49,772 bases of DNA. It comes from a virus. Below the pieces are notes generated by a model. The model was not told where the DNA came from, did no database searches, and was given only the letters and a program-made list of their open reading frames with translations. Location of the stretch: IMG/VR virus record IMGVR_UViG_3300007276_000075, positions 1 through 49,772 of that record, one strand, 5' to 3'. The stretch's first letter is position 1. Each line of letters begins with the position of its first letter. Shown here in pieces: positions 1-49,772 of this stretch. The position numbers and the translations under genes were made by a program.

Positions 1-1
1 C

Positions 2-1729
2 AAGGCAGATAAGAGATGCTATGGAATGTGCTACCTTAAGAACCGTCGTTCAGGTTTTTCTTTTATGTCCTCTGCAGAAACAGTTAACTTAGCCACTATA
101 TCGAGTGATAGTAGATATGGGATATTATCTAAGTCTGGTGCCGATGCGAAGAAAATGTTTACGGATAAAGTGGTACCTATATCAATTAATTACCCTTTTT
201 TCTTTAAACCTATACAGGATGGTATGGATCGTCCAAAATCTGAGTTAGCATATCGAGTTCCTTCTACTAAGTTTACTCGTAAGAAAATCCAGAGCAATGA
301 GAAGCTAGAGGAGCTTGCTGGTCTTGACACAACAATAGACTGGAAGAACACAGGTGATAACAGCTATGACGGTGAAAAGCTAAGTCTGCTGGTACATGAT
401 GAGAGCGGTAAGTGGGAGAGACCTGATAATATATTAAATAACTGGCGAGTAACAAAGACTTGCTTGAGACTTGGAAGTAGAATCGTAGGGAAATGCCTTA
501 TGGGATCTACTTCAAACGCGTTAGATAAAGGAGGTAGTAACTTTAAAAAATTATACAATGACTCAGATGTTTCTAAGCGAAACCGTAATGGACAAACAAA
601 GTCTGGGCTTTATTCTCTCTTTATCCCAATGGAATGGAACTATGAAGGATTTATTGATGGATTCGGATTTCCAGTCTTTGATAATCCACGTGATGGAGAA
701 CGACTGGGACCAGACGGTGAATTAATAGATATTGGAGTTGTAGACAGTTGGGAGAATGAAGCTGAAGGATTAAAAGATGATCAAGATGCTTTAAACGAGT
801 TCTACAGACAGTTTCCTAGAACTACAGAGCATGCTTTCAGAGATGAAAGTAAAAACAGTATCTTTAATTTAATGAAGATATATGAGCAGATAGATTACAA
901 CGAAGGTAGTAGACACGCTGCTCATACTACAACTGGAAGTTTTAGCTGGGTAAACGGTATTAAGGATTCACAGGTGGTTTTCCACCCAGATCCAGGTGGA
1001 AGATTTAAAGTTAGTTGGGTTCCCCCATCTCACTTACAAAATAAACAAATAATAAAAAATGGTATTAAGTTCCCAGGGAATGATCATGTTGGCGCGTTTG
1101 GCTGTGATAGTTATGATATTAGCGGTACTGTTGATGGCAAAGGGTCAAAAGGATCACTTCATGGATTAACTAAATTTTCTATGGAAGACGCACCTTCGAG
1201 TACGTTTTTTTTAGAGTATATAGCAAGACCACAAACCGCAGAAATATTCTTTGAAGATGTTTTGATGGCATTAGTGTTCTACGGTATGCCTTTATTAGCA
1301 GAGAACAATAAACCAAGATTACTGTACTATTTGCGCCGAAGAGGCTATAGAGGTTACAGTATGAACAGACCAGATAGAACTTGGAAGAAACTATCAGTCG
1401 CCGAAAGAGAAGTAGGTGGCATACCAAACTCAAGTGAAGACATTAAACAAGCTCACGCCTCCGCTATAGAAATGTACATACAGGGTCACGTAGGGCATTT
1501 AGGTGAAGGCAACTACGGTACTGTTTATTTTAACGAGTTGTTAAACGACTGGGCTAAGTTTGATATAAATAAAAGAACAAAGCATGACGCTTCTATAAGT
1601 TCTGGTTTAGCTATTATGGCTTGCAACAGGCACTTATATGCGCCAAATGCTAAGGTTGAAAAGCAACCACTAGGATTAAATATAGTGAAATACGATAATA
1701 AAGGGTTTAACTCCCAGATAATAAAATAA
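2..1729 (+). CDS. terL: Terminase large subunit, 5' partial
   Basis: This is the packaging motor: ATPase plus nuclease that pumps DNA into the prohead and cuts it. The frame is open to the left edge of the window, so the first ATG (26) is not a convincing start; the Walker A and B part of the ATPase lies outside. The visible N-terminal part carries the coupling region (GFSFMSS, LSKSGADAKKMF, FFFKPIQDG). The C-terminal RNase H-like nuclease domain shows three well-placed acidic residues, counted from the ATG at 26: D near 359 in FGCDSYD, E near 424 in LLAENNK, and D near 520 in KHDASISSG. The stop is one base before the portal ATG, as expected for a head operon. Function is very likely; the missing N-terminus cannot be judged. 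Confidence 0.93.
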   Translation, partial: KADKRCYGMCYLKNRRSGFSFMSSAETVNLATISSDSRYGILSKSGADAKKMFTDKVVPISINYPFFFKPIQDGMDRPKSELAYRVPSTKFTRKKIQSNEKLEELAGLDTTIDWKNTGDNSYDGEKLSLLVHDESGKWERPDNILNNWRVTKTCLRLGSRIVGKCLMGSTSNALDKGGSNFKKLYNDSDVSKRNRNGQTKSGLYSLFIPMEWNYEGFIDGFGFPVFDNPRDGERLGPDGELIDIGVVDSWENEAEGLKDDQDALNEFYRQFPRTTEHAFRDESKNSIFNLMKIYEQIDYNEGSRHAAHTTTGSFSWVNGIKDSQVVFHPDPGGRFKVSWVPPSHLQNKQIIKNGIKFPGNDHVGAFGCDSYDISGTVDGKGSKGSLHGLTKFSMEDAPSSTFFLEYIARPQTAEIFFEDVLMALVFYGMPLLAENNKPRLLYYLRRRGYRGYSMNRPDRTWKKLSVAEREVGGIPNSSEDIKQAHASAIEMYIQGHVGHLGEGNYGTVYFNELLNDWAKFDINKRTKHDASISSGLAIMACNRHLYAPNAKVEKQPLGLNIVKYDNKGFNSQIIK

Positions 1730-1730
1730 C

Positions 1731-4103
1731 ATGGCTGAGTCAGTATATGTAAATTTTCCTTCTCAAGCGGTTCCTGACCTAGAGAAAATGAGTGCCGAAT
1801 ATGGCCTCAAAGTAGCTAGGGCTATTGAGCAAGAGTGGTTTAAAGATTCTTATAGCAATAGATATAGTGACACTCAACAAAAATACAATAATCTTAGGTT
1901 ATACGCTAGGGGAGAGCAACCTATCCAAAAGTATAAAGACGAGCTGTCTATAAACGGTGATTTATCATATCTTAATTTAGACTGGAAACCTGTACCTATT
2001 ATCCCTAAGTTTGTAGACATAGTGGTCAATGGTATGGCTGAAAGGATGTTTAACGTTAGGGCTTATTCTCAAGATCAATACGGCGTAAGTAAAAGAACCG
2101 ACTATATGCAATCTATGGTTAAAGACATAGAGACAAAAATATACAACGATCAGGCTAAAGCAAATCTTAATGTAGATTTATACGAGAACGAGGAGGCGGA
2201 AAGACCAGAAACTAAAGAAGAGTTAGATATCCACATGCAACTTAATTACAAGCAGTCTGTGGAAATCGCTGAAGAGCAAGCTATAAACGTTTTACTTGAC
2301 GGTAACAAGTATGACTTAATAAGACAAAGAGCATTATATGATCTTACGGTTTTAGGTATAGGTTGTGTTAAGACTAATTTCAACTGGAGTGATGGCGTTA
2401 CTATTGAATACGTAGATCCAGCTAATATAGTTTACTCGCACACTGATTCTCCATACTTTGATGACATATATTACATAGGAGAAGTCAAAACTGTTCCTAT
2501 TAATGAGCTAGCTAGAGAATTTGACAATTTAACAGAGTCGGATTTAAAAGAGATACACTCAAGCAGTAGCAAGAGAACGCGATCAGGTAGACACGTTCAG
2601 GATATGGATAAAAACAAAGTTCAAGTTTTATACTTTAACTATAGAACCCATATGAACGACGTATATAAAATTAAAGAAACAGGATCAGGTGGTTATAAGG
2701 CTATTGAAAAACCAGACACCTTTAATCCACCTGAAAATAAAGAAGGTGGGTACGAAAGACTACAAAGATCCGTAGAGTGCATTTTTGAAGGCGCTATGAT
2801 TTTAGGTACTGACAAACTTATAAAATGGAATAAGGCCGAAAACATGATGCGTAGTGAAAGCGACTTTAACAAAGTTAAAATGAACTACTCTTTAGTCGCA
2901 CCAAGAATGTATCAAGGTAGAATTGAATCTATAGTTAGTAGGATTACTGGGTTTGCTGATATGATTCAGTTAACGCATTTAAAGTTACAGCAAGTTTTAT
3001 CACGCATGGTACCTGATGGGGTTTACCTTGATGCTGATGGGCTTGCTGAAGTAGATTTAGGCAATGGGACTAACTACAATCCGCAAGAGGCTTTAAATAT
3101 GTTTTTTCAGACTGGATCTGTTATAGGGCGTAGCCTAACTGTTGATGGTGATCCTAATCCTGGTAAGATACCTATTCAGCAAATATCTAATGGCGCTGGG
3201 CAGAATAAAATTGGCAGTCTAACAAACACTTATAACTATTATCTCCAGATGATACGTGATGTAACTGGTTTGAATGAAGCTAGAGATGGTAGCTCTCCAG
3301 ATCCTAAGTCTTTGGTTGGCGTTCAAAAGTTAGCGGCAGCAAATTCTAATGTGGCTACTAGACATATATTATTGTCTTCAATGTTCTTGACATCAGAGAT
3401 ATGTGAGGCGTTGTCTTTGAGGATATCTGACATCTTAGAATACTCGCCAACAGCAGACGCTTTTGTTCAATCAATAGGTGCTCATAATGTAGCTACGCTT
3501 AAAGAAATGTCTGAGCTACATTTATATGATTTCGGTATATTTTTAGAGCTAGAACCTGATGAAGAAGAAAAGCAGATGCTAGAAAATAATATTCAAACGG
3601 CTTTAGCCCAGCAGTTGATAGACTTAGACGACGCGATTGACATCAGGGAAGTACGTAATGTCAAGCTAGCAAATCAGTTATTAAAAATTAAACGTAAGAA
3701 AAAGCAAGATCGTGAGCAAAAACTGCAGCAACAGAACATGGAAGCGCAAGCACAAGCAAATGCGCAAGCTCAACAAGCCGTTGCTCAGTCTGAGATACAA
3801 AAAAATCAGGCAAAAACTCAAGCGGAAATTCAATTAGAGCAAACTAAATCTCAAGCTAAACTAGTGCATCTACAGGAAGAGGTTAGATTGAAAAAAGAGC
3901 TCATGCAGTTTGAGTTTGATTTAAACACTCAGGTTAGAGATAAAGAGCAGAGTGAAAATAGGGGTATTGAAAAAATGAAGGAGGACGGAAAAGATAGACG
4001 AGAAAATATTAAGCAAGGTGCTAAAAAGTTTGAATCTTCAGGTAATGATATACTTGGAGGTGGAATGGGTTTAGATGATTTCAACCCACAGATAGGTAAT
4101 TAA
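1731..4103 (+). CDS. Portal protein
   Basis: Forms the dodecameric ring at the unique capsid vertex through which DNA enters and leaves. The 790-residue length and the position directly after the terminase fit podovirus-type portals. The central part has the conserved-looking stretch TGLNEARDGSSPDPKSLVG, followed by a helical region, which I recognise from large portals of marine phages. From about residue 640 to 765 the protein becomes a long Gln/Ala/Lys/Glu-rich predicted coiled coil (QAQANAQAQQAVAQSE and similar), which in podovirus portals corresponds to the C-terminal barrel projecting into the capsid. It starts one base after the terminase stop and is followed after 17 bases by the scaffold-like gene. 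The call rests on context and family resemblance rather than a single catalytic motif. Confidence 0.88.
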   Translation: MAESVYVNFPSQAVPDLEKMSAEYGLKVARAIEQEWFKDSYSNRYSDTQQKYNNLRLYARGEQPIQKYKDELSINGDLSYLNLDWKPVPIIPKFVDIVVNGMAERMFNVRAYSQDQYGVSKRTDYMQSMVKDIETKIYNDQAKANLNVDLYENEEAERPETKEELDIHMQLNYKQSVEIAEEQAINVLLDGNKYDLIRQRALYDLTVLGIGCVKTNFNWSDGVTIEYVDPANIVYSHTDSPYFDDIYYIGEVKTVPINELAREFDNLTESDLKEIHSSSSKRTRSGRHVQDMDKNKVQVLYFNYRTHMNDVYKIKETGSGGYKAIEKPDTFNPPENKEGGYERLQRSVECIFEGAMILGTDKLIKWNKAENMMRSESDFNKVKMNYSLVAPRMYQGRIESIVSRITGFADMIQLTHLKLQQVLSRMVPDGVYLDADGLAEVDLGNGTNYNPQEALNMFFQTGSVIGRSLTVDGDPNPGKIPIQQISNGAGQNKIGSLTNTYNYYLQMIRDVTGLNEARDGSSPDPKSLVGVQKLAAANSNVATRHILLSSMFLTSEICEALSLRISDILEYSPTADAFVQSIGAHNVATLKEMSELHLYDFGIFLELEPDEEEKQMLENNIQTALAQQLIDLDDAIDIREVRNVKLANQLLKIKRKKKQDREQKLQQQNMEAQAQANAQAQQAVAQSEIQKNQAKTQAEIQLEQTKSQAKLVHLQEEVRLKKELMQFEFDLNTQVRDKEQSENRGIEKMKEDGKDRRENIKQGAKKFESSGNDILGGGMGLDDFNPQIGN

Positions 4104-4120
4104 TTATATAATATTGTATT

Positions 4121-5284
4121 ATGGAAGATGTAAAAAACGAAGAGGTGACCGAAGAGGTTATCCAAGAAACACCCCCTGTAGAGGAGGTTGCTGAGGAGCA
4201 AAAACCTGAAATTAACTTAGAAAAGTTTGAAAGCAAAGACAATCCAGAAGTTATTAAAGTAGATTTAAGCAAACCACAAGAACCGGAACAAGTAAATGAA
4301 GTTGAAACCACTGTCGAAGAGACAAATAACGAAGTTACACAAGAAGAGGACGTCGACAACGAAGCGCCCGCACTTGAGGAAATAACAGAAGAAGAGATTG
4401 TAACAGAAGAAGAGGTTATTGAAGCTTTAGATGCAAACGAAGAAACTGGTAAAGCTATACCTGAAAATGTTCAAAAGTTGATAGACTTTATGGATGAAAC
4501 TGGTGGAGATCTTCAGGATTATGTTAATCTTAACAGGAACGTTAAAGATTTAGATGATCAAGACGCTTTGCTTGAGTACTATAAAAGAACTAAACCTCAT
4601 CTAGACTCGGAAGAGATTAACTTTCTTATGGAAGATAACTTTTCATTTGACGAGAATGTAGATGAAGAGAGAGATATTAAACGTAAAAAATTGGCCCTCA
4701 AAGAGCAAGTTGCCGAGGCCAAGACCTACTTAGACGGGCAAAAGTCTAAATACTACGAAGAGATTAAAGCTGGAAGCAAGCTCACAAACGAGCAGCAGAA
4801 GGCAATTGATTTCTTCAACCGATACAATAAAGAGTCAGAGCAGACGCAAAAAGTAGCTCAACAACAGAAGTCTAGATTTAACAAGAAAACCGAGCAGGTT
4901 TTCAATAACGAGTTCAAAGGTTTTGAATACAACGTTGGAGATAAAAGATTTAGATATAATGTTAAGGACGCAGGCCAAGTAAAGGAAACCCAAAGCGACA
5001 TTAACAACTTTGTCAAAAAGTTTTTGAACGAAGATAATACGATGTCAGACGCTAAAGGTTACCATAAGAGTTTGTACACAGCTATGAACGCAGACGCAGT
5101 TGCTAATCACTTTTACGAGCAAGGCAAAGCAGACGCACTGAAAGACAGTGTTGCTAAAGCTAAGAATATAAATACCACAGCTAGATCCACTCAAGGTGAA
5201 ATGCAAGGTGGTATGAAAGCTCGGGTGTTAGGTGATGATTCTAATTCTTTTAAGTTCAAAATTAAAAACAAAAATAAAAATTAA
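4121..5284 (+). CDS. Putative capsid scaffolding protein
   Basis: Likely scaffold that guides coat assembly and leaves the prohead. It lies between portal and major capsid genes, the standard scaffold position. The first 110 residues are extremely acidic (runs such as EEVTEEVIQETPPVEEVAEE) and probably disordered. The middle is charged and helical, and the C-terminus is strongly basic (FKFKIKNKNKN). An acidic disordered N-terminus with a basic helical C-terminus that binds the coat is the usual scaffold architecture. No protease signature was seen, so a protease-scaffold fusion is unlikely. The start at 4121 has an A/T-rich leader without Shine-Dalgarno. Function is inferred from position and composition. 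Confidence 0.72.
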   Translation: MEDVKNEEVTEEVIQETPPVEEVAEEQKPEINLEKFESKDNPEVIKVDLSKPQEPEQVNEVETTVEETNNEVTQEEDVDNEAPALEEITEEEIVTEEEVIEALDANEETGKAIPENVQKLIDFMDETGGDLQDYVNLNRNVKDLDDQDALLEYYKRTKPHLDSEEINFLMEDNFSFDENVDEERDIKRKKLALKEQVAEAKTYLDGQKSKYYEEIKAGSKLTNEQQKAIDFFNRYNKESEQTQKVAQQQKSRFNKKTEQVFNNEFKGFEYNVGDKRFRYNVKDAGQVKETQSDINNFVKKFLNEDNTMSDAKGYHKSLYTAMNADAVANHFYEQGKADALKDSVAKAKNINTTARSTQGEMQGGMKARVLGDDSNSFKFKIKNKNKN

Positions 5285-5296
5285 AATTAAGAAAAA

Positions 5297-6808
5297 ATGG
5301 CTATTACAAATGGACCAAGTTTAAATAGTGTACCAGCGTCAAAACAACAGACGCTAATATCAAACTATTTAGATTTTACGGGCGGAACGGATAACACGTG
5401 GGCCCAACAATATTTACCAGATCTTATGGAGAAAGAAGCTGAAGTGTTCGGACCACGAACTATTTCAGGATTCTTATCTCAAGTAGGAGCTGAAGAGGCT
5501 ATGGCGGCTGATCAAGTGGTTTGGTCTGAGCAAGGTCGTCTACACTTGTCATACACAGGACACGTAGAGTCAGTAGGCTCTGGAGTTGACAGTGTTGGTG
5601 AGATTACAATCGAAGGACACATTGACGAAAATGCAACTTATACAGCTTCATCGCATGGTATTAGAGTAAACGACACAGTTATTGTATCTAATGCTGGTGG
5701 TACTATAAAAGGTTTAGTAACTGATGTTTCTGCTGACGTTATTGACGTAGCTCCTTATAATTCAGGTGCGGCTGGTTTTGCATCGGCAATGAACATTGGT
5801 ACTTCTAAGAAAACAACTATTTTAGTTTACGGTTCTGAGTACACTAAAGGAGTTTCTTACATGAATGGTGGTGCTGTTACAACTCAAACTGATTCTAGAG
5901 GAGCTAATGAACCTTCTTTTCAGACGTTTAAAAATAAGCCTATCATCATGAAAGACTACTACGAAGTATCAGGTTCTGATACAGCTCGTATTGGTTGGGT
6001 TGAGGTTTCTGCTGAAGACGGACAGTCAGGATACTTATGGTATCTAAAAGCCGAAGCGGACACTCGCGCTCGTTTTACTGATTACTTAGAGATGGCAATG
6101 CTGGAGGGTGAGCTTAATGATGCAAACTCTGTTGCAGATTCCTCAAATGTTATGTACAACGCTGCTCAGGATACTGGCGGGAGTGGTACAGAAGGTTTAT
6201 TTGCTGCTATTGAGTCACGTGGAAATATCACTTCTGGTATTACAGGTGTTAATGCTGCTACTGATTTAGCTGAGTTTGACGCTATTTTAGCAGAGTTTGA
6301 TTCTCAAGGCGCTATTGAAGAAAACATGATGTTTGTAAATAGAGCTACGTCTCTTGCTATGGATGACATGCTTGCTTCTATGAACTCTTACGGTGCTGGC
6401 GGTACTTCTTATGGAGTATTTGAAAACAACGAAGATATGGCTCTTAACTTAGGATTCTCTGGATTCCGTCGTGGGTCTTACGATTTCTACAAGTCTGACT
6501 TCCGTTACTTAAATGACAAAGCAACACGTGGTGGAATTAACGCGGCTGACTCAGCTAACGCTATTAGAGGTGTTATTATTCCAGCTGGAACTTCAACTGT
6601 TTACGATCAGTCACTAGGTAAGAACCTTAAGCGTCCTTTCCTACATGTTCGTTACCGTGCTTCACAGACAGACAATCGCAAGATGAAGTCGTGGGTTACT
6701 GGTTCTGTTGGAGCTGCTACATCTGCTTTAGATGCTATGCAAATCCACATGTTATCTGAGCGTTGCTTAGTAACACAAGGTGCAAACAACTTCATGTTGA
6801 TGAAGTAA
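5297..6808 (+). CDS. Major capsid protein
   Basis: The main shell protein, expected to adopt the HK97 fold. It is 503 residues and follows the scaffold by 12 bases. Segments such as LPDLMEKEAEVFGPRTISG near the N-terminus and ALNLGFSGFRRGSYDFYKSD in the C-terminal half are typical of marine podovirus-type coat proteins. Residues about 90-170 (VGEITIEGHIDENATYTA and onward) are Thr/Val/Gly-rich and look like an inserted beta-domain, possibly a surface or capsomer-contact domain. A strong hairpin terminator follows 14 bases after the stop, consistent with separate high-level expression. Codon use is enriched in GCT, GGT and CGT relative to neighbours, as expected for the most abundant virion protein. 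Confidence 0.9.
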   Translation: MAITNGPSLNSVPASKQQTLISNYLDFTGGTDNTWAQQYLPDLMEKEAEVFGPRTISGFLSQVGAEEAMAADQVVWSEQGRLHLSYTGHVESVGSGVDSVGEITIEGHIDENATYTASSHGIRVNDTVIVSNAGGTIKGLVTDVSADVIDVAPYNSGAAGFASAMNIGTSKKTTILVYGSEYTKGVSYMNGGAVTTQTDSRGANEPSFQTFKNKPIIMKDYYEVSGSDTARIGWVEVSAEDGQSGYLWYLKAEADTRARFTDYLEMAMLEGELNDANSVADSSNVMYNAAQDTGGSGTEGLFAAIESRGNITSGITGVNAATDLAEFDAILAEFDSQGAIEENMMFVNRATSLAMDDMLASMNSYGAGGTSYGVFENNEDMALNLGFSGFRRGSYDFYKSDFRYLNDKATRGGINAADSANAIRGVIIPAGTSTVYDQSLGKNLKRPFLHVRYRASQTDNRKMKSWVTGSVGAATSALDAMQIHMLSERCLVTQGANNFMLMK

Positions 6809-6822
6809 GATTATATTTGGTG

Positions 6823-6852
6823 AAACTACCCTGCCTTCGGGTGGGGTAGTTT
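6823..6852 (+). terminator. Hairpin terminator after the capsid gene (UUCG loop)
   Basis: A 13-bp stem (AAACTACCCTGCC paired with GGTGGGGTAGTTT, two G-U pairs) is closed by a perfect C(UUCG)G tetraloop. T-rich sequence follows, including TTTTTT before the next start. This is a strong intrinsic terminator and would also protect the 3' end of capsid mRNA. Confidence 0.9.
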
Positions 6853-6879
6853 TATATTAATTTTTTATTATATTATATT

Positions 6880-7731
6880 ATGGCTAAAAAGCAAACAAAA
6901 AAAGTTACCCACGTTGACAACACGGAGGTAAACGTTACACACGAAACAATCGCAGTTGAAACTCCAAAACCGGAGTTTAAATCAATTGTAAAAGAACAAC
7001 CAAAAAAAGATACTTGGGAAATTAAAGACAGACTTTACAACCTGGTTAATTCAAGAAAACCTTTGTCGAGAATGATTAAAGGATCTAATATATACTGGTT
7101 TGACAAAGATAAAGGATATGAAAGAGAGCTTAAATATTGTGAAAATCAAAGAACTCCATTTGTAGACGAAATGCAAGGAGATCAAAGATTATCTCATATT
7201 GTGTTTAGGAGCGGAGCACTGTTTGTGCCTAAAGAAAAAACAGTTCTTCAAAAGCTTCTGTCTTTATACCATCCTCACAGAGATAAACTTTTTTCTGAAC
7301 ACAAACCACAGCAGGTTGCGGAAAACGAACTTGATTGGTTAGAGTTTGAAGCTGACGCGGTTGCGGCTGCTAGAAATCTAGACATAGACATGGCTGAAGC
7401 TGTGCTAAGAGTAGAGGTTGGCTCTAGGGTGTCAGACATGAGTTCTAAGGAGCTTAAAAGAGATCTGCTTCTATATGCTAAGAAAAACCCAGGTTTGTTC
7501 TTAGAGCTAGTTAACGATGACAACGTGCAGCTTAGAAACTTTGGTATTAAAGCTACAGAGATGAAAATAATAAAACTATCCTCTGATCAAAGAACGTTTA
7601 CGTGGGGCAGTAATGACAGAAAGTTAATGACTGTTCCTTTTGATGAACACCCATATTCAGCTTTAGCCGCTTGGTTTAAGACTGATGAGGGAATGGAGAT
7701 ATACTCCAATATAGAAAAACGATTAAATTAA
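6880..7731 (+). CDS. Hypothetical protein between capsid and connector genes
   Basis: I do not recognise this family with certainty. The 283-residue protein has a Lys/Thr-rich, probably disordered N-terminus (about residues 1-45). It then has a charged domain containing MIKGSNIYWFDKDKGYERE, an alpha-helical region (about 145-220) with many Ala/Glu/Leu, and a C-terminal section ending in SALAAWFKTDEGMEIY. It lacks a signal peptide, membrane segment or obvious catalytic motif. It stands alone between two hairpins (6823-6852 and 7741-7780), so its mRNA may be a separate monocistronic unit. Position suggests a virion or head-assembly protein; that is inference only. Confidence 0.75.
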   Translation: MAKKQTKKVTHVDNTEVNVTHETIAVETPKPEFKSIVKEQPKKDTWEIKDRLYNLVNSRKPLSRMIKGSNIYWFDKDKGYERELKYCENQRTPFVDEMQGDQRLSHIVFRSGALFVPKEKTVLQKLLSLYHPHRDKLFSEHKPQQVAENELDWLEFEADAVAAARNLDIDMAEAVLRVEVGSRVSDMSSKELKRDLLLYAKKNPGLFLELVNDDNVQLRNFGIKATEMKIIKLSSDQRTFTWGSNDRKLMTVPFDEHPYSALAAWFKTDEGMEIYSNIEKRLN

Positions 7732-7740
7732 TAATCATCC

Positions 7741-7780
7741 ATAGTAGAAAGGCCACCAACTAGGTGGTCTTTCACACTAT
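7741..7780 (+). terminator. Long hairpin, terminator or processing signal
   Basis: An 11-bp stem (GAAAGGCCACC with GGTGGTCTTTC, one G-U pair) closes a 5-base loop AACTA. It is extended by an outer 5-bp stem ATAGT/ACTAT across a small internal loop. No U-tract follows; the next start codons are only 6 and 18 bases beyond. It may therefore be a weak terminator, an RNase processing site, or a structure controlling translation of the next gene. Confidence 0.6.
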
Positions 7781-7797
7781 GAAACATGAAAAGAATT

Positions 7798-8277
7798 ATG
7801 GCAAGCACGGTAACTGCATCAACATTAACGGTATCGCTCACGGAGTCTATTAATCTTAATGGACAAGAGATGGGCGCTACAAACACTAAGACTATAGCGT
7901 CTATAAACGAAATTTCTAAAAGAATAGTCACAGTTACCACAGCTGAGGCTGTGATAGCTACATTTAGCTCTGCTGTTGCTTCAGCAGGACACTACGTTGC
8001 GGCAAATGTAAGATATGTTAGGTTCACCAATCTTGATGATTCTAATTTTATTACATTAACATTTAGAAATCAAGATAATGATGAGGTGGCTATAAAACTT
8101 GATGCTGGACAATCTTTCGTGTGGAACGGTGATAATGCAAATGGTATGACGGCCGTTTTTAACGCAACTCAAGACGCTGATGCTGCTTCTGACACAGCTT
8201 TCGGAAGTTTAACAAATGTTCAAGCTGACGCGAATAATAATCCGTGTGACTTAGAAATATTTGTAGCAAGCGTATAA
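7798..8277 (+). CDS. Small virion-type protein, paralogue of 43830-44324
   Basis: A Thr/Ala/Val-rich beta protein of about 159 residues and unknown exact role. It is clearly related to the protein at 43830-44324. Both share a TLTV(S/T)(L/I)TES N-terminus, NVRY(V/I)R(F/I)TNL in the middle, (L/E)AG(Q/K)SF before the C-terminal part, and a closing (L/V)E(I/V)FVAS-type end. Two in-frame ATGs exist, at 7786 and 7798. I prefer 7798 because it has an A-rich leader (GAAAAGAATT) and avoids starting on the flank of the hairpin, but 7786 cannot be excluded. Context among connector genes suggests a minor structural or decoration protein. Confidence 0.75.
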   Translation: MASTVTASTLTVSLTESINLNGQEMGATNTKTIASINEISKRIVTVTTAEAVIATFSSAVASAGHYVAANVRYVRFTNLDDSNFITLTFRNQDNDEVAIKLDAGQSFVWNGDNANGMTAVFNATQDADAASDTAFGSLTNVQADANNNPCDLEIFVASV

Positions 8278-8288
8278 AATAAATAATT

Positions 8289-9026
8289 ATGGCAATAAGT
8301 ATAGACACTATATACCAAAGAGTATTAACTCTTACTAATAAAGAAAACAGGGGTTACATTACTCCTCAGGAGTTTAACTTATTAGCCAACCAGGCTCAGA
8401 TGTCAATATTTGAGTCTTACTTTTACACTAAGAACTTAAGAGACAAACAAGATCTAGGTAAAACTAATGAGGTTGACGAATCTGATATAGGGGAGCTATT
8501 AGATGCTAAGCTAGGTCCTTTTGAATCTAATGAGTTTGTGGTTGGCGGGCATACTTTTCCATCTACAGTAGATGTTAACAATGTTGCACATGAAGTTTTT
8601 CAAACCGGATTAGTTTACCTCGGAGACGAAGTTTGCCAGAAGGTTAAACCAGCGGAAGCGCAAAGGTTTAAAGGTTCAATAAGACACATGGCGACAACTG
8701 CTAATCAAAGCCCTATATACACTAATAATAGAGTAACTGGTAGAGATATATCAGTATACGCAGGAAGCACAACACCATCAAGTGCTCCAGTGACCGTGCA
8801 GTGCTTTCGAGTGCCTACGACTGTTAACTGGGCATACGTAGTGGTTAGTGACGTAGCCTTATATAACGCAAGCGTTTCAGTTGATTTTGAATTACACGTG
8901 TCAGAGGAAGACACTTTGACGAATAAAATTTTAGAATTAAGTGGTGTAGTAATCAATAAACCGGGTCTAGCTCAAGTAGGATCTCAAAGAGACGCCGCGG
9001 AGTTAGCAACACAAAACATAAAGTAA
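8289..9026 (+). CDS. Putative head-tail connector protein
   Basis: A 245-residue protein beginning MAISIDTIYQRVLTLTNKEN, followed by a helical stretch (YITPQEFNLLANQAQMSIF). I recognise this N-terminus from structural genes of uncultured marine phages. The remainder is a mixed alpha/beta domain with a Ser/Thr/Val-rich middle (STTPSSAPVTVQCFRVPTTV). It sits between a small virion protein and the next adaptor-like gene, and its stop is directly followed by the next ATG. Position downstream of capsid and upstream of the nozzle-like gene makes a head-tail adaptor plausible. No catalytic motif is visible. Function is inferred from gene order. Confidence 0.65.
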   Translation: MAISIDTIYQRVLTLTNKENRGYITPQEFNLLANQAQMSIFESYFYTKNLRDKQDLGKTNEVDESDIGELLDAKLGPFESNEFVVGGHTFPSTVDVNNVAHEVFQTGLVYLGDEVCQKVKPAEAQRFKGSIRHMATTANQSPIYTNNRVTGRDISVYAGSTTPSSAPVTVQCFRVPTTVNWAYVVVSDVALYNASVSVDFELHVSEEDTLTNKILELSGVVINKPGLAQVGSQRDAAELATQNIK

Positions 9027-9965
9027 ATGGGAATATTAAGGCAAACCGCTTCGACTTACTATGATGCACTAACGTCTGGAGAGGCGTATGGTAGTTATAG
9101 ATATATACCATTAAATGAAATCATAGATTCCTTTGCCGCTACATATGTTGGTGAAGGTAAGCTGTGTGAAGGCGTTGTGCTTAACGATATAAACTTTCAT
9201 GCTATTAGAGCATTACAGGAATTAAGCTACGACACTATAAGATCCACAAAAGATTGGGAAGTTGAAATACCATCTACACTTGTACTAGTGATGCCCTTGG
9301 ATTACGTGAATTACGTAAAATTAGCGTGGAGTGATAGCAATGGCATAGAGAGAGTTTTGTATCCAACCAACAAAACGTCTAACGCTTTTAATGTAACTAA
9401 CCATCAAATGACGTGGGGAGGATTTTACCCTATAAACGGTGATGACGTTTCCCGTGACGCACTTGATAGCGACGGTAACTACAACTCTGATACCTGGAAG
9501 AACTACAGCGCTCAATCTGTGAGTGATATTGGTTCTGTAGACGCGGATAATATAGATGACGAATATGGTAGCCTAGTTGGTGGTAGGTATGGTATAGACC
9601 CCCAACACGCTCAAGCAAACGGCACTTTCTTTATAGATGAAGATCTTGGTAAGTTTCACTTCAGTTCCAATGTGAGTGGAAAAACTCTTGTGCTAAGGTA
9701 TATTAGCGATGGAGTCTCTTCAACAAGTAGCGGTGGTATTGATCTTACTAACAGTCTAGTTCCGAAACTGGCAGAAGAAGCTATATATAAACATATATTA
9801 TATGGAGTGCTACTAGCTAGAAAAGATACAAACCAAGGTCTGTTAGGTCAACTTAAAAAAGAAAGAGCAGCAGAAACTAGAAAAGCTAAATTAAGGTTGT
9901 CTAACATAAAGTTAGAAGAATTGACACAAGTTCTTAGAGGAAATTCTAAGATAATAAAACACTAA
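9027..9965 (+). CDS. Putative tail tubular protein A-like adaptor
   Basis: A 312-residue protein with the segment ALQELSYDTIRSTKDWEVEI followed by MPLDYVNYVKLAWSDSNGI. This pattern recurs in structural proteins of uncultured marine podovirus-type phages. An N-terminal helical part, a beta-rich middle and a C-terminal helical part with a Lys/Arg-rich stretch (KKERAAETRKAKLRL) resemble the make-up of gp11-type tail tubular proteins that dock on the portal. It begins immediately after the upstream stop and ends 3 bases before the nozzle-like gene. The T7 gp11 comparison is by position and general features, not by a sequence match I can demonstrate. Confidence 0.65.
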   Translation: MGILRQTASTYYDALTSGEAYGSYRYIPLNEIIDSFAATYVGEGKLCEGVVLNDINFHAIRALQELSYDTIRSTKDWEVEIPSTLVLVMPLDYVNYVKLAWSDSNGIERVLYPTNKTSNAFNVTNHQMTWGGFYPINGDDVSRDALDSDGNYNSDTWKNYSAQSVSDIGSVDADNIDDEYGSLVGGRYGIDPQHAQANGTFFIDEDLGKFHFSSNVSGKTLVLRYISDGVSSTSSGGIDLTNSLVPKLAEEAIYKHILYGVLLARKDTNQGLLGQLKKERAAETRKAKLRLSNIKLEELTQVLRGNSKIIKH

Positions 9966-9968
9966 AGC

Positions 9969-12900
9969 ATGGCGGAGTTAAGACGCGTTTTTTCTGGAGC
10001 CAAAATGAATAAGGACCTAGACGAAAGACTAGTTCCTACTGGCCAGTATAGAGACGCTTTAAATATTGAGGTAGCCACGTCTGAAAGTGGCGAGGTTGGT
10101 ACCGCGCAAAATATTCTCGGTAACACCAAGCACAACACAATGGTTGCTAGTGCCGGCGTGTATGACGTACAGGTTAAGTCTACTTGCGTTGGGTCCATAG
10201 CTGCTCAAGATAAAGACAAAGTGTACTACCTTGTTTCAAGCGGAGATCAATATGATTCCGATTCATACGTAGACACACGTAAGGACTATATTATGGAGTA
10301 CGATACCGTGTTGGAAAAACACAAGTACGTATTCGTGGATATACACAGTGTTAAAGCTGTAGCTAATGATAACGTAAACTTTTCTACTTCCGTAGAGATA
10401 ACTTTAGGTTCCGGTGACACTAGTAATAAAACTGGTATAAGGACCGGTATGTTGCTAACTGGAACGTTCACAAATACTTCCGGTGGAACTATTACCGCGC
10501 CGTCTGGACAAGCGGTACTCAATAACACCACGTATCAAATTCAGGAAACTGATAACGTAAGGGTAATCGCTCAAAGTTATCCAGGTAATATGAGAACATA
10601 CACGCTAAGCAAGGCTATTGCTTTAGCAGACGGGGAGACTATGTACTTTACGGCACCTCGTGTGTTAAACTTTTCTAAAAACACTATTATAACTGGTATC
10701 AATATATTAGATGATTTTTTATATTGGACAGACAACGTTAACGAACCTAAAAAAATAAATATACCTAGATCTATAGCTGGAACTGGTGGTTTAGTAGATT
10801 TAGTTAATGGTGATGAAAGTAGCACTTTTGAAGGTGACACGCCTTATTTCCACACTAGACTGGTTAAAGACAAGGATGCTTACACGCCACAATCTCAGAG
10901 GTATGAAACAGCTTACAATTCAGCCGGAACTTTAGCCCCTATATACATTAACGAGAGTAACATAACCGTTATAAAAAAAGCTCCAACTCAACCTTTGGAG
11001 CTAGAAATGTTCAGAAGTTCTGCTAGTAGGGTCAACTCTCTTACAGATGTAGAAAACTCAACATACGGTATACAGACAGGCCAGTCTTACGTTACAGCAG
11101 ATGGAACGTTAATAGAGCCAGGAGAATCTATATCAGTTTCATTTGACTTTGAGGTAGATTTTAGAGTAGGTGACATACTGCTTTTTTCACAACAAACCGC
11201 TGTGTATGACCCAGAAAACTCTGAAGAAGACCATATTAGAGCTGAGGTTATTACTTCAAGTGTAACTAATCCTAATAATTTATTTCTTAGCGGGTTTGAA
11301 ATCCGTATACTATCTATACAGCCTAGCGCAAGCGGGTTATCGAACTGGTATGTCAGGCGTGAATTGTCTGACCCATTATTTTCGTTTAAGTTTCCAAGAT
11401 TTTCGTATAGATACAAATATCAAGACGGTGAGTATTCTAGTTTTGCGCCTTGGTCAGAAGTAGCTTTTTTAACAGATGCTTACGAATACAAACCTAAGAA
11501 AGGTCATAATCTCGGTATGATCAATCAACTTAGAGGGTTAAAATTAAAAGGCTATCACCACAGAGGTTATCAATACAACAACTACGATGCCAATATTATG
11601 CCACAAGATGTGGTAGAAATCGATCTTCTATATAAAGATACATCGAGCCCAACTGTTTACACCGTTAAAACAATCAACAAGGAAGATGGAACTCCTGTTT
11701 GGCCTGACTACAGCGGCCCAGGACAAGGTGTAACAGCAGTAGAGAGAGGTGAATTTGAGATAACTACAGACATGATACACGCTGTAGTTGCGTCAAATCA
11801 ACTTATTAGACCTTGGGACAATGTTCCTAGAAAAGCCCTTGCTCAAGAAATTACTTCTAACAGACTAGTATATGGTAACTATTTACAAAACTATACTGTA
11901 GTAAAAGATCCTATACTAAATATAGGTGTTGATACTGAGAAAATTACTGACGTTGGTGAGGGTTACGCTAAGCCATCCGTTAAAAGCATGAGGAAGTATC
12001 AAGTGGGAGTTGTGTTTAGCGACGAGCACGGAAGAGAAACACCTGTTATAACTTCTAAGTCATCTAACGTTACGCTACCTAAATCAGCCTCTTCAACACG
12101 AAATAGATTATCTTGCTCTTTATCTTCAAATAGCAGTATACCGTCTTGGGCTAAGTACTTATCTTATTATGTAAAAGAATCAACAACTGAGTATTATTCT
12201 ATGGCAATGGATAGGTGGTACTTAGCGTCAGATGGTAATATATGGATTTCTTTTCCATCAGCAGATAGAAATAAGGTTGCTGAAGAAGATTATTTAATTT
12301 TAAAGAAAGCTCATGGATCTAGTAATCCAGTTCATGAAAAGCAGAGATATAAAATTTTAGCTATAAGTAACGAAGCTCCAGACTTTATTAAAACTCAAAA
12401 AGAAAGCTTAGGATATTTATTAAACTCATCGCAAGATTCTATAGGTAACAACGTAGAAGGATACCCTATAGAAGACACTAATTTCATTGATATAAACGCT
12501 GCTATATTCAACAACATATTTGGTTCAGAGTTACTGGTAAACACTCCTGATAATATGAGTATTATCATAACTGGTCAAGGCCAGCAAGTTGAATACGACG
12601 TTAGTACTATATCTCTCATGGATGGAAAGTATAGGATTAAGTTAAAGAGCAAGTTTGGAGCTGAGATAAACTTTGCTACAACTAACGGGTTATATTCTGG
12701 AAGAATCAGTGACTTAGCTATTGAGTTGTTCTCCAACGAGGTTACCAATAAGCCTGAGTTCGATGGAAGATTCTTTGTAAAGATGTTCAAAGATGATGCT
12801 TTAAGCAAGCATATAGTGTCCGCAGATGATATAGACTCAATTATTACTAATTCTAGTGGTGTTAGATATATAGGTAACAATGGTTACGACAATGCTGGGT

Positions 12901-15900
12901 TAGGTCAAACCATACCGTCCAACGCAACGTATAGAGATAATGAGGACAGTATTTACACAAGTAGTGGACTGCAGCTTTCAAGACATCCAACTGAATATCT
13001 GTTTCACACGCACACAGTGGAAGAAAACGTCTACGGACAAGGTCAACCTATAAGATTCTGGGGAGGTGGTAGTACAGCCGGTGATACCACTACTAACGCT
13101 TTAGGGTTAAAGACACAGTACATAAACAACAACCCTGTTCACGCTATAAACAAGGATATTAATGGAGCAGAGGAGTTTTGGGATGGCGTACATGGTGATC
13201 ATGATTTTTTTATTGATGCTTGCACTGCTTTCTCTCTAACAGGCGGTAGATATGGTGTTTCCTCTGAAGAATATGACACTCCGGGTCACTGGATTCAAGG
13301 TAATACGTTTCCATTGACTGACAGAAATATAGGCGCTATAGATGTAGATATTAATGATCCAGCGGATGAATTTCCAAGTTCTTTCAACCAAGGTAAAGGC
13401 CATCCTAGTAGAGGTATATGGGGTCCTAACAACACCTACATGGATATCTCTTTTTCTGGTATGTCAGGAGGTATAACAGAATCAGGTGATTGGGATGATC
13501 AAAACGTTCCTCTTAGGTTACAAGATGTTCCTAGCAGCAATGTGAATCAATCTAACGCTAATGAATTTATCAGTAGATTAACAACATCTGGAACTACATT
13601 TAGGTTTAGAAATGATCCTGACGAAGTGGTGTACACAGTGCAGCAAACAAGTCACAATCCAGCTCCGTATACAGATCAAGGGGGAAATGCTAGCACAGCT
13701 ACTCACAGGCCAAGTACTACTAAAAGTACTGGAGACTGGGGTATAAGAAACTACCTTTCAAGTGGTAATAGTGACGGAAGTAAAAAGAAACACCAACATA
13801 TAGAGCAAAACTTAAGGCAGAGATGGACTATAGTTGTTAGCCCTGGTATAGGTAGTGGCCCTAGTGGTTATAACCCTATAAGAGGCACAAAAAGCCCTCA
13901 ATGGGGCGGGCCTGCTTATGGAGATGACAACTACAGAAGAGCTTTACACCACGATTACACAAATAAAGATGTCATAGACATAATAGCACCAAATATCAAT
14001 GATGTAGGTCAAGGTTCTTTTACTGAGAATCCCGCGGTTTGGGAGACTGAGCCTAAAGAAAGCGTAGACTTAGATATATACTATCAAGCTAGTGGACTAA
14101 TACCTGTTAAGCTTAACTCGTCTACAAATGAAGAATATATACCTATTGGCTCTACGTTTGAACTACAATCAACTACCACTTCCGCAACAACTACGCATAC
14201 TATAACAAGTGTTAGTGATCAAACAGTTACCTTTAGCCCAGCGTCAAGTGCCTTAGTGACTCAAGTTACTGATGGAGAATCTGTGGTGTTTGCAAAAAGA
14301 AACAACTACTCTTTCACTGCTGTTGCCAACGGAGCAATGTCAGCAGGTGACTCAACAATGGTTTTACACGGCGGTGCAAGTACTGTTAATGACTCTTACA
14401 AGTTGTTCTCTCAAACTCAGTATTTAGACTGGAGTAATTGCTGGAGTTTTGGAAACGGTGTGGAATCTGATAGAGTTAGAGACGATTTTAACGGCACTCA
14501 GATGGACAACGGGGTTAAAGCGTCAAGTGTTTTAGCTGAACAAGTGCGAGAAGAAAGAAGAAAGCACGGTTTAATATGGTCTGGTATATACAACTCAGCG
14601 TCTGGTATTAACGAAACAAACCAATTTATAGCTGGAGAGAAGATAACAAAAGATCTAAATCCTATATACGGCAGCATACAAGCGCTACTGAATAGAGACA
14701 CTAGGCTCATTATGTTCTGTGAAGACAAGGTGCTTAGAGCAGTTACAAACAAAGACGCTTTATACAATGCTGATGGTAATCCGCAGCTAGTAGCGAGCAA
14801 CACGGTTATAGGAGACGTAACACCTTATCAAGGCAACTACGGTGTATCAACTCACCCTGAATCTATAGCTGTTACACCAAGTAATGTATTTTTCTCAGAT
14901 TCATCACAAGGGCAAGTGCTTAGATTAACAACAGAAGGTATTGTATCAATATCTCAATTAGGTATGAAAGATTACTTTGCTGATCTATCTAAGTCTTATA
15001 TATGGAGATCTCTAGGCACGTATGATCAAAATAAAAAAGAGTATAATTTAACTGTTTCTAAAAAGTATGGCCCTCAGTTAACACCGCATAGTCAAGAAAC
15101 TGTTTCTTATAGCGAGATAGCTAATGGTTGGTCTAGCTTTAAGTCGTTTTTTCCTGAAAACGGGTTGTCTATTAACAATAACTATTACACGTTTGATGGT
15201 GGGCAGCTGTGGAAACATCATGATAATTTAACTAGAAATAACTTCTATGGCGTTCAGTACGCTTCTGATATAACAGTTTTATTTAATGATAAACCCGAGT
15301 CTGTAAAGAGTTTTACTACTATAAATTACGAAGGGTCAGCAGCTAAAGTGACAGCTTTTGAATTAGAAGCGGTTCAGTTTTTCAATAACGACATAACTAG
15401 CGGTAATGGTCTTGCTGGCTCTACAAACGTTGGTGACGGAGAATACTTTAACTTAGACGACGTAGCTGGTTGGTACACGGATAACATACGTACTAATATT
15501 CAATCATGCGAAAGTATTGAGTTTAAGGAAAAAGAAAACAAGTACTTTGGTAAAATAATTGGTACAACAACTGGCGTGGATAGTGGAAACCCAAACTTAG
15601 CTGGTCAACCAAGTGTCACTGAGGTTTCAGTAGCTAAAAACGCCGCGGACTCGTCAGTACAAGGTTTAGGTATAGCAAGTATAAGTCACAGTGATTCAGA
15701 CCAGGGCAACAACATATCTATAATAGTATTAAACAACACATCAACTACCTATAAAAAAGACGGTGGTAGTAGTGGAGATGCTTACGATGCTACAAGCGAC
15801 TCTAGCAACTGGAGAGTAACTTACACAACAACTCAAACACCTTACTGGTTTGGAGAAGCGGCAAAGGCAATTCCAGCCGCTCAAAACGTTGTTTTTTCTT

Positions 15901-17867
15901 TATCACCTATACTAGCTAATGGTTCATATAGCGGTTTCCCACTGTCGGCTGAAAAGTTTATTATTGGAGGCTCTCCAAGTGGTAGTCATGGAGCAGGTTG
16001 GACAGGCGGAAATATGGACACTCCAATAAGTAAAGTTACGTTTACGGATACTGGTATCGCGGGGCAACCTAACAACACTGTTACGGTAACGGTTTTACTT
16101 AACACTGGTTATACACCTAGTGCAAACATTATTGCTTATATAGATATAGATTTAGTAAGTGAAAAGGTTATGCCTAGAAACAATTGTCTAGATGTTGCTT
16201 ATGATTTTCATGCTTCAAGTATTCAAGCTCACCCGATAGTTGGTAGCGGAGTCACGGATGTGGCTGATGTAACTGAAACAGCTTTAATAGTTGGTACCTC
16301 TTCTTTACAGACTTTAAATAGACACAAGACAGTTTTAGCTGAAACAGGTGTACCTATGAAGATAGCTAAGTACACATTTACAAGAGCTGGTGCATATTAT
16401 TACGCAGGACAAAGTGATTTTCCTTCGGTTAAGTTTGAACAACTAGGTGTGTATGAGCCTTATTATAGCTATTATATACATCCAACTTACACGAGTGGCC
16501 TGTTAACAAGCTTTGATGTTAACATATACTACACGCCACCGTCTGACCCTAGCCTACTGCAAGACCCTGAAGATTTTTGTTCATTAGGTCATAAGGCGTA
16601 TATATCATATACACCTTTAGTGGCTGATATAGAAGGGTTTGGTATCACTGGGGTTGATTATAATAAGTCTGTTGCGATATTATCAGGAGAACAAGCTATA
16701 ACAGTGCTAGGTTTAGCTAACAAAAAGTACACTTTATCTGTGCAAAAGAAAACAAGCACAACAAGTTCAATTACAACCGAAACTCTTGGGCACTATAACT
16801 TTACCACTAATGAGTTTCAAACAGCCATCACTACAGATCCTGGTACTATAGGAGCTAACGGTAGGAATACACACCATGTAATACTACCTGAATTAAGTGC
16901 TACAACTAGGTATGACATTACTATAAACAACATTGTTGATGGTGTCATTGCTACAGTGGCGGATTCAGTTCCAACTTTTCCTGGAGAAGCATCTATAATC
17001 GCGTATGGCACTGAGACTTTAACGGTAACACCTTCTAGTACTTCTTCTACTAACTTTGGAACAATTCCAACGTTAGATATTATTCGTCCAATTGTGCCAC
17101 CTGGTAAAAAACCTTTATACAAGCAACCTAAATTTGTGAAAATATATGTTAATGGGAACACCGGGTCTGCGGAAGATATAAATAAGGGTTTATCTACAAG
17201 ATTAGTTTTAGACAAAGCCGATAGCAGGATAAAACCAGGTATGTTTGTTACTATGAACTTTAAAGGCAATCGTATACCAGATAAAACCAAGGTAGTATCG
17301 GTTAAACGAAACATCATAACGCTTAGTACCGCTTGCTCTATACTTTCAAGCGATTCTTTAGTAATATTCAAGTCTGACTCCTCAATAGTACCGTTTTCGT
17401 TGTCTATACCTGCAGGTTCTGGTAAAACTATTTACTTGAAAGATCCTACCACTGTAGACTTTACTTCCGTTGTAACAGGGTTAACAAGTGTTAGCACACA
17501 AGTTTCACCAGATTCCGCTGGTACAACTATGAAAATTGAAAGTAGCAGGGGTATAGTACCGGGTATGTTAATAACAGGGTCAGGTGTTACGGCTGACGCG
17601 CGAGTGGTCAGCGTGTTTGCCGGTGGAACCGCTATACAAGTAAACGTAGCTCAACCTAACATTTTATCCGGGTCAACGTTAACTTTTACACATCCTAGAG
17701 CAGCAAGTGGCGATGACGGCGACAACTCTGATGGTGTTAAAGTAGAGCATTTGCAAGCTTCTATGGATGATGGTAAACTAAAGGTTGAGGGATATCTTAA
17801 AGTTAACAGTATAAGCACTACCGCTCAACTTACTATCAATATAGACGATCTAGTAACAGTAAATTAA
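9969..17867 (+). CDS. Giant tail nozzle-like protein (tail tubular protein B-like)
   Basis: At 2632 residues this is about three times the size of T7 gp12. The N-terminus (SGAKMNKDLDERLVPTGQYR, then ALNIEV, QNILGN) is the hallmark of nozzle-type tail proteins in marine podoviruses. Central conserved-looking segments are CWSFGNGVESDRVRDDF near residue 1490 and GWSSFKSFFPENGLSINN near 1720, compatible with a propeller-type beta fold. Residues about 1000-1400 are rich in Gly, Asn, Ser and aromatics and may be surface-exposed insertions. A small module of the form G-I-x-P-G-M followed by beta strands occurs near residues 156, 2420 and 2528. The C-terminal third has Ig-like Thr/Ser/Val-rich sequence. 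It probably forms the distal tail tube and anchors fibres. No enzyme motif was seen. Confidence 0.8.
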   Translation: MAELRRVFSGAKMNKDLDERLVPTGQYRDALNIEVATSESGEVGTAQNILGNTKHNTMVASAGVYDVQVKSTCVGSIAAQDKDKVYYLVSSGDQYDSDSYVDTRKDYIMEYDTVLEKHKYVFVDIHSVKAVANDNVNFSTSVEITLGSGDTSNKTGIRTGMLLTGTFTNTSGGTITAPSGQAVLNNTTYQIQETDNVRVIAQSYPGNMRTYTLSKAIALADGETMYFTAPRVLNFSKNTIITGINILDDFLYWTDNVNEPKKINIPRSIAGTGGLVDLVNGDESSTFEGDTPYFHTRLVKDKDAYTPQSQRYETAYNSAGTLAPIYINESNITVIKKAPTQPLELEMFRSSASRVNSLTDVENSTYGIQTGQSYVTADGTLIEPGESISVSFDFEVDFRVGDILLFSQQTAVYDPENSEEDHIRAEVITSSVTNPNNLFLSGFEIRILSIQPSASGLSNWYVRRELSDPLFSFKFPRFSYRYKYQDGEYSSFAPWSEVAFLTDAYEYKPKKGHNLGMINQLRGLKLKGYHHRGYQYNNYDANIMPQDVVEIDLLYKDTSSPTVYTVKTINKEDGTPVWPDYSGPGQGVTAVERGEFEITTDMIHAVVASNQLIRPWDNVPRKALAQEITSNRLVYGNYLQNYTVVKDPILNIGVDTEKITDVGEGYAKPSVKSMRKYQVGVVFSDEHGRETPVITSKSSNVTLPKSASSTRNRLSCSLSSNSSIPSWAKYLSYYVKESTTEYYSMAMDRWYLASDGNIWISFPSADRNKVAEEDYLILKKAHGSSNPVHEKQRYKILAISNEAPDFIKTQKESLGYLLNSSQDSIGNNVEGYPIEDTNFIDINAAIFNNIFGSELLVNTPDNMSIIITGQGQQVEYDVSTISLMDGKYRIKLKSKFGAEINFATTNGLYSGRISDLAIELFSNEVTNKPEFDGRFFVKMFKDDALSKHIVSADDIDSIITNSSGVRYIGNNGYDNAGLGQTIPSNATYRDNEDSIYTSSGLQLSRHPTEYLFHTHTVEENVYGQGQPIRFWGGGSTAGDTTTNALGLKTQYINNNPVHAINKDINGAEEFWDGVHGDHDFFIDACTAFSLTGGRYGVSSEEYDTPGHWIQGNTFPLTDRNIGAIDVDINDPADEFPSSFNQGKGHPSRGIWGPNNTYMDISFSGMSGGITESGDWDDQNVPLRLQDVPSSNVNQSNANEFISRLTTSGTTFRFRNDPDEVVYTVQQTSHNPAPYTDQGGNASTATHRPSTTKSTGDWGIRNYLSSGNSDGSKKKHQHIEQNLRQRWTIVVSPGIGSGPSGYNPIRGTKSPQWGGPAYGDDNYRRALHHDYTNKDVIDIIAPNINDVGQGSFTENPAVWETEPKESVDLDIYYQASGLIPVKLNSSTNEEYIPIGSTFELQSTTTSATTTHTITSVSDQTVTFSPASSALVTQVTDGESVVFAKRNNYSFTAVANGAMSAGDSTMVLHGGASTVNDSYKLFSQTQYLDWSNCWSFGNGVESDRVRDDFNGTQMDNGVKASSVLAEQVREERRKHGLIWSGIYNSASGINETNQFIAGEKITKDLNPIYGSIQALLNRDTRLIMFCEDKVLRAVTNKDALYNADGNPQLVASNTVIGDVTPYQGNYGVSTHPESIAVTPSNVFFSDSSQGQVLRLTTEGIVSISQLGMKDYFADLSKSYIWRSLGTYDQNKKEYNLTVSKKYGPQLTPHSQETVSYSEIANGWSSFKSFFPENGLSINNNYYTFDGGQLWKHHDNLTRNNFYGVQYASDITVLFNDKPESVKSFTTINYEGSAAKVTAFELEAVQFFNNDITSGNGLAGSTNVGDGEYFNLDDVAGWYTDNIRTNIQSCESIEFKEKENKYFGKIIGTTTGVDSGNPNLAGQPSVTEVSVAKNAADSSVQGLGIASISHSDSDQGNNISIIVLNNTSTTYKKDGGSSGDAYDATSDSSNWRVTYTTTQTPYWFGEAAKAIPAAQNVVFSLSPILANGSYSGFPLSAEKFIIGGSPSGSHGAGWTGGNMDTPISKVTFTDTGIAGQPNNTVTVTVLLNTGYTPSANIIAYIDIDLVSEKVMPRNNCLDVAYDFHASSIQAHPIVGSGVTDVADVTETALIVGTSSLQTLNRHKTVLAETGVPMKIAKYTFTRAGAYYYAGQSDFPSVKFEQLGVYEPYYSYYIHPTYTSGLLTSFDVNIYYTPPSDPSLLQDPEDFCSLGHKAYISYTPLVADIEGFGITGVDYNKSVAILSGEQAITVLGLANKKYTLSVQKKTSTTSSITTETLGHYNFTTNEFQTAITTDPGTIGANGRNTHHVILPELSATTRYDITINNIVDGVIATVADSVPTFPGEASIIAYGTETLTVTPSSTSSTNFGTIPTLDIIRPIVPPGKKPLYKQPKFVKIYVNGNTGSAEDINKGLSTRLVLDKADSRIKPGMFVTMNFKGNRIPDKTKVVSVKRNIITLSTACSILSSDSLVIFKSDSSIVPFSLSIPAGSGKTIYLKDPTTVDFTSVVTGLTSVSTQVSPDSAGTTMKIESSRGIVPGMLITGSGVTADARVVSVFAGGTAIQVNVAQPNILSGSTLTFTHPRAASGDDGDNSDGVKVEHLQASMDDGKLKVEGYLKVNSISTTAQLTINIDDLVTVN

Positions 17868-17873
17868 TATATT

Positions 17874-18254
17874 ATGCCATACGCAACATTAACATTTGAA
17901 GCTCCGTTAAACGTATCTTGTCAAGTAGGAGACACCGCTTATTACGTATCTACTAGTAGCGGAACAGTTGCTGACGGAGGTTTTACAAATCAAAGCGGTA
18001 ATATAATAGAGATTGGATCTATAAGACAGATAAACAACGCGTCTTCATCAACGCCAACCATATTGGTAGATACAATACTAGGTTACGCTGAGCTCAACGG
18101 CCAGAATGATAAGTTTATATTATTTAACAAAAATAACAAGGCTAACATGAGTTCTCCTGTAGGATATTTTGCGTCTGTAAAAATGGCTAACAACTCTACT
18201 GGAGCTGCGGAACTGTTTAGCGTAAGCATGGATTCGTTTGAAAGCAGTAAATAA
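17874..18254 (+). CDS. Small structural protein of unknown role
   Basis: A 126-residue beta-rich protein (PYATLTFEAPLNVSCQVGDT near the N-terminus; FILFNKNNKANMSSPVGYFA in the C-terminal half; end DSFESSK). I recognise the C-terminal part as recurring next to nozzle-like genes in marine phage contigs, but its function is not known to me. It starts 6 bases after the nozzle-like gene with an A/T-only leader (AATTAATATATT). The 46 bases after it hold no clear signal. A minor tail component is the most economical reading. Confidence 0.7.
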   Translation: MPYATLTFEAPLNVSCQVGDTAYYVSTSSGTVADGGFTNQSGNIIEIGSIRQINNASSSTPTILVDTILGYAELNGQNDKFILFNKNNKANMSSPVGYFASVKMANNSTGAAELFSVSMDSFESSK

Positions 18255-18300
18255 ACGCCATAAAGTGTAACTATATATCAGTACAATACAATTAAATTTA

Positions 18301-18798
18301 ATGGCTGATAATAGTTTACAGGAAAAATCAAAAGCCGATTTAGCTAAAAGTTTTAGAACAGCTATAACTTTAGTAGAACAAAACTTTAGAGAAATTGCCG
18401 ACGGTGAAAATGTTATAGTTGGAACTAAAGAAAACCCAATTGTGCCTAATGGTGATCTGTGTTCTACTGAATCAACATTTGTTAACGGTGTGTATATAAG
18501 AACTATGACCGTTAAAAAAGGATGTGTCATTATAGGTGCTATACACAAGCATGAGCATGTAAACTTTCTTATGTCTGGCCACTTAGTGGTTGCTAGCGAA
18601 GACGGCGTGTCAGAACACGAGGCTCCTTGTACTATAATTGCTGGACCAGGTATAAAAAGAATAGCATACGCCCGTGAAGATTCCGTGTGGTGCAACGTGC
18701 ATGGAAATCCATCAAACACTAGGGATTTAAAAGAATTAGAGAAAGAAACTATATTAGCAAGTTATGAAGAATATGAAGAGTACACTAAAAATAAATAA
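18301..18798 (+). CDS. Cupin-fold protein
   Basis: A 165-residue protein with a single conserved beta-barrel (cupin) domain at about residues 60-135. Motif 1 contains the metal-binding cluster IGAIHKHEHVNFLMSGHL (H82, H84, H86). Motif 2 contains PGIKRIAYAREDSVWCNVH (H134). The N-terminal 45 residues are helical and may form an oligomerisation or docking segment; the C-terminus is acidic (ASYEEYEEYTK). Cupins bind metals and either catalyse small-molecule reactions or act as structural barrels. Its location between tail and internal virion genes suggests a virion role or a late metabolic function; I cannot decide which. The fold call is good, the role is open. Confidence 0.75.
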   Translation: MADNSLQEKSKADLAKSFRTAITLVEQNFREIADGENVIVGTKENPIVPNGDLCSTESTFVNGVYIRTMTVKKGCVIIGAIHKHEHVNFLMSGHLVVASEDGVSEHEAPCTIIAGPGIKRIAYAREDSVWCNVHGNPSNTRDLKELEKETILASYEEYEEYTKNK

Positions 18799-18804
18799 GT
18801 TGTA

Positions 18805-19614
18805 ATGGGTTGGGTAATGGCTGTAGGCGCTGGAATTAGCGCTGTAAGTGCTGGTGTTAAAGCCGTACAAGCAAACAACAGAGCTAAAGAAGCTGCTGAA
18901 GATGCTAGGGAAGCAAAGCTAGAGCTTGATAAGCAGAAAGACGCGTTTAAAGCATTAGATACTAGTAATCCATATTTAAACATGGAGAATACTATGGAAG
19001 ATCTAACTGTTAATACTCAAGCAGCTGAGTTCCAAAAACAACAAAGCATGCAAGGTCAAGCTAACGCTATGCAGAGCCTAAGGGGTTCTGCTGGTAGTTC
19101 TGGTATTGCCGCTTTAGCACAAACATTAGCTAGTCAAGGGTCTTTAGATGCTCAAAAAGCTTCAGCTGATATAGCCAAGCAAGAACAAGCAAATCAAGCC
19201 GCTGAAAGAGGTGAAGCAGGTAGACTACAAGGTTTAGAGCGTGAGGGTGAGCTTATAAGCAGACAAGCTGAACACGGCAAAATATCTGGGTTAATGGGTA
19301 TGGCCGCAGATGATCTTAATACTCAAAGACAAGCTGAGCAGTTAGCTATACAGCAAAGACAAAACGCCACTTCGGAAATGGTGGCCTCTGGCGCACAAGC
19401 CGCAATGGGTGTCGCTGGAGGAAGAGGTGCTGCTGATGCTGATTTTAATCTTAAGAACGCTGAGGCTATAAAAGCTGGAACAGAAACCGCACGTAATCGT
19501 AATTTCACAATGGATGCGCAGCAATACTCCGCCACAAGCGCTATGTTAGGTGGTGTGGGTAGTTATGAAGCTGAAATGGCAGCTCTTATGCAAAAATACG
19601 GAATAAAAGAATAA
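18805..19614 (+). CDS. Putative internal virion protein (gp14-like)
   Basis: The first 25 residues (GWVMAVGAGISAVSAGVKAV) form a small-residue, Gly/Ala-rich hydrophobic segment suited to membrane insertion. They are followed by about 220 residues of Ala/Gln/Glu-rich predicted coiled coil. This matches the T7 gp14 type of ejection protein, which leaves the capsid first and forms a channel in the outer membrane. At 269 residues it is somewhat longer than gp14. It is the first of three genes (18805, 19614, 20972) joined by TAATG stop-start overlaps, in the same order as gp14-gp15-gp16. Direct sequence similarity to T7 was not assessed. Confidence 0.65.
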   Translation: MGWVMAVGAGISAVSAGVKAVQANNRAKEAAEDAREAKLELDKQKDAFKALDTSNPYLNMENTMEDLTVNTQAAEFQKQQSMQGQANAMQSLRGSAGSSGIAALAQTLASQGSLDAQKASADIAKQEQANQAAERGEAGRLQGLEREGELISRQAEHGKISGLMGMAADDLNTQRQAEQLAIQQRQNATSEMVASGAQAAMGVAGGRGAADADFNLKNAEAIKAGTETARNRNFTMDAQQYSATSAMLGGVGSYEAEMAALMQKYGIKE

Positions 19615-20972
19615 TGGCACAATCAGGAACAAAAGCACCAGCAGGAAGAACACTGGACTACGGATTAGATGCTAGCACTCTAAATAGAGTTAGAGACGCT
19701 GGACTGGCGTCAGCTAATTTACAATCAATGAAGGGTGGTGGAAGAGTTGGGTTAGCTCAAGCGTTAGGTGAAATAGGTAAAGGTGTACAGTTAATAGGTG
19801 GAGGGTTAAAAGCAGGTAAAGAAGCGTCTAAACTATTAAACGCGAAATGGCAAAATGCAGAGTCAACAGGCGGTTGGGGTGGCGCAAAACCTGAGTTAAA
19901 AGAGCAAATGACCACTCTTGAAAAAGAAAACCAAGCTGAATATCAAGCCGCGGTTCAAGCTGGAGATAGAACAAAACAGGCTGAGATACTAGCTAGGCAA
20001 GCTCAACGTGTAGAGCAATTTGGTAAACATAATGCTCTTGGTGCTTTAGTTCTGTCAACTAGAAAAGACGTGGGATTCATAGACAACAACGAAGCCTACT
20101 CGTTGGAAGATCAGTTATTTTTAAGCTCATACGCTGATCCAACAGAGGTAATGGTTATACCAAGTGAAGGAGGCGTTGTGAAAATGGGTGTTGATTACAC
20201 GGACTTTTTTAAGCCAATATCGCCTGAGGGTACTACAAATGAAGAACTGCTTGAATCTGTAGAGGCAGCAAACATTCGTGATGCTCAACTCGAAGAGTTG
20301 CTCGCGGATCCTAATAGTGGATATACGAAGGTTGATGGTAAAATAATTAGATCACTGACAACATCAGAGATCACTGATATGCTTGGTAACGCAACTCGCC
20401 CAACTACAGAAGCTTTACAGATCAACAAGGAGTTTGATAGGATGATAGCTGATCGATTAGCTATAAACAAAGCTAATATAGGTGTTGAAGAAGAGAAGCA
20501 ACAGACATACGCTTTTAGTGACGATCAAGTTAGCGCTAAGTTTGGAGAGATGATTAATGAAGGCAACCAAAAAAAGCTTATCTACGCTAAGTTAGATGGA
20601 GTAGGTACATTTTCTAAGGAGTTTATGTTGCACCCAGATTTTAAGTCAACTACATTTGACCCAAACATTGGTATGCCGGTTCCTGATGGTGCGACTGAAA
20701 ATGGTCCCACGTTTGCGGATATTGCTGGACCTGATAAAATATTACAGGCATCTGAAATGGTAGGGTTAAGCCCAAATGATAGAGCGCTTATACTAAAAGA
20801 ACTTCAAAAACCGGGTAACGAAAACATGCTAAGAGAATACTGGGGTGAATGGGTTATGCTTAAATCCAAAGGTAAAATGGGACTTGGTGGAGTTAATACC
20901 ACTACAGATACAATGACCGCGGGTGCTGGCAGTATAAACGTAACTAACGCAACATCGAGAGCAAACGACTAA
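19614..20972 (+). CDS. Putative internal virion protein (gp15 position)
   Basis: A 452-residue, mostly alpha-helical, charged protein of unrecognised family. Residues 40-75 are Gly-rich and amphipathic (GEIGKGVQLIGGGLKAGKEA). The remainder alternates helical and loop regions, ending in a Thr/Ala/Asn-rich tail. It starts by TAATG overlap with the gp14-like gene and ends by the same overlap with the giant gene, so the three are translationally coupled. Its place corresponds to T7 gp15, a periplasmic ejection-tube protein. This is inference from gene order and coupling only. Confidence 0.55.
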   Translation: MAQSGTKAPAGRTLDYGLDASTLNRVRDAGLASANLQSMKGGGRVGLAQALGEIGKGVQLIGGGLKAGKEASKLLNAKWQNAESTGGWGGAKPELKEQMTTLEKENQAEYQAAVQAGDRTKQAEILARQAQRVEQFGKHNALGALVLSTRKDVGFIDNNEAYSLEDQLFLSSYADPTEVMVIPSEGGVVKMGVDYTDFFKPISPEGTTNEELLESVEAANIRDAQLEELLADPNSGYTKVDGKIIRSLTTSEITDMLGNATRPTTEALQINKEFDRMIADRLAINKANIGVEEEKQQTYAFSDDQVSAKFGEMINEGNQKKLIYAKLDGVGTFSKEFMLHPDFKSTTFDPNIGMPVPDGATENGPTFADIAGPDKILQASEMVGLSPNDRALILKELQKPGNENMLREYWGEWVMLKSKGKMGLGGVNTTTDTMTAGAGSINVTNATSRAND

Positions 20973-23900
20973 TGGTAGACGAAAAAACAAACCAACTACT
21001 TCGTGATTTGGTTCAAACAGCTAAGGATTTAAACTTTGACATGGATGCTACTATGTCTAAGTTTCCTGAGTTTCAAAACGTAGATAGGCAGCTTCTTGAC
21101 GATTTTGTACAGACAGCCAAGGATTTGAATTATGATATAGATTTAACTCTATCTAAGTTTCCAGAGATAACTGGAGAGAAAGGAAAGGAGGTTGAGCCGG
21201 GAAAGACTCAAGACCCAACGGTTTACAGGGGCGTACCGTATGGGTCGGATACTCAAAGGCCAATAGAACAACCTTCTTCTCAACAAGATGGAGATCCTAT
21301 AAAAGAGCAAGTTGCAGCTTCTCCAGCTATGACACCTATGTTTCCAGAAGAAGAAAAGAAGGAGCCAGGTTTTTTAGACGGGGATAAAGATAAAAGCAAG
21401 TTCTATGAAAGTCAAGCCGCAATGAAACTTGACGCTATGACTCCAGCTCAGCAAGAGGAGGAGTTTGGTAAAGGTGGTTACATGAGAACTAGAGAGTACA
21501 AATTAGGTGTACTTAAAGGTAAGTTAGCAAGAGGAGAGTCAATGGATGGTGATACAGTAATTATACCACCTGAGTTTCAGTCTAAAAAACAAAAAGATGA
21601 AATTAAGTTATCTAATAAATCTTATGAAGATGAGATAGATTTAGGTAACATGAAAACCGTGGTTGACAAAAAGTTTGGTGATGTTAAGAAAGTATTTGAT
21701 GAATACGCTGGTTTTCCAGGATTAAATGTTATAAACAACTCTGTAGGGTTAGATGAAAAGGTTAAATTTATTTTACCTGATGGTGAGGTTGTCGATGTAG
21801 ATTTATATCCAACTGGACCTGGTGATGATCTTTTTAATACTAAAGCAGGTGTAGACGCTAAGTTGGTGGAGGTGAAAAAACTTGAGCGTATAAAAGAGTG
21901 GTACAGTGACCCGAAAAATAAAAAGAAAACTAACCTAGGTTTATTCAGAGTTCTTGGAGATCGATCAGATGACTGGCTTGGTGATAACTTTCCAACAAAC
22001 CTAACTCCTATAAACGATGAGTTATCAAGATTAAATTACAGAATTAAAATAGATCAAAGCGTTGAAGGCGAAGTGGGAGCTGGGGGCAATAAGTATAGAT
22101 TAGTGGATGTTGTTACTAACCGAAGTATTGCGGGTGGTTCAGCTGGAGATATTCAACAGCACTTATTCAATAACCTGTCTACGTCTCAACTAAACCAGTT
22201 AAAAGATAACAACACTGAACTAACAAAAGAAGTTATAGAGCAATATAGACAGCAAAAGTCAGATCGCTACGACTATCTTGTTGGTAGTCCAAGTTCTAGT
22301 ATATACACTTTAAAAACAGAAGATAGTTTTCCTGATAAAGTTAATATAGCTTTAGATGGGTTAGATATTTCAACTAGAGACAGACAGATTATCAAAGCAT
22401 ATTTAAACAACGCTGTCACTAACACAGGTGATCTTCTTCAACAAGCAGGTGCGTCGCGGAATAAGTATAAAGAAAAAAACAAAGCTTACGCTGAAATGTA
22501 TGATGAGCTTGTAAGTCTAACTAGCGCTAATGCTTTTCCTGGAAGCTTAGATATAACTAGAGCGGGTGACGAGCCTTCACAGTCTTTTGATCTTGATAAC
22601 CCTGAAAAAGTGTTGAGTGAGCTAAAGTCTATTCTAACGTTACGTAAAGGTAGCGACAGCGAAGGATTATCGTTGTACAATAATATACTAAGTGAAGAGG
22701 TTGTTAATTCTCAACACTTAAGCAACTCTAATGATGTGGCTAATACCTGGTTGTCTTTGCTTAGCACGTCTAGCGAAAGAGGTGGCGGAAGTGTTTCAGA
22801 TGAAAAGCTTAACAGTGCTGGCGTATCTGACTATAGACCAGAGATGCTAAGCGCATTAATAGACGAAGCTAAAAGGGATCAGAATTATATGAATAAACTC
22901 GGTGGCATGACTGACACCTATTTAAAAATAGATGGAAGCTATGACGAGTTGTACTCTCAATACAAAAAGAGAGGAGAGGAGATAAACAAAGGTAGTAAAG
23001 CCGATATAGAGGTGCTGCTAAAAGACTTTAGAGACGATGGATTAGGGTATGAAAATGTTGATGGTAAACTAGTTATAATTGGTACTGATAAAAAAGCTGT
23101 TAACATAGCTCAAGGTAGATGGAATGAGCTCATGCATAACCAAGCTGAAGTAAACTCAGCATGGAATACCGGTTTATCTTTTCTTAATGCCGAAAGCAAT
23201 GAGTTTGCTGGTGATGTGTTTTCTATGGGTGGTGTAGTTGATAGAGAGTATAACTACGGCACATTACTAGCTAAAGACTTTTGGGGCGGAGCTAGTAGTT
23301 TTGTAGAGGGTATACCAGCTTTCTTTGGATCAGGCGACGCTTTACGCGCTATGGAAAGTGGGCAGAGAGGAGAGGAGGCTTATGAGATGATGTATGATTA
23401 TCAAACTGCGTGGGCCGAGGGAATGACAGGGCGTTATGTCGGTAGAGTCGGCGCTCAGCAGAGTGTTAACTTAGCCGTAGCTTTAGGCACACAATTTATA
23501 CCTGGAGTGGGTGCGGCTATGAACGTGGTTAGAGCAGCCACAGCTCCAACTTTATTTGGATTATCTGCTGGAGGACAGCAAAGATCAGCTGTCAACCAAC
23601 AAGTTGATACTGGTAAAAAAGCTAAGCTAGCTTTAAAATCATTAGAAAAAGATTATAAAATAGGTGCTATAAGTCAATCTATGTATCTCGATAACAGGGT
23701 TAGACTTGAAACCAGCTTAGCTCTAGGTGAATTAAATTTTGCACAACGTAATGGATCTGTTCTTGCTGCAGGTATAATCGAAGGTGGTATTACATATGCA
23801 GTAGGTACCGTGCCTAATGCTAGAGCTGCTATGAAAAACTTATCAGGCATAGTAGATAGAAGTGTTCATGCTTCGGCTAGAACGCGATGGGGAGCAGCTA

Positions 23901-26900
23901 GAAACTTTTTAGGACAATCGAGTAAGCAAGTAGGTGGAGAGGTTTTAGAGGAGGAAGCCATATATTTTTCTAATGAGTTGCAAGCTGGAGTTATGACAGG
24001 TAGAGACATGGACTTTACCCACTGGGATGATGTTTTAATAGCATCTTTAATAGTCGCGGGTCCTATGAACACTACAACTACCGCTTACGGTACGGTGATG
24101 CAGCAAGTGGCGAACGAACAGTTTCGTGAACAAGTTGTGCCTCAAATAGAAAAGGTAGGTGAAATTCATAATGCAATTAAAGAAGCAGCTTTAAAAAGTA
24201 GCCCTGAAGGTGAGGCTGAAGTTAAAGTGCTTCGACAAGGTATGACTGAGGCTTTAAAGCAAATGGGCTTGTCTAACTCCGCTATGGAAGTTAACGCTAT
24301 ACTGTCAGGAACAGCCGGTATCGAAACTCTTTTAGATCAAAGTATGGCAGAAAACGCTATACATCAAAAAGCCGGTATTAAACCTCAAGACACCCCTCGA
24401 GCTAAAAAAATGAAGCTCAAGAAATATAGAGCAACGTTATCTGGTAGAGCAGCCACAGCTCATGATGCTACTTTAAAAACTATAGAAGACACTAGAGCGA
24501 GAGTATACGCGGAAACAGAAAGCAAGTTTGACAATGTTGCTGAAGGAAAGGGTGGTATTATCGAAAGCGCGTATGGGCAAGCTGGACTAGATGTAGCGGC
24601 GGATATGGTTAATCCTGAAAGTCCTAACTTTAATCCTAAGTTCAATAGGATGGATAACAAACAGAAAGTTATAGCTGTACATGAGAAAATTAAAGCTCAA
24701 TACAACGATCACTTGGTAGCCGAAGCCAAAGCGGACGCTAATACTGTTAAAAACATGGAGTTGGCTGTGTACGGAAGAGAAGGTGGCTCAACAACTTTGG
24801 CAGACGGAAAAACAAAACGAACAAGAAGAAAGCGTAAAGCTGAAAACGAGTATTTTCAGTTAGCAGCGAATTGGGGCACGTCTAGATCAACACACGCATT
24901 ATCTATAGCTAGCAAAGGTAGAGTTAACGCTAGAAACATACTGCAGGAAGAAGTTGTTGAAGGCATGAATGAAAACTCTATAGAGGAGTTTGCTGACAAC
25001 GAAGCGATGGCGCAAGATGTGCTAAAGAACTGGAAAAAGAAATATGGGTATGTCAGCGAAGTCAAAGCTCAAGAAGTTGCTAAAAAAATAAGAGACGGCA
25101 AGATAGTAGCTCAGGTAGTTGTAGACGCTGAAACTAATAAAGCTAAATATATAACACTCAATAAAGCCGATGCTCTTAACGCTCTTATGCAGGGTGATTT
25201 GCTTCAAGGCACGGCGTATGCCCACGAAGTAGGTCACGTTTTAGATGCTATAGCTTTAACCGACGCTGAAATTGAGTTAATGGCTATAGGACTTGAAGAG
25301 TCCTTAAATGGAGAGCAAAGTTTACAACTTGTTAATGCTCAAGCGATACGACGTATGACAAACGTTTCAGATGGAGATTCTAAACTTCAACTGGAAAACA
25401 ACAGTAGACCTTGGAATCCTAATACTAATAAAGTAGACTGGCGAAACTCAAAGCAGCTTGCTAAAGAAGAGTATATCAGAGCAGTTGGAGATATACTGGG
25501 TGATGGATATCACGCTCACGAATTAAAGCAGGCGCGTAAGATTGGAAAGCAAGGAATAAAAAATCTATTTAGAGAAAAGACAGGTAAAAGAAACTTTAAG
25601 TTTGACTCCAAAGGAGCAGCTTTAAATTACTTGGTTGGATACCTTGATGCTTTTAATAAAGGTGAAATATCTCAGCAAACACGTAGAAAGATAGCTGCTA
25701 AGAAAATGATGTCAGACGAGCAGTTAGAAAGAGAGACTGTTGGTAGAAAACAAGAATTAACACCTGAGGAGGTTAAAAACTCAGAGAGAGCTATAAAAAA
25801 GAGTAACAAAGAGGCGTCTGAAAGAGTTCAGAATGTATACGACGAGTTTGGAATGGATGGTATTCAAGAAATTATAGATGAGTTTGAAGTTATAGTGAAT
25901 CCTGGTAACGGTAACCCCAAAGGAAGGTTTGGTTTAGTGGAGAAATATAGATCTCGATTTGAAATAGATGAACTACCTTTTTCTTTAGGTAGAACAATGC
26001 AAGAACGAAGGAACGCGATTGCACAAGCTATATACCTTGATAAGCGTGGTATATATGGTATGGTTGAGAAGTACAATTCAGACGGGCAAGTTAGAACAGA
26101 TGACCAAGGAAACAAGGTTCCTCTAGCTGGATATATAAATAAGTATATAGAGAAGCGAGCTGATGAAATAGTTAACGACTTACTACAAGAAGAGGCAGTA
26201 ACTAGAATAGATGAAACCCACAGTAATATAGAGATTGAAGATGACTCTGGCACGGTCGAAATGGAGAGAAGGAGCAAAGGTGTTAAGTTATACGAAAGAT
26301 TTGGAGAAGATGGTTTAGGTATACATAGTAGTATTTTTATTGATGTATTAAACGGAGATATAAATGTTGATGGTAAAAACTATAAAACCCTTGGTGGTAA
26401 AAGGTTTTACCAAGTAATGGAAATGATGGGTATTAATCCCGTTAATAAAGCCGGTAAACCAAAAACTGGTAACTTAGATGCCACTGATGTAACTAACGCA
26501 CAAAGATGGATACAGAAAAACATCCAATCAGTACGCGGCGCGGTAATACCAATGCACTCTACTATTAAAATGGTTAAAAACCCTAACACAGGCAAGCTTG
26601 AAGCTAGACCTGACAAGGCTGTTGGTATACCGCAGGTTTTATTAGATTCAGATTTGTTCACTAAGCACACTAGAAAAGATAATCTTACTGGTTACTCATT
26701 TAACGATAATTTAACTGACGCAGAAATAACAAGGGTTTTTGGTATAACAGAAAGAGGTACGCCAAACATTAAACCTAAAGATGATAGAAACGTAGGTCAA
26801 CGAATAAGAGCCTTGGTTAAGCTTGTAGACATGGCTATGACTAATCAAGCGGCTAGAGCAGCTATGGATCAAAGAGGAGATCCTATCTCTGAGGTTTTAA

Positions 26901-29900
26901 GCGTTGCAGACGGTAGAAACTTAAACTTATTTTCTGAGCGAGCAGCTACAGAAAGCTTGCATAGCTACTTAGTAGACACGCCGGTGGATCAAGTTCAAGA
27001 TCAAATGGTTGAGGTTATGAAAATAGCTTTTGTACATGGATATCATTCTCCAGATTCTGACCGAAGAGCTGAGTTTGAAAATAGACTTGACAAAGCGGGT
27101 ATCCCACAAGACGTGCTAGCTTATTTAGATTCTAGGGACTTTGGTAGATACTTTACGGATGAAAACACTGGATTTAACGCACCTATAAAAAAAGCCCTAC
27201 TGAGTGGTAAGTGGAAAGATAAGCATGCTAGAAAAGTGCTTTTGGATCTCGTGAATAACCCTTACCAGTATACGGTTGATGGTGTTAAATATCAAAACAA
27301 AAAAGCTTTAAAAGATCTTGAAAATTCATCAATAGCGTTAATGCAAGAATTTCCACCTCAATTTGTTAGAAAACTTGGTAGGTCTTTCTTTGTTATGGGT
27401 AGCTCAAGAGGCTTATCAGCCGCTAATGCTCCTAGATTTATAGCTGCGTATGAAGCTAAAATCAAAGAACCTGATATGATAGGTCCTATGATGTTTGATA
27501 TAAACGCTATTAGTGCTATTAACGCTGGTAAACTGTTATCTTTTAAGATACAGAAAATACAAGCAGAAGATTACTCTGATCTATCTAAAGAAGAGGGAGC
27601 AAAAAGAAAGCGTGATAAAGTAAACCGGTTGTACGGTAAAGATATTGATGCCGCTAATGAAAACAACATCAAGGCTTTAAAGTACATGATTGAGACGATT
27701 GCTGAGTTTGGTAAAACAAGACCAGATCTTCAGGGAGGACTTCTTAGGATGCTACAAGGCGCAACTAACAATGTTAATAGCTTTAGATCGTACACAAGTA
27801 TTAGCTTAATACAGTACTCAAATAAGCCTCAAACTGTATGGAAGGGGATTAACAAGAAAACAGGTAAAACAGTTTACTTTGCTAAAAATCCTACTAAAGT
27901 TCAAAAAGAGAACCATGATATCGCTATAAACGACAATCACCCAGAATATAAAGCAGCTTTAAAATACGCTAAAGTAAAGGCTAGAGAAAAAAGTAAAAAG
28001 AAAGGGTGGAATAGTACCATGGAAAATGAAGTTCAAGCTCAGCTAGCGGCTAGGTTAAGAATTAAAGGAGAGCATATTACCCCTTCCGCTAACATGATGC
28101 AGCTTTTAGCTACTAACATAGCAGACGTTTGGTACAACAACGGTTCTATAACTATGGCTACAGAAAACGCTATGAGCGGATTTTCTCAATCTTTAGGCAC
28201 TGAGATATATAGTAGACTTCAAGACGATGCGTCTGGTTCAACAAGTCCAGCTGATATGTACCGTATGGTAGCAATACAAGGTAATCCAGATATAGACGTG
28301 GATAGCTTTAAAACATCTACAGGTGATTTGCAATATTCTGAGTTTGTAAGAGCTGAATTAGCTAGCAAAGCTCGTATTCAAGAATCTTTAAATAGATTAG
28401 ATGCTATAAGAAAAGGTGACTCTAAATCATTGAACAATGTGACTGAAAACTTAGGGGCTATAACAAAGGGAGCTACTGATGTTGAAGTGCAAAATACTAT
28501 TAATGACGCACGACGAGCAACAGCTAAAAATAGCGAGCGAGGAGAAACAAAAGGTATGAGCGCTTGGGACTTTGATGACACTCTTGCTATGACGTCTTCT
28601 GAAGTTATAACAACATCTCCAGATGGTGTTCCCGGTAAGTTAACAGCTGAAGAGTTTGCTACAGACGGAGCTAGACTTAAAGCTGAAGGTTATGTTTTTG
28701 ACTTTTCTGAATTTAATAAAGTTGTAGGTGGTAAACCAGGTCCTTTATTTGACAAGGCTTTAGAAAGATCAAAAAAGTTTGGAACAGAGGATACGTACAT
28801 ACTTACAGCTAGATCTCCTGAAGCTGCTCCAGCTATAAAAGAATTTTTAGATGCAGTAGGACTGGATATACCTCTTAAGAATATAACAGGTTTAGGTAAA
28901 TCAGAAGGTTCAGCTAAAGCTAGGTGGATACTAAATAAGTTTGCGGAAGGATACAATGACATCTATTTTGCCGACGATGCGATTCAAAACGTAGATGCTG
29001 TTCAGCAAGTGTATGACGAGTTTGACATTAAAGGTAAAGTTGAGCAAGCTAAAGTTAAGTTTAGCGAAAGAGCTAACGCTACGATGGAGCAAGTGCTAAG
29101 CGAGGGTCAACTTGATTTAGATGAAGATTTTAACATTGTGTTAGAGGAAACAAAGGGTGTAGACAGAAGGAAAGAGTTTTCTGCTGTAAAAGCTCAGCAA
29201 AGAGGTAAAAACAAAGGTAAGTTTAAGTTCTTTATACCTCCATCAGCAGAAGATTTTGCTGGGCTTCTTTATTCGTTTATGGGTAAAGGTGAAATAGGTA
29301 ACAAGCACCACGCTTTCTTTAAAGAAAATCTTTTTGATCCGTTTTCTAGAGGCATTAGGCGTTACAACTCTGTTATGCAGGAAACTACCAGAGAGATTAG
29401 AGAAGCTAGAAAAGCTATACCTGGTATTAACGGAAAGCTAAAGAAAAAAATCGCAGGCACTGATTTTACTAATGAGCATGCGGTAAGGGTATACAATTGG
29501 TCTAAAGCTGGTATAGATATACCTGGTTTAAGCAGGACAGACCAAAAGATTTTAGTAGATGCGGTAGCAGCGGATGTAGAGTTAGAAGCTTTTTCTGAAT
29601 CTATTTTAAACACATCGAACAAGCTAGGTGTAGACTTTGTTATTGATTCATCTTGGTTGATTGGTAATATATCATCTGATATTAACGAACAGATGCGAGA
29701 CTCAAGATCTGTAGCCCTTAGTGATTTTTTAAGCAAGAGTGATGTTATATTTTCTGAAAAAAATCTTAATAAAATTCAAGCGATATACGGTAATAACTTT
29801 AGAGAAGCTTTAGAAGACTCGTTATACCGCATGGAGCACGGTGGAAATAGATCTAGGAATTCAGGTAGAATAGTAAATGCTTTGAACCAATGGGTAACAA

Positions 29901-31453
29901 GCGGTGCGGTTGGTACCACTATGTTCTTTAACACTCGTTCATCCGTACTGCAGCTAACATCGGCTGTTAACTTTGTTAACTGGAGCGACAATAATCCACT
30001 TGAAGCAGGTAAGGCCATTGTTAATCAAAAGCAATACTGGGGTGATGTAGCTATGATATTCAACTCTCCGTTTATGAAAGCTCGTAGAGGCGGTCTTCAA
30101 ACAGACGTAAACGCTAATGAATTACTGGAAGACCTTAAAGGTTCTAAAAATCCGTTCAAATCCGCAACGGCTTATCTTTTGAAACTTGGTTTCACACCTA
30201 CTAAAATAGCGGATAGCTTTGCTATTGCAACAGGTGGCGCTACGTTTTACAGAAACAGAATAAAAACATATCTAAAAGATGGTATGAGCCAAACTGAAGC
30301 CGAGTCAAAAGCGTTTGAGGATATGATGGAGTTAGCAGAAGAAACACAACAGTCATCAAGAGAGGATAGAGTTTCTCAACAACAAGCCAGCGGTGTTGGT
30401 AAGTTTATTTTAGCGTTTCAGAATACACCTATGCAGATGAATAGGTTAATGAAGAAGGCTTCGCTAGATTTAATTAACGGTAGAGGTGATGCTAAGGCTA
30501 ATATATCAAGAATTATATACTACAGCACTGTACAAAGCGCCATATTCTATGGTCTTCAGGGAGCTTTATTTGCTTCATTATTTGGTGATGACGAAGAAGA
30601 TAAAATAACAGACGAGAAACAACAAAGGTTGATAAACGGTATGATGGATAGTTTGCTTAGAGGTTCAGGGGTTGGAGGAGCTGTAGTAGCAACATTAAAA
30701 AACACTATACTTAGATTCATGAAGGAAGACAAAAAGTCTACCGATGATGAGTTTATGACAGAAGCTGATCATGCTTACACAATTATAGAGGCGTTAAATA
30801 TATCACCACCAATAGGTATTAAAGCAAGAAAATTGTATGGCGCAGCTCAAACGTGGGAGTTTAACAGAGATGTTATAAGCCATATGTCTAAAACAAATAT
30901 CAACAACCCTGTGTACGACGCTACCTTTGCTGCTGTCGAGTCAACAACAAACATACCTTTAAGTAGGTTGTATAGCAAGATGGAAAACATTAAAGCCGCT
31001 ATGGATTCAGATAACGAAACATGGAAGAGAGTGGCTATGGCTTTAGGTTGGAATAAATGGAATTTTGGTATTAAAAATCAAGACGTCATTACCGCGAGAG
31101 GTGAAGTTAAAGAGATTAAATCTGAAGCAGCTGAGGTTAGAAGAGAAGAGAGAAGGCTTGAAAGAGAGGAAGAAAGAGCGGCTGAAAATGCTGTTATAGA
31201 ACAAGGTTTTATAGAAGATCAAGCTCAAGAAAGAGCTGATGGTAAAGAAGACGTTACCTGCACCGCTGTTAACAACTCAGGTGTTAGATGTAAAGTAAAA
31301 GCAGTTGACGGTGGCACGCGTTGCACTATACACCAAGAAGTAGAACAACGCGCGGATGGTGAGAAGAAGCAGTGTTCTCACGTTAAAAGTGACGGTAAAA
31401 GATGTAAAATAAAAACAACAAATCAATCTGGAAAATGCTATTATCACGACTAA
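20972..31453 (+). CDS. Giant polyvalent internal virion protein with zincin, HAD and zinc-finger-like domains
   Basis: A 3493-residue protein in the T7 gp16 position, probably ejected into the host. Domains in order: a 32-residue tandem repeat (about 9-68); helical regions; Gly/Ala-rich hydrophobic stretches near 830-865 and 925-955 that may enter membranes; a zincin-type metallopeptidase with HEVGH (H1418, E1419, H1422) and a possible third ligand in KEEYIRAVGD near 1500; long helical regions; a HAD-like phosphatase (D2533-F-D2535-D-T2537, T2612 in LTAR, D2668/D2669); a conserved-looking FIPPSAEDF segment near 2755; a hydrophobic stretch near 3180; and two C-x9-C-x10-C-x2-H motifs at the end (C3430 to H3454, C3468 to H3492). 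Large mosaic proteins delivered with phage or plasmid DNA are known as polyvalent proteins. No RNA polymerase motif was seen despite the N4-like length. Substrates are unknown. Confidence 0.8.
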   Translation: MVDEKTNQLLRDLVQTAKDLNFDMDATMSKFPEFQNVDRQLLDDFVQTAKDLNYDIDLTLSKFPEITGEKGKEVEPGKTQDPTVYRGVPYGSDTQRPIEQPSSQQDGDPIKEQVAASPAMTPMFPEEEKKEPGFLDGDKDKSKFYESQAAMKLDAMTPAQQEEEFGKGGYMRTREYKLGVLKGKLARGESMDGDTVIIPPEFQSKKQKDEIKLSNKSYEDEIDLGNMKTVVDKKFGDVKKVFDEYAGFPGLNVINNSVGLDEKVKFILPDGEVVDVDLYPTGPGDDLFNTKAGVDAKLVEVKKLERIKEWYSDPKNKKKTNLGLFRVLGDRSDDWLGDNFPTNLTPINDELSRLNYRIKIDQSVEGEVGAGGNKYRLVDVVTNRSIAGGSAGDIQQHLFNNLSTSQLNQLKDNNTELTKEVIEQYRQQKSDRYDYLVGSPSSSIYTLKTEDSFPDKVNIALDGLDISTRDRQIIKAYLNNAVTNTGDLLQQAGASRNKYKEKNKAYAEMYDELVSLTSANAFPGSLDITRAGDEPSQSFDLDNPEKVLSELKSILTLRKGSDSEGLSLYNNILSEEVVNSQHLSNSNDVANTWLSLLSTSSERGGGSVSDEKLNSAGVSDYRPEMLSALIDEAKRDQNYMNKLGGMTDTYLKIDGSYDELYSQYKKRGEEINKGSKADIEVLLKDFRDDGLGYENVDGKLVIIGTDKKAVNIAQGRWNELMHNQAEVNSAWNTGLSFLNAESNEFAGDVFSMGGVVDREYNYGTLLAKDFWGGASSFVEGIPAFFGSGDALRAMESGQRGEEAYEMMYDYQTAWAEGMTGRYVGRVGAQQSVNLAVALGTQFIPGVGAAMNVVRAATAPTLFGLSAGGQQRSAVNQQVDTGKKAKLALKSLEKDYKIGAISQSMYLDNRVRLETSLALGELNFAQRNGSVLAAGIIEGGITYAVGTVPNARAAMKNLSGIVDRSVHASARTRWGAARNFLGQSSKQVGGEVLEEEAIYFSNELQAGVMTGRDMDFTHWDDVLIASLIVAGPMNTTTTAYGTVMQQVANEQFREQVVPQIEKVGEIHNAIKEAALKSSPEGEAEVKVLRQGMTEALKQMGLSNSAMEVNAILSGTAGIETLLDQSMAENAIHQKAGIKPQDTPRAKKMKLKKYRATLSGRAATAHDATLKTIEDTRARVYAETESKFDNVAEGKGGIIESAYGQAGLDVAADMVNPESPNFNPKFNRMDNKQKVIAVHEKIKAQYNDHLVAEAKADANTVKNMELAVYGREGGSTTLADGKTKRTRRKRKAENEYFQLAANWGTSRSTHALSIASKGRVNARNILQEEVVEGMNENSIEEFADNEAMAQDVLKNWKKKYGYVSEVKAQEVAKKIRDGKIVAQVVVDAETNKAKYITLNKADALNALMQGDLLQGTAYAHEVGHVLDAIALTDAEIELMAIGLEESLNGEQSLQLVNAQAIRRMTNVSDGDSKLQLENNSRPWNPNTNKVDWRNSKQLAKEEYIRAVGDILGDGYHAHELKQARKIGKQGIKNLFREKTGKRNFKFDSKGAALNYLVGYLDAFNKGEISQQTRRKIAAKKMMSDEQLERETVGRKQELTPEEVKNSERAIKKSNKEASERVQNVYDEFGMDGIQEIIDEFEVIVNPGNGNPKGRFGLVEKYRSRFEIDELPFSLGRTMQERRNAIAQAIYLDKRGIYGMVEKYNSDGQVRTDDQGNKVPLAGYINKYIEKRADEIVNDLLQEEAVTRIDETHSNIEIEDDSGTVEMERRSKGVKLYERFGEDGLGIHSSIFIDVLNGDINVDGKNYKTLGGKRFYQVMEMMGINPVNKAGKPKTGNLDATDVTNAQRWIQKNIQSVRGAVIPMHSTIKMVKNPNTGKLEARPDKAVGIPQVLLDSDLFTKHTRKDNLTGYSFNDNLTDAEITRVFGITERGTPNIKPKDDRNVGQRIRALVKLVDMAMTNQAARAAMDQRGDPISEVLSVADGRNLNLFSERAATESLHSYLVDTPVDQVQDQMVEVMKIAFVHGYHSPDSDRRAEFENRLDKAGIPQDVLAYLDSRDFGRYFTDENTGFNAPIKKALLSGKWKDKHARKVLLDLVNNPYQYTVDGVKYQNKKALKDLENSSIALMQEFPPQFVRKLGRSFFVMGSSRGLSAANAPRFIAAYEAKIKEPDMIGPMMFDINAISAINAGKLLSFKIQKIQAEDYSDLSKEEGAKRKRDKVNRLYGKDIDAANENNIKALKYMIETIAEFGKTRPDLQGGLLRMLQGATNNVNSFRSYTSISLIQYSNKPQTVWKGINKKTGKTVYFAKNPTKVQKENHDIAINDNHPEYKAALKYAKVKAREKSKKKGWNSTMENEVQAQLAARLRIKGEHITPSANMMQLLATNIADVWYNNGSITMATENAMSGFSQSLGTEIYSRLQDDASGSTSPADMYRMVAIQGNPDIDVDSFKTSTGDLQYSEFVRAELASKARIQESLNRLDAIRKGDSKSLNNVTENLGAITKGATDVEVQNTINDARRATAKNSERGETKGMSAWDFDDTLAMTSSEVITTSPDGVPGKLTAEEFATDGARLKAEGYVFDFSEFNKVVGGKPGPLFDKALERSKKFGTEDTYILTARSPEAAPAIKEFLDAVGLDIPLKNITGLGKSEGSAKARWILNKFAEGYNDIYFADDAIQNVDAVQQVYDEFDIKGKVEQAKVKFSERANATMEQVLSEGQLDLDEDFNIVLEETKGVDRRKEFSAVKAQQRGKNKGKFKFFIPPSAEDFAGLLYSFMGKGEIGNKHHAFFKENLFDPFSRGIRRYNSVMQETTREIREARKAIPGINGKLKKKIAGTDFTNEHAVRVYNWSKAGIDIPGLSRTDQKILVDAVAADVELEAFSESILNTSNKLGVDFVIDSSWLIGNISSDINEQMRDSRSVALSDFLSKSDVIFSEKNLNKIQAIYGNNFREALEDSLYRMEHGGNRSRNSGRIVNALNQWVTSGAVGTTMFFNTRSSVLQLTSAVNFVNWSDNNPLEAGKAIVNQKQYWGDVAMIFNSPFMKARRGGLQTDVNANELLEDLKGSKNPFKSATAYLLKLGFTPTKIADSFAIATGGATFYRNRIKTYLKDGMSQTEAESKAFEDMMELAEETQQSSREDRVSQQQASGVGKFILAFQNTPMQMNRLMKKASLDLINGRGDAKANISRIIYYSTVQSAIFYGLQGALFASLFGDDEEDKITDEKQQRLINGMMDSLLRGSGVGGAVVATLKNTILRFMKEDKKSTDDEFMTEADHAYTIIEALNISPPIGIKARKLYGAAQTWEFNRDVISHMSKTNINNPVYDATFAAVESTTNIPLSRLYSKMENIKAAMDSDNETWKRVAMALGWNKWNFGIKNQDVITARGEVKEIKSEAAEVRREERRLEREEERAAENAVIEQGFIEDQAQERADGKEDVTCTAVNNSGVRCKVKAVDGGTRCTIHQEVEQRADGEKKQCSHVKSDGKRCKIKTTNQSGKCYYHD
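20996..21175 (+). repeat. 96-base (32-residue) tandem repeat at start of giant gene
   Basis: Two adjacent copies encode LL(R/D)D(L/F)VQTAKDLN(F/Y)D followed by a SKFPE motif. They differ at the DNA level but match closely in protein, so this is a duplicated helical module rather than a recent DNA repeat. Confidence 0.8.
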
Positions 31454-32478
31454 CTTTATTAATTACTCTGCTATTATCATGTAGCTTTGTTCACGCTCAA
31501 GGGTTTAAGAAGGCTTTTAAGTTTGCTACTTTTTATTCAGCTGTAAACGGAGGTAACTCTGTTGCTGATCAAACAGTATGGTCTGTAGGTGATGGACTAA
31601 GCTCTACTGACATAGAGACTCCTTATGACTACAGTCTAACAATGGGTATTCGCAAGATAGCTAGATTTGGTTATGAAAATAGAGCTAATGTTTTTTATGA
31701 CGGAACTGAAGAGTCTTGGTCAGACGGAGCTAATATAGGTAAGCGCAACGGCTTAGAGTTTCTAGCTGAGGTTAAATACAAAAGACAAATGGGTCAAGAG
31801 TTTCTTGATCAAAACCATTTCCTAAGATACGTAGGGGATAAGTACATTGTAAAAGGAGAGTATCTACAAGACGGCTTTGCAGATATATCTTACTTTGAAA
31901 CATCGCAAAGAAGTAGGTTAAAGCTTGGAGATAAGTTTTCGTTTAACTTAGGTTTAGCACAACGAGCTTCTGAGCCATACGGTTATAATCCTTTGGATGA
32001 GTGGTTGCTTGATAACAACGATATACACTACACATACTTAGCTTTACAGGAGGGATACACGGTAGACGTGCCTAACGCAGAGTACTTTTCACCAGAAGGA
32101 GAGCTTGTGGCTACAAGTACTGAGGTGTGGGAGGCGGTTGTTATACCTGAGGTTATATCAGACTACGCTGAAAGAAAACGCGGTGAGTTAAATAAATTGA
32201 TACAACACTCTGTTGTTGCTGGGTTTGATTTCTACCACTACACAGATGACTTTTGGTTGCACGCATGGGGAAACGTTATGCCATACCACGTGGATAGCGG
32301 TAACGAGTTTATGTATCACAACTCTGTTGGCGGCCAATGGGTGGATTTCTCAGGCGGGGCAATACTTGGATACAGGTACAACAAACACTTAGGATTATTC
32401 TTGGAAGGGAAGTACAATAAGTACTGGAATAGAGAGTGGTACAACTTTAAGTGTGGAGTAAACTATGTAATCTTTTAA
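31435..32478 (+). CDS. Secreted protein, probable outer-membrane beta-barrel
   Basis: A 347-residue protein starting with a clear Sec signal (LLSRLTLLITLLLSCSFVHA, then Q). Cleavage after HA is likely; the LLSC stretch could alternatively be a weak lipobox. The mature part is rich in Tyr, Phe, Asp and Gly, with alternating hydrophobic patterns. It ends in YVIF, an aromatic terminal residue as in outer-membrane barrels recognised by the BAM complex. The gene starts 19 bases inside the end of the giant ejection gene, so it is coupled to it. Possible roles include altering the receptor surface (superinfection exclusion), permeability, or lysis. I do not recognise a specific family. Confidence 0.7.
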   Translation: MLLSRLTLLITLLLSCSFVHAQGFKKAFKFATFYSAVNGGNSVADQTVWSVGDGLSSTDIETPYDYSLTMGIRKIARFGYENRANVFYDGTEESWSDGANIGKRNGLEFLAEVKYKRQMGQEFLDQNHFLRYVGDKYIVKGEYLQDGFADISYFETSQRSRLKLGDKFSFNLGLAQRASEPYGYNPLDEWLLDNNDIHYTYLALQEGYTVDVPNAEYFSPEGELVATSTEVWEAVVIPEVISDYAERKRGELNKLIQHSVVAGFDFYHYTDDFWLHAWGNVMPYHVDSGNEFMYHNSVGGQWVDFSGGAILGYRYNKHLGLFLEGKYNKYWNREWYNFKCGVNYVIF

Positions 32479-32481
32479 GAT

Positions 32482-32844
32482 ATGGCTTATACTCAAAAAA
32501 ACAACCCTTTTCCAGTAACATCTTGCGGTAGGCGCAGGGCTGGTGGTATAGGAAGTGCTTTTAAAAAAGCTGACCCACGTAAAACCATAGGTCCAGGTAA
32601 AAACTTCAACAAAGCTAACCCAACTGGAACAGGTGGCGCAGCTGGAGGGGGTATGACTCAAAAAGGTGTTAATGAGTATAAAAGAAATAACCCAGGTAGT
32701 AAATTAAAAACCGCTGTAACTACACCTCCTTCTAAACTTAAGAAAGGTAGTAAAGCAGCTGGTCGTAGAAAATCATTTTGTGCAAGATCAAAAGGTTGGA
32801 CCGGTGAAAGAGGTAGAGCAGCTAGACGTAGGTGGAACTGTTAA
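32482..32844 (+). CDS. Small basic DUF6321-like protein
   Basis: A 120-residue, strongly basic protein. The core GGGMTQKGVNEYKRNNPGSK followed by LKTAVTTPPSKLKKGSKAAG and RRKSFCARS is a motif I recall from many marine phage and some algal-virus proteins, where it is listed as a domain of unknown function (DUF6321, from memory). It ends RRRWNC with conserved-looking Cys residues (C15, C98, C120 approximately). The charge suggests nucleic acid binding or packing in the virion. It sits 3 bases after the barrel-like gene. Function is not known. Confidence 0.75.
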   Translation: MAYTQKNNPFPVTSCGRRRAGGIGSAFKKADPRKTIGPGKNFNKANPTGTGGAAGGGMTQKGVNEYKRNNPGSKLKTAVTTPPSKLKKGSKAAGRRKSFCARSKGWTGERGRAARRRWNC

Positions 32845-32854
32845 ATAAATAGCC

Positions 32855-33088
32855 ATGGCATTTAAAATGAAATACAAAAACCTCAAAGAGGTTGTGAAAC
32901 AACTTAACTCAGCGGTTGTTGCCCACGGTAAACAAGCTAAAACAATAAATAAACACATCGATGAGATGGAAGATAGCCCTATGAAAAAGAAAAAAGGACT
33001 AGATGGTAAAGCTTGCTGGGAAGGTTACAAGTTACAAGGAACAAAAAAGAAAGGTGGTAAGACAGTGGACAACTGTGTAAAAATGTAA
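32855..33088 (+). CDS. Small basic marine-phage protein
   Basis: A 77-residue Lys-rich protein. The first half is a predicted helix (LKEVVKQLNSAVVAHGKQAK). The second half carries ACWEGYKLQGTKKKGGKTVD then NCVKM, a short Cys-containing tail motif that I recall as recurring at the C-termini of small marine phage proteins. It has no signal peptide or membrane segment. It follows the DUF6321-like gene by 10 bases and may act with it. Function is unknown. Confidence 0.7.
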   Translation: MAFKMKYKNLKEVVKQLNSAVVAHGKQAKTINKHIDEMEDSPMKKKKGLDGKACWEGYKLQGTKKKGGKTVDNCVKM

Positions 33089-33099
33089 GTTAAAATAAA

Positions 33100-33384
33100 A
33101 TGGCAAAACAAATAGGTGAGGATACTAAAGTAACACTAGACCTCAAAACAATCGGAATAGCGGGTGCGGGTTTAGCTGCTTTAATAGGTATGTATTTTAC
33201 GTTACAAGCTGACATAGCTTTAGCTAAGGAACTACCTGAGCCTCAGCCACCAGAGATATCACGTATGGAGTTTGACATGAAGGATCAGCTGGTTAGGCAA
33301 ACTATAATGACCACTCAAGAAGATGTTATAGAGATTAAAGACGATCTAAAGAACATCGAAAGAAAAATCGATGAACTAAAATAA
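33100..33384 (+). CDS. Single-span membrane protein with coiled coil, holin or spanin candidate
   Basis: A 94-residue protein with one hydrophobic Gly/Ala-rich span (IGIAGAGLAALIGMYFTLQA, about residues 18-38). A Pro/Glu linker (ELPEPQPPEISR) and a C-terminal charged helix (EIKDDLKNIERKIDELK) with heptad character follow. One span plus a coiled coil fits an inner-membrane spanin or a small holin, and no other holin candidate was seen in the window. The M15 lysin gene is 10 kb away. The membrane topology call is good; the lysis role is inference. Confidence 0.65.
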   Translation: MAKQIGEDTKVTLDLKTIGIAGAGLAALIGMYFTLQADIALAKELPEPQPPEISRMEFDMKDQLVRQTIMTTQEDVIEIKDDLKNIERKIDELK

Positions 33385-33390
33385 AATATT

Positions 33391-33738
33391 ATGGTATCTA
33401 AAATAATTACTTTACTCTCAGCGGCTACGTTCTTTGTGAACATAGCTTTTGGGCAAAACCCTTGCAACAGTGATATATGCGTAGTGCAGTTTAACGCTAA
33501 CTGGAACGGGTCTAACGGCGTGGGTTATTTAGCTGAACTTACAGACTGCAGTGTTATGAACGTTGATATAGGAGAGGGAACATGGCAGAAAGACTTCGGT
33601 ATTGTGGTTGTACCAACCGTTATAGTTTTTAACGGGAAAGAAGTGGAGAGGTTTCAAGCTGATATAAGTTTTAAGATAGCTGCAACTAGAAAGGACGTGC
33701 AGGGTGTAATAGACGGTATAATTTATAGCGATTTTTAA
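33391..33738 (+). CDS. Secreted thioredoxin-fold protein lacking active-site cysteines
   Basis: A 115-residue protein with a signal peptide (about residues 1-21, cleavage before QNPC). A thioredoxin-like core follows: VVQFNANWNGSNG strand and helix, VMNVDIGE, then VVVPTVIVFNGKEVERF with the cis-proline at P75. The normal WCGPC active site is W38-N-G-S-N42, so both catalytic cysteines are asparagine. Three other cysteines (C25, C30, C53) remain. It should sit in the periplasm and is unlikely to be a classical oxidoreductase; it may be a binding or structural partner. It lies one base before the T9SS-type gene, suggesting joint expression. Confidence 0.72.
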   Translation: MVSKIITLLSAATFFVNIAFGQNPCNSDICVVQFNANWNGSNGVGYLAELTDCSVMNVDIGEGTWQKDFGIVVVPTVIVFNGKEVERFQADISFKIAATRKDVQGVIDGIIYSDF

Positions 33739-33739
33739 C

Positions 33740-35881
33740 ATGAGAAGTTTTTTACTAGCATTATTCTTATTACCATTAACAATTTTTAGCCAAGATAGTT
33801 GGGTTAAAGTATCTGTACAGACAGATGACTATGGAGGAGAAACATCTTGGGAGATATATCAAGAATCAGAGATTGTTGCGGTTAGCCCTCCTTACGTTAG
33901 TAACTCTTTACAAGAAGTTGTAGTACCTCTTAACTCAGGAGGTTATAACTTTGTTATATACGACTCTTTTGGAGATGGTATATGCTGTGACTTTGGACCT
34001 GGATGGTACTCTTTAACTAACTCTTGTGGGTTAGAAATATACGATTACGAGTTTGCAGGTCCTTCAACTACAACATTTTTTGAAGTTCCGTATTGCGAGC
34101 CACCTATAATTGGGTGTATGGACGTAGGTGCTTTAAACTTTAATCCATGGGCTAATGATCAAGCACCGTGTGTGTTTCCGCCTATGCCTTGCGGACCTGG
34201 CCAAGCAAATATTATAGCTTTAATTACACCTGATAGCTACCCGTCTGAAACAAGCTGGGATATAACAGCTAATGGAGAAGTTGTGGCTTCGGGTGAGGGT
34301 TACACTACAACAGGGGTTACTTCACCAACATACGTATGCGTTGGAGTAGGTGATACTTTAGTGGCTAGCATATACGATTCTTACGGGGACGGATTATGCG
34401 GTACTTGTTGGGGAGGGATAGATGGTTACTTCGATGTTAGAACTTTATGCGGTGAAGACATACTTTTTATAGGTGGCGTTGAGCTATTTGACACAGCATC
34501 TTCAGGACCATATATAGTCCCATCTTGCATACCTATAATACCTCAAGGCTGTACAGATTCAAACTACCTAGAGTATAATCCAGAAGCTTTAATAGATGAC
34601 AATAGCTGCTTAACTGAGGTTGTTTTAGGGTGTACACAAGAAGAAGCATTGAACTACAACCCTACCGCTAATACTATAGAAACTGAAGCATCGTGTGATT
34701 ACTCACTGGTGATCACAGACGGAGGAGCAGACGGTTGGTTTGGTAGTTGGTTAGGTTTAAAACAAGGTAGCGATCTATACGGCCCGTATCAAATGGGTCC
34801 TAATGATGGATATGAAGAGGAGTTTAACTTAACCTTAAACTCTAATGAAGACATAAGTGTTTACTTTTTTACGGGTGGCAACGCTGAAACAACAGCGGCT
34901 CAGTGTGGGTTTAGAGTTGAAGGTCCTAATGGAGTAGTGTTAGAAAGCGGTACTAATCCTTGGACTGATCCGTTGAAAAAGTTTCCTTACATATATAATG
35001 GTACGCCTGTTTGTTCTGACTACTGCGTATTACCCGTTGTAGGTTGTACGGATGATTTAGCTTGTAATTATAATAATGAAGCTAATGTAGATGAAGGTTG
35101 TTTTTTCTCTGTGCAGTATTATGATTGTGATAATGCTTGTAATAATGATGTAGACAATGATGGTGTTTGTGACGAACTCGAAGTAGTTGGATGCATGGAT
35201 CCAACAGCATTTAATTATAATGTTCTAGCAACTGATGTAGGTGATTGCGAACCGTTTATATTTGGCTGTATGGACCCAACACAATATAACTATGATTCAG
35301 AAGCTAACACAGAAAACGGTGGTTGTATTCCTTACGCTTATGGTTGTACTGATAGTAATGCCTTTAATTACGATCCGTTGGCTAACACTGAAAATGGCTC
35401 GTGTATTGAAACTGTGGAAGGATGCGCGGACCCTGAGGCTTACAACTATGATACAACGGTTAACATACCTGATCCGGAAGTCTGTCTCTACGAAGCGGTA
35501 GGATGTGTCACTGGTTTAGGTGAGCCGTATGGAGATGGTTATTGGCTCAACGATATGTGTTTCGCTTGGGTCATTCAAGCTGATCCATATTGCTGTGAAG
35601 AGGAGTGGGATAACGCCTGTCAAGAAACATTTAACTATTGCTCTTCTACTAGCGTAGAGAATATGGAGGAAAATAACCTAGTGTTATACCCTAACCCAGT
35701 TGCAACGATATTGACTCTAAATAAAAACGTTGATCTAGACGTGTTTGATTTCGCGGGACGTCTTATTATATCAAAAACAAATACAAACACCCTAGATGTG
35801 TCCTTATGGACCTCAGGCGTGTATACCACGCGGGTAACGTACAACAACCGTGTGTTTATAAATAAAATTATTAAGTTATGA
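33740..35881 (+). CDS. T9SS-type secreted surface protein with Cys repeats
   Basis: A 713-residue protein. A Sec signal peptide (residues 1-18, RSFLLALFLLPLTIFSQ) is followed by three beta-sandwich-like domains (about 20-120, 150-260, 315-425; the first two with DS(F/Y)GDG motifs). Between and after them are eight or nine GC(M/T)D...(N/E)YN...A(N/T)...C repeats of about 22-30 residues. The last 70 residues match the type A C-terminal sorting domain of the type IX secretion system: LYPNPV, VFDFAGRLI, NTLDVSLWTSGVYTTRV, and a Lys-containing end (INKIIKL). Such proteins cross the inner membrane by Sec and the outer membrane by T9SS, then are anchored or released. The protein is presumably exported from the infected cell or displayed on it. 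A simple tail-fibre role is unlikely because of the signal peptide. Confidence 0.85.
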   Translation: MRSFLLALFLLPLTIFSQDSWVKVSVQTDDYGGETSWEIYQESEIVAVSPPYVSNSLQEVVVPLNSGGYNFVIYDSFGDGICCDFGPGWYSLTNSCGLEIYDYEFAGPSTTTFFEVPYCEPPIIGCMDVGALNFNPWANDQAPCVFPPMPCGPGQANIIALITPDSYPSETSWDITANGEVVASGEGYTTTGVTSPTYVCVGVGDTLVASIYDSYGDGLCGTCWGGIDGYFDVRTLCGEDILFIGGVELFDTASSGPYIVPSCIPIIPQGCTDSNYLEYNPEALIDDNSCLTEVVLGCTQEEALNYNPTANTIETEASCDYSLVITDGGADGWFGSWLGLKQGSDLYGPYQMGPNDGYEEEFNLTLNSNEDISVYFFTGGNAETTAAQCGFRVEGPNGVVLESGTNPWTDPLKKFPYIYNGTPVCSDYCVLPVVGCTDDLACNYNNEANVDEGCFFSVQYYDCDNACNNDVDNDGVCDELEVVGCMDPTAFNYNVLATDVGDCEPFIFGCMDPTQYNYDSEANTENGGCIPYAYGCTDSNAFNYDPLANTENGSCIETVEGCADPEAYNYDTTVNIPDPEVCLYEAVGCVTGLGEPYGDGYWLNDMCFAWVIQADPYCCEEEWDNACQETFNYCSSTSVENMEENNLVLYPNPVATILTLNKNVDLDVFDFAGRLIISKTNTNTLDVSLWTSGVYTTRVTYNNRVFINKIIKL
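34109..35520 (+). repeat. Cys-rich GC-x-D/NYN protein repeats in T9SS-type gene
   Basis: About nine units begin GCMD, GCTD, GCTQ, GCAD or GCVT. Most contain a (N/E)YN or NF(N) core and a closing Cys. The copies diverge at DNA level; the clearest block is 35190-35500. Similar repeats are common in flavobacterial secreted proteins. Confidence 0.8.
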
Positions 35882-36252
35882 AGAAGAAGAAAAAGAATTG
35901 GAAAGGGAAAAATGTAGCTGAATTAAAAAGCGAGTTTAGAGAAGATATTGAGGTAAAAAAGAAAGTCATTGACTCAACTGGGTCTTCTGGGGAGGATGGT
36001 GATATTTTAACTACAACTGGCACTTCGATAAGGTGGATTGACCCAGCAGTAGCTCCAGCTACGTATACTTTTACTCAAGCCAGCTCTTCAGCAACTTGGG
36101 TTATCGAGCACAATTTAGGTAAATTTCCATCTGCAACAGTTATAAACTCTGCTAACGACGTTATAATAGGTGACATAACGTATAATACCGAAAATAAACT
36201 AACTATAACTTTTACAACAGGTCCTAACACCGGTAAAGCGTATTTAAACTAA
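35878..36252 (+). CDS. Small tail-fibre-associated protein
   Basis: A 124-residue protein with a Lys-rich N-terminus (KKKKKNWKGKNVAELKSEF) and a middle Gly/Ser/Asp linker (GSSGEDGDILTTTGTSIRWI). The C-terminal beta domain has ATWVIEHNLGKFPSATVINS and ends TGKAYLN. The (W)xIxHNLGxxP pattern recurs at fibre C-termini and in fibre-tip proteins of marine phages. The gene overlaps the T9SS-type gene by ATGA and directly precedes the long fibre, which ends in a related domain (LHGFPAGRLIKAEI). A tip or adaptor role is likely by context. Confidence 0.65.
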   Translation: MKKKKKNWKGKNVAELKSEFREDIEVKKKVIDSTGSSGEDGDILTTTGTSIRWIDPAVAPATYTFTQASSSATWVIEHNLGKFPSATVINSANDVIIGDITYNTENKLTITFTTGPNTGKAYLN

Positions 36253-36261
36253 GAAAACAAA

Positions 36262-39200
36262 ATGCCTAAATTTTTAACTAATATAGACCTGCAGAAAAAC
36301 GAACTGCAGAATGCTGTACTCCAGGTAATAAGTGGTAGCGATCCAAGCGCGCCAAATACAGGTCAAGTATTTTACGACGGAAACACGAACCAAATAAAAG
36401 TATATACTGGTAGCGCTTGGGAAAGTCTTGCCACAGCGGTGGATAACACCGAGCATATATTTGACACCGCTCTTAAAATAGGTCGTGACGCGGATAACCT
36501 TATAGACTTCACGACGGATAACATCATAACATTTAGGGCTGGGGCCGCGGATCAAATAGATTTAGTCGCAGGTGTTTTACGACCAACGGCTAGTGATGGC
36601 GTGGCGTTAGGTAGCACGAGTCTTATGTGGTCTGACTTATTCCTAGCTTCAGGTGGTGTTGTTAACTTTGACAACGGCGACATGACGCTTACGCACTCCG
36701 CCAACACGCTGACTTTTGCGGGAGGCACTACAGCTACTGCCGCTTTAACCGCGTCTGGTATTATAAAAACAGACGATACTACGGCCGCTACCACTACAAC
36801 AGATGGTTCACTACAAACTGATGGTGGTTTATCTGTAGTTTTAGATGCTGTAATAGGTGATGATTTAATATTGATATCGGATGCAGCTGTTTTAAGTTTA
36901 GGTGCTGGTAAAGATGTCACGATAACACATGATAACGGTACTGGTGGTACCCTAGCTTCTGCTGGAAACTTTGTGGTAGACTCTACTGGAGGTACACTTA
37001 CACTTGACGGTAACAGTGGCGTGTCAATAGTAGGCGGCTCAAGTGAGATTGATGTAACAACTACTGGTGCACTAGATCTTAACTCAGGTGCTTTTACTTT
37101 AGACGCTAGCACTCTCTCTATAGACAGCTCGGACAACGCGAATATAACTGTTGGTGGAACCAGCAAAACTCTAGATATTGACGCTTCTGGTGCACTGACA
37201 ATAGATTCCGCTACAAGTATAGCGATAGGGGCCAATGCAGATAAACCTATTGATATTGACTCTAGTACTTTAGACATCGACGCTTCCGGTGCGTTAACAA
37301 TAGATTCCGCTACAAGCATTGCAATAGGAGCCGCCGCAGATAAACCTATCGATATCGATTCTAGTACTCTAGACATTGACGCAAGCGGCGCTATAACTAT
37401 AGATAGTGCTTCTACAATTTCTATTGACGGTGCTAATGATGTAAATCTTTCGATTACATCGTCAACCGCTGGTGAAGATTTAACTATCCAGCAGATAGGT
37501 GCAAATGATTCGTCTATTCTAATCACAGCGGCTGGTACAGGTACAGATGCTGTGAAGATCGATGCCACGGCTGGTGACATGTTAATTGCGCCAAACTTAA
37601 TAGATGGGAAAACGTTAAAGATAGGGCCTTCTGGTGCTACACAAATAGTTCTCACACCACACGGTACAGCTGGTAATGAGAAAATATCAATAATAAACTC
37701 TTCAGGAACAGCTGATGACGCTATTAAAATAGACGCGGCATCTGGTGGTCTCACATTAGCTGCGGGTAATGATTCTTTAATCATTGATGCGGACGGAACA
37801 GATGCAGATGCTTTACAACTTTCATCAGCAGGTGGTATAGATATAAATGCAACAGGAGGAGCGGCTAAGGATATAAACATAGACGCGTCAGGCTCAGTAC
37901 ATATAAAATCTACCGAAAGCGCCTCGGATTCAATAAAAATCCACTCAACTATTGGAGGTGTTAAGATACTTGCTGACGCAGCCGCGGCAGGCGAAGATAT
38001 CGTTATCGAAGCAACAGGTTCTTCTGTTAAGCTTAAATCTACCGAGAGTGCCTCAGACGCTATTGTTTTAGAGTCCACGCTTGGTGGTATTGACATACTG
38101 GCATCAGGCGCGGCTGCGGGTGAGGACATCGATATCATAGCAACTGGATCGTCTGTAAATATAACGTCAACGGAAAACGCCGCTAACGCTGTGTATCTAC
38201 GCGCAAACGGAGGTGCAAGTGAAACAATTAAGATACACTCAGACCAAGGTACTGGAGCGGCGTCAATTCAACTACTCTCAGATGTAGGTGGAATTACTCT
38301 TACTGGTGATACAGACCATGGTGTATTAGTGGGTACTGTTAACGGCGCACCAATCTCCATTGGTCATACCACTTCAGAAACAACTGTTAATGATAACTTA
38401 ACGGTGACAGGTACTTTAACTGCTACGGGTGGTTTAACAAATAACTCTGGTGTACTAACTATACTTGATGATACAGCTAGCGCCACTGACACTGGTGGTA
38501 AACTAATACTAGCTAGTAATGACACCGCTGCGTTGGGTGATACACACAGGTTAGGTGTTATTGAATTTCAAGCCGCTGAAGACGACGGTGATACTATGGT
38601 TACTGGAGCTCGCATCGAAGCTACTGCTGAAGCCGCGTGGAGTGGTACGGAGAATGGCACCGCTTTAGAGTTTTACACTACCGACGCAGACGCAGCTCAA
38701 GGTATAGCTTTAACGCTAGACAGCGATCAAAAAGCTTCTTTTGCTTCAGACGTTGCGATTGCTGGAAACTTAACAGTTGCGGGAACAACAACAACTGAGA
38801 ATACAACGATTATAGAGAGTACTGTTTCTGTATTGCAATTTGAAGGTGCAAATGACAACGCTCACGAAACAATACTTAAAGTTGTTGAACCAATAGCGGA
38901 TACAACATTCTCTCTTCCAGCTATAGCAGCTGGTAACTACTTCATAGCTGCACTAGCAGATGCCGCTACAGCTACTTCGGCCGCTGTGACAGCGACAGAG
39001 TTTGCTTTACTTGACGGTGGTTCTTCGATTGGATCAACCGCAGTATCAGCTGGTCATGGTATTCATATGAACCATGGTGGGTCAATGGCTCACACTGACG
39101 TCGATACTCTTGACACATACTTTTCTGCGACAACTAAGACGTTGACCAATAAAACGTTGACGACTCCCGTGCTTACAAGTCCAACGGTTACAACCTCTAT

Positions 39201-40341
39201 AGTTCCCACAAATGCTAATACAGCTACTCTTGGAACCGCAGATAAAGAGTGGGGCGATCTATTTCTTGGAGATGGTGGTGTTATTAAGCTTGGTAGTGAC
39301 CAAGATGTAACTCTTACCCACGTGGCTGATGCGGGGATAACGCTTAACAGTGCGATGAAACTGCATTTTGGAGATACAGATACGTATATCCACCAATCAG
39401 CGGATGGTGTTTTAGACTTAGTTTCTGACAATGAAATAGAGCTAAACGCTACTACGGTTGACCTAAATGGTGCCTTAGATGTATCTGGTACCGCTTTAGT
39501 CACTGGGGTATTAACGACTACAGCCGCCCAGGTATCAAACGGAGGTATATCCCTTACTACGGACAAAAAAGCACAATTTAGAGATGGTGCTATTTATATA
39601 AACTCTTCTGCGGATGGTCAACTAGATATTGTGGCAGACAATGAAGTTCAAATTGTGGCAGCCACGGTTGATTTAAACGGTGCCTTAGACGTCTCTGGAA
39701 CTGCTTTAGTTACTGGAGTATTAACGACTACCGCGCAACAGATCTCGAATGGAGGTATGCAGCTTGCGACAGATAAGAAGTTGGAGTTTAGAGATTCTGG
39801 GGTATATATAAATTCAGACGCTGATGGATATCTAGAGGCTGTGGCGGATACAGGTATCTCTCTTAAGATTGGTTCTACAGAGCAGATCATGCTGGCAGAT
39901 GGAGTATTTAAGCCGACCACTGATAGTGACGTTGATCTAGGTACTTCTAGCCTTTACTGGAAAGATGCATTTATAGACAAGATAACAACGACAGGAGTTA
40001 TAGAGCTAGGTCACGCGAATGATACCACTGTAGCTAGATCATCAGCTGGTGTTATTAAGGTCCAAGGGTTTAATGTTCCTCTAGCTAAGTCATTTGTTTT
40101 AGACCACGATACAGATGGGGTCACGGCAGCGGTTGATGGGGATACAGACTCGCTTACTTTTACTATCCTACACGGGTTCCCAGCCGGAAGACTGATTAAA
40201 GCAGAGATTTTAGTAAATAGCAGTAATTACGATACCGTTTTTGCTGACGTAACAAGAACAGATGACAACACTATGGTAGTCACTTTTGCTACAGCTGCAG
40301 TGAACGGGGCTTATGTGGCTCTACTTACTCATGTTGGGTAA
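36262..40341 (+). CDS. Long tail fibre protein with internal repeats
   Basis: A 1359-residue protein poor in aromatic residues and rich in Ala, Thr, Asp, Ser, Gly and Ile, typical of elongated beta-structured fibres. The N-terminal peptide MPKFLTNIDL is shared with the next fibre protein and probably anchors to the tail. Three repeat families follow: 33-residue units (LDIDASGALTIDSATSIAIG...), 43-residue units (STESASD...AGEDI...ATGSSV), and 70-residue units (FRD...SADG...NGALDVSGTALVTG). The C-terminal domain resembles the end of the preceding small protein and is a candidate receptor-contact region. A large antisense open frame within it is a by-product of codon pattern. Confidence 0.85.
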   Translation: MPKFLTNIDLQKNELQNAVLQVISGSDPSAPNTGQVFYDGNTNQIKVYTGSAWESLATAVDNTEHIFDTALKIGRDADNLIDFTTDNIITFRAGAADQIDLVAGVLRPTASDGVALGSTSLMWSDLFLASGGVVNFDNGDMTLTHSANTLTFAGGTTATAALTASGIIKTDDTTAATTTTDGSLQTDGGLSVVLDAVIGDDLILISDAAVLSLGAGKDVTITHDNGTGGTLASAGNFVVDSTGGTLTLDGNSGVSIVGGSSEIDVTTTGALDLNSGAFTLDASTLSIDSSDNANITVGGTSKTLDIDASGALTIDSATSIAIGANADKPIDIDSSTLDIDASGALTIDSATSIAIGAAADKPIDIDSSTLDIDASGAITIDSASTISIDGANDVNLSITSSTAGEDLTIQQIGANDSSILITAAGTGTDAVKIDATAGDMLIAPNLIDGKTLKIGPSGATQIVLTPHGTAGNEKISIINSSGTADDAIKIDAASGGLTLAAGNDSLIIDADGTDADALQLSSAGGIDINATGGAAKDINIDASGSVHIKSTESASDSIKIHSTIGGVKILADAAAAGEDIVIEATGSSVKLKSTESASDAIVLESTLGGIDILASGAAAGEDIDIIATGSSVNITSTENAANAVYLRANGGASETIKIHSDQGTGAASIQLLSDVGGITLTGDTDHGVLVGTVNGAPISIGHTTSETTVNDNLTVTGTLTATGGLTNNSGVLTILDDTASATDTGGKLILASNDTAALGDTHRLGVIEFQAAEDDGDTMVTGARIEATAEAAWSGTENGTALEFYTTDADAAQGIALTLDSDQKASFASDVAIAGNLTVAGTTTTENTTIIESTVSVLQFEGANDNAHETILKVVEPIADTTFSLPAIAAGNYFIAALADAATATSAAVTATEFALLDGGSSIGSTAVSAGHGIHMNHGGSMAHTDVDTLDTYFSATTKTLTNKTLTTPVLTSPTVTTSIVPTNANTATLGTADKEWGDLFLGDGGVIKLGSDQDVTLTHVADAGITLNSAMKLHFGDTDTYIHQSADGVLDLVSDNEIELNATTVDLNGALDVSGTALVTGVLTTTAAQVSNGGISLTTDKKAQFRDGAIYINSSADGQLDIVADNEVQIVAATVDLNGALDVSGTALVTGVLTTTAQQISNGGMQLATDKKLEFRDSGVYINSDADGYLEAVADTGISLKIGSTEQIMLADGVFKPTTDSDVDLGTSSLYWKDAFIDKITTTGVIELGHANDTTVARSSAGVIKVQGFNVPLAKSFVLDHDTDGVTAAVDGDTDSLTFTILHGFPAGRLIKAEILVNSSNYDTVFADVTRTDDNTMVVTFATAAVNGAYVALLTHVG
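37171..37467 (+). repeat. 99-base repeats in fibre gene
   Basis: Units start at 37171, 37270 and 37369. The first two are nearly identical in DNA (TAGA(T/C)AT(T/C)GACGCTTC, then ATAGATTCCGCTACAAG) and the third is diverged. Each encodes 33 residues beginning LDIDASGA. Confidence 0.88.
37909..38295 (+). repeat. 129-base repeats in fibre gene
   Basis: Units start at 37909, 38038 and 38167. They encode ST(E)(S/N)A(S/A)... followed by ...AGEDI...ATGSSV, 43 residues each. The third is degenerate toward its end. Confidence 0.83.
39367..39830 (+). repeat. 210-base repeats in fibre gene
   Basis: Units start at 39367 and 39577, with a third partial copy from 39787. Each encodes 70 residues containing VDLNGALDVSGTALVTGVL. 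The DNA of this block is highly similar between copies (GGTGCCTTAGA(T/C)GT at 39470 and 39680). Confidence 0.88.
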
Positions 40342-40366
40342 CAATAATTTAATTTAATTTAATATA

Positions 40367-41755
40367 ATGCCAAAATTTCTTAGCGACGTAGATATAGAAG
40401 CGCCAACTCTTACAATAACAAACGCAGATGGTGGTGGAGCGTATCAACCAATAGTTACCATTGAGTCAACTAACTCAACAACGGGTAATGAACCTCTTTT
40501 GCGGTTTTACAAAAACAGTACGGGTAGTTCTGGTGAGGACATGGGTACTATTGAATTTTTAGGAAAAGATAACGGCGGTACCGACGCAACTTACGGAAGT
40601 GTTCGATGCCAAGCGACTAGTTCAGCTAGTGAAGGTTACGACGGAACGATAGCTGATTCAGAGCGTGGGGAGATAATGATGCTGGCTGCAAGTGGAGCCA
40701 ACTCTTATAATGTTATAAAAGGAACCGGCGCATCAACCCATGGTGTTATTGATGTTTACATTGGTCAGAACGCAGCTTCAATGACTACTATAGCTGGAGA
40801 TTTAGATATTGATGGTGACAACATGACCACCGCAGGTGCGATGACGTTAACCACAGGTGGCGCTTACGAAATAGCATCAGGGGGTGATATGACACTAGAC
40901 TCGGCTGGTAATATAAACTGTGAAACAGACGGAGAGTTTAACATAACCAGTAGTGACTTAAGCAATAAGCCTTTAATGGTCTTAGAGTCCACAAGCACCG
41001 ATGCTGCCGGATATCCTTCGATGACATTTTTCAAAAATTCATCTTCAGAAGCTGGGGAAAAACTAGGTGCAGTTAACTGGAAGGGACGAGACTCGGGTGA
41101 TTTGTCGGAGTCGTTTTGTTCTATTGAAGGAGAAATAGTATCTAACACTAATACAACCGAGTTAGGTAAAATGGTTTTAAACGTAAGGAATGGAAGTAAT
41201 TACCCTAATGGTTTAACTATATCGGCTAGTGGTAGCGTCGCTGCGCAAGTAGACGTTACTATAGGTAACACAACTAGCTCCACATCTACAATAGCTGGAA
41301 ACTTAGCGGTGACAAATAAAATTACGGAGTGCAAGAGAAAGTTTTCGCCGACGGGTAGCAACACCGCAGGAACTAACTCAGGTGGTGATATAGTCTATAT
41401 TGGTAGTGGTAGCACTGTTTTAGGAGAGATAGTTCACTATAAGTCAGATGGCACATGGGAAGCGGCTGATGCTACTGATGTTACTAAGTGTGATGGTTTA
41501 TTAGGTGTTGCCTTAGGTACAGACCCTGATGTGAATGGGGTTCTGTTAAGAGGCATGGTGACAATTGCAGATATAGATGGAACGGAAGCTGTGGGCATGC
41601 CTTTATTCTTATCTGAAGACGCCACAGGTCACGCCAATATGGCCGCGCCTGAAGGTGATAACCAGGTTGTTAGAATAATAGGTTATTGTTTACACGCCAC
41701 TAACGGAGAGATTTGGTTTAACCCGGACAACACGTTCGTAGAAGTAAGCGCATAA
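40367..41755 (+). CDS. Second tail fibre or fibre-associated protein
   Basis: A 462-residue protein beginning MPKFLSDVDIEAPT, an N-terminal motif shared with the long fibre. Two related blocks begin (I/L)EST(N/S)(S/T)T... and continue (R/T)F(Y/F)KNS(T/S), then G(E/A)(F/V)(L/N) with GKD/GRD. They occupy about residues 25-130 and 205-305. The C-terminal domain (GVLLRGMVTIADIDGTEAVG, PLFLSEDATGHA, IIGYCLHATNGEIWFNPDNT) is a domain I recall from many marine phage fibres. The leader is a run of TAATTT repeats (40345-40360). The stop overlaps the methyltransferase ATG (TAATG). Confidence 0.78.
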   Translation: MPKFLSDVDIEAPTLTITNADGGGAYQPIVTIESTNSTTGNEPLLRFYKNSTGSSGEDMGTIEFLGKDNGGTDATYGSVRCQATSSASEGYDGTIADSERGEIMMLAASGANSYNVIKGTGASTHGVIDVYIGQNAASMTTIAGDLDIDGDNMTTAGAMTLTTGGAYEIASGGDMTLDSAGNINCETDGEFNITSSDLSNKPLMVLESTSTDAAGYPSMTFFKNSSSEAGEKLGAVNWKGRDSGDLSESFCSIEGEIVSNTNTTELGKMVLNVRNGSNYPNGLTISASGSVAAQVDVTIGNTTSSTSTIAGNLAVTNKITECKRKFSPTGSNTAGTNSGGDIVYIGSGSTVLGEIVHYKSDGTWEAADATDVTKCDGLLGVALGTDPDVNGVLLRGMVTIADIDGTEAVGMPLFLSEDATGHANMAAPEGDNQVVRIIGYCLHATNGEIWFNPDNTFVEVSA

Positions 41756-42321
41756 TGAAGTACGTAGATCAAACATTGACATTTGAATCTGATAAGGTTT
41801 ATTATGTAGAGCAAGACACCGAGTTTCAGGTTATGATGTCTTGGGAGGATTCTATAATGAAGGCTTCGGCAGATTACATATGCGAAGGCGGAGGAGATAT
41901 ATTAGAGATAGGATTTGGTATGGGAATATCCGCGGGGTATATACAGGCTAACTCTATAACATCTCATACTATAGTAGAGAATCATCCTCAGATGATAGAG
42001 AAAGCTAAAGCTTGGGCTGAAGACAAACCTAATGTAACTATAGTAGAAGGAGACTGGTATGACGTAAAAGATTCTCTATCCACTTATGATGGAATATTCT
42101 ATGATACATGGGCAGATGATAATGTAGATGCATTTACTAACACACTACCTAGTTTAGCTAAACCAGGAGCGAGAGTTACTTGGTGGAATAATTTTACAGA
42201 TACAGATGACATCTTCTACATGGAAGGAACCACATATCAACTTTTAAACGTTAAACCCGTAGATAATATATATTTTACTAACAATATATACCACCTGCCT
42301 AAAATGAAGTTTAATGCCTGA
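41755..42321 (+). CDS. GAMT-like SAM-dependent methyltransferase
   Basis: A 188-residue class I methyltransferase resembling guanidinoacetate N-methyltransferase and its bacterial relatives. Visible elements: MMSWEDSIM near residues 27-35, the SAM loop LEIGFGMGISAGYIQ (50-64), acidic E75 in IVEN, GDWYD (99-103), FYDTWADD with D117 at the position of the GAMT catalytic aspartate, KPGARVTWWN, and the final VKPVDN...YHLPKMKF. All core elements are present, so it should be active. It overlaps the fibre gene by one base and the following structural gene by eight, so it is made with tail proteins. The substrate is unknown: a virion protein side chain, a host guanidino compound or another amine are options. 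Confidence 0.8.
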   Translation: MKYVDQTLTFESDKVYYVEQDTEFQVMMSWEDSIMKASADYICEGGGDILEIGFGMGISAGYIQANSITSHTIVENHPQMIEKAKAWAEDKPNVTIVEGDWYDVKDSLSTYDGIFYDTWADDNVDAFTNTLPSLAKPGARVTWWNNFTDTDDIFYMEGTTYQLLNVKPVDNIYFTNNIYHLPKMKFNA

Positions 42322-43045
42322 TATATATTCTGGTACTGGTGATGGTAAAGTCCAAAGCCTCATATCGCCGACTTGGGCTGGAGCTAGAGATCCTACTAGT
42401 GGGTCTAGCGCCTCGGATAGCGCGACGAGATCAAGTCTTTTCGCGAGTGTGCAACGTTTTGCTGCAAGAACTGGAGGTACCACATATAGAGTGCACCGAA
42501 GTTTCCTTACTTTTGACGTGTCTAGTATTACTAGTGCGGTAGCGGAAGTAGAACTAAAGATATACGGCTACAGTGGTAATGATGGTAGTATTTGGGGTGT
42601 AAAAGGACTCAACTACATAGGTAGCTTATCAATCTTCCAATTTGATGAAATGCCAGGCTTCTCAGCGGGTAACCAAATGTTTGGTAACGTTACACAGTAT
42701 ACGGAGATAAATTCCGGTGGCGGTGATTGGAGTACTAGCGGGTACAATTCGCTAACTGGTACCAGTGATCTCAGAGATGATATAGAAAGCGAGAACGCTA
42801 TAACTATAGTTATGACAGACTATAGTTATGACGCTCGAAATCTTGCTCCTTCCTCAAACGGCACGTTTAACTGTGGTGGTTACTATTCCGACGACTCAAG
42901 TGGAGCCGGCGGGACAGGTAAAGACCCCTACTTATCGATTAAATTAGCTGGATACGGGCATGATGTAAACACCGTAGGTAGTTCTAATATAGTCAAAATT
43001 AACACCGTGGCAACAGCAAACGTAGCAAAAGTAATCACAGTATAA
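42314..43045 (+). CDS. Fibre-like structural protein, possible DNRLRE-type beta domain
   Basis: A 243-residue protein rich in Ser, Gly, Thr and Asn. The segment RVHRSFLTFDVSSITSAVAE and VELKIYGYSGNDGSIWGVKG resembles DNRLRE/carbohydrate-binding-type beta sandwiches in secreted and virion proteins. The C-terminus carries the repeated pattern SSNIVKINTVATANVAKVITV (two V-K-(I/V) units), which I recall as a tail common to marine phage structural proteins. The start lies eight bases inside the methyltransferase gene. A receptor-contact or fibre-decorating role is plausible. Confidence 0.65.
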   Translation: MPDIYSGTGDGKVQSLISPTWAGARDPTSGSSASDSATRSSLFASVQRFAARTGGTTYRVHRSFLTFDVSSITSAVAEVELKIYGYSGNDGSIWGVKGLNYIGSLSIFQFDEMPGFSAGNQMFGNVTQYTEINSGGGDWSTSGYNSLTGTSDLRDDIESENAITIVMTDYSYDARNLAPSSNGTFNCGGYYSDDSSGAGGTGKDPYLSIKLAGYGHDVNTVGSSNIVKINTVATANVAKVITV

Positions 43046-43049
43046 TAGC

Positions 43050-43355
43050 ATGGAAAAAGGATTATTTAATATAACAGAAGCGGGTACAACCACGCTTATA
43101 CCTATATACGGAGAGTCTGGCAACGTTAGGTCTATAAGTCTAGCTAACACGAGTTCGCTTGAGATAATTGTAGACCTTTTTTTGCAAGATTCAATTGGGC
43201 GAAATACTTATATAATAAAAACAGCAATACCAAGCAACGTGACTTTAGTGTTAGATGACGATATGTCTTTTGATAACAGCGTGCTGGGATTAATTTTAAC
43301 TACAACAGCTGGGAGTTTAAGCGCATCAACGCCTTTATCAATAATTATAAAATAA
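43050..43355 (+). CDS. Small structural protein
   Basis: A 101-residue beta protein with TTTLIPIYGESGNVRSISLA near the N-terminus, VTLVLDDDMSFDNSVLGLIL in the second half and the end LSIIIK. I recall this arrangement from small proteins in marine phage tail regions, function unknown. The stop overlaps the peptidase ATG by one base (TAATG), so the two are coupled. Likely a minor tail component. Confidence 0.65.
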   Translation: MEKGLFNITEAGTTTLIPIYGESGNVRSISLANTSSLEIIVDLFLQDSIGRNTYIIKTAIPSNVTLVLDDDMSFDNSVLGLILTTTAGSLSASTPLSIIIK

Positions 43356-43825
43356 TGGATAACATAAGCAAACACATAAGCTACAGAGAAGCTACTCGAA
43401 GTAATACTGCATTGCGTAGAGGTATAGAAAATATACCAGACGTAGAGCAAATTGAAAACATGAAGCTTATAGCTAAAAAAGTTTTTGAACCTTTAAGAGA
43501 ATGGGTTGGAGGACCAATTAAAGTTAACAGTTTCTATAGATCACCTGAGTTAAATGTTGCTGTTGGAGGCAGTAAAACATCACAGCACTGTAAAGGTTTA
43601 GCTATGGATATTGATGACACTTTCGGAGGTAGGTTTACAAACCTAAACGCAGAGATGTTTAAATACATAAGATATCATCTTGACTACGATCAATTAATAT
43701 GGGAGTTTGGGGATGACAAAAACCCGGCTTGGGTACACGTAAGCTACGTAACCGAGGATAAAAACCGTCACAGATGCTTAGAGGCTTACAAAGAAAATGG
43801 TAAAACAAAATACAAAGTAATATAA
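43355..43825 (+). CDS. Endolysin, M15 family D-Ala peptidase
   Basis: A 156-residue zinc peptidase that should cleave cross-links or stem peptides in the host peptidoglycan. The signature SQHCKGLAMDID supplies H78 and D85, WEFG supplies the catalytic acid E117, and WVHVS supplies the third ligand H128. FYRSPELNVAVGG is the expected substrate-side loop. Length matches single-domain M15 lysins such as those with the Peptidase_M15_3 fold. There is no signal peptide, so access to the wall needs a holin or membrane damage. It is embedded in the tail operon rather than beside a holin. Confidence 0.88.
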   Translation: MDNISKHISYREATRSNTALRRGIENIPDVEQIENMKLIAKKVFEPLREWVGGPIKVNSFYRSPELNVAVGGSKTSQHCKGLAMDIDDTFGGRFTNLNAEMFKYIRYHLDYDQLIWEFGDDKNPAWVHVSYVTEDKNRHRCLEAYKENGKTKYKVI

Positions 43826-43829
43826 AAAA

Positions 43830-44324
43830 ATGGCAACATTAACGGTAACAATAACAGAATCACTGCCAGATTACAATGGCGTGTCAAACGACCTGGCGCT
43901 TTCAAACTCTTTAGAAATAGCAGGTGTGGACGATATTTACCACAGAGTGATAACGTGTAAAGACGACATACCTGTTACAGTAGCAAATTTTCATGCAACT
44001 ACTGGAGCATCAGACTCTTCTCTTGATGTTGAAAACGTCAGGTATATTAGAATAACTAATTTAGAGTCTTCAAACTCTGTTATATTAGATTTACAAATAG
44101 ACACAGCCGAAGACGACTCTGCGGCAGCTGATCAAGGCGCGATATTGCTTGAAGCTGGAAAAAGCTTTATCATGGGTTCGCCAAGCGACGGCATCGTTGT
44201 TAACTCAGCCGCTGCAACACCTATAGTGGCTAAATCAAGTTTAGTTAACTTAGAGTCTATTATAGTAGACCCACTGAGTGAAGACTGTAAAGTAGAAGTA
44301 TTTATAGCATCTGTGGTAGCGTAA
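43830..44324 (+). CDS. Small virion-type protein, paralogue of 7798-8277
   Basis: A 164-residue beta protein sharing with the 7798-8277 product the N-terminal TLTV(T/S)(I/L)TES, the central NVRY(I/V)R(I/F)TNL(E/D), the (E/D)AGKSF segment and the final (K)VE(V)FIASV. Divergence is large, so the duplication is old. It is the last plus-strand gene before the convergent terminator. Function is unknown; a repeated virion surface or tail component is plausible. Confidence 0.75.
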   Translation: MATLTVTITESLPDYNGVSNDLALSNSLEIAGVDDIYHRVITCKDDIPVTVANFHATTGASDSSLDVENVRYIRITNLESSNSVILDLQIDTAEDDSAAADQGAILLEAGKSFIMGSPSDGIVVNSAAATPIVAKSSLVNLESIIVDPLSEDCKVEVFIASVVA

Positions 44325-44385
44325 CTAAAAAACATGTAGATACAATAACAGTGTTATACTAGAGTAACACGACACTATAAAAAAA

Positions 44386-44414
44386 AAGGGGATAACCACC
44401 ATGGCTATCCCCTT
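44386..44414. terminator. Bidirectional terminator between convergent modules
   Basis: A 9-bp stem AAGGGGATA / TATCCCCTT encloses an 11-base region that can add a CC/GG pairing. Nine A residues precede the arm and a T-rich run (CTTCTTTGTTTT) follows, giving U-tracts in both directions. It lies 62 bases after the last structural gene and 22 bases beyond the nrdJ stop. A smaller inverted repeat, GTGTTA/TAACAC, lies at 44351-44370. Confidence 0.88.
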
Positions 44415-44435
44415 CTTTGTTTTCAGTGGTTTCGG

Positions 44436-46301
44436 TTATGTAACCTCACATGAACCGCCTGCGCAAGCAAGCTCCCCAGAAAGATCAGTGTTATCATCTA
44501 GCTCTATAACCTTAGTTAGATCTATCTCGTTTAGAGACTTCAATAACTCTTCGTATTTAACCTTGGTGATATCCTCAAACGGAGCTTGTTTATACGTGCC
44601 TCCATTGTGAGGCAAAACAGATAGACCGTTATAGTGATCTTTGTTTTTCCACATCCACTCACCTACCTCATCCCACATATCATCTTTGATAGATATTGTA
44701 GCTGAAACATTATGAGAGTTAGAACCTTTCCTGTGCCCGTTGCTAACCCATTCTGTAGCAACCTTTTTAACTCTTTCTAGTAAGTCCATAGGAGATTCAG
44801 TTCTTAGAATAGAACCTTTTGGAGCCTGTTGTGGTATACTTATCACAGCCGTGTCGTGTGCTCTGAAGTAATCGTCTTCGACGATTTCAGGGTGGTTAGC
44901 CTTTAAGTACCCATATATAGCCTCGTTCTTCCCTACGCGCAATCTACGGATGTATTGTTTGTGATGCCATGCGTGTATACCCGAAGATGTTCCTAATACC
45001 AGAGATGTCGTCCCTGCAGGTTTAACACATGTTGTACGCGCAGCTTTTTTAACACCAATAATCTTGGCTACTCTAGCGTTTTCGTTTTTAACGATTTCAG
45101 CTCCAATAGCCATATCATAATTCAAAACAGTTCCACTACCTATACCTGTCATAGATACACCTATCAAAGCATCTCGCTCTGTTGTTTCCTTCCATATCTC
45201 TCTTAAGTAATGGAAGTCAGTATATCCAGCTTGTAATGTACCTATAAAAGATGCTACTCTAACTCTATCTTCGTAATCACTTTGTGATTCTATATCTGAT
45301 ACATTAACTTCACATAGGTTGCAGAACTGATACGGGCGAAGAGCTATCTCGCAACATGGATTAGTTCCCCAGTCTTTATCATTATTAAAGTATATACCTG
45401 GTTCACCAGCACCTGAGGCTTCAACGCGTTTCCACAAGTCCACAAAAAACTTTTTAGTTATTTTATGCCTCATAAGAACAGCTGAATTATTTGATCTACC
45501 TCGCTGCGGGTTTAACTCCCACCAGTCTCCAGACTTACACGAGATCATCTCCTCATCGTATGCGCTAAATAATGATATAAGGGCAGCGCGCCGGATACCC
45601 CCAGCAAGGACAGCATCAGCAATGTGGCAAACGATATCGTGTACGTTAAGGGACGTAAGATTATCTCCGTCATTCTTGTCATCTAATATACCTTGAACTT
45701 TAATTAAACATTCTTTAAGAGGCTGAGGACCAGGTGCTTTACCACCTGATGTTACAAGCCTAGCGCCTTTAGGTCGTATGTCTGAGTAATCAAACTTTAC
45801 AGCTGACTTCTTCCTACCACCAAGATAAGACTCCATAAGAACTTTAACAGCATCAGCCCAACCTTCTATAGAGTCACCTATTACAAACCTTCTGTATCTT
45901 TTGTCAAAGGGTTTAGTGACGTGAGGTAGTTTTCTAACGTGATGTTGTTGGACAGAATAACCCACCCCGCAGCCTGAAAGCAGTAAGAACATAGTCTCAC
46001 TGAAGCTGTCAATATGATCAATGGGTAGATAACTACAATTATACAGCCGGTTCGGAGATATCTCAATAGGCTTACCGCTGAACTGTAAAGATCGCATTGA
46101 CGGTAAAACTTTTTTATTGTATACGAGTTCATACGCTTTGTTTATTTCGTCTTTTAACTGGGGATATTTTTTAATATGCATCTCCTCGTTTCGCGTGACT
46201 AATTCTTTCCACGTCTCTCTTCTATTTAGCTCTGGTATATACTTAGCATATTTCATATGCACTGTTATATCCGAGAGTATATCCTTATCAATCTGACTCA
46301 T
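44436..46301 (-). CDS. nrdJ: Adenosylcobalamin-dependent (class II) ribonucleotide reductase
   Basis: Makes deoxyribonucleotides using a B12-generated thiyl radical; no oxygen or second subunit is needed. The 621-residue protein shows the full cysteine set of monomeric class II enzymes. C89 (LYNCSY) pairs with C327 (FCNLC), the radical cysteine C316 lies in NPCCE with E318, and the C-terminal redox pair is C613/C618 in CAGGSC. The 9-residue spacing from E318 to C327 and the C-x4-C tail equal those of the Lactobacillus enzyme. It is about 120 residues shorter than that enzyme, as is common in phages, so the allosteric region may be reduced. It is the last gene of the minus operon, overlapping the 50-aa gene by 14 bases. 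Confidence 0.92.
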   Translation of the reverse strand: MSQIDKDILSDITVHMKYAKYIPELNRRETWKELVTRNEEMHIKKYPQLKDEINKAYELVYNKKVLPSMRSLQFSGKPIEISPNRLYNCSYLPIDHIDSFSETMFLLLSGCGVGYSVQQHHVRKLPHVTKPFDKRYRRFVIGDSIEGWADAVKVLMESYLGGRKKSAVKFDYSDIRPKGARLVTSGGKAPGPQPLKECLIKVQGILDDKNDGDNLTSLNVHDIVCHIADAVLAGGIRRAALISLFSAYDEEMISCKSGDWWELNPQRGRSNNSAVLMRHKITKKFFVDLWKRVEASGAGEPGIYFNNDKDWGTNPCCEIALRPYQFCNLCEVNVSDIESQSDYEDRVRVASFIGTLQAGYTDFHYLREIWKETTERDALIGVSMTGIGSGTVLNYDMAIGAEIVKNENARVAKIIGVKKAARTTCVKPAGTTSLVLGTSSGIHAWHHKQYIRRLRVGKNEAIYGYLKANHPEIVEDDYFRAHDTAVISIPQQAPKGSILRTESPMDLLERVKKVATEWVSNGHRKGSNSHNVSATISIKDDMWDEVGEWMWKNKDHYNGLSVLPHNGGTYKQAPFEDITKVKYEELLKSLNEIDLTKVIELDDNTDLSGELACAGGSCEVT

Positions 46302-46440
46302 TTATATTTTTTAAAATTGTTAAACACATATCCATAAAAGGTAGGTAAAACACATGGCTATTCCTATCCTCTTGTTCATAGGTTCTGAAACCTATTAATA
46401 TACCTGGGTAAAACCCAAAGCTTAATTCCCATTTTTGCAT
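46288..46440 (-). CDS. Small conserved-type protein of 50 residues
   Basis: The 50-residue reading frame begins MQKWELSFGFYPGILIGFRT and continues YEQEDRNSHVFYLPFMDMCL. I recall the pattern GI(L)xGxRTYE...HVxYLPFID from short proteins next to nucleotide-metabolism genes in marine phages; their role is not known to me. It starts 19 bases inside the end of the endonuclease gene and its stop lies 14 bases inside nrdJ, so it fills the only gap in the operon and couples both neighbours. A regulator or partner of NrdJ is conceivable but unsupported. Confidence 0.7.
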   Translation of the reverse strand: MQKWELSFGFYPGILIGFRTYEQEDRNSHVFYLPFMDMCLTILKNINESD

Positions 46441-46898
46441 TTTCTTTTATTTAATATTAATTCAACTACCTTATCACATTCCTTTTGATTTTGAGGTTTA
46501 TATAAAGTTACATGTGGTCGCTCAGAGTTAATAAGTTTTTTAAACATTTTCCATCTCATAGGAAAACTCTCGTTAGCTCGACCTTTTGTCTCTATTATAA
46601 AACCATCACCAAAAAAATCAGGGGTGTATTTTATAGGTAGTATTTTCTTTTGTCCTCGGTTTACCATGTCACCTTTACCGTTGCCTTGTCTTTCGTAGCA
46701 CAACAGATCGCACATAAAACCTTCTTGTAGTATAAAGCTTTCGCTTTCGTATGTAGCTTTGATCTTAGATTTTTTCATAGCCTGCCACATATATCTCTCA
46801 AGGCCAGAGGCGAAGGTGATGCCGTCATACACCACCTTCTTAGACCTTACTGGACCTCGTTTTCTACTCTTAGTTTTCTGAGTTGTTTTTCTACCCAT
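46422..46898 (-). CDS. Endonuclease I-like (PDDEXK) Holliday junction resolvase
   Basis: A protein of 158 residues from the preferred start at 46898, which lies 4 bases after the upstream stop. A longer frame to 46997 would overlap the upstream gene by 95 bases and adds 33 residues unlike the family. The nuclease motif matches T7 endonuclease I: SGLERYMW (E34), YTPDFFGDGF (D94) and IIETKG (E103, K105). Residues 1-22 are very basic (KTTQKTKSRKRG) and may bind DNA. T7 endonuclease I resolves branched DNA before packaging. An insertion between the first and second acidic residues (about 60-90, with two Cys) makes it longer than the T7 core. Confidence 0.83.
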   Translation of the reverse strand: MGRKTTQKTKSRKRGPVRSKKVVYDGITFASGLERYMWQAMKKSKIKATYESESFILQEGFMCDLLCYERQGNGKGDMVNRGQKKILPIKYTPDFFGDGFIIETKGRANESFPMRWKMFKKLINSERPHVTLYKPQNQKECDKVVELILNKRKCKNGN

Positions 46899-46902
46899 AG
46901 TT

Positions 46903-47187
46903 TTAAATTGGCGCGCAGTAGTTGTCATCATTATCAGACAACTCTTCTCTAGCAGCTTGGATATACAATATCGCATCCATAAGCTCTTCTTGCACATCGT
47001 TAAGATAACCAGCTAAGTCTTTATGACCTCCAGTTCTTTCACCGTGTAGAGTTCTACCATATTTTTTAAAACCTAAATCAGATCTTTCTACAAACTTATC
47101 TACTACGCGTTCTACAACAGGATCGCGAAAGCGTATAGTTTTAGTGTTATCAGATGACTTTGCGTTCATTATTTCTCTATCGCTCAT
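46903..47187 (-). CDS. Small MazG-like protein
   Basis: A 94-residue, mostly helical protein. The central stretch (VVDKFVERSDLGFKKYG, then HKDLAGYLNDVQEELMDAIL and YIQAAREEL) has the helix-rich pattern and the E-E-x-x-D of all-alpha NTP pyrophosphatases, which cleave (d)NTPs to (d)NMPs. Only one of the two acidic helices of MazG is obvious, so activity is uncertain. It overlaps the upstream GIY-YIG/MazG gene by ATGA. I recall similar short proteins in marine phages labelled only as hypothetical or MazG-like. Confidence 0.6.
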   Translation of the reverse strand: MSDREIMNAKSSDNTKTIRFRDPVVERVVDKFVERSDLGFKKYGRTLHGERTGGHKDLAGYLNDVQEELMDAILYIQAAREELSDNDDNYCAPI

Positions 47188-48014
47188 AGTGTGTCTTTTA
47201 CAAATGTTCCGTTAACCATCTTACCTGTACGCTTACTGATCACGTTGTAAGCTTGATCAATACAATGCTCAATCTTGTAACCAGCTAATTCAGATAAATT
47301 AGTTAGCACAACAACCATATCGCCTATAGCATCTACAACTTCAGGTTGATCATTTTTAAGTATTGCTCTACCAAGCTCTCCAGCTTCTTCCATAAGCTTT
47401 AGATATTGAGTTATTGTATCACCTTTGTCATACAGACCTCTTTCGTCTGCCCATGTTCTAATCAAATCAAAACGGTTTAAAGATCCAACATTGAGGTTTA
47501 GACCTCCATGACCACTCATATTTAATGCGCCAGTATTAGTTTTACAGCAACCATTGTTGTCAAAGTACCTAGCAAACGCCTTGTTATACACGTAGCACCT
47601 TTCAATATTGTACATAGATGGTTTAACATTACTCATGATCCACCGTATTGAATCAGGGTCAATGCAGCATCTACCGTGCTCTGTATCCCAGCTCATCCCT
47701 AGTTCGTCCATTAGCCTACCTTTAAGCTTATTTACCGGGCAAGGAAAAGTTGTTGTTTGTTCTGTTATGTTTATTTTCATATGGTTTAATTCTTTATTTT
47801 TTGGTTTTAAATCTTTATACAGTTTTTGGTCTACCCTGTAGCCAAATAATTTTTGTAGCTCAATCTCTCTATTAGAGATATAACTAATGTCCTCAGACAT
47901 CTCTAATATCTCAAACTCGTCTTCAGAGTAACCCTGTTGTTGTACGACTCTGTTTTGTATGTCGTTTGTCACACCAATTTTTTTACCTGGTATGTGGTAT
48001 ATGCAGTACATCAT
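47184..48014 (-). CDS. GIY-YIG-like domain fused to MazG pyrophosphohydrolase
   Basis: A 276-residue protein of three parts. Residues 1-60 resemble a divergent GIY-YIG nuclease: CIYHI in place of GIY, KKIGVT in place of YIG, R22, and an acidic E50 before LQKLFGY. Residues 80-185 are an unrecognised Cys-containing region (CCIDPDSIRW, NNGCCKTNTGALNMSGHGG). Residues 195-270 are a MazG domain with MEEAGEL (E209, E210, E213) and EVVDAIGD (E225, D228, D232), the EExxE...ExxD metal site. MazG hydrolyses NTPs or dNTPs to the monophosphate. The gene overlaps the hydroxymethylase-like gene by ATGA. The MazG call is firm; the nuclease-fold call is tentative. Confidence 0.78.
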   Translation of the reverse strand: MMYCIYHIPGKKIGVTNDIQNRVVQQQGYSEDEFEILEMSEDISYISNREIELQKLFGYRVDQKLYKDLKPKNKELNHMKINITEQTTTFPCPVNKLKGRLMDELGMSWDTEHGRCCIDPDSIRWIMSNVKPSMYNIERCYVYNKAFARYFDNNGCCKTNTGALNMSGHGGLNLNVGSLNRFDLIRTWADERGLYDKGDTITQYLKLMEEAGELGRAILKNDQPEVVDAIGDMVVVLTNLSELAGYKIEHCIDQAYNVISKRTGKMVNGTFVKDTL

Positions 48015-48670
48015 AGTTTATTATTATATAAGTGTAAATTATGCGCATAATGGTAATACTCGCCACATTGAATACCGAGTTCATACGCAACCAACATTTG
48101 CAAGCTAGCAAAACAATACTGATCGTTACAGAAGCCAAACCATAAATCGTTTGATCTCATAACTACAGCCATGTTTAGCTTGTTGTTAAGTATTGTGAAC
48201 TGCACAGCGTAAGTACATGGTGTATCATTTTGATAATGCCCATCGTTTATTTCTTTAGCATCATATATACTAATGGCAGCTTGTCGGGTGTCAGGGTTTG
48301 ATTCAAGCATAGCTATAACATTGTCTAGCTGTTCGTTTCTCTTCCATTGCCAACCGTAGTTAGAATTAACGTTACCGTCTTCATCTGCCATACGTTTCCA
48401 TATAGGAGGTATTTTACCGTAGAGGTCGCCTAGCTTACTTATGTTACGATCGCCTGATAAATACCATTTCCATTCAGCATCAGCGTACTCTCTATTCCAG
48501 TCACGCTCTACGTTTAGTATTACCATATCAGTAGGATGCTCCATCGTAAAACCTACGTTAAACAAAGCTTTGGTATCACCAAACTCTACGCCGTTACATC
48601 TGATTTCATTTAGAAAATAACTAAAAGCTGAGTCCGCGTTGTAAAATCTAGTTTTCATTGTATTTGTCAT
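48011..48670 (-). CDS. Thymidylate-synthase-fold enzyme, dCMP hydroxymethylase-like
   Basis: A 219-residue protein of the TS superfamily. Conserved elements: EWKWYLSGDRN (catalytic Glu of the TS E-x-x-W-F motif), IWKRMADEDG then NSNYGWQWK, NPDTRQAAISIY, the catalytic Cys in DTPCTYAVQF, and MRSNDLWFGFCND followed later by LHLY. The TS asparagine that recognises dUMP, 31 residues after the catalytic Cys, is Asp here. Asp at this position marks dCMP hydroxymethylases such as T4 gp42, whose RSND-x-x-FGF-x-ND segment, as I remember it, matches closely. It ends soon after LHLY, lacking the usual last 40-50 residues. The start 48670 overlaps the upstream gene by 23 bases; M5 at 48658 is an alternative. 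A plain thymidylate synthase is the less likely call. Confidence 0.78.
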   Translation of the reverse strand: MTNTMKTRFYNADSAFSYFLNEIRCNGVEFGDTKALFNVGFTMEHPTDMVILNVERDWNREYADAEWKWYLSGDRNISKLGDLYGKIPPIWKRMADEDGNVNSNYGWQWKRNEQLDNVIAMLESNPDTRQAAISIYDAKEINDGHYQNDTPCTYAVQFTILNNKLNMAVVMRSNDLWFGFCNDQYCFASLQMLVAYELGIQCGEYYHYAHNLHLYNNKL

Positions 48671-48944
48671 AATAGTATTTATAATATTCGTACATTTTTC
48701 TTAAAGCATTCTCATCAGAGTAATTCAAAGGGTCAGTGTTTGTAACACCTCGTGTTGTTATAGACACCAGCCATTTATTACCTGTATCCCAGTTAGGCAT
48801 TATAGCTATAGATATTCCGTTATCCATGCACCAAGCGACTCTTTTTATGTCTTCTGGCGTGTGCGACAGATATCCACAGCTTCTACCGCCTTTACTGGGT
48901 TTGTAAGGTATATGAGGTCGCGTGTACTTACTTAACTTTCCCAT
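48648..48944 (-). CDS. Hypothetical protein of 98 residues
   Basis: A small basic and aromatic-rich protein. The N-terminal half has TRPHIPYKPSKGGRSCGYLS. A helix-like TPEDIKRVAWCMDNGISIAI leads to NWDTGNKWLVSI, a Trp-containing strand pair. The C-terminus is a Tyr-rich helix (LRKMYEYYKYYYDKYNEN). I recall similar proteins beside helicase genes in marine phages, always unnamed. It overlaps the helicase by 13 bases and the hydroxymethylase-like gene by 23, so it belongs to the operon. No function can be assigned. Confidence 0.68.
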   Translation of the reverse strand: MGKLSKYTRPHIPYKPSKGGRSCGYLSHTPEDIKRVAWCMDNGISIAIMPNWDTGNKWLVSITTRGVTNTDPLNYSDENALRKMYEYYKYYYDKYNEN

Positions 48945-49771
48945 GGCATAGCTTCATCTTCGACTCCTTCAGTTATCTCAGGTATAAAACTGCCTGATCG
49001 AGGTTCCCATTTAAAATGTGACTCAGCGCCGTTTTCACCTAGGTTTTGAAACTTAACTTTAAGAACCTTGCACTTAACTGTCTTAGCCTCGTAGTCGCGG
49101 TGTACAAGTAGACCGTGATAACTAGCATCATACCATTCGCCACCACCTTTAATGTTGTACATTGTAGGTTCTTCAATCTTTCCGTCTTGACCTTTGTACA
49201 TTTTAGTAGGGTGAGCTACGATAAACACTAGCACGTCATACTTCTTAGCAAAGATTTCTATCTTTGTTAAATACTCCATTGTGTATCGGTTAACATCCTC
49301 TGTCTTGCAGTCAACATCTCTAACCTTGTTAAAAGGATCGATTACAAGGCATTTAATACCTTTACGTTTTACAAGCTCAGCTCCTTTGCGTAATACAGAT
49401 TCAAGAGTATACCTGTCCATATCAATAAAGAAGTAGTTATCATTAACATGATCAGCTACGCTGTTCCATTTGTTACCACCGATATCGCTAGGTAATGGCA
49501 TATCTTGCCATGTCTTACGCATCAACTTATGAGCATGGAGATACGTTGGGTGGTTCTCTGGAGACGCAAATGCAGTTTTCCATCCATAGTTATTATTGTA
49601 GCCAACCACCATCTGGTCGACAAAATCCGATTTTCCAGAAGACGGAATACCAGTAACAGTAATAAACTGACCGGTATATGTACTAAATATTTTATCAAAA
49701 TTAGGTAAACCAACTTGAAACCCTGGTTTAAAACCGTTTTGCACGAAATCTTTAAGTTCATCTTCTATATC
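48932..49771 (-). CDS. Replicative DNA helicase, RecA-like domain, 5' partial
   Basis: The frame is open to the right window edge, so the GTG at 49744 is not a true start and an N-terminal part, possibly a primase domain, lies outside. The visible part is a RecA/DnaB-type motor. Counting from that GTG: Walker A is GIPSSGKS (K38), the catalytic Glu is in ASPEN (E63), Walker B is LVIDP (D136), the sensor motif is VAHPTK (H178), and the later NIKGGGEWYDAS resembles the DNA-binding/arginine-finger region of T7 gp4 and Twinkle. It should unwind the replication fork. It heads the visible part of the minus-strand operon. Whether it is a DnaB-type helicase or a primase-helicase cannot be told from this window. 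Confidence 0.85.
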   Translation of the reverse strand, partial: DIEDELKDFVQNGFKPGFQVGLPNFDKIFSTYTGQFITVTGIPSSGKSDFVDQMVVGYNNNYGWKTAFASPENHPTYLHAHKLMRKTWQDMPLPSDIGGNKWNSVADHVNDNYFFIDMDRYTLESVLRKGAELVKRKGIKCLVIDPFNKVRDVDCKTEDVNRYTMEYLTKIEIFAKKYDVLVFIVAHPTKMYKGQDGKIEEPTMYNIKGGGEWYDASYHGLLVHRDYEAKTVKCKVLKVKFQNLGENGAESHFKWEPRSGSFIPEITEGVEDEAMPWES

Positions 49772-49772
49772 G

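Follow-up and report, generated by a model that had tools for sequence, protein, structure and literature searches.

To our knowledge, the details of how a short-tailed phage takes over its host cell in the first seconds of infection have been worked out for only a handful of phages. The locus examined here brings that question to a single gene: what might a protein of 3,493 amino acids, encoded last in the structural block of a marine phage, do at that moment? The window, which is the whole stretch of DNA analysed, comprises the entire virus record IMGVR_UViG_3300007276_000075 in IMG/VR (49,772 bases). A preliminary description had reported a 3,493-residue open reading frame at 20972-31453 as an ejection-type protein of several activities, and these coordinates proved exact. 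The single polypeptide was found to join a zincin-type site, a HAD phosphatase domain and a sigma-70 region-2-like segment. The features of the three-gene cassette and of this giant protein (P0001) are as follows.

18805..19614, plus strand: 269-aa protein, positional equivalent of T7 gp14 and N4 gp52
19614..20972, plus strand: 452-aa protein, positional equivalent of T7 gp15 and N4 gp51
20972..31453, plus strand: giant protein gene (P0001), ATG start, 3,493 aa, last gene of the structural block
20972..24991, plus strand: variable N-terminal region (aa 1-1340), from the identity profile
25079..25501, plus strand: zincin-like metallopeptidase region (aa ~1370-1510), from alignment and profile match
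25223-25237, plus strand: HEVGH (aa 1418-1422, with E1419), from a motif scan
25469-25471, plus strand: candidate third ligand E1500, a Glu 82 residues past the first His
25868..26206, plus strand: sigma-70 region-2-like segment (aa ~1633-1745) after the zincin, from profiles and a weak predicted fold
26219..28441, plus strand: middle region (aa ~1750-2490), parts of whose predicted model are confidently folded
28547..29074, plus strand: HAD phosphatase domain (aa 2526-2701), from motifs and predicted fold; its motifs, from alignment, are I, D2533-F-D-D-T2537; II, T2612; III, K2649; and IV, D2668/D2669
28616..28639, plus strand: HAD cap site (aa ~2549-2556), empty in the window, from spacing comparison with relatives
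29129..31081, plus strand: conserved all-helical C-terminal module (aa 2720-3370), containing F-x-N-T-P-M-Q
31259..31447, plus strand: twin C3H zinc motifs (aa 3430-3454 and 3468-3492), DUF5763-like

The cassette and its counterparts in other phages

The terminase and portal proteins of the window indicate kinship with Bacteroidota podoviruses. Their identities are 65% and 51%, respectively, to those of MW202828 and 46% and 39% to those of the Flavobacterium Elemovirus, and further kin by these two proteins are Maribacter phage Panino, Cellulophaga Callevirus (Pervagoviridae) and the Pachyviridae.

The giant gene overlaps its upstream neighbour by one base, the final base of the 452-aa gene being the first base of the giant. 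In nearly every relative examined, a gene for ~200-300 amino acids and then a gene for ~280-850 amino acids lie upstream of the giant gene, abutting or overlapping; the typical sizes are ~250 and ~450 aa. The same gene order is seen for gp14, gp15 and gp16 of T7, and for gp52, gp51 and gp50 of N4 (Schitoviridae), where a giant of ~3,500 amino acids is likewise encoded last. A coupled gp14-15-16 order had been proposed for this locus. The three-gene order and the overlap hold. Sequence homology to T7 gp14, gp15 and gp16 was not supported: hhalign comparisons of the cassette proteins with these and with N4 gp51 and gp52 revealed no homology. Below threshold, the Pfam family T7_gp14 matched the first cassette gene of the window (E = 0.011), and it weakly matched 3 of the 42 members of that gene's alignment (best E = 0.0043). 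Ahead of the cassette, a 165-aa protein (18301-18798, plus strand) matches the short tail fibre family phrog_12032 (E = 1.7e-30).

The family of the first cassette gene has a conserved core. When a profile of this family, built without the target sequences, was searched against 788 open reading frames, Elemovirus gp20 ranked first (E = 4e-4) and phi40:1 gp099 second (E = 0.008). By this profile evidence, the 269-aa protein appears to be a remote relative of both. The structural block of Cellulophaga phage phi40:1 closes with gp099, gp100 and gp101, whose records bear the remark 'annotation based on experimental MS/MS proteomics analysis'. The positional equivalents of all three cassette members are, by MS/MS, virion proteins in phi40:1. 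The third of these, gp101, has no clear sequence likeness to the giant and carries neither HExxH nor HAD motifs.

Giants encoded last in a syntenic position also occur in two of the named kin, namely Elemovirus gp18 (a 'structural protein' of 3,694 aa) and MW202828 UOF82488. Both carry HExxH but, unlike the giant of the window, lack the HAD motif and the twin C3H motifs. Elemovirus gp18 has an N-terminal block as in some relatives, a weak block that is common to them (blastp of elemoF against L008, E = 6e-10). In UOF82488 (L026:741-12320) HExxH occurs twice, at aa 1615 and at aa 2500.

Conserved sites in the giant protein

Scanning the whole giant with Pfam and PHROG yielded nothing beyond chance, and tblastn with the giant and the first cassette gene gave no match among 50,697 phage records, a collection in which no close cultured relative was found. 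Relatives came from IMG/VR: two scans returned 26 and 304 encoding stretches, of which 25 and 80 loci were kept, and the family amounts to 300+ encoding stretches from uncultured phages. The second scan used HAD-region patterns and extraction demanded the HAD motif, so that the occurrence of this motif in all 96 extracted giants is partly a matter of selection. Because relatives were partly picked in this way, the HExxH count is the independent one: among the 96 relatives, all but one of those long enough to contain it carry the motif, nearly always once. Across the 96 giants HExxH comes first, ~790-1,480 residues ahead of the HAD motif, and the stretch N-terminal to it varies from ~450 to 1,850 residues. 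Either motif alone could be due to chance, because 5,000 composition shuffles yielded each in 3-4% of cases (HExxH in 2.7%, HAD motif I in 4%). Conservation among the relatives shows that both are real. Identity to the window is ~10-15% over most of the first 2,500 amino acids, and ~40-70% over most of the HAD and C-terminal part.

The HEVGH residues, already read as those of a zincin in the preliminary description, lie in a conserved site. In 20 aligned sequences the H, E and H are invariant and the downstream E1500 is nearly so. A profile of the region aligned with the HExxH core of ten N4-type virion RNA polymerases (E = 9e-4, compared with E = 0.8 for an unrelated control profile), a likeness to the N4 metallopeptidase. 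Among the 788 open reading frames of six named phages its top match was Elemovirus gp18 (E = 1.6e-8). A profile of the C-terminal module picked Tenacibaculum phage Gundel_74 ('structural protein', 2,482 aa; E = 4.6e-9), which has the homologous helical module and HExxH but is without the HAD motif. With either profile, hmmsearch gave nothing under default filters and gave the Elemovirus gp18 and Gundel_74 matches with filters off.

An AlphaFold2 model of aa 1340-2530 (1,191 residues, pLDDT 74.8) places HExxH and E1500 in predicted helices 76-89 and 156-171. The zincin region was modelled poorly, with pLDDT below 50 in part. The zincin fold stays a candidate because the strands before the HExxH helix are poor in this model, and zincins were absent among the fold matches of a model in which these strands are of low confidence. 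No convincing Pfam peptidase match was found for the region, and profiles made from the zincin and middle-region alignments gave nothing useful against the PDB. Together, the sequence comparisons support a zincin-type metallopeptidase site with predicted activity.

The full HAD motif set that had been claimed was confirmed, the catalytic residues of motifs I-IV, and with them all five of D-F-D-D-T in motif I, being invariant in 52 aligned sequences. Structure prediction at this site had been suggested as a check, and AlphaFold2 returned a HAD fold. In a model of the HAD and C-terminal part (pLDDT 77.6), the HAD domain occupies model residues 27-202 and the remainder is all-helical. The best structural matches found by VIA-align were bacterial Pnkp1 (4xru_D, Z 12.3, 132 aligned residues, 3.0 Å) and then T4 Pnkp (2ia5_D, Z 11.3, 118 aligned residues, 2.4 Å). 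The HAD fold is firm, with the top rows nearly all HAD, but the substrate class is only a hint because many other HAD enzymes follow the Pnkp entries at Z 9-11. A profile made from the HAD and C-terminal alignment gave nothing useful against the PDB.

Comparison of HAD domains across the family indicates that the cap is an insertion slot, a feature overlooked in the preliminary description. The spacing between motifs I and II is 79-80 residues in ~70 relatives (80 in the window), exactly 279 in 13, and 102, 147, 168 or 216 in a few. The 279-spacing form carries a P-loop kinase (Pfam Zeta_toxin, E = 3.9e-14; AAA_33, E = 1.6e-11; PHROG polynucleotide kinase, E = 2.2e-10), as in L012:8139-8780, which is a zeta/PNK-type kinase. 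GxxGSGK occurs 36 residues past motif I in 17 relatives, and the kinase motifs within the slot are intact. A different insert, L057:10073-10498, resembles Pfam ART-PolyVal (E = 9.5e-4, below the Pfam cut-off), and those at L002:7725-8012 and L004:9135-9359 have no family name. Because the inserts differ in this way, one HAD cap site appears to accept different domains. T4 Pnkp has its kinase ahead of the HAD domain, whereas in relatives of the giant the kinase, where present, is inserted inside the HAD domain, separating motif I from motif II. The giant of the window (spacing 80) contains no GxxGSGK and lacks the P-loop kinase joined to the HAD domain that marks a polynucleotide kinase/phosphatase.

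The kinase insert used as a profile found nothing below 0.001 in the PDB, and Foldseek found no significant PDB match to the 1,191-residue model. Among viral folds, this model matched A0A218MLT5, a 'UDP-N-acetylglucosamine kinase' of an uncultured virus (E = 1.6e-7), which is probably a relative bearing the kinase insert.

The twin C3H motifs at the extreme C-terminus had been reported correctly, and none of the 5,000 shuffles contains such a motif. They weakly resemble Pfam DUF5763 (E = 2.8e-5, below the cut-off) and are found in only part of the family. The membrane-like stretches described earlier did not withstand analysis. No 19-residue window of the giant reaches 1.5 on the Kyte-Doolittle scale, and the five windows above 1.2 are fewer than in shuffles (7.8). 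Clear transmembrane segments were rejected on these grounds. Ala/Gly-rich, mildly hydrophobic stretches lie at aa 832-853, 929-947 and 3187-3205.

A segment resembling sigma-70 region 2

Between the zincin and the middle region lies a segment that was overlooked in the preliminary description, and for which a sequence profile and a predicted fold indicate the same residues. Six PDB entries of primary sigma factors were matched, through their domain 2, by model residues 272-406 (aa 1611-1745), at only Z 3.8-4.4, a score too low to count by itself. A first profile of the segment, searched against all PDB sequences, had 8b3z as its best natural match (E = 0.025). A second profile matched 8b3z (E = 7e-4), RpoH (E = 1.8e-3), sigma-K (E = 0.016) and several RpoS entries, and sigma factors made up 10 of its 17 PDB matches, all across region 2. 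Alignment by hhalign with 30 sigma region-2 sequences gave scores of 19.6 and 26.4, whereas shuffled and reversed controls reached at most 14.7. Pfam Sigma70_r2 weakly matched 2 of 16 relatives, with E = 0.0014 at best. In the window copy ~14 residues are inserted, and Q stands where sigma70 has D403; this position is D, N or E in 22 of 30 relatives, which were chosen by motif.

These results make a remotely sigma-2-like domain at aa ~1633-1745 probable but unproven. We also considered that short helices resemble one another here by chance and that the segment binds something else, for example channel proteins. The low Z scores would fit such an explanation, as would the designed helical repeat proteins that scored equally high in the same PDB searches, if over a different part of the profile. 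So would the search in the reverse direction, in which a sigma profile found nothing significant in the giants (best E = 0.39; reversed control, 1.5). Chance does not readily explain why profile and predicted fold coincide, why most of the PDB matches are sigma factors aligned over region 2, or why shuffled controls score far lower. Moreover, 6 of the 16 back-search matches begin 200-300 residues past HExxH (P ~1e-5 by a binomial estimate that ignores relatedness). On balance, we give chance resemblance somewhat less than an even chance. A literature search for virion-packaged sigma factors returned no such report, the matches listed concerning reovirus sigma proteins.

Proposed role at infection and competing explanations

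Polyvalent proteins, known from phages and conjugative elements, combine mixtures of domains in one chain, with zincins as a hub (Iyer et al. 2017, PMC5512222). The giant resembles them in its long chain, its unrelated catalytic domains, its zincin hub and its predicted delivery with DNA, and at least two unrelated catalytic domains are found in it, the zincin-type site and the HAD domain, with activities predicted from sequence and model. The zeta-type kinases and ARTs that accompany polyvalent proteins (PMC5512222) are of the same types as those in relatives of the giant. The words 'sigma' and 'phosphatase' are absent from the main text of that paper, and thus the HAD phosphatase and the sigma-like segment apparently lie outside its domain list; exchangeable inserts within a HAD cap likewise seem not to feature there. 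The core idea of the preliminary description survives.

We hypothesize that the giant is such a polyvalent ejection protein, standing in place of T7 gp16 or N4 gp50, and we judge this reading, drawn from sequence and analogy, to be reasonably probable. Three internal virion proteins would exit the head along with the DNA, the giant being the largest. The 269-aa and 452-aa proteins would form an outer-membrane and periplasmic channel. N4 gp52, gp51 and gp50 are described as ejection proteins that make up an outer-membrane complex, a periplasmic tunnel and the ejected polymerase (PMC12633501). The giant would thread through the tail as a string of loosely connected domains, anchored by its N-terminal part and by its helical C-terminal part. 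Once inside the cell, the zincin may cut the chain of the giant, or a host protein, and release domains. The HAD phosphatase, whose predicted fold comes nearest to polynucleotide 3'-phosphatases, may repair or trim nucleic-acid ends, such as those of tRNA cut by host defence, and in relatives a kinase or other enzyme would travel inside the HAD cap.

The sigma-like segment may keep the host RNA polymerase bound to the DNA as it enters. T7 gp16 is described as recruiting the host enzyme (PMC12633501), as proposed here for the giant. It has 1,318 aa and no detected sequence homology to the giant. N4 handles the same task with a built-in polymerase. A more specific version of our proposal is put forward tentatively: a sigma-factor-like domain is ejected with the DNA, next to a HAD scaffold whose cap is a socket for a kinase, an ADP-ribosyltransferase or nothing. 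The ejected domain would therefore capture host RNA polymerase where the DNA enters, ahead of the synthesis of any phage gene product. If so, the family may offer a third solution beside those of T7 and N4, in which a polymerase-recruiting domain replaces the polymerase. To judge by the insertion slot, the chassis for delivery is constant and its cargo can be swapped, a natural case of protein delivery via a phage tail; the slot also allows the idea that zincins free such cargo to be tested.

The zincin might instead serve only to mature the giant within the capsid, before or during packaging, in which case the giant is a polyprotein precursor and separate fragments are ejected. The authors of the polyvalent-protein study proposed this for N4-type proteins (PMC5512222), and a single HExxH ahead of the HAD module in nearly all relatives is consistent with it. 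However, the sequence holds nothing that separates cutting before ejection from cutting after it, and the N4 virion RNA polymerase, which has a related zincin, reportedly enters the host by ejection as a protein of 3,500 residues (PMC12633501). We consider maturation alone rather unlikely. The divergence of the N-terminal 2,500 residues, down to 10-15% identity, and the naming of annotated relatives as just 'structural protein' could also be reconciled with a passive structural or channel protein whose enzyme folds are relics. That explanation is quite improbable given that the HExxH and HAD catalytic residues are kept amid diverging surroundings and that the slot kinases of relatives retain intact motifs.

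A strongly diverged polymerase domain in the middle region, which would make the giant an N4-like virion RNA polymerase, is suggested by the similar length (3,493 versus 3,500 aa), cassette order and zincin. In both N4 gp50 and the giant, the related HExxH domain is followed by a large helical part. Profile likeness to gp50 was not found outside the zincin, however, and fold matches include no polymerase, a model of this size being a poor test. Unlike gp50, the giant has a HAD domain, a sigma-like segment and twin C3H motifs, and it is without a detected RNA polymerase domain. A hidden polymerase therefore seems most improbable to us, and the polyvalent ejection protein remains our preferred reading.

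Other genes of the window were also inspected. A 2,632-aa protein (9969-17867, plus strand) matches the crAss muzzle C-terminal domain PF25729 at aa 1756-1801 (E = 3.1e-6) and, over ~300 aa, is alignable with structural proteins from several phages, among them phi40:1 and Elemovirus. A 713-aa protein (33740-35881, plus strand) ends in Por_Secre_tail (PF18962, aa 649-711, E = 2.8e-10), the domain that serves as the C-terminal sorting signal for type IX secretion in Bacteroidota. The 528-aa frame at 36552-38138 (minus strand), antisense to a 1,359-aa gene (36262-40341, plus strand) where the window is richest in G+C, is probably not a gene. A minus-strand block at 44436-49744 encodes a B12-type ribonucleotide reductase, DUF1064, MazG and a DnaB/KaiC-type ATPase.
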